A stretch of 64,000 nucleotides of DNA from Rhizophagus irregularis (taxonomy: Eukaryota > Glomeromycota > Glomeromycetes > Glomerales > Glomeraceae), in NCBI RefSeq assembly GCF_026210795.1, contig NC_089434.1, forward strand, positions 1,550,001 through 1,614,000, written 5' to 3'. The stretch's first letter is position 1. Each line of letters begins with the position of its first letter. Position numbers and translations under genes: made by a program. The notes beneath the pieces are model-generated. The model was given only the letters and a program-made list of their open reading frames with translations. It was not told where the DNA came from and searched no databases. This document shows positions 1 to 64,000 of this stretch, in pieces.

Positions 1-319
1 CAGATGTCCAATTTGAAAAATTTTCATTTAAATAATTTCGAACACAATATTCACAATATAATGTAGCTAAACATTTTTGGTTACAATTTTCACAAATTCT
101 TCTTGTACCATCATTATCCATAACTTTATTTCGATCATAATCTTTAGTTAAATATCTTATTGTTTCAGTTTTTTCTTCACTTGTAAGAATTTTATCAGCA
201 AGGACTGTTTGTTGTTGGAACACAAATTGTTTATGTATATCATTATGAATATTAGTATCTGTTAACATTATTACTCTACTCTTTGTTGCAGCAATTAAGT
301 CATATCGAAGAGTGGACAT
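1..319 (-). CDS. TKL-type protein kinase, N-terminal part (runs off window)
   Basis: The reading frame opens with ATG at 319 and stays open to the window edge, giving about 106 residues. It is a close paralogue of the first exon of the kinase at 15021-17280: both begin MSTLRY, share the segment TDTNIHNDIHK, and carry the Cys-rich motif CENCNQ-C-LATLYCEYC followed by a NWTS segment. In the complete paralogue this leader precedes a serine/threonine or TKL-type kinase domain, so the missing 3' part probably encodes the same. The Cys pattern suggests zinc binding, but this is inference. The gene is partial only because the window starts here; no in-frame stop is seen. Confidence 0.75.
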   Translation of the reverse strand, partial: MSTLRYDLIAATKSRVIMLTDTNIHNDIHKQFVFQQQTVLADKILTSEEKTETIRYLTKDYDRNKVMDNDGTRRICENCNQKCLATLYCEYCVRNYLNENFSNWTS

Positions 320-2927
320 AATGTAATATAAATTAAAAGGAAAGAAAGAATTTCGGTGTTTCAAGTTCGTTACTCCGAGATAAATTAGTAAATGCAAATT
401 GTTGATCAAAACTTGTACCACTCCTATACCACCATGTGAATTTAAATTCTGTGATCTCAAGGCGCAGTATCGACGCTCAAATAAAATGAGTACGGTATTT
501 TTAAATTAATAGAAAACATAAATCTGTGTGACAAAAACTTTCTCAATAAATTAATAGTATTTATTATTTGATTTCATATTGATTAATATTTTATTTTGAC
601 GAAACAAAAAAATCTAATCTTTCAAAGTGATAGTGTAAATTAGTAATTAATTGTATTATTTAAAATTCAATATAAATATGACTGGTAAATTAAGAAAAAA
701 TTCATCTTTTTGGATATTTTCAATTGAATTTATTCAATAAACAACAACATATCGAGTAACGGATATTAAAAATTATAAGAAGCCATTCAATTTATTATTA
801 AACCATATTTAAGTTAGAGAGGAACTGAACTTTTGTAGAACTATCATTTCTTTTTTTGTAGATATGGATTACGAAATAATGATTTGAATTAAAAATATAT
901 AATTTGATAAAAGCACATTAAAAATTAAATGAATGAGAAAGAAACCATCACTTTGAAATAAATAAACGTAGTAAGCTTCAGTACGTATGGAATGTACTAG
1001 TTCCATTATAGTCGGTATTACTGTTTAATAATAATGTTGTTTCCCAATTAATAAATTTCAATTTAACGTTACGGAAAAATTAAAAATTATTCTTTCAGAA
1101 AAATAATCATAAGCTTCTAAAACTTATTTAAATGATTTGGTAAATACAAACGTCGAATGTAAGTCTAACCTAATTTAATTACATAAATTAGTCATTTAAG
1201 AATAAACAAAATCATTGTTTAAAAAAATATAGATTAAATAAGTGTTAAGCCTCAAAAGGGTGTAAATAATAATGAATCTTATTATTATACTTGGTCAGTT
1301 ACCATTTGATACTTTTGCTTCTTTAAAAGACAAAACCATCGACGTTTTTAATTTTTATATGTTTTATCGATAAAAAAAAAAGTTTAAAAAATACTTGCAA
1401 TGTTTATCAATCATAATAGGATAAGAATTTTGTTGTGCGCAAACGATAATTAATTGCTAGCTTAGCCTTTTTAATGATATAATAAATTGAAAAGCAAATG
1501 AGCGGTAGTCATTAATTTATAAATAAATAATCATCAGATTTTTTAAAAAAAATATTTTGTATTAAATTTTTTTTTGATAATGATATGGTTAAATATTTAT
1601 TGATGTTTCATAATAAATCTATATGTTTTTTATAATTAATTTTTCATCCAAACTTATAATAATAGCCATAGTAACTATCACATTAAAGTTTTTGAGTTTC
1701 TACATTTAATAATTTTTAAAAACGTGACCTTAAATTTTTAATCAACTCGTCAAGTCTCACAATGAGTAACCAGATTTTATCTAATGAGATCGATAAAACA
1801 AATGATTATGCCTATTACGAATCTATACCCACCAATGATAGGGTCGAGTTGATTTAAGTATTATTATTCATCAAGACATCAGGATATTTCACATATGCAT
1901 AATCTTCCATAAAAACAATAAACTGAATTTCAATCATATTTTCATTTTCTAAAATTAAACAAGATACAAGAGAAATTCATATTTATATTTATATTACCAT
2001 ACTTAATAGTCGTCCATATGGATGATGTTTAATTAAAAAGTAGATTAATAAGTCTAAAAAAGTTTATTGATAGTTAACATAAATTCACTTATAACAAAAA
2101 TAAATATATGACGATTGTCACTGAAACTATAACAAAACGTTCACTTTAACATTTTTTTCACCCATGTCTATTTTATTGACTGTCACTAAAAATTAACATC
2201 ATTTTTAAATCCAAATTGGTTCAATACTTGTAATAAACTAATAATACTATTTATTATAAATTTCACTAGAAATATATTTTTTGTTGTGCGATATAATGTG
2301 TGTGCGAGGTCGTATACATACATTTGCAGTAAAAGTGATGAAATTAACAATTTAACGGATTATCCAATAACCGTTAAAGTCAACCATTATCAAGTAATTA
2401 TTAACAAATTTTTTTAAAAAAAGTTTTTTCTTTGTTAATATAACGTTAAATAGAAAAAAAAATATCTTTTATAAAAAAAATAAAAAAGATAAAGAAATGC
2501 GCTTTTTTTTATAATAAAAATGCACTTTACATTTTTTTTTTATTAATAGGAATATAATAATAGGAATAACAAATTGCGGCTTTGTTTGTTAATAAAATAA
2601 ATAATAGTTATTAAATATAAAATTATTTTTATTGATAAAAACTTTTTTCGTTAATATAGTATTTAACAAAAAAATAATTTTTGAAAAAAAACTACATTTT
2701 ATACCTAAAAAATATACAGTATTTTTTTAAACTAATAAAATTGGTTTCACGAAAATTATTTTTACCGTACTGTACTACTGTTGATAGCTTATTTTCAAAT
2801 CGTCTTAAAAAGAAAAATCGTCAAAATAACAAACTAAATATAAAAACTATAGTAAATAATAGGTAGGTTTGTAGGTTTGTAACGGGGAGGATTTACGTAT
2901 CCTATGCTACATGTTTGATCTTCCCCA
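320..2927. other. AT-rich intergenic DNA
   Basis: No coding frame with recognisable content was found. The stretch is rich in A and T runs, and the few short open frames (for example 2681-2866) are low-complexity. It contains the upstream region of the kinase at 1-319. Confidence 0.6.
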
Positions 2928-3899
2928 GTAACACCATCAAAAAAAGCTCGGGCATGTGATTTTTGAGCATGTGATTTTGTTACATACGGCGCAGTTTGTG
3001 GCAACTGATCTATTTAAATATTTATCGCGTATTACTGTAAGCTATTATTTAAGCTTTCTTTTCGCGTCTACATTACCAAATACCAAGAATACAACTTTTT
3101 TTTTTAAAATAAAAAGTTGGCTTATTTTCTTTACAATAGCTATAAATCTTTTAAAACAAAAATCGCAGAAAATATGAAACCTGTAGAAATATCAAAGTAA
3201 GCAATAATACCAGTTCAACAAACTAAATTGCAACTGTTATTTTGACAGCCTAATTAATGCAACCTTTTCTTCTAAAAGAGCAAAACTAGTCTGTATTATA
3301 AAGTAGTAAGGAAGTCATAGTCCTAATGTCCTATTAATAAATTAGGTGAAGACGTTGAACATTATCAAATAAGTGAACCTGCCATTAACATGGAAGGGGC
3401 ATACTGATAGCACTCATAAATTAATGTATTTTAATAAAATTGAAATTGAATAAATTTTATTGTTAGATTAATATTACATTCTATTTTAATAAAGTAATTA
3501 CTCAAATTTCATTAAAGAATTTGTTTTACTCTTATGAATTAACATCTATAAAATTTCATTATATTCTCAAGCAATCATCTTTGGAGTGGAGTATCTTAGG
3601 GTAAGGAAAGTTAGTTTAGGCCGAAGTACTTATCTTTGAAGATAATATTGACGTTGGAGTATCTTAGTGTTAGGGTAAGGAAAGTTGGTTTAGGCGGAAA
3701 TACTTATTCTTGAAGATAATGTAGAGTGTAGACGTTGGAGTTTCTTAGGGTTAGGTAAGGAAGGTTAGTTTAGGCTGAAACTTTTCCTTTGGAATTAGTT
3801 AGGGTTAAGTAAGTAGCAATAACTGCGTACTGTAGTGCAATTTCTATAGCCACAGTCAAATCACATGAATCACGTGCCCGAGCTTTTTTTGATGGTTAC
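2928..3899. mobile_element. Inverted-repeat element, probable MITE or foldback
   Basis: A segment of about 30 bp near 2928-2960 (containing CATCAAAAAAAGCTCGGGCA) is repeated in inverted orientation near 3868-3899, followed on both sides by a GTGATT-rich stretch. The interior has no convincing gene and holds a degenerate tandem repeat at 3580-3805. No clear target-site duplication was found, so the exact ends are uncertain. The arrangement fits a non-autonomous DNA transposon. Confidence 0.5.
3580..3805. repeat. Degenerate tandem repeat, three units
   Basis: Three imperfect units of roughly 70 bp each contain the sequence GGAGTATCTTAG, then AAGGAAAGTTAGTTTAGGC, then a CTTATCTTTGAAGATAAT-like end. 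A shortened fourth remnant follows near 3800. The array lies inside the inverted-repeat element at 2928-3899. Confidence 0.7.
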
Positions 3900-6800
3900 G
3901 TGATAAATGATTAATGATCGTTTATTACCGGTAAAGCTCTTTTTTTTATCCATTTACATTGAATTTCACGTTCACAAATATTCTTTCCTTTAAAATTTTT
4001 TAGTGTAAGTTGATTTTTCCTTTAAAACTTTTTAATTTAAGTTGCGTATTTATATGAACGATATCCAGGATCATATATGGCGAAAATGACAATGAACCCA
4101 GTGATATTGACAATGAACCTGAAGTGAAAATGTTCAGGAAGAAGCTTTAGATACAATAAGAAAATGGAATAAGAATTAATACTCCATTTGTAAATCATTA
4201 TTTACGAAATTGTCCTGAAAAGAATGTAAAGTTATTTGTAGCGAAATCTAAATTTCTTTGTATTTTGCTGTCGCATAGAATTAAAAAATAAATTTCTTTT
4301 TTTTTGTGTAAATTTTTGATTAATTTTATGTAAATAATGTAATACATTAATCCACATAACAGATAACAGAATCTAATCAATATAAATTAATTATTATTTA
4401 GCTTTAAATGAATTATCCTTTATTTTTTCCTCAAGTTAAATATCTAGGATATAAGAAAAATCTCGGTAGGATGAAATCATTCTTAACGCTAACGTCATCT
4501 TTATTTGTAGGGATTTGATATTACGAGTCTGGACATGAATAAGGCTTTGAAATTAACGAAAGTAAAGTATGTTAAAAAAAAAAGTCTAAAAAACTTGGTA
4601 ACTTACGAGATCGATCATTGAATATTCGATTAGTTCACATCTTATTTAGCTCTGAATAATCGAGGAATATTATGACTTTTATAATTATTATAAATAATTA
4701 TTATATTGGTAAATACCTTGTAGTGGCAACTATAGCAACTACTTTCCCCTTTCACGTTAAAAGACTCGAAGATAATATACAGCTTATAAAAATCTAGAAT
4801 TAGTACACGAAATACCCTTATCCAATTTACTATCAATCTTCAAGTCTTAAAACCAAAATTTTTGATGGCATTCTAATCTTCTTTTGAAGGAATATTTACA
4901 AATGCATTCCGAACTTTTCATATACTAATACAATAATTTTCACCGTTAAACCTCAATAAAATAAGAGTATGAAGTCTTAATTCAACGGAACTAATAACTA
5001 ATTTTTCTGATGAAAAATAATACATACCGTAATGTACACCAAGACGCGGTTCAGGACAATTTCAGATACAATAGGATAAAATCGAAAAAAAAACTTAGTA
5101 TCGCTTGATGTGACTTGACAATATACTTTTTTTATTAATATATTCCGTCGGTTATAATAAGATAATTATTTTTTTTTAAAAAAAATAATTTTATCGATAA
5201 TTTTACTATAAATGAAATATATTTTAAAAAGTGAGTTTGATAAAAAAGAACTTATATTAGGAATCCTCTGAAAATTCTGTATAAAATTTGGACTTCTTGT
5301 TACAAGTCACAAGAATTAACAAACAAACAAAAAAATTATTATTTTTATTTATTTTTTTTCAAAGATCGTCAAATATCGGCGCACAAAACTTTTTAAACTT
5401 TTTAAACTTTGTTATCGTGATTATCGTGACCCAAAATACTTGATTTATAAAAAAGTTTTTTTTTTAAAAAAAAACGAGTTTTTTGAAACCTTATAAAAAT
5501 ACAAAAATTTTTAAGTTTCGGAAAGAAAAAAAAATTTTAATTAAATACCTAAAATAATTTCAAGGTTTTAGGCTTAGATTTTTAAGGAAACAGAATTAGG
5601 TAAAAAAACAAACTTTAATTTGTTTCAGATACTTAAAAAAAATATAATCATTGAAATTATCGGAATTATCGGAATATTATCGGAATAAACCATAAATTTA
5701 TGATGATCTTTTATATCGAGAGGGATAATCAGGAGTTATAGCTACGGGAATGATTTTGTTTTGTTTCTCATGTTTCTTATTGAGAAAAAAAAAATAATAA
5801 ATAAAATATAACTTTTTTTAAAAAAAGAAAAATATTTTTTAAAAAAGTCTAACTTAATACTCTTGGATGGTTAAATTTAAATGACCAAAATGACCAATAG
5901 GAACAATACATACCGGGTAGATCAATTTATGGCAATCTATTACTAAATTAATCATAGCATCTAATGCGCGAAAATGTTTTAAAAAGAGCGAACCCATAAT
6001 AATTAATAACCGAATATGTATAATAAATTCTTTTTAAAGACTAAACATTCAAACATAAGAGGAAAAGAATTTTATTTTTTTTAAAAAAAAATTAAATTAT
6101 TTATATCATAATATTAAAACCTGATAAAGTATTTATTTTTTTTTTAAAAAAAAAAAGATATCAAGATATTTTATACTTTTATATTTACTTTATATTTACT
6201 TTATATTTTTTATATATTCCGACCTTTTTTATCCGTATTGTCATACTTTAATTACAAATACAAATAAATAAATACATGTGAAAATTGCGCCATCCTTTTC
6301 TTTGCAGATAATAATGAGAAAAAAAGGTACGTTTTTGTTTACAAAAATTTAAGAATAAAGTTGACATATTTGACAACATATTTTACATATTTGGGTTTTT
6401 ATAAAAAAATTCATTATTATATATTATTACATTATCCCTTAATGGTTTGGTGAAAAAAAATGCGCCACTAAATACTAATACAGTATAAGAATAATCCTTC
6501 CTTATACCCTTAAATTATATAAATTTACTAAAAGTAGTATCAAAAAAATATGCATGTCTAATAAAAATTACTTTATTTTAATGGCGTTTAAACTTTAAAC
6601 TTAATTAGAAGTAAATAATGTATAAACTTTTTTTAAAAAATTTTTAAGCCTATTCAACTTTTTGAGTTATAATAGACCGATGTTCACTCGTGTCATATGA
6701 TCAATATTTACTTCATTAAGCAAAATGCACTTTTTTTAACGGAAAAAATATATATTTATTTATACCAAAAAGACCAAATCTCTCAAAATTGGTGATTATC

Positions 6801-7176
6801 ACTTTTTTTTAGCAAGTTTCAAACATGATCCGATACTTATTGATACTTATTGATACTTATTGCAACAATAATAAAGATTATCAATTTATGTAACAAACAA
6901 TTTTAGTAATCAATTTTGATTTCAAAAATTTCCGTTTCGGAAATTTCCATAATATTCTACATTTGGTCATCCCACAAACGGAATTTTATTTATGTTTATA
7001 TTTTCGCAATTTGACATCATATAAAATTTATTCAAAATAATTATACATAATATATACAAATAAGAGAAGTAATTATTAATGTAAAAAATTATCTATCTAA
7101 AATAAAAAAAAAATTGTCATTTTTAATTAATACGTATATATATACATATATACATTTTTTTTTAATATATGATCTA
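3900..7176. other. AT-rich intergenic DNA with T(n)A(n) palindromes
   Basis: No gene is recognised. The stretch holds many runs of T directly followed by runs of A (for example near 5170, 5460, 5820, 6070 and 6140) and a short triplication of TTATTGATAC near 6840. The 3' end of the oxidase gene lies at its right edge. Confidence 0.6.
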
Positions 7177-9490
7177 TTAATTTAATAAAACTTCTGCTGC
7201 TCTTACACAAGGAGCTCCGTTATTTAATATATATATATAATGTGGTCCAGGTGCAATTATTGTAGGATTTGGTGGTGTAGTTAAAGTTACAATATATTGA
7301 TTGGTTGCACCTGCATCAAAATTTGCTTGACTAATGTCTAACCCAACAAATCTATGTCCCATACTTTGTGAATGTGTTACGAAACCAAGATGCATAATTG
7401 CAGCTGTGAATGATGGATTAGGGTCTGTAAGTGAGACAACAAAAACTATTGGTTGATTGTATCCTATTGTTATTCTATTTCCAGCAATATTGGTTCCATT
7501 GAGACTAAGTATCGTTGGACGTGGTACATCTGTTAAGAGATAAGGAGGTTTGAAAATTTCGGCTCGATATCTAAAATTTTAGAATTTGTTAAAAGTCAAA
7601 TATGATAAAATTTTGATAAAATTTTTAAAAAAAATCAAAATCATACGTACTCTGTTGAGTATTTTATACCCTTCGCAACAGATGCTTGTGGATTACTACC
7701 GGCAACAAAAACGTAACCATCAGGAGATAAGGTTGCAACTGAATGATACATTCTTGCTACTGTTGACGGATTCATTTTCGTGTATACTTTTCCAACTGGG
7801 TCGTAAAGAACTGGGTTGAACGAGGGATTATCACTTAACCATAAAGGATTGTTTTTTTTGCCCTTACGAAAACCAGCATAACCAATTTGTGCTCCATTTA
7901 AAAATACAATTTGACCATTTGGTAATATCACGCTGTCAGGCATAACACGAGGAATTCCACCAAAATCGTCCATCTCCCAAGCAGGTGATTTAGCGCTTAA
8001 ATCCAATCTACCGCAAGAAGAATCAGCTGTTGCAGTAATTTCATATGTTGCTTGACCTCCACAAACCATAACTTCGGGTTTATAATTATTATTAGAGTAT
8101 AAGGGTAACATTACAGAAGTTCCGGTTTGTGGGTATGTACGTTGAACTGCTATTTTTGGATAGCTATAAACCACATTATTAGCTTCTAAATCAAATAATA
8201 CAGGTTGTTGATTGGAAAGAATGAATAACATATTTTTATTCTCTGCATTTGGTACAATGTGCAAGAATACATAGAGGTTGTAAGGGAGAGTATCTACAAG
8301 GAATTGTATGGGTCTATCTGGGTCCGGTGTTCCATCAGCAGTTGATGGTGGCCAAATATTATAAGTTGGATTATTAAGTTCGACTTTATTGAGACCTGTA
8401 CCACCAATAGAACCTCCTAATATAAGAACTTTTCCATCGACTAAACTATTTATTTAATAAAATATTATATTATATATTAAATATAATGATATAAAAAGGA
8501 CTCCAAGATTAAAAATGTTAATTATAACTTACGGTAACATTGTGGGATACCATCTTTTCGATGGCATCACCATAAGCTTTTCTTCCCATGTAGCGGTCAT
8601 TGGATCATAAAATCGTAAAGTTTGTTGACCTGGTACAAATGGAGGATCACCAGTATCACCACCGGTACCAACCAAAGTTCCATTTCCTAACCAAGATCCT
8701 GCCGAACAAAAAGTATCTGATGTAATATCAAGAGCTGTAAGTGTGTCTTTGTCAAGGTCGAGTAGTGAAGATTCTGCTGGTTGACCATTTGTTCGAAGCA
8801 ATGGATTTGTTTCAGCTAAAAAAAAAAGATTGAACAATCATGTGATTAAGTAGGTAGAACATAGGTGTGATAGATTAAAAGTTGAAATAATTACGTCTAT
8901 CAACGAAAACGTATTGGCCAGGACGAGCTACAAACATGTGCATTGCGTTGACACCCGTTAGTCTAGAAAAAGTATTTGTTAAAAAAAATAATGATAATAA
9001 TGAATGCGTTTAATAAAGTAATTAATTACGTTGGAAGGATTGTCCATGTTCCTCCTTTTGCATCACCAATTTCTTTGCCTGTTGGTGCAGCAGGTGGTAA
9101 TTCAGCTGGTGCTGGTGCTGGTGGTGCCGCGGCCTTTGGGTCTGCTTTTGGTGCAGCAGCCTTTGGATCTGCTTTTGGTGCTGGAGCCTTTGGGTCCGCT
9201 TTCGGTGCTTCCTTTGGGTCTGCTTTCGGTGCTTCCTTTGGGTCTGCTTTCGGTGCTGCTTTTGGGTCTGCTTTTGGTGCTGCTTTTGCTGCTGGTTCTT
9301 GTCGTCCTATAAATTTGTCAATAGATTTAAAATTTATCATTGTTTAAAAAAAAAAAAGAAAAAGAAAAAAGAAGGATAAATTACTTTGATTTTGTGATGG
9401 ATAAGCCAAAGCATTATTATTATTATTAATTGGTAAGAGAAAACCTCCAATAAGGAGGAATAATATAAAATAATTATAATAATTTTTCAT
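7177..9490 (-). CDS. Glyoxal oxidase-like copper radical oxidase, secreted
   Basis: Six exons with GT-AG introns of 67-87 bp: 9385-9490, 9030-9306, 8895-8962, 8533-8815, 7651-8445 and 7177-7570. They total 1923 nt, or 640 residues. Residues 1-30 form a hydrophobic signal peptide. Residues about 35-120 are a low-complexity linker of PKADPKAA-type repeats. The rest is a galactose/glyoxal oxidase beta-propeller plus C-terminal domain. Catalytic residues of the family are visible: Cys in TFCSAGSW (about 188), Tyr in KRWYPTMLP (about 240), Tyr-His in ARMYHSV (about 476) and His in GFVTHSQ (about 575). Members oxidise aldehydes or alcohols with O2 and release H2O2 outside the cell. The true substrate cannot be told from sequence. 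The gene looks intact and has no operon-like neighbours. Confidence 0.88.
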
Positions 9491-12400
9491 ATTTATTAAC
9501 ATATTTAAAGATATTTTATTTACGGAACAAAAATTTTTTTTTTTTTAAAAAAAAAAATTTATTTCAGAAAAAAGAAAATAGGAAAAAAAACGGTGATTAA
9601 ATAATTTTTTTTTTCCTTTGATTTTTTATTTCATTAATAGAAATTTGTGATCCCATTTTAAATTTTTTCAAAAAGGTTTTTTTTTTCTCAAAGGTTAGAT
9701 TTTTGAGATTAAATCGGGTTTGGATTTGATTTCTTTTTTTTAATCTATTATTTTTAAAAAAAAAAAAAGTTAAAAGGAAAGACAAAACTAATAAAATATC
9801 AAAATCTTTATTTTGAAATTTTTGACCCAATTAATTCAATTCTTTTTTGATTATTAAAAATGATGATGATTTATACGTCATGAAGCGTATATATAAGTGG
9901 TTAGTGAAAATATCGGTCGATGGGAAAAGTTTTTTTTTCATTGTAGAAATGAACCTTAACCAGCAATATAGCCAAATATGTAGTGTAACAATGCAATCAC
10001 TTGCCGATAATGCGAATTTCTGCATTGTCATTTTAACAATTACTTAAGTCATAGCGTGCATTGTGAATTTTTTATTTTTTTACTTGATTTTTTTTTTTTT
10101 TTTGCGGATAAATTCATCTCCCTTTAATCAGAATTCAGATACGGGTCAACCTTTATCAGTTTCTAAAAATAACTTAAAAAAAAAATTTTTTTTTTTTAAG
10201 ATATGGAATTGATTATTATAATGGATACCATTTTAAGTTGAATGAGAAAAAACTTTATTCAACATTTTTTTTTACAAATGATCGAAAACAATGTTACCAT
10301 ATTATTAATATATGACATATGATAACTTATTATTTGATTGACAAAATTATGCAAAGGTGACGCCGTTTTTGGAATATCATCACTTTATTTGAGAATCAGT
10401 GTTATTACATGTTTCCTTATTTAGGATAATCAAGGATTGTTATTTATATATATTTTATTTATTTATTCATTCATGTGTAATTATTATAATAATGAAACGT
10501 CGATAATGTGGCAACTGCTTCGTCACTATATAGCAAGAATATTGCATATTTTTTTTAAAAGGAACAACAATTTATGCGAAAAATTTATAATAAACTTTAT
10601 TTTGTATAAATTATCTTATTTGGAAAAAAAAAAAAGTTTTTTTTTTTTTAAAGTTCCATTTATTATACTTTGTTTTAAACTTTAGGTAAATATATATTGT
10701 ATAAAATTTAATTCATCCCTAAATAAACGTGATACTACCTAAAAATTGTAAAATTGTAACCCACTCGAACAGACCATCCGATTCAGATGAAAATGAACAT
10801 TAGTAATCAAATGTCAACAAAAAGGTCGGCATAATTGGTAATGTGTCACCCGAACAGATTATCCGATCTATGTTAATCCTAATAAGAAGAAAATCGTAGT
10901 TAATCCTAATAAGAAAATCATATTAATAATCAATTTAAATATACTATTACTAATAAGATTAAGTGTCAAAAATCAAAATGGTATTTCAAAAGAAAATCAG
11001 CACAAACCAATTTGCCGGAATTACAGCATATTTATACTTATTTATTAAAATTCGAAAATAAACGTAATAATTTCTTTTTTGTACTCATTTGTAAAGAAAA
11101 AATATAATTCGTATTTTTTTTCTTTCATTTCAAAATGAATGATCGATAAAAAAACGCCAATACGGCGACCAGTTATCCGTATTTTTCTGGAATAATAAAT
11201 CTCCTAACGGTTAGATAATATCGGAGAATGTGTCAAAAACGGGTTGTACGCCCACTGAACACTGATATTGAATTTTTGCTCTGCCATTGCTCATTGCTGT
11301 CATTACTCATTGTTGTCATTGCTCATTGCTGCCATTTAATAGTTCTATTACCAATGTATTATAAAAATACACCGATATACACTGATACTTTCGAAATTCC
11401 TGGTACTTTCTTAATGTATCAAAAATAAAAGTTTACAAGGAATTTGAGAGTTCTCAAATACATCAGCGTAACTAAAATGATGATTTTCCAATGATATTTT
11501 TAATAAATATATATTTACTTTAATTCATATCCATTAAAAAATGTAACCTTATAATTATTATTAATTCGCTCTTGTTATGTTTTCCACGCCAATAAAAATC
11601 AAAAATTCCAATGAACATTTAGTCGTCATGAAAAAAAAATTTAAAAAAATTAACGAAAAATGATGTGTATATATATTTTTTTATTCATCAAAAAAATTTC
11701 CTAAAGGGGATCCCAATCTTCAGAATTAAAAGGAAATCCATTATTCTTAAATTTCGTTTTATCTTTTTTTGGATTGGTGATTTAATAAAATATTTGAACT
11801 TTTGTTAATTTTAGCATCATCTTTATTAAATAAAATAAATTTTTTTATCGGAATTTTTGCATCAATTCCCGAAATATTACAAATAAATTTAGTATAGAAT
11901 AATTAAAAATTATGAAGGGCTTTTACAAAAAATGTATTACAAAAACTATAACGCGATATAAACTATAAAGTTAGAAAGTTTTTTTTAGAAAAAAAGTTTA
12001 CTTAGCCCAAATCTTAATCAATCAGACCTGAATACATACGGTACTGAGATATTACATTCTTAAATAAAAGTTTTTAAATGAAAAAGAAAAAAAAAAATAC
12101 TGAACGAAAAATTTAAAATTTTTAACGAAAAATTGAAAAGATTCAGATATTACACCAAAGATAAGAGTATGGATTCAACTTTCAAAATACTAACTTACCA
12201 CTGATTCTGGAGTACAATCTGATAAAATGTTCCGGTATTTTGGAAAGTTATTGGAATGTATTATATAGCAACGGTTAAAATGATCTACATATTCACGTAT
12301 GGTTTTTTATACCTTTCATAAATGTATGGTAGGAGCTATACTCGATTTAGAAAAAAATATGGACCTTGTAAATAGGTGTTACTTAAATGTATTTATTATA

Positions 12401-15020
12401 TGGTTTTTATGTGTGCACTGTATTTAATAAACTATAGTAAATCATACAGATTTTCAGCATACAGCAAATAACGATACAGTCGACACTACAATCATGACCT
12501 AATAAAAATAGTATTTTACAATTTTATAATTTAACAAATATTACTAATTAAATCAAAACAAAAAAAAACTTGATTTTCTAATTCAGTATTAAAGAGAAAG
12601 AAACAAGCAAATAATATGCGTTTACGCATTTGCAATTTTTTAACTTGTAAAATCATTAATATAGTAAATATCTCATTTGCATATCGAATGAGAATAATCA
12701 AATATGTGTCCTTTTAATATTTTAGAATCTTTCTCACACAGTTATTTAATAATTGTTAATATAAAGATATTTGAAAGAAAATTAAATAAAGACAACAGTT
12801 TATATCAAATTCTTTAAAGAGGATGACGTCGTGACGGTGGTTGATCAATTATCTATCAAAACCATACGTATGCACGTGATTCCTGTGTAAAGAGTATGTT
12901 AAATTGATGTACTTAGAATTACACTGGTGAATCTGGTGATCATACTTTTAACACCAAATCACGTTTTCAAATTTTTGAAATTTTTGGCCACATACCATTA
13001 TCTTATTTGCTTAATTCTAGGATTTGGTTAGGCACTTCAAAGTGGTAGCAGATTGTTTTTGGTTTACAGTCAGAACTCGATATAACGAACCCTTCGGTTT
13101 AATGTTATAACAAAATTTTTATAAGTTTGATATAACGATTTTTATATTCTGATATGTTCATATATAAAAAGATAAATTTTAAAAAATCATTTATCGTGAA
13201 ATTCGTTATATCGCATAGTCGTTATATCGAGTTTTAAGGTTGGGCTCTTCAAGGTGATAAAATAATTTTTTTATTTACTTTTTTTTTTAATTTCATCCAT
13301 TTCATTAATTTCGTCTTTAACTCCTTTCTCCTCTTTTTTTAGGACTTTCGGTTACTCATCAAATATTTTATTATATTGTTATTTCTTTATTTTTACTGGC
13401 ATCGTTCGAGGGCATCGTGGAGTTGCACGATCAGTAATGTTCTATCTTGTAATTATCCTTCTAGGTGTTGTTGGCCTATCGTTATTGAATAAATTTTCTT
13501 CTATTTATAGGTTTGTTTAGGCGAGGCGCTCCAAGGTAGTAAGTAAGTGTTTTTCATTATTAATTTCATCAATTCTTGTTTTTAACTCTTTCTTTTTCTT
13601 TATTTAGGACTATTGGTTGATTGGACTTTTTTTTCCAAAACAATTTTCGCGTCTAAGCAAATCCTATTATTCATGAATTTGAAAAGGCACGAATTGATAT
13701 TTCTTTGTACAAGCCAGCTTTTGCTTGTAGAATCTTTGGATGTCCGGACGGAAGCTTGTAGGGATGTTATCAACTTGAAAGCCTACTCGAAATTATTCAA
13801 GAACTTGCGTTGACTTTCACAACAAAATACCTATAAATATTGTAGAATTTCGTGCAAAAATTCTTTCGAAAAAATTTCAAGAAGCGTAAAGTTGAGTTAA
13901 GATTAAATCAACACAAATTTAAGCTTCCAGTTTAAATACTTTTCTTTATTATTGATCGATACAATATAAAAAAAAATTTTAAAGTAATTTCAATTTTATA
14001 CTTTTTAGAAAAGGAAAAAAAAAATCAAATTAGAAATTTTGATTAAAAACTCGCAATCCCGTTATAGAAAAAGTTTATCGCAGAAACTAATATAATCTAA
14101 AAATTAAAAAATTGCTTCTCTTACAGATGTATTACATTAAAAAATTTAGTTTTTCCATAATGTATTTAATAATAGCTCTACCAAAGATAAAGATGATAGT
14201 TTACTTTTAACGTTATTTTACTGTTTATATATCTAATTGTATAGAGTACTGTACTAGTAGGTACAAATAGATTGATCAAAATCCGTAAAAGTGTATGGTA
14301 GTTTTTCACCATTGATGAATAATAATCAACAATCTTTCTGCTTCTACTACAGTCTATTACTGCATGGTTATGTCAAATTATTATATTCGTTTTGAAGTTA
14401 TTTTAATCTAATGTTGAAAACTACCAAATGGGTGGACAAGTGGTTATTGTATAAATTACGTAAAAAATTTGACAATCTAGCCTACTATTTATTGTAAATT
14501 TTTTAACATAGTAACGTGGGCACAATATTTATATTTTAAGCGTCGCTCCTTATCATGCTTTCATGAGATTAAAGATGACATGATGTTGATGAAAACAAGA
14601 TTATTCTTTCAATTTATTTTAATAATCCGTGTAATAAAATCTGTAATATTTTTCTGATTTATGATAACGAATGTCATGTTTTATAATATAAATTTACGTT
14701 AAGCTGTTTAAATCAATACAATATTTATAGTTGTAGCGGCACTAAGTATTTTTATTGATAATTTATACATTTAATAATTTGAATAAATTTATTAAAATTA
14801 TTTAAATTACAAACTAAGAATTTTGTAAAACATTTTACTACTCTAATCTTAGTGTTTAAATAATTCAAAATAAATAAAAAAAAATAGATAAATAAATGAT
14901 AATAATTTAAAATATAAAAAATATAAAATATTTAGTTGTTAGTTTGATTTCAATTTAAAATCCGTCTGACGATAAAAAATAACAAATTAGTAAATTAGAT
15001 GATTGCTTTAAAAAGACATC
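9491..15020. other. Gene-poor AT-rich region
   Basis: No gene is supported. Present are T(n)A(n) palindromes (near 9540, 9755, 10175 and 10640), a CATTGCTCATTGCTG-like simple repeat at 11280-11335, a small pogo-like element at 13067-13236, and two related segments near 13245-13335 and 13515-13615 that share a CTCCAAGGT-like start and a TTTTAGGACT end. The right end (14756-15020) is the 3' flank of the kinase gene and is duplicated at 19558. Confidence 0.55.
13067..13236. mobile_element. Small Tc1/pogo-like MITE (candidate)
   Basis: AACTCGATATAACGA on the left is matched in inverted orientation by TCGTTATATCGAGTT on the right, and TATAACGA-type repeats recur inside. The left end begins CAGT next to TA, as in pogo/Tc1-type elements. 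The right end is diverged, so the TA duplication cannot be confirmed there. No coding capacity. Confidence 0.5.
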
Positions 15021-17280
15021 TTATTTAATTAAGAAATTACCATCAGGAATTTCCAGTTCATCTTGTTCATTTGAATGAAGGCTTGGATTATTATGTGTGT
15101 CGTCATCATCATCTATAAAAAATAAATAAATATAATTAAATCTATATAAAATTGAAATCATTGTGTTCATTGTTGTAAATATTTTCGCCCTACCATCGAT
15201 ATTAATATTTTGAATTTTTGTTTGTTTTTGAACTATTTCTTTTTCATCATCTAAATTTTTAAATAAGACACGTTTAAATGTTTAATAAATGAAATGATAC
15301 AATACTAGTTAATTCGCTTATTTACTTACCATTCGAATATATCTGCAATTTTCTAAATTCTTCAGGTAATTTTTCGCCATCATCTAAAATTAAGAATTAA
15401 CATATAGATTTAATATTTAATTAAAATCGAATTTAATATTAATTCAAATACATTACCTTTAAAAAAATTGATTACTTTTGATGATTTATTACTATTCTGC
15501 TTATTTGATCCGTTAAAATCATTAACTGAAAACAAATATTAATTTATAAACATTTTTATGTAAAAAAAATTCAACGAATCTTTGTTAAATACTTACTATT
15601 ATCAGGAATGCTAAAATCATACGATTTACTACGAAATGCTATTAGTAATCATAAAATAAAGTATTTTAAAAATTAAATTATTATAATAATTAAAAATGGC
15701 AAGAAATTATTAATTCATACCTTCTTGTTCTTCTATTATAATTTAATTCAAAAAAAAAAGTAAAATCAATAATTTATTATAAAATAAAGATTTTAGAATC
15801 GTTAATAAAATGTTATTACACTCATACCTTCTGTTGCATTTCTAGGTTCAGGTAGATTTTCACCAAATTGATGAATTTTACTTGTAAATAATCTGCTACT
15901 TGTATAATTTTCTTTTACTTTATTCATTTCTAAATTATCTATTTTTGATTGGAAAAATTCATCTGACATATTTTGACAATCTATATTAAATCTTTGCATT
16001 CTTCTCCAAAATGTGTAAATATCAAGTCTTTTTAATGGATCAGCATCCCAGCATTGTACCATTAAATTTTTATATTCTAATGGAGTTCCTGGCACAATTT
16101 TTGGCCTTATACCATTAATAATGTTCATTGCAAGATCATAATCATGTTCATAATTTATAAATGGTGGTTGTCCAGATGAAATTTCCCACATAAGAATTGC
16201 AATACTATAAATATCAGATGCAAAAGTATATTCCCTTCCAATAATAACTTCGGGTGCTATGTAAGGAAGATTTCCATATATACTTTTTGATGATTTGTCA
16301 GCAGGTCCACAAAATCCAAGATCACTAATACGCCAATTATCATTATATTGTGAATATAATATATTTCCAGAATGCAAATCTCTATGAATTGCATTTTCTC
16401 TATAAATAAAGCAAACTGCGTTAATTATTTCATAAGCAATGTTAATTCTTTTTTTCCATGTAAGTTGATTATGATTTTGTTGTAAATATTTTCTTAAATC
16501 TATATCCATTTTCATCATTACAAGCATATAACTTCCATTTGTTTGATTTTGTGTTAAACCATAACATCGAACAATATCCGCCCATTTGTTACATATATTT
16601 AAATGCGATTTAGCCTAAATAACAAGATGCAGTTGTTAATACAAAAACTTAGGATTTTATAAATAAATTTCAAATAAAATTATACAAACCTCTTCAAACC
16701 AACTTTGATTTGCACTCTCAACATTTTCTAATTTTTTAAGTATTACTTTACAAGTTCCAAATCTTTTTAATTGTTTTTTTTCAGAATCCCATTCATCATA
16801 ATCTCCATTAATCCAACTTGCCGTATAAATTTCAGAAAATCCACCTTTTGTTAAATATTTAATATTTTCTAAATTACTATATGGAATCCATTCAACTACT
16901 TTACATGGCATGAGTGTTTTCATTTGACATTTTTGGATTAAATTATCAATATCATCATTTCCAGACGTCCAATTTGAAAATTTTTCTTTTAAATAATTTC
17001 GGACACAATATTCACAATATAATGTGGCTAAACAATTTTGGTTACAATTTTCACAAATTCTTCTTGAACCATCATTATCCATAACTTTATTTCGATCATA
17101 ATTTTCAGTTAAATCTCTTATTGCAAAAGATTTTTCTTCATTTGTAAGAATTTTATCAGCAAGAAGTGTTTGTTTTCTAAATTCGAATTCTTTATGTATA
17201 TCATTATGAATATTAGTATCTGTTAACGTTATTATTCTATTCTTTGTTGCATAAATTAATTTATATCGAAGAGTGGACAT
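15021..17280 (-). CDS. TKL-type protein kinase with Cys-rich leader and small-exon tail
   Basis: Eight exons are inferred: 16690-17280, 15828-16614, 15721-15732, 15597-15638, 15457-15525, 15330-15383, 15194-15250 and 15021-15112, together 567 residues. The N-terminus carries a Cys-rich motif CENCNQNCLATLYCEYC (about residues 76-92). The kinase domain follows: glycine loop LTKGGFSEIYTASW (about 143), HRDLHSGN (about 274), DLG in place of DFG in ISDLGFCG (about 295), and PYIAPEV (about 315). It probably phosphorylates Ser/Thr; the family is greatly expanded in these fungi and its targets are unknown. After the kinase domain come six short exons, all joined in phase 1, giving an acidic, polar tail. 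The tiny 12-nt exon is supported only by splice signals and frame, so the tail model needs RNA evidence. A paralogue of exon 1 lies at 1-319, and a copy of the 3' end at 19558-20022. Confidence 0.82.
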
Positions 17281-17472
17281 AACGTAATCAATAAAAAAGA
17301 GTGAATGAATTATTTTAAGTTCGTTCCGACGTTCCGTGATAAATTAGTAAAATGCAACTAAATTGCTGATCAAAACTTCATGTGCCCACAATAAATGTGA
17401 CCTTAAGGCGTAGTATTTTACGCCTTTTACGCCTCATAACCAAAAAAATAAAAATACACTAACGTAATAATA

Positions 17473-18431
17473 CAGTGTCCAGAAAAAAGTCAGTAACCAA
17501 TTAAAAAATTAGCAATTAATTAACAAAGTTTACTATTAAGTAAACTTTTTTTTATACTAATAAAATTACTCTTTATGAAATAAGTAAAGCTGTGTATTAT
17601 AATGAATTAAATATATCCTGAAAATTTCGTATTAATTTGATCTATATTGAGTTATTTATTACAATTTTTGTCCATATATTTCAGTATTTTTAACAAAATT
17701 TTTGGTTATAATTAATCATTAAATTTTTTGGTCTTGAAGTATTCTAATCGAATAAGCAAACTTGTTGGTTACTATGTTAAAAAACATGGTGCTTTAAAAT
17801 TTAAGATTAATCGGATTCATACTTTATACTAAGGTTTGCTTGACTTAATTACAAAATTTTACAATCGATCATGACTGATTATCTTTGTTATTTTATAAAA
17901 CTTGTACTTAAAATCTATAAATTTTTTTTAAATTTTGCTGACATTCTTTCAATAAGAAGTTTGAAATGTACGAGGAAAATAGAGACATAAATTTACTTAA
18001 TAAATGATCGACAAACAAAGCTATAAATAAATAGAAATGATCTTCAATCACGTGATTCATCACGAAATTTTGCATTTAAACAAAGCGAACTTAACGAATA
18101 TATATCCAGACAACCTGAAATTTTAAGGACCAATGTTTTTTAACATAGCCAACAAATTTTCTTAATTAATCACAACATATTAAGACTAAAAAATTTAACA
18201 GTTATTTATAGTTGAAAATTTATTATAAAAATACAAAATTTTCAAATAAAAATTGCACTATATAATTCATTTTGAATTTAATTAGCTTAAAAATTTTAGG
18301 ATAAATGTAATTCATTATGACGCACAATTTTAAGGCGATTTATTTATTATGAAAAAAAGTTTACTTAGTGGTAAACTTTACTAACTAATTGCTAATTTTT
18401 TACGTGGTTACTGACTTTTTTCCGGGCACTG
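17473..18431. mobile_element. Tc1/mariner-like foldback MITE
   Basis: The ends are CAGTGTCCAGAAAAAAGTCA on the left and, in inverted orientation, CAGTGCCCGGAAAAAAGTCA on the right, each flanked by the dinucleotide TA (17471-17472 and 18432-18433), as expected for Tc1/mariner transposons. The similarity between halves goes far inside: CTATGTTAAAAAACAT near 17790 is matched in inverted form near 18140, and further blocks near 17600 match 18300. The whole 959 bp is therefore close to one large imperfect palindrome. No transposase frame was found, so the element is non-autonomous. Confidence 0.85.
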
Positions 18432-19557
18432 TATGTTTCTTAGTATTTTTTTTTCAAATTTGTTATATTTAGTGAATATATAGCGATAGTATTCCTTTAT
18501 GATATTGATTAATATTTTAGTTTGATAAAATAAAAATCTAAATCTCTCAAATGATTGTATATTTAATAGGCTATTAATTTATAGTTATTTTTAAAACATA
18601 TTTTTGATAAAAAGTCGATTTTTTTTTTCGCTATTTTCAAAATTTCAATTAAACTCTATTTTAAATAAACAACATGTAAGAAACCATTTAATTTATTATT
18701 TCTACTAAAAAGTTATGATTTAATAAAAAAAAATAAATAAATAAAATTGAATAAATGAAAGAAATTTTTACATTAAATAATTCAAAATAAAGCATAGAAA
18801 AACAAAAAAAAAATTCTATTATATGGACGTAATATTAATTTATTGTGGGTTGAAAGATTCTATAATTGGCTAAATAAAAAAATATGTCATAAATTATTAT
18901 GATAACTTGATAATTTGATTGAACTAATCGTAAATAACTGATAATCGCCACATTTGATTGAATTTTGCAACCAGAGATAATTTATCAAAAAAAAAAAAAA
19001 AAAAAATTAAAATCCACCTAAAGAAATGAAAAAAATTTAGTAAAAATAAATAGCGAAAATTTTTTTTATATCCATTTTCTGTATCGTCAATAAATAAACA
19101 CAACTTTTTAATCGCTAATATCTTTATAGTTCATAGTACTCCCGATAAATTATCCCTATCTGATATTTATTTTTTTTATGGATAAAGAAATGATGTTTAT
19201 TCAAGAGTGGATTAAAATTCTAAAAAGCGGTAATAGTTAAAACAAGTTCATCTATTTGGTAAATTGAGTTCTGTACACGAGCGAAATGTACTTGATCTGT
19301 CATTATTTTTATATAAGTGTTAGTATTCTCGAAATAAAGATATAAAGTAGATAAATAAGAATAAATAACGACAGTTCAACTTAAACATGGAATTTCCATC
19401 GACGGATAATTTTTTGGTTTGAAAGTAAAGATTATATATTATTCAATAATATACCACGATTTTATTTGTTTATGCCATAAAATTTATTTCCATAAAATTA
19501 TTATTTTCGTCTAAATTCGAATTATTACTGTTGCAACGATTAATAATGGTTATTATA
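18432..19557. other. AT-rich intergenic DNA
   Basis: No gene or strong repeat is seen. A run of A is present near 18990. Confidence 0.6.
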
Positions 19558-20022
19558 AGATAATTTATACATTTAATAATTTGAATAACTTTATTACATA
19601 ATTATTTAAATTACAAACTAAGAATTTGTAAAACCATTTTACTACTCTAGTCTGTGTTTAAATAATTCAAAATAAAAAAAAATAGATAAATAAATGATAA
19701 TAATTTAAAATATAAAAAATATAAAATATTCAGTTGTTAGATTGATTTCAATTTAAAATCCGTCTGACGATAAAAAATAACAAATTAGTAAATTAGATGA
19801 TTGCTTTAAAAAGAAATCTTTATTTATTTAAGAACCTACCATCCGGAATTTCCAGTTCATCTTTTTCATTTGAATGAAGGTTTGGATGATTATGTGTGTC
19901 GTCATCATCTGTAAGAAATAAATATATAGAATTAAATCAATATAAAATTGAAATCATTGTTGCAAAAATTTTTGCCTACCATCGATATTAATATTTTGCA
20001 TTTTTGTTTGTTTTTGGACTAA
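19558..20022 (-). pseudogene. Duplicated 3' end of kinase gene (fragment)
   Basis: About 465 bp closely match 14756-15226, including the last coding exon of the kinase at 15021-17280 (CATCCGGAATTTCCAGTTCA here versus CATCAGGAATTTCCAGTTCA there), the intron before it, and part of the next exon. The match stops abruptly near 20022. No kinase body is attached on this side, so it is a truncated duplicate that cannot encode a kinase. A plus-strand kinase fragment begins 40 bp further on. Confidence 0.75.
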
Positions 20023-20061
20023 CCATTTTATAGTATATTAATAATTTATTTGTACTTATAA

Positions 20062-23000
20062 ATTCAAGAGTATTTAACAAATTTTATAATACATGGAATA
20101 TCCCAAAATCCAGTTACAAAAGATTATATTATAGCTTTTTTAGATAAAGATTATTGTATAAACTGTAACAAAGCTTATACAGAAGTAAAAAATAGATGGT
20201 GTAAACAGTGCCAAATAAATAATTTAAGAAAAACTTTGACTAACTGGACCAGTGGAAACGAAAAAGTTGATTATTTTATTCAAGAAAAGCAATCACTATG
20301 GATTAATGATCCACTTGACGTAGTATTTGAGTGGATACCATACAATCAATTTTGTGATGTTAAAGAGTTAGATATTGATGACTTTTCTATAGCATTGTAT
20401 TCAGCTAAATGGAACAATGGTCCATTATATTGGAGAAGTTGGCCTAAAATATATACAAGAGAATCAGACATGAAAGTTATTATAAAACATTTATATAATT
20501 TACAAAATATTGATGAATTTTTAAATGAGGTAGGAAATTTTACTATGAATTGAATCATTTAATATAATATATTGATTTATTATTATACTTGAATAGGTTA
20601 AAGCACATTCAATCAATTTTACAGTATATGGAATATCTCAAAATCCAGATACAAATGATTATATTTTAGTTTGGAAAGATAAATATGGAGAATGTTGTAA
20701 AAAATGTAACAATGTTTATACAGATGTGGATGATCAATGGTGCAAAGAATGCCAAATAAATTATTTAAAAAATAATTTTATTAATTGGTCTAGCAAAAAT
20801 GAAACAATTGATAATTTTATTCAACAAAGGCAATTAGAGGCTAACGTAGTGCTTCGACCCGGATGAAAACCGTCATCCGGATTACACAAAAAAAAAATCC
20901 GGATTATATCCGGATTGACCCGGATTTTGAATCCGGATCAGATAATCCGGATAGAAACCGGAAACCGGATTGGATTTACAAATGATCGGCAATAATTCTG
21001 GCCAGAATTCATAACGCCTGCCAGAATTACAAATTGTGTAACATTAAATTTTCATGCCAGCCGATAAAAAATTTTTTGCCCGGTGGCTAAACTATTTTTC
21101 TGGTGTCACGTGATGTTAATTTCGGCCAGAATTAACAAATTTGGCCAAAATTATCCAAGACCACGAAATTTACATAATTCCAATTTCATTAAATACTTTT
21201 ATTTAAAACAATTTCTTTTAAACAAGATATTTTTATATACAGCTAAAGATTACTATAAATAGATGTGTTGGGTTAGTAAGGTAATTTTTTAAGGATTTGT
21301 TTCTTCTTTCAAAAATTAAAGAATCATTTGAATCAAATTATATAACACTAGTTTTAATTTTTTAAAAAAGTTGTTATAATTATATAAATTTATAATATTG
21401 AACAATTTTTCATTTAAAACAATAATTATTATTTTGTTGTAACAAAAATAATATAAAGTTTTTTTTCTTTTGAACGTTTGAATGTAAAATCTAAAATTAT
21501 TTGTTATTTGTTAATGTATAAATTTAAATAAACAAATCTGATACAAACTTCAATAAATAAATTATAATTGAAAAATCTTCTTAAACTTACTGTATTAAAA
21601 AGTTTAATATAACAAATATAAATTTAATAAATTTTAATAAAAAAATTGGTATTAGGCGCAAAAATAATTAGCCATAATATCATTTAGATATAGATCTTTA
21701 TGGATCAGCAAAATTATTATCAATAAAAAAAAAATAATAAAAATTTCATCCGGATTCCGGGTCAAACCGGATATTTTTCATCCGGTTTATAATCCGGATG
21801 AAAACCGTGAAAATCCGGATATCCGAAAAAAAAAAAATCCGGATCAATCCGGATTGATCCGGATACGGGTCGAGGCACTAGGCTAACGGCCGATTGGATA
21901 TAATATTGGAATGGATACCATACAATCAATTTTTTGACATTAAAGAAATAGGTAAAGGAGGTTTTGCCACTATATATTCAGCAACATGGAAAGGTGGTCC
22001 GTTAAATTATAGTGTTCATAAAAGCAAATATGCGAGAATTTTAGATAAAATAGTTGCTTTAAAATGCTTACATAATTCTCAAAATATTACTGATGAGTTT
22101 TTAAATGAGGTACGACATTTTCGTTATAAATTCGCCATTAATTTATAGTAATTTTTTTTTGTTTTTGTTTTAATAGATTAAAGAATATTCAATAGATAAC
22201 CATGGTAATAATATTGCTAAGATATATGGCTTATCCCAAAATCCTGATACAAAAGAATATATTATAATTCTTGATTATGCAGAAGGAGGAAGTCTTAATA
22301 ATTGGTTAAGCAAAAATTATAAATATTTTTCTTGGTTCGCTAAATTAAATACGTTACTTAATATCAGTAATGGACTTAAAGAGGTTCATCAAAAACAGAG
22401 AGTTCATCGTGATTTACATACAGGGAATATATTATTTTTTGTGAATAACATAAATATCTTCGATGATAATATAATATCAATTTCTGATATGGGATTATGT
22501 GGAGAAGTTGATAATATAGACAAATCAAATATTTATGGAGTTATGCCTTATGTAGCCCCTGAAGTATTAAGAGGAAATCCTTATACTCAAGCAGCAGACA
22601 TATATAGCTTTGGTATGATTATGTATTTTGTATCAACAGGAAGACAACCATTTGCTAAATATGCTCATGATGAGATTCTAGCATTAGATATATGTAATGA
22701 AATTAGACCTGAAATTAGTGAGCCAGAAGCACCAAAATGTTATATTGATTTAATGGAAAAGTGCTGGGATTCAAATCCAGAAAATAGACCAGATTCATTA
22801 ACATTATACAAATCGATTTTACAATTTCGTAAGTCATATAGAGGAGAAATTTTTGATACAGGAAGTGGAATTTTCGAGGGGCAACTTAATAAGTCATATA
22901 ATTCATATAGAGGAAAAAATTTAGGTACAGAAACATATGGTATTGGGGAGAAATTAATTGCGCCACATAATAAAAAAAGTTTAGGTATAGCAACATATGA

Positions 23001-23349
23001 TCAATCGAAAAAATTTTTAGATATAGGTAATATATATGGTGATGAAACTGAGAAGTACTATGATAATGAAATTGGTGAGCAGTTTGAAAGGTCACATAAT
23101 GGAGAGATTTTCGGTGCAGGGACATATGGTGAAATTGAGAAGTATGATAGTAATGAAATTGAGAAGCAATTCATAAAAGCAGAAGAATACAGAATAGGAA
23201 CTCTTTCATTTGAAGAAGATAATCAACTTAGTAATCAATCAGATACCCATCCACAAGCAATTTATACATCCCGATTACTTAATTCTTTTACCCAAGAACT
23301 AAAATTTGATGACAATCCTTCTGAAGCTTTAGAATGTGAGATAAAATAA
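20062..23349 (+). pseudogene. TKL-type kinase, 5'-truncated and interrupted by a MITE
   Basis: Coding blocks: 20062-20529, 20597-20845 joined to 21888-22109 across the MITE, and 22177-23349, about 703 residues if the MITE is ignored. The gene is modular. A block with a Cys-rich motif (CINCNKAYTEVKNRWCKQC) and a short EWIPYNQF segment is followed by a second Cys-rich block (CCKKCNNVYTDVDDQWCKEC) and a second EWIPYNQF segment that opens a full kinase domain. Motifs are GKGGFATIYSATW, IVALKCL, HRDLHTGN, DMG in ISDMGLCG, and PYVAPEVL. The C-terminal tail has degenerate YRGE/ETYGIGE-type repeats. No start codon is found: the 5' end begins at what looks like an intron acceptor changed to TAA, next to the duplicated tail at 19558-20022. 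With that and the insertion it is probably non-functional, although the last exon is intact. Confidence 0.72.
20846..21879. mobile_element. Non-autonomous DNA transposon with subterminal ATCCGG repeats
   Basis: Both flanks carry AGGCTAAC (20838-20845 and 21880-21887), an 8-bp target duplication. The ends are inverted copies of AGTGC-TCGACCCG (left from 20848, right ending at 21879). Inside each end lie clustered ATCCGGAT-type palindromes; the middle is AT-rich with no gene. An 8-bp duplication is typical of hAT-type elements, though 9-10 bp (Mutator) is possible because the next bases nearly match. It splits the kinase gene at 20062-23349 without changing the flanking frame. Confidence 0.85.
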
Positions 23350-26300
23350 TGATTGATTTACTAAGATGCAATTCACTTGAATTAGGTAATTTATAAATAT
23401 TATTTCATTCAATATAATTTTATATTTTAAAATAAGTAAATAAGTTTTATATAGGATCTTAGTACAACACTTATTATAACTATAGATTAACATAAAACAA
23501 GATCACTGTGTAATTAAGCAATTTGTTTTTAAACTATTACTTGATAAATAAAATTTCTCTTTTTTTTTTTATATTTTGAAGTAATTATAAATATTGCTTT
23601 TAAAGATAAGATTTTACATATAGAATTTTGTGTATTTCCATTAAATTTGAACGAAAATTTTTCATTTTTTAATTCGTTTAAAAACAAAATAAAATGAGTG
23701 AATTTAATTTAATATTTCATCCGTTTAACTTTATAAGTGAATTAACAATACAATGTTATTTATAAACATACAGTATAATAAAAGTGAAGAAAACCTGGCA
23801 AAGTTTAATTCATTAGCATAATTTTTTACTTTGTCATCTTTTGTTATTGAAATCGAGGTCACCTCTAAAAATAACTATAGTCTCCTCAATGCCAAAGGTG
23901 CTATCTTGGGTGCCTTGATTGGTCACTTCAAAATTGTTATAAATGTCATCTTCTTTCTCAACATTATCTGCTTTCCTTTTGTGTGTTAAATCATCTTGTT
24001 TTTGCTGCACGCATGTACAAGATCAAAGCTGAATATCTAGATTCTGTGAAGAACTAAATATCAAAAAAAAAAAAAAAAAAATACCAGCAAGTCACAGCTG
24101 ATTCTTCCGATTCCTGAAATAATCTCTATTATCAGAACACAAGATTGTGGATAAGGTAATTACCAAAAATTGATCTTCATTTCTTTCTGATGGCCACTAA
24201 CCTATGCACATCAACAAGATAGATAAAGGCTTAAAAGACGACTAATCATCCGTACGAACCCTTCAAAACTATTTACATCATCGTCTTTCATGGACTTCAA
24301 AGGACTTTTCATAGTTCGGAACTGCTTATTTCATCAACGACTTAATGTTCGTCTGAAAATTGTAAGAAATAAAAATAATAATCAAATAATTACAAATATT
24401 TTTAGTAATATGCCATCAACTTTGCATCACCTTAGTTTAGCAGCTCACTTAAAGTTAAATCAACTTGAGACTTTGCAATCTCATCGCTTCTAATCCAAAT
24501 GATATCGATTATTTCTGATATTTCACTATTTTAAAAGGAAAATTTAAGCAAAAGAGAACTACTGAGTAGTAACTTTTTTATGATATTTGGAAATAGAAAT
24601 ATAAAACGCAAAGAAGCTACATATAATTTTGCGCTTTTCTTCATCCTCCCATCGGGTTAGAACAGCATTCAACTCTCCTCGACAGCATCGAGAGATATAG
24701 TTACATCACTTACATGTAGTAGAACCAATTTAACTGACCTTCAGTTAATTCTGTAACAATTTTGCTTTATTTACCGCATTTTAATCAGTTGCTTTGACAA
24801 CTCGTCACCTAGCAAAGAATGAGCTTGAATTCGCTTCTGAATCCAGTGTATATCAAAGATTTGATAGATCAACTCTCAATATTCATATTTAGCCAGTAAG
24901 TTGCACAAACAGTCCAGGTAACGACTGTAACACGCATATTAGTTGTAGTGTTAAGTTTCATATTATTGTATGTAGAGAAAGTGCCGATGGTAATTTTGAT
25001 GATAATGGCGGTCTGATGTAACATTCACGAGTTGAAAATAGACGACGACTCTACTTAATCTAAACTGGGGGTTCAGTTTTATTAAGATTTATTTCCATAC
25101 TGTTGCAGTAGAGTTTTCGCAGTATTTGTTTCGGAATAAACTTTTCCTAAAGTTTTTTCCGTAGACCATAGTAAAATGTATCATTAAGACTTAAGTACTA
25201 GGTCTTGTTTTCCGTTGACATAGCTACAGGTTTAGCTCAAACGAAAAAAATTTGCTAAACGAGGAGTTTCCGGACGAATGTTTATGTTTATCCGTCGCGT
25301 ATTTCGTTTCTATTTTATCAATCACATATTCCCGCCGTTATGTGATCCTATGACAATTAAACGTCATAACTTACAGATGAACACGATATACGTTTAAGAT
25401 ATCTTTATTTTGTTTCAAAGGAGATGACAATAAAATTCAACCGTTAATCGTTATTCATTATTAGTCAAAACTAACCAAAACTAGCTTTTTTATTTATTTA
25501 TTTATTTTATCTATTTTTTTTTTGTAAGGTTCAATGATGACAGAATGACTTGAACTAGTTGCGCGACTTAATAGTGAATGGGTAAATATTGAAAACGCTT
25601 TAATAATTTTTATTGTAATACATGAATTGGGCAAGTAGTATTTGTATTGGTACGATGAATAAATTTTGAAACCACATTGCTGATTTCAATTATAAACAAT
25701 AGGTATTATGTGAAAAATGGAGGAAAAAAAAATTAAATGTCTTGTTATGCTTTTTTACTAGCTTTTCTTTCTTTCTTTCCGGACAAATTGATTATTAACG
25801 TATCGTAATCTAGTATCAAAGTTAAAAATTTTATAATATTAAATAATTTTTCTTTGAACAACTTTACATTTTAATTCAAATAAAAATATTAATAAGTACA
25901 TGGAGCGAATATGGTTAAATTTAGAAATCGCGAAGAATTCATTGTGCAGATATATGATAAATAAATTAAAAGGTATATAAATTATGTGTTAAATTGTGTT
26001 TATAAAGAAATCTTGGCGAAATTTTTATCGTTCAAAATTAGTTTTTTAGTTACACAAGTTTCAATGTAAATATAATAATGACCCAAAATAATTATTTATT
26101 ATAAAGTATTTTTATAAGAAAAGGTTTTATTGTTACATACAGTACATATAACTATATTGATTATTCGTTGATTCAATGAAAGATCAATGAGAATAAAAAA
26201 GGAAAATCAATATCTATATCACAAACAGGGGTACGAATAACAGCCACCTAAAATCTTACTTAGAACAAAAAACTATTGTTATATGATGAAAATATTTTTT

Positions 26301-26445
26301 TTTAGATATTCATATTACTTTGTAAAATACTTTAACAGTTGTTTGATAATGTATGTAATTATCAAAAATTTAAAGAATAAGTTTATTTATAAAATTTTCA
26401 AAATTTTCAAAATTTCCCAAAAAATTTATGTTAAACCCATTAATA
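23350..26445. other. Intergenic DNA without recognisable gene
   Basis: Moderately AT-rich. A run of about 20 A lies near 24065. I see no coding frame with family resemblance, no RNA gene and no clear transposon ends. Confidence 0.55.
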
Positions 26446-27981
26446 TTAAAAACCTTCCAATTCTTCTACATATCTTAATTTAGAATTAATAAACAAATCA
26501 TAATATTTTTGAATTTTAATATTATATAACTCAAATTCTTTCACTTCATCTTTAAATGAAGATAAATCAGTATTAGAACTAATAATAGCCAAATATTTGA
26601 TTCTTTTCTTTTTCATAATATATTTTTTTATATAGAATAAAATAATATCATGAGTATCACGACATTCCTCATCTTGATCTTCACTATAATTGATTAACAA
26701 TTTTTTAATATAAGTATTCTGAGAATTTTTTAAGAAAATTTCAAAATCTTCATATTTAATAATAAGAGTTAAACTTAAATATTCTAATTTAAGAGGAAGT
26801 AATTGACCTAAATTTTGTAATATAATTGAACTAAATTCAATAGCAAAGATTTTGATAGAAAGATGATTAAGATTTTGTTTTAGATTTTCAGTTAAATTGA
26901 ATAAAGGATAAATAATCCGACTATTAAATACAGTCAAATCAAGAAATTTAATATTTTTACAATATTTTATAATTGATTCAAGTAATTGTTGCTCCTCAGA
27001 TATAAACGAACTAAAACCAACTTCAAACCCAAAATTTTCCAAATAATCACCATATTTTTGTAATAATAATTGTAATAATTCAATAAATTGTAATTCATTA
27101 TTTCTATATAAGAATATAGATTTTAACTTAAATGGTTTAATTAAGTTAATTATTTTTTGAACAAAATCAGTACTTAAAATACAATAAATGATATGAACAG
27201 ATTCTAAAACATTCAATTGTTTAAATAGTTTGTCTAAATTGGTTATAACTTTAAAATTTAGGGAATATAAGATGATTGTATTTAAAGTATTTGATGAATG
27301 ATTATAATCTTTTGATAACAATGATGATTGATATATAGGAAAACTATTACAAGTTGATGAAATTTTTTTAAGATTTTGACATAAAATAATCATTTGAGGT
27401 GCAAAATTTTTAGCATGGCTAAGTAAGACATCAATACAACCGAGTTTTAAATTTCTAATATTATGAAAGAAATCTGGGTTTTTTAACATTAATTCAAGTA
27501 TATCATCTATATAGGAAAAATTGATCTGAATATCAAAAGTATGTATATTTACTTCATTTAAAATAAATATTTTAAATAATGACATGTGAATTAATCTCTT
27601 AAATCCAAGTATTGAGCTTTTTTCGAGTTTAACATCTTTAGCCCATTCTTTAATAGAAGAAATAATTTTCTGTGTATACAAATATTTTAAAAAAGTGGGA
27701 TAATTAAAAAGTGTATTTGAAGGAAATAATTTATCATCAATTTTATATTTACTTAATTGTGCTTTTAAATCACCATTTAAGTTATGTAAATAAATTATAA
27801 TAAAGTTATAATTTTTGTTAGGAATTGAAAATGGATTTTCCCATAATAATGGAATCGCTAAACGACACCATAATCTGTTAACTAATATACATGAATGTAA
27901 AGTTGAAAAATCATTCTTAAAATATTTTATAATATCATATGTTAATTCAGGTAAATCTGAAAATATTTTTGAATATGACAT
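26446..27981 (-). CDS. F-box protein
   Basis: An intronless frame of 511 residues. The first 55 residues fit an F-box: LPELTYDIIKYF, then SCILVNRLWCRLAIPLLW. The remainder is rich in Leu, Ile and Asn with LRR-like spacing (for example NLKLGCIDVLL, LDLTVFNS and LEYLSLTL). F-box proteins recruit substrates to SCF ubiquitin ligases through Skp1. The substrate is unknown, and these fungi carry hundreds of similar genes. The ATG at 27981 is the first in frame and directly precedes the F-box. No disruption is seen. Confidence 0.85.
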   Translation of the reverse strand: MSYSKIFSDLPELTYDIIKYFKNDFSTLHSCILVNRLWCRLAIPLLWENPFSIPNKNYNFIIIYLHNLNGDLKAQLSKYKIDDKLFPSNTLFNYPTFLKYLYTQKIISSIKEWAKDVKLEKSSILGFKRLIHMSLFKIFILNEVNIHTFDIQINFSYIDDILELMLKNPDFFHNIRNLKLGCIDVLLSHAKNFAPQMIILCQNLKKISSTCNSFPIYQSSLLSKDYNHSSNTLNTIILYSLNFKVITNLDKLFKQLNVLESVHIIYCILSTDFVQKIINLIKPFKLKSIFLYRNNELQFIELLQLLLQKYGDYLENFGFEVGFSSFISEEQQLLESIIKYCKNIKFLDLTVFNSRIIYPLFNLTENLKQNLNHLSIKIFAIEFSSIILQNLGQLLPLKLEYLSLTLIIKYEDFEIFLKNSQNTYIKKLLINYSEDQDEECRDTHDIILFYIKKYIMKKKRIKYLAIISSNTDLSSFKDEVKEFELYNIKIQKYYDLFINSKLRYVEELEGF

Positions 27982-28339
27982 ATTTTAAGCGAAGTAAGAA
28001 AAAAAGAGGTATTAGTTTATCACTTATATTAATTTCGGAGTATTGTCGCACAATTAGGGCGTAAAAAAAGGTATTATGTAATTATGTTACAATTTGAATC
28101 ACGATGATTGATATATCCAAATACTTATTCTTTTCCATATTTTGAAATCATCCTTTTCTCAAAAATTTATTTATTGAAACATTACACTTTTTAATAGTAT
28201 AAAATGTTATTGCAAAGATAAATCTTATCATTAATCGATAAAGAACACATTTTTCGCATATATATGTTACATACATTGTTTCTTAAATTTTAATTACATT
28301 TTATTCTGTTACTATCACGTGACTAAATCAACATACAAA
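27982..28339. other. Spacer between F-box gene and gypsy element
   Basis: Nothing recognised apart from a TCACGTGA motif near 28315. The four bases ATAC at 28340-28343 are the left copy of the retrotransposon target duplication. Confidence 0.6.
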
Positions 28340-28343
28340 ATAC

Positions 28344-28831
28344 TGTTAGAAGTCAGTTCTTGTATGCTTAGGATTAAGCTATGTATATAAATTTATATTT
28401 TGGGTTTAGGCAGAAGGTTATAATTAATGGATCATTGTTAACGCTAAAATTGAACTGATCAGATGTAAATAATGTATCACTCAACACTAGTGCATACACT
28501 CAGATACAAATAAAGGTCACAAATTAGCAAAACTCAAAAATCAAAGTGTATATTTTAAAGATAAACCTTTTTTATTAATTAAATCCTAATCAACCGATAC
28601 ATTTTAATGCTCTTCTTTTACAGGTCTATATATATGTAAAAATACTAGACTAAAAATATCTAACATATTGCATTTATTAAATAAATTAAACATATTTGAT
28701 ATATTGAACATATTTGATATGTTGCATATATTTGATATGTTTCATATATGCAACATATGCAACATTTCGAACATTGATCATCACCCCGTGATTAGGCCGA
28801 ATTTTTGTCACGTGATTGATCGTTCGTTACA
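28344..28831 (-). repeat. LTR, downstream copy (3' LTR)
   Basis: It begins TGTTAGAAG and ends CGTTCGTTACA on the top strand and is 98.8 percent identical to 60073-60560. Repeats of the type CATATTTGATAT fill 28690-28760, and a TCACGTGAT motif lies near 28808. Confidence 0.93.
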
Positions 28832-29265
28832 TCATCCCCCGCAAAAATTTCAACTCCCGTTAAAATTCCAATGGATTCGGTTACCAGTTTCTGATATTCT
28901 TCATGGCTTAATTGCCGAATCATGGTTGACGTTGTTTGAGTAGTCCGTGTGATTTGGGCAACTCCAGGAAGCTCAAATATGTAATATGTTCGTATGGCTG
29001 AAGTCCGATAATGTATTGATAATTGCTGCACGTAATAACTCCGCAAAGTACCAGTCATTTCTTTTTCTAGAAAGTGACCCATATAGAACAAATTTGTCAA
29101 CAATAAGATTCTATTTCTGAAGCGTTTTGCTCGTTCGATTGCTTCCTTTAATATTTGAAACTTTTCTCCATGGTTAATATTATCATCAAATGGTGGAGGA
29201 TAAGGGACAACAACTGCCAGTTGGTTTTGATATAAGTCTGTATAGATAATTTGAAAAGCATCCAT
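28792..29265 (-). CDS. Extra ORF between pol and 3' LTR of the gypsy element
   Basis: 157 residues from ATG at 29265, ending inside the LTR. It starts MDAFQIIYTDLYQNQLAVVV and contains an Arg/Lys-rich stretch (ERAKRFRNR). No signal peptide or membrane segment is visible, so it does not look like an envelope gene despite its position. I do not recognise its family. The polypurine tract lies within its 3' end. It could be a regulatory protein of the retrotransposon, but that is only a guess from position. Confidence 0.55.
   Translation of the reverse strand: MDAFQIIYTDLYQNQLAVVVPYPPPFDDNINHGEKFQILKEAIERAKRFRNRILLLTNLFYMGHFLEKEMTGTLRSYYVQQLSIHYRTSAIRTYYIFELPGVAQITRTTQTTSTMIRQLSHEEYQKLVTESIGILTGVEIFAGDDVTNDQSRDKNSA
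28832..28842 (-). other. Polypurine tract of gypsy element
   Basis: On the minus strand GCGGGGGATGA directly precedes the LTR start TGTAACG, the expected position and composition for the primer of plus-strand DNA synthesis. Confidence 0.75.
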
Positions 29266-29473
29266 TTCCGAATGATTGTAATTTCAATAATAATAATAAT
29301 TAAATAAATAATAACAAAAAAAAAACTAATAAAACTAAAACTAAAATTCCCGAAATTTTCTTTACATATATATAAAAAAAAACATCTCTTTTTTTCATCT
29401 CCTATTCTATTGATCGTCAATATTTAGTAAAGATCATCACTTCCAATAATTACACTTCTCATTACATGAATAT

Positions 29474-30553
29474 TTATGGATCACCACCTGATCGTTGGTG
29501 ATACAGTTTCAAGCGTTCTGAATTGATGGGATCCTTCAAAATTTTCCCGTCTAAGGTTCGCAACTTATAGGCACCATTATTTATTGTTTCATGAACATAA
29601 TACGGCCCTTTCCAGCGTTCTCGCAATTTTTGTTTTTCTCGTAATTGACTTTGATAAAGGAGAACCAGGTCACCGATTTTAAACTGCACGTCATGAAGAG
29701 CATTATCGTGACGTTGTTTTTGTTTCTGTTGCGATTGGTATATTACATCCTGTGTTATAAGCCGATCTCCCACAATTTTTCCGGTCAACGTATGAATTAG
29801 GTTGAAAAGATCTTGTTGAATATCACTTTCAGGTAGATCTACTTGAGTAGTCCGAATAGCGAATTCAATCGGCAGTATAGCATCTCTTCCATACATTAAG
29901 TAAAACGGTTCGTGTCTAGTCGTGTTATGTCTTTTTGTTCTATAGGCAAACAACACAGACGATAAGTACACGTCCCAATCATCCTTGTTTTCATTGGCAT
30001 ACTTCGCCAATGCTTCGCATAACGTTCGATTGAATCTCTCTACCAACCCGTTAGTTTGAGGATGATAAGCTGTTGATAATCGATGCTTCACTCCAAGTTC
30101 TTGACAAAGTGAATCTAACATTTTATTTACAAAGTGGGTTCCTCGATCGGTAAGGATTTCCTTTGGGCATCCATGCCAGCATATTATGTCCTCGTAAAAA
30201 AAGGACACCACAGATGAAGCCTTTGCATTTGGCAAAGCTCGGGCTTCCGGCCATTTGGTCAAGTATTCCGTGGCGACCACTATATACATATTTCCTTTCT
30301 TTGTCCTTGGAAGTGGTCCAACAATATCCATACCGATTCTGTCAAAAGGCTGCCCCACTTTTATTGGATGTAATGGTTCGTTTCTCCAATTTTTGCCTCT
30401 TTTCTGACATTCATCGCAACTTTTGACATAAACACGAATGTCATTGAACATTTGGGGCCAATAGTATCGGATTTTTATTCTTCGATACGTTTCATCAATG
30501 GAGAAGTGCCCGGCCAATGGGTCCGAATGTGAGTGGTGTAATATGCTCTCAAC
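29474..30553 (-). pseudogene. Gypsy pol, 3' part: integrase
   Basis: C-terminal portion of the gypsy pol protein, cut off from RT-RNase H by the 25-kb insertion. It shows the HHCC zinc-binding region (HSHSDPLAGHF and CDECQKRG), the DDE core (D in GMDIVGPLP, D in LTDRGTHF, E in HPQTNGLVERFNRTL) and a GPY/F-type C-terminal module (RWKGPYYVHE). The frame is open up to the insertion point, and the upstream part of the same frame continues at 55556 on the other side of the insertion. The integrase joins retrotransposon DNA to the host genome. It has no start codon of its own, so it is a gene fragment. Confidence 0.9.
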
Positions 30554-31039
30554 ATCGTCGAGCTGGTAGTGTAGTCACTACGTTCCTCCACCTCGGCCAC
30601 GGCCTCGCAGTACCTACATCCCCCTCCGTGGGGCAGGTTTACCTGCCACAGTACCATGGTCTGCCACGGTATTTTTCCACTTATTTTTTTTTCTACATTT
30701 TTTCTTATATATAACTTACTATGACAACTATGGCAACTATGGCAGACTACTTAAAAACGGAATAAAAACGCGAATAAAGCCGAAATCAAACAGAATCTCC
30801 TGCCATAGTACCTGCCATAGTACGAAAAATCTTATAATAATACTATGGCAGCCTTAGTCAGCCCCTCAGACCCCAAAATTCGATTCACGCTATGATTACC
30901 CTTTATATACTCACCTAGACCCTCCAAGTATGATTCCCTATGTCCTGAACTATGGCACCCGAACTATGGCACCCGAACTATGACCACTTACCCCCGTCAG
31001 AAAAAATATATTCGGCAATTGAAGATTAGGTAACTATAA
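30554..31039 (+). repeat. Left terminal inverted repeat of Polinton-like element
   Basis: It starts ATCGTCGAGCTGGTAGTGTA and is nearly identical, inverted, to 55070-55555, with only scattered substitutions. It contains repeated ACTATGGCA/CCATAGT words (tandem GAACTATGGCACCC near 30950-30985) and the short palindrome GTAGTGTAGTCACTAC near the tip. Confidence 0.92.
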
Positions 31040-31126
31040 GTAACATACAATGATAAACTTACACGCCGCCACTTCTCTTGCCGAAGACCTCGGGCTTGAT
31101 CTTGTAGACATCTATGGAATCCGTAA

Positions 31127-31564
31127 ATGGATCCAAATTCGGGCATCACCCTCAATGACCTGGACATAGTAGCAGAGATGGTCAGAAACCTTCCGGTTAA
31201 AGAATTCGGAAAACATCTCAAGATTAACAGACTCTGGTATAACTGTTGTAAAGCCGAGTTGTGGAAGCGGCATAAAGAAGCCGAAGAGGTATACAAACAG
31301 GCAGTAGACTACTACAAGGAAGCCATTGACAATTTCAATGAAGCCGATCAGAAAAAATACACCAGGTTTGCAGGGATGGTAGTAATAGAAAGAGCACTCC
31401 TCAGATGCAGCTTTATAACGCAAGAGTCCGACTGGGAGAAATGGACTCAAATAACGTACAACATCCAATTGCTTAAGGAAGGTCGCACTCCTGACGACTC
31501 GGATGATGAATCAGATGATGGAGAGGTATCTCTCGATGACTCAGATGATGAGGAATACTTTTAG
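31127..31564 (+). CDS. Small F-box-like protein of the Polinton-like element
   Basis: 145 residues from ATG at 31127, the first gene inside the left repeat. Residues 10-50 resemble an F-box (VRNLPVKEFGKHL, then INRLWYNCCKAELWKR). The rest is helical and Lys/Glu-rich, ending in a strongly acidic tail (repeats of DDSDDE). A second F-box protein of this element lies at 49040-49426. If real, it would link the element to host SCF ubiquitin ligases. The F-box assignment rests on motif spacing only. Confidence 0.6.
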   Translation: MDPNSGITLNDLDIVAEMVRNLPVKEFGKHLKINRLWYNCCKAELWKRHKEAEEVYKQAVDYYKEAIDNFNEADQKKYTRFAGMVVIERALLRCSFITQESDWEKWTQITYNIQLLKEGRTPDDSDDESDDGEVSLDDSDDEEYF

Positions 31565-31573
31565 AAGGCGGTA

Positions 31574-31894
31574 CTAATCCGTCTTCCTCTTTTTTGCCTC
31601 CTTAAGGCATTTATCAATACACTGCTTACACGTGTCATCAGAATCTAAGATTTTCTGCCCGAGTTTTTTGCATTGCCGATTGTACGCCGTCTGATGTCTT
31701 TTAGCCGCAGTTTCTTTTTTCTTCTCCTTGGTTTTCTTTTTGATAACCCAGTCTATCCCAGTAAAAGTATTCTTATGCATCCCACAAACTACACAGTCAC
31801 CATGTAAACGATAGCGGCCATTTGTGGTCATATCTTGTATTTCACTAGCAGTCTTGGTTTCCTTCTTACACTTTAGGCAGTAAAATTGTGTCAT
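31574..31894 (-). CDS. Zinc-ribbon protein, DUF5679-like
   Basis: 106 residues from ATG at 31894. The N-terminal 45 residues contain CLKCKKET, then GRYRLHGDCVVCG: two CxxC pairs around a short beta segment, as in the small zinc ribbons (DUF5679 type) found in large DNA viruses and related transposons. A lysine-rich middle follows, and a C-terminal CKQCIDKC pair may bind another metal. The basic, Cys-containing composition suggests nucleic-acid binding. It is convergent with the gene at 31127 and divergent from the integrase, with only 44 bp between the two start codons. Family assignment is from memory of the motif, not a search. Confidence 0.6.
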   Translation of the reverse strand: MTQFYCLKCKKETKTASEIQDMTTNGRYRLHGDCVVCGMHKNTFTGIDWVIKKKTKEKKKETAAKRHQTAYNRQCKKLGQKILDSDDTCKQCIDKCLKEAKKRKTD

Positions 31895-31938
31895 CTTAAG
31901 ATTTGAAGTCTGAAATCTTTCCTTTAATTTGTCGTAAT

Positions 31939-33029
31939 ATGTCGCATTTAGAGAATTACTACAAATACTACAATCTCTCCAGAGTACCGGCACGAATTCT
32001 AAAAGGTGAGGAGCACTACAATCTATATAAAAAGCCCCTAAAGGAGAAGTCATCAGAGCGTCCACGAGTAGTTGTATGGAAACCAAATGCAACACATCAG
32101 GCAGATCTTGCAGAGATGCCAGTCGACCCCAAAGGATTCCACTATTTCCTCGTAGTGGTAGAAGTCGCGGGTAAACAAGTCGATGCAGAACCCTAAAGGA
32201 TAAGACTGCAAATAGGGTTCTAAACGGGTTTGTCAAAATCTACAGAAGAAATCGTATTAAGCCACCAACACACAGACTGGAGACAGACTCCGGATCAGAA
32301 TTCACTAACGACCAGGTACGTGATTTTTTCCTGAACAGCCTAGGGGTAATGATGAGGTTCGGCGAACCAGGAAGACACAAACAGCAATCATACGCTGAAC
32401 GAGCCATCCAAGCAATCCAGAAACCTCTCCTAAAACGAATGGTGGCACAGGAGTTGAAGACCGGGGTGACATCCGTGGAATGGTCAGAAGATTTCTGTGA
32501 TGTAGTTAATAAAATAGATGAAATCTGGCAGAGAAATCCCCCAGACATTCCGACAGGGTCACCCAAAGTGTCAAAAAAGACGGAACTTCTCTCTGAAGGA
32601 ACACATGTCCGAGTCAAGTTAGACGAACCTATTTCAGTACTCGGGAATAAACTCCATGGAAAATTTCGTACAGGTGACATAAGATGGAATCCCAATATCC
32701 GTGTCATCAAAAAAATGATCCTCTCACCTGAACAGCCTCCTACGTATCTTCTTGATGGACCACACGGGCGTCTAGGTGTATCCAGATGTGCGTACACCCG
32801 AAAAGAGTTGCAGATTGTTCCAGAAAATGAACATCCCCCACCTGACTCCGTGATAAGAGGGCAACCCGAAAGATTTGTACCTGAGCGGATACTCCGGCAT
32901 CGCATCAGGAAGGGTCAAGACCAGTATCTAGTCAAGTGGGAACGATACCCAGATACCGAAGCCACTTGGGAACCCGCTGACCGGTTGGAGGAGGATGTCC
33001 CTGCCTTAATCCGCAAGTTTTGGGAATAA
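31939..33029 (+). pseudogene. Polinton integrase with chromodomain, one-base frameshift
   Basis: A retrovirus-type integrase. The first frame (ATG at 31939) carries the first catalytic Asp in HQADLAEMP and stops at about 32196. The second frame, from just before that point to 33029, carries the second Asp in ETDSGSEF, the Glu in QQSYAERAIQ, and a C-terminal chromodomain (YLVKWERYPDTEATWEP). The frames join at GAACCCTAAAGG, where one extra C would restore the reading. Polinton integrases insert the element with 6-bp duplications, and the chromodomain would steer it to methylated histones. Either the copy is decayed or the sequence lost one C. No canonical slippery heptamer sits in register at the joint. 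Confidence 0.85.
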
Positions 33030-33043
33030 AAAATAAATATTCC

Positions 33044-35323
33044 CTATTTTTTGTCTCCTCGATTCACGTCAGAAACTATCGGGATAAAAACATTCTTCTC
33101 ATTACAAGTAAGGGCGATATGTTCACGTGATTCATGGACATCATAATTGTAACATTTCAGACACGTCTGGCTCAATCCAATCTCCCTATGCTTGTAATCG
33201 CTTAAAACTGCGAGATTCTCAGTGATTACACAATCAGGGTTAGTTTGATTGACACACCTTTTACCATGCCGAATGTCCTACCAGAACCCGGAGCGCCGGA
33301 TATGTTATGTGTAATACTCTTGTCGATATCCAACCCTAATTCTTCAGCGGCTTCCCTCTGAATAAAAGACGCGTTAGCACAAGTGTCTGCTAAACACTGA
33401 ATTGCTATCCCATTGACCTCCCCATCCAGCGCTAAAAGATCTTTAGTATTCTCCAAACGAGCTATGTCAATATCCATCGGGTCATCTTCCCTGATATCCT
33501 CTTCTTGTTTTTCCTCAACTAGGTCTTCTGGAATCTCCGTACTTTTACGAGCAGACTTTAATTCTTCCCGAAGAATCTCGCGGAGTAATTTTCTAAAATC
33601 TGCAGACCTTAATAAACTTAATGAATCATTTTTGGTGACGGCTTTTATAAGTGTGGGCTTACTACTAGTAACCTTCACAGGAATCTTAATAGGAGTCATT
33701 TTAACTGATTTTTTTGGAACAGATTTAAGAAGTTTCGAGATACTTACACCCTTATCCGAGTTTACTTTTTTTTTTTGTACTTCGAACTGCACAAATCCGA
33801 AAACCACCTTCCTCATCGGGAACAATTTTCAAGTCATCAAAACTCGCGGTATTAGTATCAATATCCATAGCATCATCATTAAGATCGAGGTTTCTCATTG
33901 CTCGGGCTAATTCCAGATCATCGCGTCTATCTTTAGCCTTCTGAAGTCTCTTTGGAAATCTTTTAGACGTCTCATATCCCATAATAAGATCAATAACATG
34001 TTGATCATCCTCACTAGTCCACTCAGGAGCATCAGGGTCACTAGGGTCATCACCAAAATCATGATCTACATAACCATCATCCCAATCAGGATCCTGATGA
34101 TCCTGAACAACGCGTGGCCGTGGCTTTGGCCGAACAGGTTTAATCTGTTGTCTATAGACCGGTGGTTTACGAACTGGCTTAGATGCTTGTAATTGTTTAA
34201 ATTGTGCCTGGAAATTCTTGGTAAGTTCCTCGGCTTGTGCCTTGAGCAATTCTTGTAATCGTTCTTGAGTAATAACGTCTGTCGACCTTTGTATTACAGC
34301 ACCTTCGTGTGGAGTCACGGGATGAGTATAGCCAGCCAATTCCTCTTTTTTAGCCTTTTCAATACCCTGACGCCTTTGTAATCCATAGAACATTTCACCC
34401 TTTCATCGCTCAAGATCACTCAATCTATCGATTAATATATTAAGAGGTGCCGCCCCGATTCTGGAAGCTTCAATAACGTTTTCCGGCAAAAGTCCTCTAT
34501 AGAACTGGTCAGTAACCATAATTCGATTATATCCTACAATATCCCCAGCCCTCTCAACTCGCTTATAGTAAGATCGAACAGGTTCACCTTGTTCCTGGTA
34601 AAGGTTACTAAATCGTATTTGAAGTCTTTCTTCCACGACGGTTGGAAAATTTGTACGCATATACATAAATGCTTGATCCAGGAGAATCCCCTGTAAGACT
34701 ATTGGTTGATTCTGGACAGCAGCATTAAATGGACCTCCATGATTTCCCAACCCATTAACGGGTTGATGAGTAGGACGTCCGCCCGCACGCCTCCACTGCT
34801 CTTCAACTTTAAAATTCGTTCTAACGATATCAGCGCGTGATGGGAAAAATGTTTCTCCAACGGTTCTCGCCGCATTAGCTAAAATCCTTGAATATGCATC
34901 AACATCAGACCCGGGTAAGTAAGTACCAACATGTAATCCATTAGCAACCTCAGGAACAGCTAAAGCTCTGAACGCTCGGCGAGTAGCACCGGCTCCACCA
35001 TTTGCAGTAGCCACTAACCGAATATTCGAGAGTTCCCAATTTTTTCCAGTAAGTTCTGCATCAAACCACCTCGCCGCTTCATCTCTCATACAGCTACGAA
35101 GAACCCCCATCGCTCGCACCCGACCCAGAGGTGCACCGGCATCGTCCAACGGATCAATACCAACGGTATTAATATACCCTAAAAAGTTATCAATAAAAAG
35201 ATTAAGATCTTCATCTTCCCGACCATGAAATATAGGGGCAGCTATACCAATGGCAGCCATATCGTATTTTGTGGATGGTTGAGAGGAGGTGGAGGAAGGT
35301 TCAATTGTCTGATCCGAAACCAT
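33044..35323 (-). pseudogene. Gag-like protein with aspartic protease-like domain
   Basis: Three blocks follow on the minus strand. 35323-34403 is a Gag-type domain (PIFHGREDEDLNLFIDNF, LRSCMRDEAARWFDAEL, NLYQEQGEPVRSYYKRVERA). Next in the same frame, after one TGA at 34403, is a Pro/Lys/Asp-rich linker. After a shift at an 11-A run near 33770 comes a retropepsin-like domain (CLADTCANASFI). Its C-terminal part (TENLAVLSDYKHREIGL) lies in another frame and ends at 33044. In retroelements Gag forms the capsid and the protease cuts it. DTC replaces the usual DTG/DSG, so activity is uncertain. I see no LTRs or target duplication around it: 14 bp to the integrase stop and 31 bp between the start codons of the coiled-coil ORF and the ATPase. 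It therefore looks like a resident gene of the Polinton-like element. Confidence 0.75.
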
Positions 35324-35946
35324 TGTACTTGGATACGCAGAGCGGCTATTTGTTGGAAAAGTCGATTCCTAAGACGTCCCAATGTCCGAATTCCAAAAAG
35401 AACCCGATTATTGGCATATACAAGCCGATTTCGTGCCGCATCACGCTCGCCTATAGCTCTATTACGTTCACCTATAGCTCTATTACGTTCTCCTCTCATA
35501 AGATTATATTGCTGCTGAAGACGATGATTAGTCGTCCGCATACCACCAAACTCACGTTCCAATTCAGCCAAATTAGCTTCTAAACTAGTAATAGTATCTT
35601 GTACGTTATTTAGCTCATCTTGTGTAAGACCTAACAAACCCGTTTGAACCTCGAGTTCATCTTGTAATTCATCACGTTTTTTTCGAGATCGATCACGTTC
35701 CGCTTTTAATATATCGCGTTCTTCGTATGTTTCTCTACAGCGATGAATTAATAAATTAAGAGCATGTTTAAGACGATGGTTTGCATTTTGTACATCTTGA
35801 TTAACAACCATGCGATCACTGACAGTTAAAAAATCTGTTAGATCCTTAATTACCGCAACTAATGGTATATTATTCATATCACGCAAATCCCTAGGAGGCG
35901 GTCCAGTAGGCTCTGAAGGAGTATAAATTGCAATTGGTGTCGACAT
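35242..35946 (-). CDS. Coiled-coil protein at the head of the Gag module
   Basis: 234 residues from ATG at 35946. After a short Pro-rich start, residues 30-190 are almost pure heptad-like helix (KAERDRSRKKRDELQDELE, LEANLAELEREFGG) with a duplicated GERNRAI unit. The last 80 bp overlap the Gag frame at 35242-35323, which lies in the -1 frame. The two may be one protein split by an indel, or an overlapping pair. A coiled coil ahead of a Gag domain could drive multimerisation; this is inference. It is divergent from the ATPase gene, with 31 bp between start codons. Confidence 0.65.
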   Translation of the reverse strand: MSTPIAIYTPSEPTGPPPRDLRDMNNIPLVAVIKDLTDFLTVSDRMVVNQDVQNANHRLKHALNLLIHRCRETYEERDILKAERDRSRKKRDELQDELEVQTGLLGLTQDELNNVQDTITSLEANLAELEREFGGMRTTNHRLQQQYNLMRGERNRAIGERNRAIGERDAARNRLVYANNRVLFGIRTLGRLRNRLFQQIAALRIQVQWFRIRQLNLPPPPLNHPQNTIWLPLV

Positions 35947-36523
35947 CGTATTTAAACTAAGATAGAATAAAATTCAAATGGATCTTTATGTATACAATTT
36001 GGACGAGTACACGACCGACTCGAGACAGGGTAATGAGTTTGCCCCATCATGGCCTTTCCGTCTTGCCGTAGCAGGAAGTTCTGACTCGGGTAAGACAACT
36101 ATGATTATTAATTTGTTAATGGGAGACAAGAAGGCAAAGGAGGATGGCGAAAGGTACATATTATGTGATGCGGTAATTCTAGTTGGCAGATACCTTGATG
36201 AACCGAAATGGGCAGTCGTACGTGATTTTTTCAAAGAAGAAGAAATTCCGTTTACCGCAGTATCCCATAGTGAGATTCCAAATGTTAAGGACTTCAACTC
36301 CACCCAGGCTACTGTGGTAATCTTCGAGGATTTGATGGATGCGCCTAAAAAAACCCAGGATCTCATCACTGGATTTTTTACACACGGGCGTCACAAAAAT
36401 ATCTCGTGTATCTATGTGGCCCAAAGATTCTTTACCATTCCTAAGGCTATTCGTGAAAATGTGAATTATATTTCCCTACATGGAGGTCACGGAAGTTTGA
36501 CCGATACTAAGAGGATCATCCGC

Positions 36524-37835
36524 TGTAGCCATAGATACTGGAGTAATCGCATAATATGGAGGAATAATATGGAATAAAAGATCAAACGATAGAAAGTCAC
36601 ATGATGGGATAAAATTAACCGGAAAGGATAAACTTTTAGGAGAAGGAATGATCTACATGATGTAATGTTTATTAAATGATTAACGGAGAACCAATAGATC
36701 AAGTGGGGGAGTTGATCGATGTGGCTTAGCAACCAGTTTATCAAGTTCAACAATAGGAACAATTAGGAGGAGTAATCATAAGCCACAAATGATAAATCAT
36801 ATAAAAAGGAAGGATAGCGAATTAAAGGAACAAAAAAAAATAGGAACATGTAAAATATTGATGAACTGCAGCCGCAGTAGAAGAATAGCTGACGAGACGC
36901 AGTAGAAAAGATAGCACAGCCACAAAAGATGGATCTTTACAATATAATATTTGAAAGATTATTTTATTTTAAAGAAAAGATAGCACAGCCACAAAAGATG
37001 GATCTTTACGATATAATATTTGAAAGATTACTTTATTTTAAAGAAAAGATAGCACAGCCACAAAAGATGGATCTTTACGATATAATATTTGAAAGATTAT
37101 TTTATTTTAAAGAAAAGATAGCACGGCCACAAAAGATGGATTATATCTTTACAACATAATATGCGAAAGATTATTTTAAAGAAAAGATAGCATATTAAAA
37201 TAGTATAACATATTAGAAAAGATAACATATAAAATAGCATATAAGATAGCGCATAAAAGATAACATATAAAATATTAGAAAGAAATAAGAAGTAGGAAAA
37301 GAAAGAATAAGAAAGTTGGTTTAAATAGGAGCGGAATGGGAAGTGAATTCCACAGTCGTCAGATACGATGTAAAACTTTAAGTAAATTAGTTAATTGTGA
37401 ATTTTATGAAGAATAAATAAAATACCCTTTATATGAAAATTAATTGTTCCGATTGTTTTTGTTACTATTTTCTTATGATGAAAAAGTAATTTTGTTTAAT
37501 TAATTGTTAGTAAAGCATAATGTTATTTTAAAGGTAATAGGTTCGCCCTAAACTTTACTGTAATGTTCGCTTAATTAATTTTAATTGGACAAATTCATGG
37601 TGAATTTAATGTCATAACAAGAATTATGAAATGAATAAAATATAAACTTTTGTAAAGAGAACTATCGTATTTTGAAAGAAGATAATGGATGAAATATCGT
37701 GGCGAGAGCTATCGCAATTTGAAAGTTAAGTAGTAATAAAACTAAACCAAGCAAGAATATTAATGTTTCGTGGAGAACGAATATACATTAAAGCAGGGAA
37801 GTTTGTTTACCGCCGGGTGGCAGACGGGGGTGACA
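36524..37835. mobile_element. Probable solo LTR (TG...CA, 1312 bp)
   Basis: It starts TGTAGCCATAG, ends GGGGGTGACA, and is flanked by CCGC at 36520-36523 and 37836-37839, a 4-bp target duplication. There is no coding capacity beyond a tandem-repeat frame. AATAAA signals occur near 37415, 37635 and 37735 on the plus strand. TG...CA ends with a short duplication and no internal region fit a solo LTR left by recombination between two LTRs. Its parent element is not in the window. Confidence 0.8.
36910..37180 (+). repeat. 69-bp tandem repeat inside the solo LTR
   Basis: Units begin GATAGCACAGCCACAAAAGA at 36910, 36979, 37048 and 37117; the fourth is diverged and shortened. The period is a multiple of three, so one frame encodes a 23-residue repeat beginning MDLYDIIFERL. 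Nothing suggests that this short frame is a gene. Confidence 0.85.
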
Positions 37836-38530
37836 CCGCCAGTATACAGAAGAATCGGAGTCACTAGCTCCAGTAATCGATGACTTTACTCTACAACGCG
37901 AATTTATAGTATTTGATCTTAGAAGATCTAAGAGCGATCCGTTATCTATTCGGGTTAGATGGGATACTAGTCTCAGTTCGATCACCGATCAATCTCAGTT
38001 CGATCCTAGTTCGATCTCAGTTCAATTCCCGTTCGATCCGAGTTTGAACCCAGTTCAATCGAAGTTCAATCCGAGTTTGAACCCAGTTCGATCGAAGTTT
38101 AGTTCCTATGGCCAGAAAGCCGTAGCTGAAGCAAAAAAGTCCTCCCAGCTAATCGAGTTTGCTCGGGAATATCCGTCGCCTAAAGAGAGAAAACACCTTC
38201 TCGTATCTGGTGTTATAGCTAAGAACGCAGATACCTGGATTAAGTACGTCTTTCGGGAAGCCTACGGACTATCTGGTAAGACCTTGGGATCAGACTTCCA
38301 AAACTTCTTAGCGAAAGTACGGGATAGGACCACGAAGACTGAAATTCCAAAACCTGAGACCGTAAAGGAGTTATTCTCCCGATATGAAGTCCTGAAGTCT
38401 AGTCACCCTTTGGATAATAAAAAATTAATAGAAGGCATCGGGGTCCTTTTACAGATCTTTTCTAAGGGTCATATGGACCGTTGAGCATTACGAGTAGGGA
38501 TCAATAGTATTTTGTAAGAATCTGGCTGCT

Positions 38531-39610
38531 TTAGCAACCCATCTCGTGAAGTTCTTCCACAGAAGCCCTAAGAATCATGGCGCTTTTTTTACGTCCTTCG
38601 AAGTCAATCCGTAGCATCCTAGCTTTTAACCCAATAGCTCCTAAGGCTCGAGAAGCAAAGTTCTTAGTCATCGGATTTCTTACATGACTTACATAGTTTT
38701 CATAGAATGTAGTAAAGGGTTCGTCAATACCATCCGGGTATGTATTCCGTAAGAACTGATATAAGGCAATTTCCCCACTGTCACATCCAATGGCTATAAG
38801 CTGTTCAAGAAGCCACTTCCTAGTATCCTCGTATGAATCTCCGTCCATAATTTTCATATCCAGTCTTTGTGTGAATAATTGCGTAAAATCCGCATTACTT
38901 GCCCGACGGATAATCTGGACCAACTTATCCCTGGCAAGTCCCAAGGCTTGTAAAGGTTCACTCTCGTCGCCAATCTTCTTTATAATCTATCTATACAACA
39001 CGCTGGATAATCCTCTATATGCCACTTTTGCAGAGAATACTCCACAAGGACCCAGAAATATATATACAGGGGTAGGGTACACAGATGCGTCGCCATCATA
39101 GTGGAATTAGACGGAGTAAAGTTTTGATTTGCGTACAATTTTAGAATTTTTCATCTATAGTTAGGTCATCAAGATTGCGTATTTTTTATCAAATTTTTTA
39201 TATGTAAAAAATTAGTTTGCGTATTTTTGACCTAAATTTGGCTAATCTTATATATATAATATATTTGCTGTACGTACTTATTTAATTAACCGAATTGTAA
39301 GAAATTTCTAAGGGTTAAAAAGTGAAATTTTAGAAAATATTATTAAAAAAATGGTAAATTCTATTTTTCACATTAGTATTTATAATATAGAAGCCATGAT
39401 AAAATAATTAATAACTTAATGTCTGAAATTTTATTTGCGTATTTTTGCAGGATTTTCAATATCAGGTGTCAATTATGCGTACTACTCATATAAAAAGTCT
39501 CTGCGTACAGCTCATAGTAAAAAATTTTTTCGCCACCTGACCCCTATATATATATTTCTGGGTCCTACTCCACAGTTCTGACACTGGTTTATTACGATTG
39601 ATGTTGACAT
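38531..39610 (-). pseudogene. Unknown CxxC protein of the Polinton-like element, broken by a MITE
   Basis: The frame starts with ATG at 39610 (MSTSIVINQCQNCG), is cut by the MITE at 39047-39566, and resumes after it with FSAKVAYRGLSSVLYR. It then meets one TAG near 38985 and continues as IIKKIGDESEPLQALGL to the stop at 38531. Removing the MITE with one copy of its duplication keeps the phase. The N-terminal CQNC looks like half of a zinc ribbon. The C-terminal 130 residues are helical with no recognised family. It converges on the ATPase gene with 46 bp between stops. Confidence 0.65.
39047..39566. mobile_element. MITE with 8-bp target duplication
   Basis: The terminal inverted repeats begin AGGACCCAGAAATATATATA and extend about 26 bp. 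Flanks ACTCCACA occur at 39039-39046 and 39567-39574. The interior is AT-rich and non-coding. An 8-bp duplication suggests the hAT superfamily. It interrupts the CxxC gene at 38531-39610. Confidence 0.88.
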
Positions 39611-39770
39611 GGCTATCTTTCTTTGATTATTCGCTCACTTAGTATCCTTCACAATCTTTTTTATATATTGTTATCTTTAAATACCTGTCATTTGTATAAA
39701 AAAAAATAACTGGCATTAAGGGATCGACCGTTGGAAAGACCGGAGGACCAGAGGACCAGAGGACTGACCA

Positions 39771-40355
39771 TTAGGAAGCGCAGTCCTTGCACAACTTGTC
39801 CGTTAAGTCACTTGGGCTCACAGGCATGAGACATTCCCTACACAACTCAATATTAAGCTCTGCAAGTCTCGGGGCATGGTCCTCCAAAGTTCGTGGACGA
39901 CCGGAAGGACCAGAGGAAGGTGTCCTGTTAGTCGTATCTTGCTGTAAGATAAAATCATCATATTCATCTTGGTCAGCCTGAATAGCGGCCCTGATTTGTT
40001 GTATATCATTAAAAGTTAACCGCTGGCCATCAAGATTTTCCTCATTATAGCGCGTTTCATTGATGATTTCCTCTATAAGCTCCTCCTCTTCAGAATGAAC
40101 AAGGTAGTAGTCCTCAACTACCTCGTAGTCACTCTCAACCAGTCTATGATACGTTCTAGTACCGTGTTGAATATAGCGTCCTGTATCTGTATTTAAATAT
40201 ACAGGTTGTTCCTGGGGTGGAGGCGGTATGGTTTGTCTACGGACAAGCCTTCCATCGATATAATCATGGGATTCCATAACTATTCGATTAAAGGTATCTC
40301 CACCAACACGGATTGGACGTCCGGTTATAGGATTAGTTATATAAGGGTATGACAT
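39771..40355 (-). CDS. 2-cysteine-adaptor-like protein with C-terminal zinc ribbon
   Basis: 194 residues from ATG at 40355. The N-terminus has two repeats of the adaptor motif seen in large DNA virus and Polinton-like proteins: NPITGRPIRVGGDTFNRIV, and a second NTDTGRYIQHGTRTYHRLV. An acidic middle follows (EEEELIEE). The C-terminus has paired cysteines in CRECLMPV and LCKDC, likely one zinc ribbon. Such adaptors are thought to link proteins in virus particles or modification complexes; here the role is unknown. The frame could start at 40418, but the LINE target duplication begins at 40417-40431, so the internal ATG is preferred. The LINE has separated the gene from its original upstream DNA. 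Confidence 0.65.
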   Translation of the reverse strand: MSYPYITNPITGRPIRVGGDTFNRIVMESHDYIDGRLVRRQTIPPPPQEQPVYLNTDTGRYIQHGTRTYHRLVESDYEVVEDYYLVHSEEEELIEEIINETRYNEENLDGQRLTFNDIQQIRAAIQADQDEYDDFILQQDTTNRTPSSGPSGRPRTLEDHAPRLAELNIELCRECLMPVSPSDLTDKLCKDCAS

Positions 40356-40699
40356 GTCTTTTTTCTGTACATACCTAATTGTTATCTTCAATTTACAATA
40401 ACCAAGTGACATCGTCATCAGTCCTTGTCAAGGTAAATATGGCATAGTAGCCTTTATCTTTATTAAATTTATTTAACGAACTTACAAAAATAAAATAAAA
40501 TTTTCAAAGTACAAAAAAGAAAAATAAAATTAACTAAAAACAAAACTATATAGTCTCCAAAACAGTAATAAAGCTATAAAATTAATTCAAAAAGGAAAAA
40601 ATCGCATAACACTAAAACTATCCTGATCCCCCGCCTAGATATATTCCAACCTAAGAAGAAGCAACTATGCAAACAAACCAACGAACAATGCGCCCATTA

Positions 40700-43600
40700 T
40701 TAAAATCGACACACCATCCTGCTAAAGCTGTTAGTAAGTTGCACCGTTAGACGACCTATAAAACCCGAATAGTGATTAAACCAAGGCAAACCATATTTCA
40801 TCGAGTTCTTTAAATAATCAACATCGGAGTCACATGCGGTATCGGAAAGGGTCGGAGGAGGTAAAGTTGAGAAGGGTAAGTACGTGGACTTTGGCAAATT
40901 AGAAGGCCGAGAAAGTTTGAGTTTATGAGTAATATTCATCGCGTCTTCCCATTTAGATTTATCATAGGAGCGCGGTAGCCAAATTCGTTTTCTGATCTTT
41001 TGGATAAAGTGATTGTGGATAGCAGAGATAACCTTCATCGCAGAATTACGTGGAATAGAAAGTTCTTCAAAAAATTCGACAAAGGATTTCGGAAGGCAGC
41101 CACGGACAAGGCTATATGAGGTCCAATTTGAAGAAGAAAAGGACCAACAAGGAAGAGATTTAAATTTGTTAATAATTAAAGAGGGATCTTTCTTAACGAG
41201 ATCACCAGCTTCTTGAAGTTTGTTGATAAAATGATGTTGGTAGGAGAGAAGAATCTGTTCCATAGCGATTCGTCTACATTTACACATAAACAAGTGTATG
41301 AAATCTTCCTTGGAGTCGAGGCATGAACGACACAATAAAATGTCGATGTACAAGTCCGGGCGAATTCTTTTAAGATGTTCCAAGGTAGGCAATTCTTCCA
41401 AAAAGAGTTTGAATTTGAAGGTGCGATGAGAGGAAGCATGAGCACGAGTAAAGGAAGCATCATGCTGAGGTTCAGAATTTAGCGAAAACCAAGTAAGATC
41501 CCAGTCAATCACGAAATCTGAAACAGAAAATAAAGTAAAAGTAAAATTGAAATGCGATAAACGCGTTAATCTATGCATCCACAACATCTGCGAATATTGC
41601 TTGAATAGGCGTCGAGGGTTGGATTCGCATAAAATATCATCATAGTTTAATATAAAATCGTGGGGAGAAACTTGATCCAGATCGGAAAGAAGAATTGCTG
41701 ATGAAGAAGTATGCGCAGAATTGGCCAAAGAGTCCGCGTAGTCATTATAAAAATTACCAGAGTGACCTTTCACTTTAACAGCTGTGACGGATAAAGATTT
41801 GGAGGAAATGAGACGTTCAATAATAGCCCAGAGTTCAAAATTGGTGGTCTTGTAATAAAGCCTGCTATTGGAATAGGAAAAGGTAGCACATAGACGAAGA
41901 CCATCTATGGCAGATTGAGAATCAGTATGAATAGTGACCGTTGAAGAGGGAGGAGTAACTGTAAGAGCAGCATGTATAGCGGCGATTTCAGCTCTTGTAG
42001 AAGAAGGCCAATTGTGAATAATTCCATGAGCGTGAGTAGCGATAGATTGGAAAAAACCAGCGCCATCGAGGACTTGAACCCAAGACCAACCCATAGAAAC
42101 ATCAGGAGTGCCAAGGTTAATTAAAGAACCATCGGTATAAAAACAATAATGGTTATCAGGAGGAGTCGCTAACGGTGAGGCAGCAAAAGCAAGAGGGGCA
42201 GCCGATCCCAAAGAGGGAGGAGGAGAAGGAGAAGGGAGAGTAATAACATCTTCTTGTAAAAAATTAGGTAGAATGTCCAAACGACCGTAATAGGATCTTA
42301 CAGTCTCGTCAAGGTCCGCCCAAGTAAAAGGAGAAGTAATAGTGGTGGTGTCATGTCTAATACGCTCCTGCGTTGTTGGGAGAAGTAAAGATCTAAGAGG
42401 AGAAAGTTTTGGGATGATACATAAAGGAGTAACATCTGTTGGATTGCATTTATTATGGGTAACTGGTACATGTTTAGAACAACCGGGACAAGGAGTAAGC
42501 GTGATAACATCATTAGGTCGAATCACACAATCAGAGGTCCAATGGACAATTTTGCAGGAATATTGTTGTTTGCTAAGTTGTTTTCCAAAAAGAGGAGAGC
42601 CATCTTCATCCAAAGTCACGATCCATTTCATGGATTTGCGAGAGGAACCAAAGGCTGGAGCCAAGTCAATATTTGAAGGAGTAGCATCGGAAGAGAATTG
42701 ATCCAAGAGCAGTGAATTGGAGTTTGGAACAGTGACGCATTGGTGAATATTATTAAACCATTTATGCGGGAGGATACGATGACCTTTCCTACTTGATAGA
42801 TTGGATAAATAAACATTCCAAGTGATCATATGGGTTCCTTGAGGCGTGATGAATTGAGATAGGTAATAGAGTTGCAAACTTCTTAGACGTCGGAAGTAAG
42901 ATATAAAAATTTTTGGAGTCATCACTTCAAATAAAGGCGTGTGACCATCAGGTATGGTGAGGTCAGACGAGGTTGAAAATCGAGAACGTGACAACTTGAA
43001 AGGAGTGGTGGTCAGGAGAGCAATAATGCAAGCGATATAATCCTGTTTAAAAGCGAAAAGTTTAGACCATAAAGTCCAATCTGTAACTAACAATGGAGAA
43101 ATGGGAATCAAAAAAGAAAATTGAATTAAACGTAATCTATATAAAAATAAATTTTTCATAAAAAAAGAAGAAGAATTAGCTAATAAAAACAAATTAGTTA
43201 AATGTGTTTGTGATTGGTGAAAAAATAAATTAATCAATCCCAAGCCTTGAGATAAAAACAAAATAGAATCTGGAAGTACACGTGAAAAATTGGCCTTATG
43301 TTTAACCAAGGAACGGATACTGCTGGTTGCCGACGCACATTCAGATTCAGAGAGGTGTGTGACTTGCATGCGATATTCCAATTTCGGGATAAGGACAGTG
43401 TTGTGTAAATAAACTACTTGCTTAGCAGATAATTTAGCAGGGCGAACGGTAGCAGCGAAAGAGTTACATTCTCGAGCAACTTGCTTTCTGACAAAATCAC
43501 GAGATCCAGCGACATTGAACCAGACGCCCAGGAAGCGGAAAGAACTATTCATGGAAATAGGCACAATAGAAATGGAAGGAACTTTGTTCAGTCCAGATAA

Positions 43601-46321
43601 TTGCAAGTCAAACACGACTGGAGAAGGCGAAGGAGCTGAAGTGGGAGGCAACGAATTAGTAATTAAAACATATTTGTTGTGATTAGCGGAAGTATTATTG
43701 ATCTGATAAAATTCTTCTGTAATAGAAAGCATCGATTCCATTCCAGATTTAGATGACGAAATTAAAGTGGAATCGTCCATAAAGACCAAGTTGTTGATGC
43801 GTAATCCATCGGGACTTATCGCAGCCAAGGGATTAGATAAAGAAGGAGCATGAAGTATATATGGATCCATCATTTCATTCTTAAGAACAGTCAATAAAGG
43901 GTCTATATATATAACCCAGAGTAAAGGAGAGATAACTTCGCCTTGATCTATACCAATACGAACGCGGTAAGAAGGTGTAGTTCCATGAGCAGTAAAAACG
44001 CGATTAGAGCGTTTCATAAAAAGGGATAAAATAAACTTGGTAGCAGAAGCAGGAAGTTTAATGCGTTCTAAAGCAAAACGCAACATCTTGAGATCAACCG
44101 AGTCGAAAGCTTTCGAAATATCTTGTGAAAGGATCCAAAGCGGCAATTTGTTGACATGAGCGTCATGGATAATAGATTCCAGGACGACAATAGGGTCACG
44201 ACAAGAACCACCAGGGAGACCGGCGAAGTTTCCTCCTTTGAGAACATCATTCGAAGCCAAAATGGAAGCGAGACGATTATAGAAGAGTTTGACCAAAGAT
44301 TTCCTAATTACTTCAAGTAAAGTAATAGGTCTTGTATTCTTAAGTTGACATTTCCATTCGTGAGGTTTAGGGATAGGGAAAACCATAGCTTGACGCCATA
44401 AATCAGGAATATCTGCAGTATGGAAGCATGACTGGACCAGGATTAAGACCAAAGCTGAAGCGCTGGAACCCAGATGCTTAAGCATCTCATAAGTAATCAT
44501 AGAAGGACCAGGAGCTTTGTCGTTAGGCATAGAAGAGACCGTAGACAACCATTCTTCAAGAGTAGGAGGATCCAACAAAGAATCATAAATAGAAGAATTC
44601 ACATCATCCATAGGGCGATAAGCAGAAGACCATTTTTCAGGAAGAGCTGAAATGTTATCAGGAGGAGATGATTTAATAGGTACGGAATTCTGGAAGTGGT
44701 TGATAACAGCGTCATCAATATCATGCAGGTCCGTTAGAAGTTTAGGTTGTGTAGGGTGGTCGATAAAGACTCGATCCAATGTGATATGACGTCGAGTCTT
44801 TGAGAGAGCCGAATTAATGAATGAGGAAATATCAGATTCAAAATTGTTGTCCCTATCATCCACTTTAGCACGAATGGAAGAATCTTGAAAATCTTTTTCT
44901 TTGAGAAGGAGGAGGCCATAAAGGGCACTGGAAATAGTCTTTAAGGATTCTAATAAAGAAATAAAACCGTCTTGCCTACATGTGGTTAAAGAAGTAGGTA
45001 AAACAGGGGGGGAGGGAATAACCTTCTTATAAAGATGAAGAATTTTCTTAAGTCGAATGAAATGTATGGACCAAACATGTTCATATCTATTAAAATATGT
45101 GGAAGGATATTTGCGCAATAAGCGTATCGAATGCAAAAGACGGCTGAGGAAACGATAATGTTGAGTTAAAGCTTCCAAATCTTTAGGCACCGTAGGTGTG
45201 TGTTGATTACCGACCGTGACAGATGGAAGAAAAGCATTAGCAGCTTTCACGATACGGGAATGTAAATATTCACATTGTTGATTGATGTGCCATGTTGAAA
45301 AAGTAGAAGGAAGAACGTCGCAAAGAGAGTCAGTGTGAGTGGAAAAAGATTCCCATTGTTGAGCAGTGACTGAATCAAATTTGAAAATGCGGCGAGTTCG
45401 ACGTTGAAGTTGTTTAGCACGAGCAACCTTGATAGACGCAGCCAAGAGTGAATTATCAAAATACGTGATGACAGGATTGTGATCAGAAGAGCAGGTATCA
45501 TGGGCGTCGAATATGTAGGAAGTGAGAGCAAAGCTTTTAAGCATCGGGCAGGACCAAACATAGTCTATGCGAGTAATCTGGTCATCACGGTGGAAGGTGC
45601 CTAGGGAATCAGAAGCATTAACAGGAATGGTTTCTTCATAACCATGAGATAAAAGATGATGCAACAAACGATAAGACCGTTGAGAAGCAACAGAAGGGCG
45701 GTTAAAATAAATAGGGTAATAAGTATCTAAATGCATATTAAAATCGCCACAAATGGCGTGATAAAAATTTTGTTGTTTAGTTTGCACTAGTAATTGTAAA
45801 AGGAGATCAATAGTTTCAGATCGTAATTTAGAATCGGAAATAGGAGGGATATATATAACAAAAATACGCAATTTAATGTTGCCTTTAAAATAAAGGTCAA
45901 CAGATAAAATACGTGAGGAATGTGAAACAAAGTCTTGTACATGAGAAGCAAGAGATTTTTCAATAAAAAGGGAAACGCCACCAGTAGATTTGACTTGTTT
46001 AGTTTTATCTATGTCAGAGGAAAAGACAGTATAATTAGGAAGGCATTTAGATAAAAAATGAATTTGTTTGGGGGATAAATGGGTATCTACGATACCACCA
46101 AGGGAAATATGTTTAAGGTTGAAAAAGTTTGAAATTTGTTCAATTTTAACTTGACTATTATGTCGAAGGCCGTTAATATTAAAGGATGAAATATTAAAGG
46201 AATTGGGGATAGGAGAAGAATTTAAGGTGGTAAATAAAGATTCATGTTCTGAAAAATTATAAATATCTACAGGGTTGGGAGGGTTCCGAACAAACGTATC
46301 ATAATTAAAATTGTCAATCAT
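40700..46321 (-). CDS. LINE ORF2: endonuclease, reverse transcriptase and RNase H
   Basis: 1873 residues from ATG at 46321. Residues 40-290 are an endonuclease of the exonuclease-endonuclease-phosphatase fold (SFNINGLRHN, GDFNMHLD near 193, SSDHNPV). Residues about 590-950 are reverse transcriptase (TRPITLLEVIRK, DISKAFDSVDL, QGEVISPLLWVIYIDPLL, catalytic FMDD near 845 instead of the usual FADD). Residues about 1390-1530 are RNase H (YTDGS, SSTRAEIAAIHAAL, HTDSQSAIDGL, VKVKGHSGN). A C-terminal Cys motif follows (CRSCLDSKEDFIHLFMCKC). The protein nicks the target and primes reverse transcription there. The frame is complete. Confidence 0.93.
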   Translation of the reverse strand: MIDNFNYDTFVRNPPNPVDIYNFSEHESLFTTLNSSPIPNSFNISSFNINGLRHNSQVKIEQISNFFNLKHISLGGIVDTHLSPKQIHFLSKCLPNYTVFSSDIDKTKQVKSTGGVSLFIEKSLASHVQDFVSHSSRILSVDLYFKGNIKLRIFVIYIPPISDSKLRSETIDLLLQLLVQTKQQNFYHAICGDFNMHLDTYYPIYFNRPSVASQRSYRLLHHLLSHGYEETIPVNASDSLGTFHRDDQITRIDYVWSCPMLKSFALTSYIFDAHDTCSSDHNPVITYFDNSLLAASIKVARAKQLQRRTRRIFKFDSVTAQQWESFSTHTDSLCDVLPSTFSTWHINQQCEYLHSRIVKAANAFLPSVTVGNQHTPTVPKDLEALTQHYRFLSRLLHSIRLLRKYPSTYFNRYEHVWSIHFIRLKKILHLYKKVIPSPPVLPTSLTTCRQDGFISLLESLKTISSALYGLLLLKEKDFQDSSIRAKVDDRDNNFESDISSFINSALSKTRRHITLDRVFIDHPTQPKLLTDLHDIDDAVINHFQNSVPIKSSPPDNISALPEKWSSAYRPMDDVNSSIYDSLLDPPTLEEWLSTVSSMPNDKAPGPSMITYEMLKHLGSSASALVLILVQSCFHTADIPDLWRQAMVFPIPKPHEWKCQLKNTRPITLLEVIRKSLVKLFYNRLASILASNDVLKGGNFAGLPGGSCRDPIVVLESIIHDAHVNKLPLWILSQDISKAFDSVDLKMLRFALERIKLPASATKFILSLFMKRSNRVFTAHGTTPSYRVRIGIDQGEVISPLLWVIYIDPLLTVLKNEMMDPYILHAPSLSNPLAAISPDGLRINNLVFMDDSTLISSSKSGMESMLSITEEFYQINNTSANHNKYVLITNSLPPTSAPSPSPVVFDLQLSGLNKVPSISIVPISMNSSFRFLGVWFNVAGSRDFVRKQVARECNSFAATVRPAKLSAKQVVYLHNTVLIPKLEYRMQVTHLSESECASATSSIRSLVKHKANFSRVLPDSILFLSQGLGLINLFFHQSQTHLTNLFLLANSSSFFMKNLFLYRLRLIQFSFLIPISPLLVTDWTLWSKLFAFKQDYIACIIALLTTTPFKLSRSRFSTSSDLTIPDGHTPLFEVMTPKIFISYFRRLRSLQLYYLSQFITPQGTHMITWNVYLSNLSSRKGHRILPHKWFNNIHQCVTVPNSNSLLLDQFSSDATPSNIDLAPAFGSSRKSMKWIVTLDEDGSPLFGKQLSKQQYSCKIVHWTSDCVIRPNDVITLTPCPGCSKHVPVTHNKCNPTDVTPLCIIPKLSPLRSLLLPTTQERIRHDTTTITSPFTWADLDETVRSYYGRLDILPNFLQEDVITLPSPSPPPSLGSAAPLAFAASPLATPPDNHYCFYTDGSLINLGTPDVSMGWSWVQVLDGAGFFQSIATHAHGIIHNWPSSTRAEIAAIHAALTVTPPSSTVTIHTDSQSAIDGLRLCATFSYSNSRLYYKTTNFELWAIIERLISSKSLSVTAVKVKGHSGNFYNDYADSLANSAHTSSSAILLSDLDQVSPHDFILNYDDILCESNPRRLFKQYSQMLWMHRLTRLSHFNFTFTLFSVSDFVIDWDLTWFSLNSEPQHDASFTRAHASSHRTFKFKLFLEELPTLEHLKRIRPDLYIDILLCRSCLDSKEDFIHLFMCKCRRIAMEQILLSYQHHFINKLQEAGDLVKKDPSLIINKFKSLPCWSFSSSNWTSYSLVRGCLPKSFVEFFEELSIPRNSAMKVISAIHNHFIQKIRKRIWLPRSYDKSKWEDAMNITHKLKLSRPSNLPKSTYLPFSTLPPPTLSDTACDSDVDYLKNSMKYGLPWFNHYSGFIGRLTVQLTNSFSRMVCRF

Positions 46322-46368
46322 TAGAACACAATGATAATAGAGTACGGGGAAAGGAGGTGAGAAATCGG

Positions 46369-48501
46369 TTATTGCGAAGGAGCAGAAGCTCGATCGAAGG
46401 GAGAACCACCAAGAGAAGCAATAAAACCTTGGATGGAACCAGTGAGCGATTGTAAGGTATCTTTAATCGCTTTTTGATCTTGAATAACTGAGTTCAATTC
46501 TTCTTGCGGGGAGGGGTTGGGAGTGGAAGTGGAAGCAGAGTGCGGAACATTTTTGAGCGTAGATTTAGGAGAAGAGGATTTCTTTGCACCAGAAGATAAG
46601 GGAGCATTAGGATGTGGGATTAAGGTACCAGTAGTTTCAGGAGGGTCTTCTTCCATCCGATCAGGATCAGAATTGACAACAGGAGCGGAGGGAGGGTTGA
46701 TGCCTAAATGGGCTTCAATAGCAGATAGCCGTTGATTGTTAAGTTCAAGATTTGAAATGCGGGATTCCACACGAGCAACATCTTGTTGAAGATTCTTTAA
46801 AACATTAAGAATCTTAAGGGCAGCCTCAAGAGCATTAGGAGAATTCGGATCCAGGAGTGGAGCACGAGCATTGGACGAAAAAGAAACAGATCTATCTTTG
46901 CCTTTTCGATTATTGGAAGGCGTGCGTCCATGAGCAGTTGAGGAGGAGTTAACTGGACCAGAGGAGGAGGGTTTAGTATTGTTAGAGCTATTATTATTAT
47001 TATTAGAGCGGTTAGAGTTTGAATTCGGACGTTGAGCAGAGGCAGAATGATCTCGGGATTTAGAGCGAGAGCGAGACCGAGAATTATTACGCGGAGCTCT
47101 TTGTTGAGCAGGTCTTTGGCCAATGTTGAAGCGTTCTTTAAGGGCGGCAACAGGGTCGCGTGTACGTGAGCGTCCGTGGCGTTGATTGAGCGGGCAGGAG
47201 GTAGGAGCACAACCGAGCTTACCACATCTGTGGCAGAGAGCTTTTGAATCATTGGAAGTACCCCATCGAAGAGTACGACCTTGGAATCCAATTGTTTGTT
47301 CCATAGCGGCGTCCATTGTTTCTTGTGAGTTGAAGGTAACATAAGCCCAAGGCTTAGGTTTATATGAATTTAGGGAAAGAGGAATGTTAATAGCTTTAGC
47401 TCCATGTTCTTTAACTAACGGAGCGAGATGGATATCTTGAGTGTTAGCAGGGAGTCCAGAGAGGACAGCAACAAATTCACGACGAGCAGCTTTTTGTTCC
47501 ACTGAATAGTGACAGGGAGTAACGCGCAAACAGGTGGAAAAACAATAAACTGCCCATTGGGTGGTAAAACGGGCGATGGCATCGGCATGATCATAAATGA
47601 TGCGGGCTTGTTGCATTTTGGCACCTTTCCTTGAATAGAGATGAAGGGATAGCAGGTTGCCAAATTTCTTGAAATAGGATTGTAGTTGGGGTTTAGTAAT
47701 GAAAAACGGGATATCCGTGACTTGAATTGCACGGAGGTCATCATCGGACCAGAGCTGTTTGGGATCATACAGGTGGAATTGAAGGTCCGGAAAATCGGAG
47801 TGTATGGAACCAATACACAAGTCTCGAGCCTCCGCGGTATGGAAGTGAATGATGAGACGTTTAGCATCCCCTGAACCAGTCATACGAGCCCGACCGGTAT
47901 ATGATTCATATGTTTCTAAAAACAAATTGTTAACGGCATCAATGATTGCCTTATTAGTTTTAAATTTCTCTAGAGTTTGGGGAGCGGAGTTGGGCGCAGC
48001 CACAGCCAGGAAATCTTGACGATTAATGGTAATGGTAGGGGAGGGATCGACAGCCTGATCGGGCGATGTGCCATCATTTACGTCCATATTAAGGGACGCG
48101 TTAGGGGATAAGTTATTTTTTTTGTTTCGAGGTGCATGAATAGACGCGTTAGTTCCAGAGGACGCGTCTTGGCCAGGCGCAGTAGGCGCAGCAGAATTAT
48201 TCGGGGTAGAAGCTTGAGTATTTTCTTGGGCGGTGCTGCGGGAATTATTTTGTTGAGGAATAGCGGTCGAAGTTGAACCAACTAAACCACTGTCAGCCGG
48301 CGCGTCGGCAACGAAATCTTCATAGTCTTCATCCATAGAGTCTTTTGTAATAATACGGGAACGTTTTTGGGAAGTGTTATCACTATCGGAACCAGAGTTG
48401 TCAGAGAGTTGTTTTTTATTATTTTTCTTTTCTTGACGAGCAGCCTTATTACTGTTAGGGTTATAGCTGCCGCCACCTCTTCTAGCAAGGTTTCTAGACA
48501 T
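46369..48501 (-). CDS. LINE ORF1: RNA-binding protein with RRM-like folds and zinc knuckle
   Basis: 710 residues from ATG at 48501. The N-terminal 170 residues are low-complexity (Ser, Asn, Ala). Two RRM-like regions follow: QVTDIPFFITKPQLQSYFKK, then VLSGLPANTQDIHLAPLVKE with PWAYVTFNSQETMDAAM. Next come a cysteine knuckle (CHRCGKLGCAPTSC), an SR-rich stretch (SRSRSRSKSR), Ser/Asn-rich DNA, and a short coiled coil (ESRISNLELNNQRLSAIEAHL). ORF1 proteins of this group bind element RNA to form the particle that ORF2 acts on. The stop lies 47 bp before ORF2. No break is seen. Confidence 0.88.
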   Translation of the reverse strand: MSRNLARRGGGSYNPNSNKAARQEKKNNKKQLSDNSGSDSDNTSQKRSRIITKDSMDEDYEDFVADAPADSGLVGSTSTAIPQQNNSRSTAQENTQASTPNNSAAPTAPGQDASSGTNASIHAPRNKKNNLSPNASLNMDVNDGTSPDQAVDPSPTITINRQDFLAVAAPNSAPQTLEKFKTNKAIIDAVNNLFLETYESYTGRARMTGSGDAKRLIIHFHTAEARDLCIGSIHSDFPDLQFHLYDPKQLWSDDDLRAIQVTDIPFFITKPQLQSYFKKFGNLLSLHLYSRKGAKMQQARIIYDHADAIARFTTQWAVYCFSTCLRVTPCHYSVEQKAARREFVAVLSGLPANTQDIHLAPLVKEHGAKAINIPLSLNSYKPKPWAYVTFNSQETMDAAMEQTIGFQGRTLRWGTSNDSKALCHRCGKLGCAPTSCPLNQRHGRSRTRDPVAALKERFNIGQRPAQQRAPRNNSRSRSRSKSRDHSASAQRPNSNSNRSNNNNNSSNNTKPSSSGPVNSSSTAHGRTPSNNRKGKDRSVSFSSNARAPLLDPNSPNALEAALKILNVLKNLQQDVARVESRISNLELNNQRLSAIEAHLGINPPSAPVVNSDPDRMEEDPPETTGTLIPHPNAPLSSGAKKSSSPKSTLKNVPHSASTSTPNPSPQEELNSVIQDQKAIKDTLQSLTGSIQGFIASLGGSPFDRASAPSQ

Positions 48502-48612
48502 GTTAGAAGGTATGAGTTGGGTAAAATATAAGAGTTATTAGTACGAAGATATAAAATTTTCTTTCCGAAAATTTTTGGTTAATAGATCGGCGGTAAGAGA
48601 TCTATCATCAGT

Positions 48613-48702
48613 ATCAGTCCTTGTCAAAAAATGCGAGGATGCCTGATGATGAGGTTACATGGTCATCAGTCCTTGTCGCAAAACACGAGGATACCTGATG
48701 AA
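48613..48702. repeat. Two tandem stem-loop repeats
   Basis: Two units about 52 bp apart share the form ATCAGTCCTTGTC, then AAA-rich, then GAGGAT-CCTGATG. In each, the CATCAG/CTGATG arms plus inner TCCT/AGGA can fold into a bulged hairpin. Before LINE insertion this array adjoined the 5' side of the 2-cysteine-adaptor gene. A regulatory role is only a guess. Confidence 0.6.
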
Positions 48703-49039
48703 TAAGTTATTGGATTATTGGCCTAAAAAGCATTCATGGAAAAACTATGGATTATATTACAGAAAATGTGAACGGAGTTCATGTCACGTGATACCCTGAA
48801 CAAATGTGTAGAGTGTCACGTGATTTCATGCGGTACGTAGATCATTTCCTTTTTGGGCGATACCCGTTTCACAAAAAATCGATTTTGGTAAAAATGCGTT
48901 TGGAACCTTGTGTAACATAAATTTCCTTTTTCGGTAATTCGGGATTACGCGGTAATGCCGGCCGGATCTAAAAAATATGACTCTGCAGGGTAATTCCTAC
49001 GAAAGTCAAGTACAAAATGCTTACTCCTGTTGAGTCCAT
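48703..49039. promoter_or_regulatory. Non-coding spacer with paired TCACGTGAT motifs
   Basis: GTCACGTGAT occurs twice near 48783 and 48813 in DNA without a gene, downstream of the small F-box gene. CACGTG is an E-box-type core bound by bHLH factors in fungi. The motif also recurs outside this element, so it may be a generally common word here. Confidence 0.35.
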
Positions 49040-49426
49040 TCATACCACTCCCCAAGGATCGCCTCCCCATCTATGTTCACTTAATGCATGCTCTATGGTT
49101 TCCCTCTCTTGGGGGTCCACGACCATCCCATTCCTAAGCATTTTCTCCATAATATAAAGCTGATCCTCGGTGAGGCGGTCTATCCATCTTTTATAGAAGT
49201 CGTTTACATCTTCAAATGTTATCCAGTCAACATTTCCTTTTTCGAATGGCTTTCCAAGAGCTCGGACATACCCGATCGTAGTGGCATAATTTTTCCACCT
49301 CTTATATGCCTCTCGACGAACTTCCTGCCACCACACTCTATCTACCTTACTCGCTGCAATAAGGTCAGTATCCGGGATCTTTGCGACAATGCGTTCGACT
49401 ATTTCTACTGGTAATCGGTCTAACAT
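49040..49426 (-). CDS. Small F-box protein of the Polinton-like element
   Basis: 128 residues from ATG at 49426. The first 45 residues fit an F-box well: LDRLPVEIVERIVAKIPDTD, then VDRVWWQEVRREAYKRW. The rest is helical with no recognised repeat, ending HRWGGDPWG. F-box proteins bind Skp1 and bring targets to ubiquitin ligases; a protein this small may act as an adaptor or competitor. It is the last gene of a minus-strand run that starts at the right terminal repeat. Confidence 0.72.
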   Translation of the reverse strand: MLDRLPVEIVERIVAKIPDTDLIAASKVDRVWWQEVRREAYKRWKNYATTIGYVRALGKPFEKGNVDWITFEDVNDFYKRWIDRLTEDQLYIMEKMLRNGMVVDPQERETIEHALSEHRWGGDPWGVV

Positions 49427-49535
49427 GATGTTATGTTACTTATACTATAGCTATCTTCAATTACTGTATGCCTATTACACATGGATAAAAAATATAGACT
49501 AAATTCGTACAGAATCGTAGGACCACAGGAGCCGC

Positions 49536-50006
49536 TTATGCAAGAAGTTCTGTTAAGGTTTTCTCAGCCTCGTTTTTAGTAATAGCTCGCTTTGGGGGAC
49601 CGGTTGATGAGTCCTTAGTCGCATTATAATACAATTCGAAGAGGGCCTCAAGCTTATCTAGGAGAGCTTGTTTATTCTTGTATGATTCGCGGATTTTTGC
49701 TATTTTAGCAGTATATGCCGCATTATCTGGGAAGAGTTTTCTGGCCACGAACTTCACATATGATACAGAAGAATTTGCCGTTTGGATTCGCTTGATATAC
49801 TTCACGTGGTCCTGGACGAGGTAACTGGTTTTGCTAAACCCAGATACTAATGCGATTACTATAGTATCTTTTAATGCGCGGATAATCTTGGGGACAGTTT
49901 CGTCAGAGACAACATTAGGCTGAATGCGCGATGCCTCGTAAATAACCTCCTCACTAGTGCTGTCAGTGCTGTTAACAATGCTTGCGAATTCGGTATATGT
50001 TGACAT
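49536..50006 (-). CDS. Unknown helical protein of the Polinton-like element
   Basis: 156 residues from ATG at 50006 (MSTYTEFASIVNSTDSTSEE). It is mostly helical by composition, with a Lys-rich middle (KIAKIRESYKNKQALLDKLE) and no Cys pairs, signal peptide or membrane segment. No family is recognised. It lies 109 bp before the F-box gene and 82 bp after the gene at 50089 on the same strand, so a shared transcription programme is possible. Confidence 0.55.
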   Translation of the reverse strand: MSTYTEFASIVNSTDSTSEEVIYEASRIQPNVVSDETVPKIIRALKDTIVIALVSGFSKTSYLVQDHVKYIKRIQTANSSVSYVKFVARKLFPDNAAYTAKIAKIRESYKNKQALLDKLEALFELYYNATKDSSTGPPKRAITKNEAEKTLTELLA

Positions 50007-50088
50007 GATTCTTTGTACTTTGTAAAAAATATAAATCTTCAGTTACCTGTTCATTCGAATGAGAAAAAATAAATATGAACCTCGGGGT

Positions 50089-50613
50089 TTACACTTGGGA
50101 TACTGCAAGACAGTAGAAGCGTCGCTCGGCCTTTTGCATCAATGGAGAGCCTGGTCTATATAACCAGGGGATAGCGACTTTCTGGATTATCCTAGCCGCT
50201 TTATTGTTCCTTCTTTCTATATATCTCCTAAAGGCATTCTGGATCATTTCAGCATGATGAGTATAATAGTCGAAATTAAAATGCTTTGGGCAACTATATA
50301 AATGTAGTCGCACCGCTTGATCCATGAAAGCGTCAGCTCCCCATCCACGATCAATAAAAGATTTACAGTAGGTACAGTACCACCTATTTGGTAGTCGTGA
50401 TACTATTCTCCTAATGTGCACAATATAAGTATATACAGCTTGACGAGACCTTGGATAAGGTAGCCGCCTATGAAAACCTATTCTACTACAAGTCTCATAA
50501 TATTGCACAGCATTCTGAATGCGCTTAGCCCACGCGTGGAAACTTTCGTCGTCTTGTCTACATAATCCGTCGGTGTTTTGCATTTGGGTATCTCGTAAGA
50601 TTACATATCCCAT
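50089..50613 (-). CDS. Unknown Cys/His-rich protein with IQ-like motif
   Basis: 174 residues from ATG at 50613. The middle has CTYCKSFIDRG and then a HLYSCPKHF segment, together a plausible zinc site. Toward the C-terminus, IQNAFRRYIERRNNKAARII resembles tandem IQ motifs, which bind calmodulin in other proteins. The family is unknown. It lies 63 bp downstream of the DNA polymerase gene on the same strand. Confidence 0.5.
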   Translation of the reverse strand: MGYVILRDTQMQNTDGLCRQDDESFHAWAKRIQNAVQYYETCSRIGFHRRLPYPRSRQAVYTYIVHIRRIVSRLPNRWYCTYCKSFIDRGWGADAFMDQAVRLHLYSCPKHFNFDYYTHHAEMIQNAFRRYIERRNNKAARIIQKVAIPWLYRPGSPLMQKAERRFYCLAVSQV

Positions 50614-50676
50614 AGGTTTATTCAATTATGCCATCACAATATGTCAGTAAAAAATAAACCTACCAGTTCTTAGCAA

Positions 50677-52529
50677 TCATGTCCAGATAACCTTGTTCGC
50701 ATTTTTCACATGGCAGTATCCCGCGGTTTCAAACTTGAAAGTCTTTAGAGTCGTATCTGCATTCTCTGAACAAGTGAAAAGCGCGGGACTATCTGGCTGC
50801 TCTTCTAAAATAAATCCATCCGTATGGATACGTCGTACTTTATCCTTGTATGGTTGAATTGCCTCAGATGTAATTTTGCGACCACGTGCTAATAAGAATG
50901 GGGCGATCCTGGGATACTCACCTTTGAAGGGATTACCTGGGTTTGTGAACTGGAATCGCCACTGGTCAGATTCTACTGGTATGATAGAGTCGAGTGTATG
51001 GCCCTCTGGAAATGTAAACGGGTCTGTTTGATCTGCGGTGAGTGTTTTGTAATTACGCTTCCTCTGGCATAATGCTTCCCATAATGTGTTGAGGACTCGC
51101 TTTGCCACGCGGCCAGCTACGCCACCCTGGTTTTTAATTTTGAAGAGGAAGTGTACATACTCACCGAATATTACAGTTCCAGGGATTCTCGCTTCTCTAT
51201 CATATATCAATGCATTTGGCTTCCCATCCTGTATTAACTGTATATTGAGACCAAGTTTTTTTGCTCGTTGTAAGTCAATGAATGTATAGATTCCCCTTTT
51301 ATTCTGTCGGAAGAGAATATTATTCCCACTTACCTTGGCACGGAATAATCCATACAAGGCATAACCCTGTGGTCAACAAAGTCATTAAGTGTCTGGAATT
51401 TACCCCGTCTGATTGGAAAGTTTGCATTCGATTGTTGAATACTCGGGTATAAACTTGTTGCATCGTACTGTCTTCCATAGCCCTTCCACTCGTTATCTGC
51501 CCAGATTAATCCTCCCATCATTGCATCACTTAACCACTCTGCTTCTATCGGGTCAAGAGGATCATTGGCTGGAATCCCTACACTTAATCGTTCGAATAAC
51601 CAGAGAGCCGTTCTTTTGTAAGACCAGTTATGGTATGATAAGTCGATTCCTAAACCGAACTTCTTTGTCTCCTGTAGAAAGGAATTCCGCTCTTCGTGGA
51701 TTCTCTGATATGCTTCTTCGAGAGTTTCATATACCCCAGTCTTACGGTTTTTCTCGACGGGGATGAAAGAACTCTTGGAATTCTTATTTTTTTGAAACTG
51801 CCCAATTGTGCAAGACTTAACCGTTTTGCCGTTGTATATTGTGACTACATTATTGGTCCCATCTTCATGGTATACAATGGGTAAATTACGCTTTTTATCT
51901 AATTTACTGGAGTGGAGTCTTCCGGGATTTAACGCGAGGGAGTAATGGCCTTCTGACAGGATGAGAGTCGCACGTCTATCGGACTTACTCTTAGAGATTC
52001 GGGTAATGTCCCCCACAATATTAATTGCAAGACTTCCTGCGAGTTGTTCAACCTTGTCCATGCATGAAACTGGGATGGAAGCATCACGATTGAGACCTAA
52101 TGCCTTTTTGATATACTCGGGCTTTTCGATTGACTTTGGCATTTTAGAGAATGTGCCGTAGATATATTTCAGGCATTCATACAGGCAATCATTTAGCTCC
52201 CCGTTGCAACCTCCTGCAACCGGTGGGGCATCTCTCACATAAATTATGAATCGTTCAAAATAATCAGGGTCTGCGTCATCCGGTAGTTGTGCTTCGTCGT
52301 AGTGATCCAAGAGTGAGAAAAGGCTAGCTGGTTGGTTTCCTGATGTCCATCCACCGGGTTTCCAGTTTTCATAGGGGAGCAGGATCTGAAATTTATGTGT
52401 CGGATACCGGGATTGGAGTCGCTGTCCAAGTTTTGCTATTGCTCCTCTGGAAAATCTTGCGCCTGAATACTGTAATTCTTTGATATCCGGTCTTGTAGGT
52501 AAAGCACGGACAATCTCTGAATAAACCAT
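50677..52529 (-). pseudogene. Family B DNA polymerase, protein-primed type, one-base frameshift
   Basis: Two frames (52529-51330 and from about 51357 to 50677) together encode about 625 residues. Motif A is YDATSLYPS (about 365-373), the motif B region is KRVLNTLWEALCQRK, and motif C is IHTDGF, all in order. The joint lies at CACAGGGTTATG, where one more G would restore the frame. The N-terminal half has NDCLYECL and, later, EGHYSLAL, a Cys...His arrangement like OTU-type cysteine peptidases. I do not find the usual 3'-5' exonuclease motifs. Such polymerases copy Polintons from a protein primer. The gene lies in a minus-strand cluster, 83 bp after the 49-residue ORF. Confidence 0.87.
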
Positions 52530-52612
52530 TTGATGTATTTATGAATTGTGTTCAGTTGTAATATAGGTTTTTTATACAAAAAATATAAGATAACTAAGAA
52601 GTGCTTATCTTA

Positions 52613-52762
52613 TTAAAAGGAGTCAATCTTGCTGCATACACAATCAAGATCCTCTTCATCCCAGTCATCGATGAGTCCATTGGCAGCTTCCCATTCACGT
52701 TCCATATCAGTTTTTGGACGTTCCTCGGGGATCTCTCGCGCTTTACCCTTATCTGCCCTCAT
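52613..52762 (-). CDS. 49-residue acidic ORF overlapping helicase stop
   Basis: The ATG at 52762 overlaps the helicase stop in the arrangement ATGA. The product starts MRADKGKAREIPEERPKTD, has an acidic DDWDEEDLD stretch, and ends with CVCSKIDSF. The overlap resembles stop-restart coupling, which is rare in eukaryotes but used by some RNA elements. It could also be the true helicase C-terminus in another frame. Function is unknown. Confidence 0.4.
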   Translation of the reverse strand: MRADKGKAREIPEERPKTDMEREWEAANGLIDDWDEEDLDCVCSKIDSF

Positions 52763-55041
52763 AGTTTCATAACCAGAGGGGTGGGAATAATCTCGGCATC
52801 ACGATTATCCTTGTATATTCTTATTAAATCTGCGAGTTCTTTACGGCTAGGTATTTTAGGTAAGTATCCATTATATTCGATCCAGTCCTTGAAGCGGTCT
52901 ACTACCTCTATAAGGTAGTACTGGTACTCGTCCTCAATACGCGTTGTGGGACATTCCTCTATTTCAAACGCGAGTATTTCCCAGTCATATTCGTCTGATG
53001 CGTCTTGGTACTTAGCCCATAATTCCTTACTTGTATTGTAGAGATCATCGAAGGCCTGGTCTTTTGAATTTTTAACCCACGGTTTGCGATCCCATCGGTG
53101 TCTTTCATGCCAAGCCCAATGCGCTCGAGTGCCTTCCTTTGGTTCAGGATCCCGGTCAACTTCTGGTTCTGTGTCGGGTTCTGGGATAAATTGCTCTTCA
53201 GGAGCCGGTTCTGGGTCAGGCTTAGTGACAGATGCAGAAGATTCTGCGGGAGATTCGGGTTGTTGTTCAGGAGTTGGGTCCACAGTTGTAGTATCCGAGT
53301 CTGATAACAAGTTGTCTAAGACGTCGTAGTCATCATCTGGTTCAGGGGTGGGTTCTTCTTGGTCAGGTTTCTCGTCAGATAGATAACAGTCTGAGAAGTT
53401 ATCTATAGGTTCATCAGTGTCTGACTCATTAGTATCTTCATCGGGATCCGGTTGTTCTTCCCTTAACTCTTGTTGACGTTCTTTTAAGTGGTCAGGCTTG
53501 GGTGGAAGCGGTGGAGGAGTCTTGCGAATTACAGGTGCGGATTTTTCCTCGGCGGGTTCGGGTTTTTTCTCAGCGGGTTTTTCCTCAGCGGGTTTTTCCT
53601 CAGCGGGTTTCTCGGCAACTAACTTTACTCCCTCTACTGGTGCTTCCTGTACATCTTGTACATCTTGGATTACTTTACTAAAATTCTCCACGATTTTTGC
53701 TTTATCTAATATGTAATAGTTTATTCGGGTACCTGAGCGGCTTACACGCATTTTAGGGGTGAATTGTTTAATCTCCATACCGAATTTATTGTCACTTAGT
53801 GTTTTGTTTTCACCCTTCTCACTGCACCAATTCTGGTAAGTGCTATAGAAATTTGTACACGGGATTTCAAGTGTGTCGCAATTGTCGGGCCACATCATTT
53901 CAAGGTAATATTGTATAAAACGCTGGGGATTCGGGATACTTGCTTCAATTAACTCCCGTTTCATTTGAGTATCAGGAATAGATCGGGGATTGAAGCCAGT
54001 TAAGTCTCGGCTAAGTAGATAGGACATGAAGGAACTGGCTGTATCCGGATTTTCTAATACTTTTACGAGAGAACTGAAGTATTCTCTATTGCCCTTATAT
54101 TTGGCTGAGACGTTGAGAGCTACAAATCTTTCATCTCCCATTTCTATGCGGATTGGCATAGCATGATTACTGAGGATCATGTAGCCAGCAAAGTCATCAA
54201 TAACCTTCACATCTATCCCCTTTTCCTCAATAGAGATGTAAGGCTCGGTGATTAAACTCTTGAGTCAGTTGTTTGCCCCGTGCCATTCCTTGCCTGACAT
54301 ATCGCATTCATTGAGGATGATAAGTTTTTTGGCACGAACAGCCGCATTGAACCTTCCCATTACATCTTCAAGACGAGTAGTGGAGAGGAAATTTTCACGG
54401 CCGAGAATACGTTCTCCGATAAAATCGGTTAAGATATTCTTACCACATCTGGGGGGACTGCGCATGATAATTGCTGTACCGGGTTTTTTGTCTGGATTTT
54501 GAATTAAAAATGCGAGCCAGTTGAGGATGTATATAGTTAATTGCTTGTCCTCTGCACACCATACCTCATGAACATGTCGGATGATTGGATTAACTAGGTT
54601 TGGTTTGATGCGCTCAGCGGGTTGGGCCCTGAAACCTAGGAAGAGATTGAAGAATTCAGGATTATACTTTGGCGCATTTGGGGGATAAGGCATGAAGTTT
54701 ACATCTGTATAACAGATCTTTGCGATTGATGCTTGGAGAAGAAGATCCTTTAATTTGGTGGATGTGGTCACGTCACTGTCTTCTCCGGTATCTGACCGAA
54801 TAATTACCTTGTGCTTAGTAGAAATCCCCTTAAGATCTGTGGCGAACTCGAAGTATATGCTTCCATTGTAAGCCTTCTTTTTTCTAATCCACATGCTGGA
54901 TTTTGTGGTGATGAAAGCCACAGAAGCCAAGATTGCTGAATTGACGCTTTCTTTCATGTGTGTACCTACACATTTTTTAAGAAGGTCATCGTAGAAGAAA
55001 CGGTTGTTGGGGTTAAAGATTGCTGGAACTTGAGCGGCCAT
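52759..55041 (-). pseudogene. Superfamily 3 (D5-like) helicase, one in-frame TGA
   Basis: The frame starts at ATG 55041, just inside the right terminal repeat, and runs to 52759, broken only by TGA at 54265-54267. Before the stop: Walker A SPPRCGKNILTDFIGE and Walker B KLIILNECD. Directly after, in the same frame: LKSLITEP, then sensor and arginine-finger region GYMILSNHAMPIRIEMGDER. The domain is therefore complete apart from the stop. The C-terminal 290 residues are low-complexity (EKPAEEKPAEEK repeats, then Asp/Glu/Pro-rich) and end in a helical domain. SF3 helicases unwind DNA at viral origins. CGA to TGA would explain the stop. Confidence 0.85.
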
Positions 55042-55069
55042 TTTTTGTTCTATCAAATCGAGTACTAAT

Positions 55070-55555
55070 TTATAGTTACCTAATCTTCAATTGCCGAATA
55101 TATTTTTTCTGATGGGGGTAAGTGGTCATAGTTCGGGTGCCATAGTTCGGGTGCCATAGTTCAGGACATAGGGAATCATACTTGGAGGGTCTAGGTGAGT
55201 ATATAAAGGGTAATCATAGCGTGAATCGGGTGTTGGGGTCTGAGGGGCTGACTAAGGCTGCCATAGTATTATTATAAGATTTTTCGTACTATGGCAGGTA
55301 CTATGGCAGGAGATTCTGTTTGATTTCGGCTTTATTCGCGTTTTTATTCCATTTTTAAGTAGTCTGCTATAGTTGCCATAGTTGTCATAGTAAGTTATAT
55401 ATAAGAAAAAATGTAGAAAAAAAAATAAGTGGAAAAATACCGTGGCAGACCATGGTACTGTGGCAGGTAAACCTGCCCCACGGAGGGGGGATGTAGGTAC
55501 TGCGAGGCCGTGGCCGAGGTGGAGGAACGTAGTGACTACACTACCAGCCCGACGA
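55070..55555 (-). repeat. Right terminal inverted repeat of Polinton-like element
   Basis: Mirror copy of 30554-31039 with scattered differences, for example a 6- versus 5-C run and ACACC for AATTC-like changes near 55227. The outer end is next to CTCAAC at 55556-55561. The helicase start codon lies 28 bp inside it. Confidence 0.92.
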
Positions 55556-58414
55556 CTCAACTTCACTTTCTTTAACAACTTTTATAGGTCTGTTCGGATT
55601 GTCTTTATTCTTCTTATACAGTTAATCATTCAATACGATAAAATATCTCAATTTTCATTTGATGGCAGCCCGCTGCTCTTTAGTTAGGTATGTTGGCATA
55701 AAATAGTCCGTTAAAAATTGTACGAGTGAAAAATATATAGATAAATCCATTCCGTCAAATCAATATGGGTAGTCTGTAAAGTGGTGTCAATAATGCGTGT
55801 CCGATGTAAAAATATTCAAATGTAAATACTCTTTTTTAGTGTTTAATCCGACTAAGTGTATCTACGTTTGAGTGTAATCGCCCAGGGTGGTTTATAATTT
55901 CTAGATCATAGCCGTTAAGAATCATAATCCATCGTCCAAACTTGCCAACGGGTTTGATATATTCATGAGATATCTTAATGCCACATGGTCCGTTATAACT
56001 GTAAATCGTTGACCATGCAGGTAATGGTGAAAATATTTTACCGACCAGACAACTGCAAGGCATTCTAGTTCGGTAATTCCGTAATTTCGCTCATGCCTAT
56101 TTAGAGTCCTGCCCGCGTAGGTGATCACATGTTCCCTTTTTTCATCATCTTTCTGTGCCAGGATAGCTCCTAATGCAAACGTAGAAGCATCGGTATACAA
56201 TATAAACGGTTTTTCAAAAACCGGATATGCCAAAATTAGTGGAGTTGTTAGACACACTTTTAATTTTTTGAAAGCTTCTTGTTGGTCGTTTGCCCAAATG
56301 TAAGGAATATTTTTTTTGAGAAGGCGATGTAAAGGCTCAGCTATCCTCGAAAAGTTTTTTACACACTTTTGGTAATACGAGGCCAACGCAATAAACCCTC
56401 GGAGCTGTGTTAAGTTTTCTGGGATAGGAAACTCTTTGATGATTCTCAGTTTTTCAGGATCAGTATGGATGCCTTTCCGGCTTACAACATGTCCTAAGAA
56501 GGGTATTTTGTCCTTAAAGAAGAAACATTTCTCCGGACTTAATTTTAAGCCGGCCTGTGCTAGTCGCGAAAATACCTGTTCCAAATGCGATAGATGTTCC
56601 TCAAAAGTTTTTGATCCCACGTTGATATCGTCAATATATACAATGACGAATTGCCAGAAAATATCCCGCAGTACTGTATCCATGAGTTGTTGAAATGTGG
56701 CTGGAGCATTACATAAGCCAAACGGCATTACAGTAAATTCGTAAGTGCCAAATCTGGTGATAAAAGTGGATTTTTCACGATCTTCCGGGTCCAGTTCCAC
56801 TTGCCAGAATCCACTTGCCAGGTCTAGTGAAGAGAACCACTGAGAACCAGACAATGTTTCCAACATGTCATCGATTCGTGGCAGGGGATAGCAGTCCTTC
56901 TTTGTCACCTTATTCAATTTTCGATAATCAACGCAAAGGCGTTTCTTCCCATTTTTCTTCTCAACAACGACTACCGGGGAAGTCCATTGACTATTGGAAG
57001 GAACTATCAATCCGGCTTTCAAAAGTCGTTGTATTTCTTCCTTTATAAACAATTGGTTTTTATAGGACGTTCGATAGAATCTTTGCTTGATCGGTACTGC
57101 GTCTCTAGTGTTGATATGATGCGTAATCGCTGTAGTTCATCCGAAATCATCCGAATCCCAAGAGAATAAGTTTTTATGCTTATCCATAAATTCTTTGAAT
57201 GTTCGTTGTTGTATATCATCTAGTTCTCCTGTATGGAACATTCCTTTTTCTACCTCTTTATATTGGTAGAAGTATTCATTTTCAATAAATAAATCTTCCT
57301 TCAAATGTTCTTCAATTTCTTGTGCTTTTTCTTGTGTTATAAACTGTGTATTACAAAACATTTGTTCCTGGATATCTTCATCATCGCTTTCGTATTCTTC
57401 CTCGGATTCCTCTATAGGTTCATCATCATCATCTACTGCTTCGATTTCAGGTGCTTCAATACTTACAATGTGGTGAGGCACTTCCTGACATTCAGTTGCA
57501 ACTTCAATGACATTTTCTTTTCATTCAATAATCATCTTATTCTTATTATAATCAATAACGGCTTTGGTCTTTCGCAACCAATCGTTTCCTACAATAGCAG
57601 AATACGAATCGGCATCTGTAACAATAGCATCCATTGGTATGGTAAGACCTTGAATCATTAAAGGAATGTTTGTTACTGCGCCCAATGGTCTCCTTCGTTC
57701 ACCGTTAACATTTACCATTATCGTTTTTGACGCTTGTGTTATTTCCATGTCTAAATCCTTTAACAATGATAATGATATGATGCTTCCGGCAGATCCAGAA
57801 TCCACAATTAAAGGAAATTGTATATGTTTAATCAAAGCCTCACAATATAGTGCAGATGTTTTGTCACTATTTGGTCGAGCAGTATTCACTTGCATAAGGT
57901 CTTGTATTTCAGGAGCAGCTTCTTCTTCTGGGGCTTCATTATTTGTAGATTTCTTGATTGGCCTTTTTTCTTGTTCCTCGTCTTTTTTCCGAACAACAGG
58001 TTTTCTTAATTGTTTGGCGATGGTTAAGCCAAACTTAGGGTTTAGGGCTAATAATTGTCCGTTCGTGATGTTAGCGGGCTGATCGAAAAACTGTTGAAGT
58101 GTGTAGGGTTCGACCATTTTATTAACTGGAGCGACGATAGGCGATTTCTTCTTAACGATCCTGGTCGTTGCCTTTTTTATTTCGGTTTTCTTTGACTCTA
58201 CAGTCTTTACCGTTGGTTTATTTTTCGTTTGATTTAATTGAGGAATATTTTCATCCTCTTCCGTATTAATTTTTGTTGTTCCTTGTAAAGGATTATGTCT
58301 TGCCTTACTCCTAGTGATTCTCGTTGCGGGATAAGTTTCTAATAATGTGAGATTCGAGGGAATTGTCTTAAGGCTAGTACTCTCACCCCCCTGAGGTACG
58401 CCTTTTAGTTTAAA
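55556..58414 (-). pseudogene. Gypsy pol, 5' part: protease, reverse transcriptase, RNase H
   Basis: Entered by -1 frameshift from gag at 58408-58414. Retropepsin motif PLIVDSGSAGSIIS lies near 57810. Reverse transcriptase runs 57052-56300 with SSLDLASGFWQVEL, FGLCNAPATFQQLMD and catalytic VYIDDIN. RNase H has LYTDASTFALGAIL and TELECLAVVWSV. Breaks: TGA at 57521 and 57137, a one-base loss in a C run near 55950, a TAA at 55836 closing the shifted frame, and TGA/TAA at 55655 and 55622 in the linker to integrase. The frame at 55556-55561 continues exactly into the integrase fragment at 30553 if the Polinton-like element is taken out. The protein would process Gag and copy element RNA, but this copy is dead. 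Confidence 0.9.
58377..58414 (-). promoter_or_regulatory. -1 ribosomal frameshift signal between gag and pol
   Basis: On the minus strand the gag codons TCT TTA AAC TAA contain the canonical slippery heptamer TTTAAAC in the correct register, directly before the gag stop. After an 8-nt spacer comes a hairpin: GTACCTCA, loop of six G, TGAGAGTAC (one bulged A). Slipping back one base moves ribosomes exactly into the pol frame (CTA AAA GGC GTA). This is the arrangement used by retroviruses to make Gag-Pol. Confidence 0.85.
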
Positions 58415-59535
58415 GACTGATTGTTCTCCTCTTCTTGTGATACTAATTGGGTTAGTAGCTGATGAATCTGGGCAAGCTGATTATCGATAGTACCAGTTGC
58501 TTGAGGCGTGGGGCGTCGATTGTTATTGTTATTACTACCGTCATTATCGTTACCACTGTTGTTATTGTTAGCGGGCGCCGTGTTATTATTCCGATTGGGA
58601 CAACTCCTCACGATGTGTCCTGGTTGCCCACAGAAGTAACAAATCACTCTACTTTGCATAGCAGGATTTTGCTGAGCTTGATTATTGGGTTGCGTAGCAC
58701 CTCATTGGCTATTATTATTATAGCCACTTCTATAGCCTCTATTCCCATTATTTCTGGTAGATAACTGTTGCACTTGCTTCGTCAACTCCTGAATTGCTTT
58801 ATGTAAATTTTCCATTTGTTTGTCTACGCCGGTGGGAGCAAATTTATTTAAATAGGCGTTAACAGCATGCTGGTCTTGATGGGTCAGTTCGTAGGCTTTA
58901 GCTCTATCTACTGCGCCATTCCACGTTTGATCATTATACGGCTTAACTGTAACATATAAATCTGGCAACAATCCATTGACGAATTTTCTAGCTTTGATAG
59001 CTTCGGGATAGATGAAAGCGTTGGTTTCTACTCTTTTGTAAAGTTCCTGTAAAGCAGCAGCATACGTGTTGACATCTTCTCCGGGCTGTTGTCACTTTTG
59101 TTCCAATTCCGTAGTCCAGATTTTGATCAAGGTTTGCGTTCTAAAAGCTGTAGGGAAATTTTGGATGAAATCAGTATTATTATTGTCGCCAGTCCATGCA
59201 ACAATTTTATTCGGATCATTATTCGGTAACGCTTGATTGGCATTCCACCAAGTGGAGGCGGCTCCTTTGAGATAGGCTGGTACAACCTCCAATTTTCGGC
59301 CATTTGCTATCCCATTTGCATTGCATGATCGAGTAAAGTCTTCTAACCATGCTATTGGGTCCTGGTTTCCCCCATAGAAGTAAGGTAACTCAGCCATCCT
59401 TCCCTCTCTACGCGGCGGGTTAGTGATTGCTTGGGTATTCCCGACTAACGCATTGTTAGTGTTTGGCAACGCTTGGGTCAAAGCGGTAATAGCAGCTCGT
59501 AGTTGTTGAAAATCTTGCTGATTAGGCTGTGCCAT
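58405..59535 (-). pseudogene. Gypsy gag with two in-frame TGA codons
   Basis: One frame from ATG 59535 to TAA 58405, broken by TGA at 59092-59094 and 58702-58704. It has a Gln/Asn-rich start, a retrotransposon Gag core (MAELPYFYGGNQDPIAWLED, AYLKGAASTWWNAN, then PGEDVNTYAAALQELYKRV after the first stop), a helical linker, and a CCHC zinc knuckle CYFCGQPGHIVRSC. Gag forms the particle and the knuckle packages RNA. Both stops could be CGA to TGA changes. Only the frame upstream of the first stop could be made today. Confidence 0.88.
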
Positions 59536-59552
59536 GTTATCGGGTTGTTGGG

Positions 59553-60023
59553 TTATCCGTTGTGTGTTTGAGTCCTCTGGTTCGGTGTAGCTTCTTCTGA
59601 AACTGGTGCTATTGAAAGACTAATCTCACTATAATTGTAGGCAATTATAAATATATCCAAGCGAAAACCTTGGGTAATACTATAAGCGTTCCAAATCTCT
59701 TGTTGTAAGGTTTCAAAACTTAGAGTAGGTGTATCTGAATACCTAATACTAAAAATCAAATCAATTATAGCTATCCAAATGTCGTCTCCTTCGACGTACG
59801 ATAGCTCCTCCAAATATTGTTGAGTGTACCGAGTATAGGTTATGGCTGGGTATTCCGAACTGTACCAGTCCCAAAAGGTACTAAAGTTGTCGGATAATAA
59901 TAGTTCGGGTGGGTAGCAGTGGTTGCAGGATCTGTCACGATGACGATAGGTGATATTAGGGCTTCTTAGGTCTTGATGTAATCTATCGTGGTTAATATTT
60001 CTTTGAAAATGCGCTACAAACAT
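59553..60023 (-). CDS. Small ORF ahead of gypsy gag
   Basis: 157 residues from ATG at 60023 (MFVAHFQRNINHDRLHQDL), between primer-binding site and gag, with 17 bp between its stop and the gag ATG. A CNHCYPPELL segment and several aromatic residues are present; there is no recognised domain, signal peptide or knuckle. The frame is also open upstream to the primer-binding site. It may be a leader protein, or the first part of a longer Gag in another frame. Function is unknown. Confidence 0.5.
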   Translation of the reverse strand: MFVAHFQRNINHDRLHQDLRSPNITYRHRDRSCNHCYPPELLLSDNFSTFWDWYSSEYPAITYTRYTQQYLEELSYVEGDDIWIAIIDLIFSIRYSDTPTLSFETLQQEIWNAYSITQGFRLDIFIIAYNYSEISLSIAPVSEEATPNQRTQTHNG

Positions 60024-60054
60024 ACACTTTGGGTCGGCAGGGGTGTTAAGGATT

Positions 60055-60070
60055 CTGGCAGAAGGCACCA
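60055..60070 (-). other. tRNA primer-binding site of gypsy element
   Basis: Two to three bases after the LTR end, the minus strand reads TGGTGCCTTCTGCCAG. The TGG start is complementary to the CCA end of a tRNA, the standard position for the reverse-transcription primer. The tRNA was not identified. Confidence 0.7.
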
Positions 60071-60072
60071 AT

Positions 60073-60560
60073 TGTTAGAAGTCAGTTCTTGTATGCTTAG
60101 GATTAAGCTATGTATATAAATTTATATTTTGGGTTTAGGCAGAAGGTTATAATTAATGGATCGTCGTTAACGCTAAAATTGAACCGATCAGATGTAAATA
60201 ATGTATCACTCAACACTAGTGCATACACTCAGATACAAATAAAGGTCACAGATTAGCAAAACTCAAAAATCAAAGTGTATATTTTAAAGATAAACCTTTT
60301 TTATTAATTAAATCCTAATCAACCGATACATTTTAATGCTCTTCTTTTACAGGTCTATATATATGTAAAAATACTAGACTAAAAATATCTAACATATTGC
60401 ATTTATTAAATAAATTAAACATATTTGATATATTGAACATATTTGATATGTTGCATATATTTGATATGTTTCATATATGCAACATATGCAACATTTCGAA
60501 CATTGATCGTCACCTCGTGATTAGGCCGAATTTTTGTCACGTGATTGATCGTTCGTTACA
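60073..60560 (-). repeat. LTR, upstream copy (5' LTR)
   Basis: 488 bp, 482 of them identical to 28344-28831. For the element, which reads right to left, this is the promoter-bearing copy. The target duplication ATAC follows at 60561-60564. Confidence 0.93.
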
Positions 60561-61433
60561 ATACAATTTTACTTCGCATATATTTTACTAAGTAATGTCA
60601 AATTTTGTTATTGGTATATTACTTTTATTATTTCAATTTGACTAAACCAAAAAAGATATATCTTTTTTTTTAAAAAAAAATTAGTAATTTTATTGATAAG
60701 AAACACTCGTTATATTACAAAATAATTTATTGTTCCTTAAGGTCATAATATATTTTAAAACATGATTGTTAAATATAATTTCTGTCACCTCGATTTAACA
60801 GCTGGTCATATTAAATAATTTTTAATTAATAATATTATTGTTATTAAATGAGATTGTAATAAAAAATATGCTATATTTATATATTATCTTGAAAAATCAT
60901 TATGACTTTTTTTGTTTTCATGTGAAGGTTGTTCATTTTTCTGTAAATCTTCAGCTTCAAGCATAGGAATCCATTTGGTACAGAATTAACTTTTGGAATA
61001 AAAGATATCACTGATCGAACAAAAGAAATAAAAGTGGTATTTAAGCCTTTTTTTTTAATCGCCTATAGGATTAAAAAATCTTTTGAATTATAAATTATTT
61101 AAGTTAGTCTTTTTTTTAACGGAAATTTGCTAAATGTCACGTACATAATTTCTTTATTCGATAATTACATAAACGAATTTTTATTAATTTATAGTGAGAA
61201 ACCCAAGTCAAATTTTTTCAGGGATATTTCAATTTGATCATTTTTATTGAGAAATTATTTTCGGTTTATTTACTTTTAAATTTAGATAACTAAATGGGTC
61301 GGATACCATAGAAGTAATATTTTTTGCTTAAAATTTTTTATTTTTTTGGCTGAAATGCTAATGATTGACATAATAAATCGTAAGATTATTAGAGCACTAC
61401 AAAAAAAGAAAGGTTTTTCAATATTTTTTTTTT
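60561..61433. other. AT-rich intergenic DNA
   Basis: No gene recognised. A T(n)A(n) palindrome lies near 60665. Confidence 0.55.
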
Positions 61434-62370
61434 TTAATATAAAACTTTATTAGTATTATAATAACTACAGTATACACAATAATCAATTATAATATAGACG
61501 TATACACATCTCTCAATAAAGTTTCCCTCTTTGTATCGTATATATTGAGATCTACCCATTAAGCGTTGGTTAATTATGCCTTTGATAGCTTCATGAAAGA
61601 TTCGTCCATTAAATATGATTTTCGATCTATCATCTAAAATATTGAGTAACTCCATCTGGAGTCGGTAATCTATCTTTAGATCCTTGCTTTCTAGATTATT
61701 ATTTAATCTTTTAAACGCTTCATTAATGATTTGAGAAATCGTGGTTTCGTTTTCTTTGCAGATCCATATGTGCGTCCAATTTCAACCGTTCGATTGCACC
61801 TAATTCATATGCTACGCGTATAAATTTCAGGATTTCTTTTGTTTAATAACCCATTACTGGTAAAATTTCTAATATTATACGCTGTACGATCATTATTAGT
61901 CCACAATATTTCATTTTTAAATTATCTGTACTGACGATCTCCACTCCATATCCATATCCTGAATATTCATTCTCAATGATCTATTCACAACCATTCCGCT
62001 TTACATTTAACTTGATTATATTTTTTCATGAATTTCTTGAACTTTCTCGTAATATTTCCTTTCCAATACACCATATATTCCCACGAAGTCTCACTATCGA
62101 TATTAATATACACTCGGTAATCATCATCCTTTTCATTCAACCCTTGTTTACTTAATGAATCTGCTATATTGTTTCCTGTATCATCAGAGTGGACCTTTAC
62201 TTTATTCATCACTATAATCAAATTATTATCTTTCACCAAATTATACACCATTTTCCATATCCCTATTGAATTAACATTCCAAATTCTCCTTGTACCCATT
62301 GTAGCTCATCGTCCTCAAACAACATTTTCCATACACTAACTACTCCTAAATTATCTGCAATATTTAACAT
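61434..62370 (-). pseudogene. LINE remnant with RNase H fragment
   Basis: The frame at 62299-61985 contains KVKVHSDDTGNNIADSLSKQ, which matches the C-terminal RNase H signature of LINE ORF2 proteins (compare VKVKGHSGNFYNDYADSLAN in the intact LINE). A downstream frame, 61655-61434 (MELLNILDDRSKIIFNGRIF), may be the rest of the C-terminus. Reverse transcriptase and endonuclease are absent and frames are broken, so this is a 5'-truncated, decayed insertion of a different LINE family. Confidence 0.6.
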
Positions 62371-62869
62371 CTTTTAATTTTAACTATAAATAAATTATTC
62401 CGAAATAAAATCGGTAATTCTACAATTACCGTATATTTTTTTTCATTGGTAAATGTTTATCATCAAAAACGAAGAGATAAAATCATTCTAAAATTAAGAT
62501 AATTTTAACTGATTTTGGTTATTAAGATCAACACTAAAATGTCCGTCCAGCACGTGACGTCGTACAATATAAGTTAAAAATAATTACTCATATGAGTCAT
62601 GATGTGAGTTTCGTCATGAATAATCGAGTATATAATTTAAATAACATAAATATATCTTTTATCTTCTTTTTTTTTCGTCTTCTTTTTTTAGGTCTTCTTA
62701 TCTTTTTTTTTTTAGGTCTATCTTTTCTCTGTCTAGGTCTTCTCTTTATTATTAGGCTCCTTTCTTTACGTCTTCCTTTAGGTATGTGGGTTGAGAGTAT
62801 GTAGGGTTGTGTGTGGGTGGTGTGTGTATGTTTGTGTATTTCTTTCCCTTTCGTATTTCCTTTCCCGTT
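62371..62869. other. Non-coding spacer, pyrimidine-rich at right
   Basis: AT-rich at first, then TTTTTTAGGTCTTCT-type pyrimidine repeats from 62660 that lead into the minisatellite. No gene seen. Confidence 0.55.
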
Positions 62870-63395
62870 TTCCCCTTTCCCTCACGTATTACCCTATTCC
62901 CCTTTCCCTCTCGTATTCCCCTTTCCCTCTCGTATTCCCCTTTCCCTCTCGTTTTCCCCTTTCCCTCTCGTATTCCCCTTTCCCTCTCGTTTTCCCCTTT
63001 CCCTCTCGTTTTCCCCTTTCCCTCTCGTATTCCCCTTTCCCTCTCGTTTTCCCCTTTCCCTCTCGTTTTCCCCTTTCCCTCTCGTATTCCCCTTTCCCTC
63101 TCGTTTTCCCCTTTCCCTCTCGTTTTCCCCTTTCCCTCTCGTTTTCCCCTTTCCCTCTCGTTTTCCCCTTTCCCTCTCGTTTTCCCCTTTCCCTTTCGTA
63201 TTCCCCTTTCCCTTTCGTATTCCCTTTCCCTTTCGTATTCCCCTTTCCCTCTCGTATTCCCCTTTCCCTTTCGTATTCCCCTTTCCCTTTCGTATTCCCC
63301 TTTCCCTTTCGTATTCCCCTTTCCCTTTCGTATTCCCCTTTCCCTTTCGTATTCCCCTTTCCCTTTCGTATTCCCCTTTCCCTTTCGTTCTCCCC
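62870..63395. repeat. 19-bp minisatellite, about 27 units
   Basis: The consensus CCCCTTTCCCTCTCGTATT is repeated with three variants: CTCTCGTATT and CTCTCGTTTT intermixed in the left half, CTTTCGTATT in the right half. Because 19 is not divisible by three and the unit has no stop in any phase, long open frames appear in several frames of both strands; none is a real gene. The minus strand has regular runs of four and three G. Confidence 0.93.
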
Positions 63396-64000
63396 TTCCC
63401 CCCTGATCAATGTTGCTGCACCTCAACGTGGTGATCAGGTGACAACAAGTTTTTAAAAAGACTTGGCTAAGTCAGCAACAAATAGTAACTACATATTACA
63501 TAAGCCATATCGATTTAATAAAACATACCACAAGTTTTAATTTTGAAAGAGCCGTTGTTATTAACTCACTTTCTGGAGGTCCAAAGGCTATTGAAATATT
63601 ATCATTGAAGCAGTTAATATAAATGGACGTATGTATATATATAAATTATTTTTCAACAAGTTCTGTGATCAATAAACTAATTAATTAATATTTATTGGTT
63701 ATAATAGGTATTATCAACATAAAAAGAAATTACAAGTTTTTGATATATATGTGCGGTACTCTAAAACCCCTCAAAAAAACCTTACCTTAATAAACAACGT
63801 GATACCAAATATAACAATCTTCATATAATTCTGAATAATTTTTTTGTTCCTATTGGATAAAGAATTATAATTCACAAAATCTGGACTTGTTTCCACAAGC
63901 AATTTATATTCAATTAGTTGGTTAAGGAATGCCTGTGTTTATACAGCAGAAACAAAGTACATCTATACAACATTGGAGATATACTCAATATCGTTTAACC
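63396..64000. other. Intergenic DNA at window end
   Basis: It begins with an imperfect palindrome CTGATCA...TGATCAG at 63402-63437. No gene is recognised further on. Confidence 0.5.

Follow-up and report, generated by a model that had tools for sequence, protein, structure and literature searches.

Organization of the element

The window, i.e. the whole stretch of 64,000 nt analysed here, comes from Rhizophagus irregularis, a soil fungus associated with plant roots, and contains a DNA element with 490-bp inverted terminal repeats which carries an integrase, a family-B DNA polymerase (PolB), a D5-type helicase and an A32-type packaging ATPase (Table 1). Between the integrase and the ATPase genes sits a module of coiled coil, Gag and retropepsin. 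Integrase, retropepsin, Gag, coiled coil and A32 were all located where a preliminary description of this DNA had placed them, and its spacings hold as well: the start codon of the coiled-coil region is 31 bp from that of the ATPase, and 14 bp lie between the stop codons of protease and integrase, as seen in the copy L027. The terminal repeats were absent from that description, and the target duplication was not mentioned there either.

In other copies, the integrase matched rve at 1.3e-08 (L027) and 9.4e-09 (L035, type II) and the ATPase matched Pox_A32 at 1.2e-10 (L027); an ATPase profile found nothing among PDB sequences. The polymerase of L028 reached DNA_pol_B_2 at 6.9e-06 with 25.7 bits, 0.1 bit under the cut-off of 25.8, and type II L035 matched DNA_pol_B at 3.6e-40. 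A32 is the best conserved among the genes tested for selection (pN/pS 0.05). The middle part of the window's helicase is just 53% identical to L028. The window copy is decayed, with broken frames in integrase, protease, Gag, PolB and helicase and an ATPase interrupted by 1.3 kb. The whole element is nested in a Ty3-type LTR element (repeats 28344-28756 and 60073-60485; RVT_1, RNase H and rve). This outer element and the inner LINE are both additional to the preliminary description, and their reverse transcriptases are the only ones found in the window.

Table 1. Features of the DNA element in the window
Feature	Position	Strand	Remarks
5-bp target duplication TCAAC, left copy	30549..30553		
Left inverted terminal repeat	30554..31039	+	98.4% over 486 bp to right repeat; outer end adjoins TCAAC
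rve integrase with chromodomain	31900..33029	+	two frames, broken near 32193; Chromo 4.8e-18
Retropepsin (PR)	33044..33825	-	two frames, broken near 33240; Asp_protease_2 5.2e-08
Gag	33755..35368	-	in-frame stop at 34403 in window copy
Gag C-terminal part	33752..34393	-	one 537-aa ORF together with CA in L027
A-run at Gag/PR junction	33766..33776	-	A11 in window; A9 in most copies examined
Gag capsid (CA) domain, 306-aa ORF	34403..35323	-	AlphaFold model
Coiled-coil protein or N-terminal Gag region	35242..35946	-	joined to CA in public gene models (e.g. P0001) and in P0126
A32-type packaging ATPase, first part	35978..36523	+	Pox_A32 2e-11; 100% to L027 residues 1-182
Insertion interrupting ATPase in window copy	36524..37836		gap between two ATPase matches
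C-terminal part of ATPase protein	37837..38514	+	90.7% to L027 residues 182-396
Small conserved ORF (191 aa in L027)	38531..38944	-	no Pfam match at 0.01
Small ORF	39771..40418	-	weak 2-cysteine adaptor match (2C_adapt 0.0011, below cut-off)
Nested LINE, two ORFs, foreign to element	40700..48501	-	RVT_1 9.4e-22, RRM_1 5.1e-08; absent from L027/L028
Two small conserved ORFs (156 and 178 aa)	49536..50625	-	no Pfam match at 0.01
Short family-B DNA polymerase	50677..52538	-	split into two frames; 97.7% to L028
D5-type helicase, split	52616..55056	-	Pox_D5 5.2e-07, DUF5906 4.4e-06
Right inverted terminal repeat	55070..55556	-	pairs with left repeat
5-bp target duplication TCAAC, right copy	55557..55561		

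Gag, protease and their junction

The 306-aa domain of the window has no Pfam match. Its AlphaFold model (pLDDT 78.8, pTM 0.69) and a second one from a different lineage both have retroviral CA as top structural matches, none of them at E<=0.001, and the matches of both models are almost exclusively CA; the endogenised Gag CA pieces Arc, PEG10 and Drt2 are among the matches. Distant members add a weak Retrotrans_gag match and zf-CCHC at 0.0074 (L035), 0.0027 (L039) and 0.0093 (P0126), all below cut-off, and in L047 a CCHC knuckle was recognised by eye. No CCHC motif was seen in type I Gag. The catalytic position of the retropepsin reads ADTCA in type I, including the window, LDSGA in L035 and FDTGS in L047.

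The protease is encoded in a different frame from Gag, and the two frames join at an A-run next to the Gag stop codon; in 14 out of 19 copies this run is exactly A9. Judged by its sequence, this junction is frameshift-like; a stimulating RNA structure was looked for there and not found. Together with the fold and the CCHC and Retrotrans_gag matches of the distant members, it bears out the assignment of the domain as Gag, which had been proposed from the window alone. The CA domain is furthermore under purifying selection. Against PDB sequences the Gag profile gave just coiled-coil-type chance matches (best E 0.58), and IMG/VR viral contigs held no confirmed relatives of Gag, of the Gag-protease piece of L047 or of the ATPase. 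The profile aligned to the Gag of the outer LTR element with an hhalign probability of 0.9%, which does not establish that element as a close relative.

Linkage and fixation across the genome

The preliminary description had suggested examining whether Gag and ATPase are adjacent throughout the genome. Indeed, an A32 ATPase is found within 12 kb of 109 out of 112 related Gag loci, always divergent and mostly at a distance of 655 or 748 bp. At 103 of the 112 type I Gag loci the A32 match is at most 1,250 bp away, a zone that represents 0.25% of the genome, so that this proximity is beyond chance. The Gag module also lies inside four further copies (type I/group 2), which are 14.3-15.4 kb long and bounded by paired terminal repeats. 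The target duplication is 5 bp in four of the five copies; a 6-bp match is obtained in the window only by counting a terminal C. These termini show that members of the family are mobilised as DNA units, bounded by terminal repeats and creating 5-bp target duplications. Between two examined stretches of type II L035/L036 no inverted terminal repeats were found. More distant lineages also hold the Gag module, some with CCHC knuckles and DSG or DTG proteases.

No direct repeats of at least 60 bp flank the module in the three regions searched (window 31040-40600, L027 and L031), in agreement with the earlier statement that LTRs are lacking around it; the one exception, a 69-bp tandem array at 36904-37210 in the window, lies outside the module. 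Among the 168 A32 loci, 28 have no Gag match within 15 kb. The three of these which were examined (L039, L041 and L045) keep the coil/A9/protease module, and in two of them a different segment replaces CA; an intact element lacking the module was not encountered among the loci examined. The view that the module is a fixed gene thus stands, given the divergent A32, its place within paired-repeat units with 5-bp duplications and its recurrence in distant lineages: it is a fixed part of the DNA element and not a nested insertion. A nested LTR fragment was considered and rejected in view of the Gag-A32 linkage, the lack of flanking repeats, selection and the recurrence in several lineages.

In one Gag lineage no A32 was detected. 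There, Gag, protease and integrase are in a constant arrangement, with an element-type integrase on the opposite strand at 22 of 36 loci. Suspected at first to be an LTR retrotransposon and the possible donor, this lineage does not read as one: the ORF of L047 ends after the protease, and the opposite-strand integrase of the 22 loci does not fit a gag-pol order. Throughout, the Gag and retropepsin genes have a fixed neighbour, namely the A32 gene or, in this one lineage, the integrase gene.

Search for a conventional capsid and protease

The two intact copies L027/L028 and L031/L032 contain no unassigned ORF long enough for a double-jelly-roll capsid, as none inside their repeats exceeds 220 aa. 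A genome search with the NCLDV capsid family PF04451 found nothing, its control being likewise silent. A double-jelly-roll is absent from the fold lists of the AlphaFold models, but this proves nothing. For an adenoviral-type cysteine protease, a general Pfam scan gave no match among the scanned ORFs. Polintons and Mavericks of R. irregularis already appear in passages of PMC7805220, PMC8647823 and PMC11075540, and the discussion of PMC7805220 (2021) states that an MCP was found in other cases and not yet in E. invadens or G. intraradices, so that for the Polintons of R. irregularis the capsid gene is reported as missing. No report of a Polinton with a Gag-type capsid and retropepsin was found in the open-access listings searched.

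Discussion

Our preferred reading, which we regard as fairly probable, is a self-synthesising DNA element of the Polinton/Maverick type in R. irregularis that has a Gag-protease of retroelement type as its capsid module. Genes for a retrovirus-like capsid and protease are permanent in these elements and, therefore, the particles may use a borrowed retroviral shell. Gag would be the main translation product, with less Gag-protease arising when the ribosome (-1 shift) or the RNA polymerase slips on the A-run. Gag would then assemble into a shell, into which A32 would pump the linear DNA made by PolB; the retropepsin would mature the particle, and the integrase would insert the element DNA at a new site, either in the same nucleus or in a different one. 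An ancestor of these lineages probably acquired its Gag-protease from an LTR element, and later the lineages would have exchanged CA among themselves. As to the broader proposal, that in a whole dsDNA-element lineage of early-branching fungi the jelly-roll shell was replaced by a Gag shell, filled by A32 with PolB-made DNA, matured by a slippage-made retropepsin and with CA swapped as a cassette, we see the chances as about even.

Alternatively, Gag-protease could be fixed and selected but have an intracellular role, the elements being capsid-less transposons. Gag might serve as scaffold of an integrase-DNA nucleoprotein, in nuclear entry or in interference with LTR elements, which is what Ty1 Gag fragments do. 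The constant Gag/protease/integrase arrangement in the lineage without detected A32 suggests a function near integration, and Arc, PEG10 and Drt2 are endogenised CA proteins with other functions. However, the strong conservation of A32, which adjoins Gag in most element copies, speaks against it, and a retained protease with a slippage junction suits a maturing particle more than a scaffold; we consider this explanation unlikely. Still less probable is that the Gag particles carry RNA or protein instead of DNA, with A32 acting elsewhere, for instance in the partition or transfer of DNA. It is true that CCHC-bearing Gag of known retroelements packs RNA and that the distant lineages keep CCHC, but no such motif was seen in type I, and the scanned ORFs of intact copies yielded no reverse transcriptase domain.

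A whole or partial retrotransposon that landed by chance beside the ATPase and was then copied as a passenger would account for a Gag and retropepsin of retroelement type in a genome rich in LTR elements, one of them in the window itself. It would not account for the missing flanking repeats, the purifying selection on CA, an A9 junction conserved across lineages and the recurrence of the module in different gene arrangements, and this explanation is very improbable. Just as hard to accept is an unrelated helical protein in place of Gag: the window copy lacks a Pfam match and no fold match reaches significance by E-value, but two models from different lineages point almost only to CA, and relatives also carry CCHC and retropepsin, placed in the correct order.

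A Gag shell filled by A32 and matured by a retropepsin would, if true, be a new way of building a DNA virus. The capsid of one virus realm would be replaceable by that of another, and Gag could enclose actively packaged DNA. Polintons are viewed as the stock from which many DNA viruses of eukaryotes arose, with the jelly-roll capsid as unifying feature. The idea that those of R. irregularis became plain transposons was nourished by reports of a missing capsid gene; a fixed, selected Gag-protease beside a packaging ATPase offers an alternative and testable answer, namely that a retroviral shell took the place of the earlier one.

With Polintons/Mavericks (Polinton-like viruses) the elements share PolB, rve integrase, A32 ATPase, long inverted terminal repeats and a size of 15 kb, whereas Gag and retropepsin appear to replace the double-jelly-roll capsid and adenoviral-type protease of those. 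Polintons furthermore have a target duplication of 6 bp in place of the 5 bp seen here. Coiled coil, CA fold, CCHC (in the distant lineages), retropepsin and the frame change between Gag and protease are shared with LTR retrotransposons of the Ty3/Metaviridae type. Unlike these, the elements have no LTRs, neither reverse transcriptase nor RNase H was found in intact copies (eight ORFs scanned in L027/L028), and the integrase is on the opposite strand, flanked by PolB, A32 and helicase. Replication and capsid genes of unrelated groups are joined also in cruciviruses and bidnaviruses, but neither group is known to have Gag or to combine PolB and A32 with a Gag shell. The CA C-lobe fold, finally, is common to the domesticated Gag genes Arc, PEG10, MOAP1 and Drt2; these are host genes, whereas the Gag described here belongs to an element with more than 100 copies.

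Linkage of Gag and the A32 ATPase

A protein search of the genome (147 Mb, 32 contigs; the window is G000:C6:1550001-1614000) returned at least 133 Gag rows, which were merged into at least 112 loci. Among the 112 loci listed, 109 have an A32 ATPase gene within 12 kb. In all 109 it lies on the other strand and diverges from Gag, and in 103 the two genes are at most 1,250 bp apart; a spacing of 748 bp is the most frequent (39 loci), followed by 655 bp (30 loci). Conversely, Gag is present at 108 out of 111 A32 loci of at least 60% identity among the matches listed. The preliminary description had regarded the Gag module as probably a fixed gene, which is borne out by the divergent A32 gene at 109 of the 112 listed loci. 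At the other three, C10:2392083, C11:1790100 and C15:4014323, no A32 was found within 12 kb.

A fixed Gag-protease within a Polinton-type element is very likely, and Gag is likely to form its shell. The presence of A32 and PolB suggests that DNA may be packaged into this shell; if so, the element would deserve a category of its own. It is placed with the Polintons because its polymerase, integrase, ATPase and terminal repeats are like theirs.

Ends and gene content of the element

Identity between the two terminal repeats is 98.4% in the window. In four other copies, which by their coordinates are 14.3–15.4 kb long, it is 99.2% (C23), 98.9% (C13), 99.8% (C17) and 100% (C11). With the element ends placed at the GTCGTCGG-like terminus, 5-bp flanking duplications occur in four out of five copies (TCAAC in the window, ATATC on C13, ACACT on C17, TACAT on C11) and none was found for the C23 copy.

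The ORFs of at least 110 aa in one intact copy (L027/L028) are included in the table; the ORF content of a second one (L031/L032) resembles it. Pfam matches in the L027/L028 ORFs are Chromo, rve, Asp_protease_2, Pox_A32, DUF5906 and Pox_D5, and DNA_pol_B_2 scores 25.7 bits in PolB against a cut-off of 25.8. Inside these two copies there is no unassigned ORF of at least 220 aa. A double-jelly-roll capsid is longer than that, hence the unassigned ORFs are too short to encode one.

At the window locus, positions 28344-60485 form a three-layer nest in which an LTR element contains the DNA element with inverted repeats and this in turn a LINE. The window helicase (52616-55056) is another mosaic gene, its middle being 53% and its end 96% identical to L028. 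A tandem array with a 19-bp unit is located at 62782-63499.

Features of the window locus, of an intact copy and of the A32-less Gag lineage
Feature	Position	Content
Outer Ty3-type LTR element	direct repeats 28344-28756, 60073-60485	RT, RNase H, rve
DNA element	inside Ty3-type LTR element	490-bp inverted repeats
LINE	40700-48501, inside DNA element	
1.3-kb insertion splitting ATPase	36524-37836	69-bp tandem array 36904-37210
L027/L028 ORFs	integrase to ATPase	integrase 376 aa, protease 260, Gag 537, coiled coil, ATPase 400
L027/L028 ORFs	rest	191, 203, 111 (cut by stretch boundary), 168, 178 aa, PolB 620, helicase 846
L027/L028 extra ORF	left end	173 aa
A32-less Gag lineage	G000 C3:730222-731025, C29:3005358-3006161, ~34 more	no detected A32

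As to the literature, according to passages of PMC7805220 no MCP was detectable in early Polintons, the one from Glomus intraradices (= R. irregularis) among them, and the MCP of the latter was still missing. In the sections concerned, PMC8647823 and PMC11075540 treat the Mavericks of R. irregularis as expanded or curated and leave the capsid unnamed. Searches of an open-access library brought up no publication that describes a Gag-bearing Polinton.

The Gag-protease junction

In every locus read, the Gag frame stops at an A-run through which the protease frame passes. Junction copies were located by the letters downstream of the run. The run has nine A (A9) in all six distant loci, in both group 2 copies and in six of the 11 group 1 copies; four copies have A8 and the window has A11. 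In A9 copies the Gag frame reads AAA AAA AAG or AAC, with the stop codon next or one codon on, and relative to Gag the protease occupies the -1 frame; this relation differs in the A8 and A11 copies. The junction is the sole run of at least 8 A in the type I (window-like) and group 2 spans. Four of the six distant spans (L035, L037, L039, L043) contain a second run, of 8–10 A, near where the protease ORF stops.

Slippage at the A-run is possible, and since no stable RNA structure was found after it, RNA polymerase slippage is as possible as ribosomal slippage. Alternatively, introns and not slippage may join coil, Gag and protease, as they do in the public gene models P0058 and P0078.

Selection and possible exchange of the capsid domain

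Pooled pN/pS within group 1 is 0.40 for the capsid domain CA (13 sequences), 0.24 for both the Gag C-part and the coil, 0.18 for the protease, 0.12 for the integrase (3 sequences) and 0.05 for the ATPase. Between groups 1 and 2, dN/dS is 0.85–0.89 for the coil, 0.51–0.54 for the Gag C-part, 0.26–0.27 for CA (its dS near saturation), 0.14 for the protease, 0.07 for the integrase and 0.05–0.06 for the ATPase. The type I groups share about 45% identity in CA and about 90% in A32. In one bootstrapped group 1/group 2 pair, pS is 0.69 (0.61–0.76) for CA versus 0.41 (0.31–0.53) for the coil, 0.37 for the Gag C-part, 0.38 for the protease and 0.36 for the integrase; the ATPase, at 0.56 (0.45–0.67), lies between CA and the other flanks. 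This excess points to an older or foreign history of CA relative to its flanks, as after a CA-domain exchange, with the ATPase intermediate and CA dS near saturation.

More distant lineages

Among the matches listed, 27 merged A32 loci are below 60% identity, and 20 kb were read around six of them (L035, L037, L039, L041, L043, L045). A coiled coil and a protease-like ORF are present in all six, as is the A-run junction; in L039 the protease-like ORF has no Pfam match. CA was recognised by profile in L035, L037, L043 and L045. At L039:6537-7367 and L041:5597-7289 a different, shorter segment, recognised neither by the CA profile nor by Pfam, is found where CA would be, the coiled coil and A9/protease being kept; it is a possible capsid-domain exchange.

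The genome was also queried with type II sequences (A32, CA, integrase) and with a third Gag lineage. Among the matches listed, A32 is within 12 kb at 19 out of 55 non-type-I Gag loci and was not found nearby at the other 36; for the third lineage it is within 15 kb at 18 out of 28. A divergent element-type integrase is present at 22 of the 36 A32-less loci, in 15 with a spacing of 976–978 bp. In L047, a 1.5-kb piece from one of the A32-less loci, CCHC and then a DTGS protease follow in one frame, which ends soon after the protease. Over all lineages, 140 of the 168 A32 loci listed have a Gag match within 15 kb, a distance that takes in 3.8% of the genome.

Public proteins that match the Gag ORF almost perfectly carry the species name Rhizophagus irregularis; homologues, among 120 listed of 293, come from R. 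irregularis, R. clarus, Cetraspora pellucida, Paraglomus brasilianum and metagenomes. One metagenome Gag relative (P0102, 120 member sequences) has the C-terminus KKK, as at the A-run junction.
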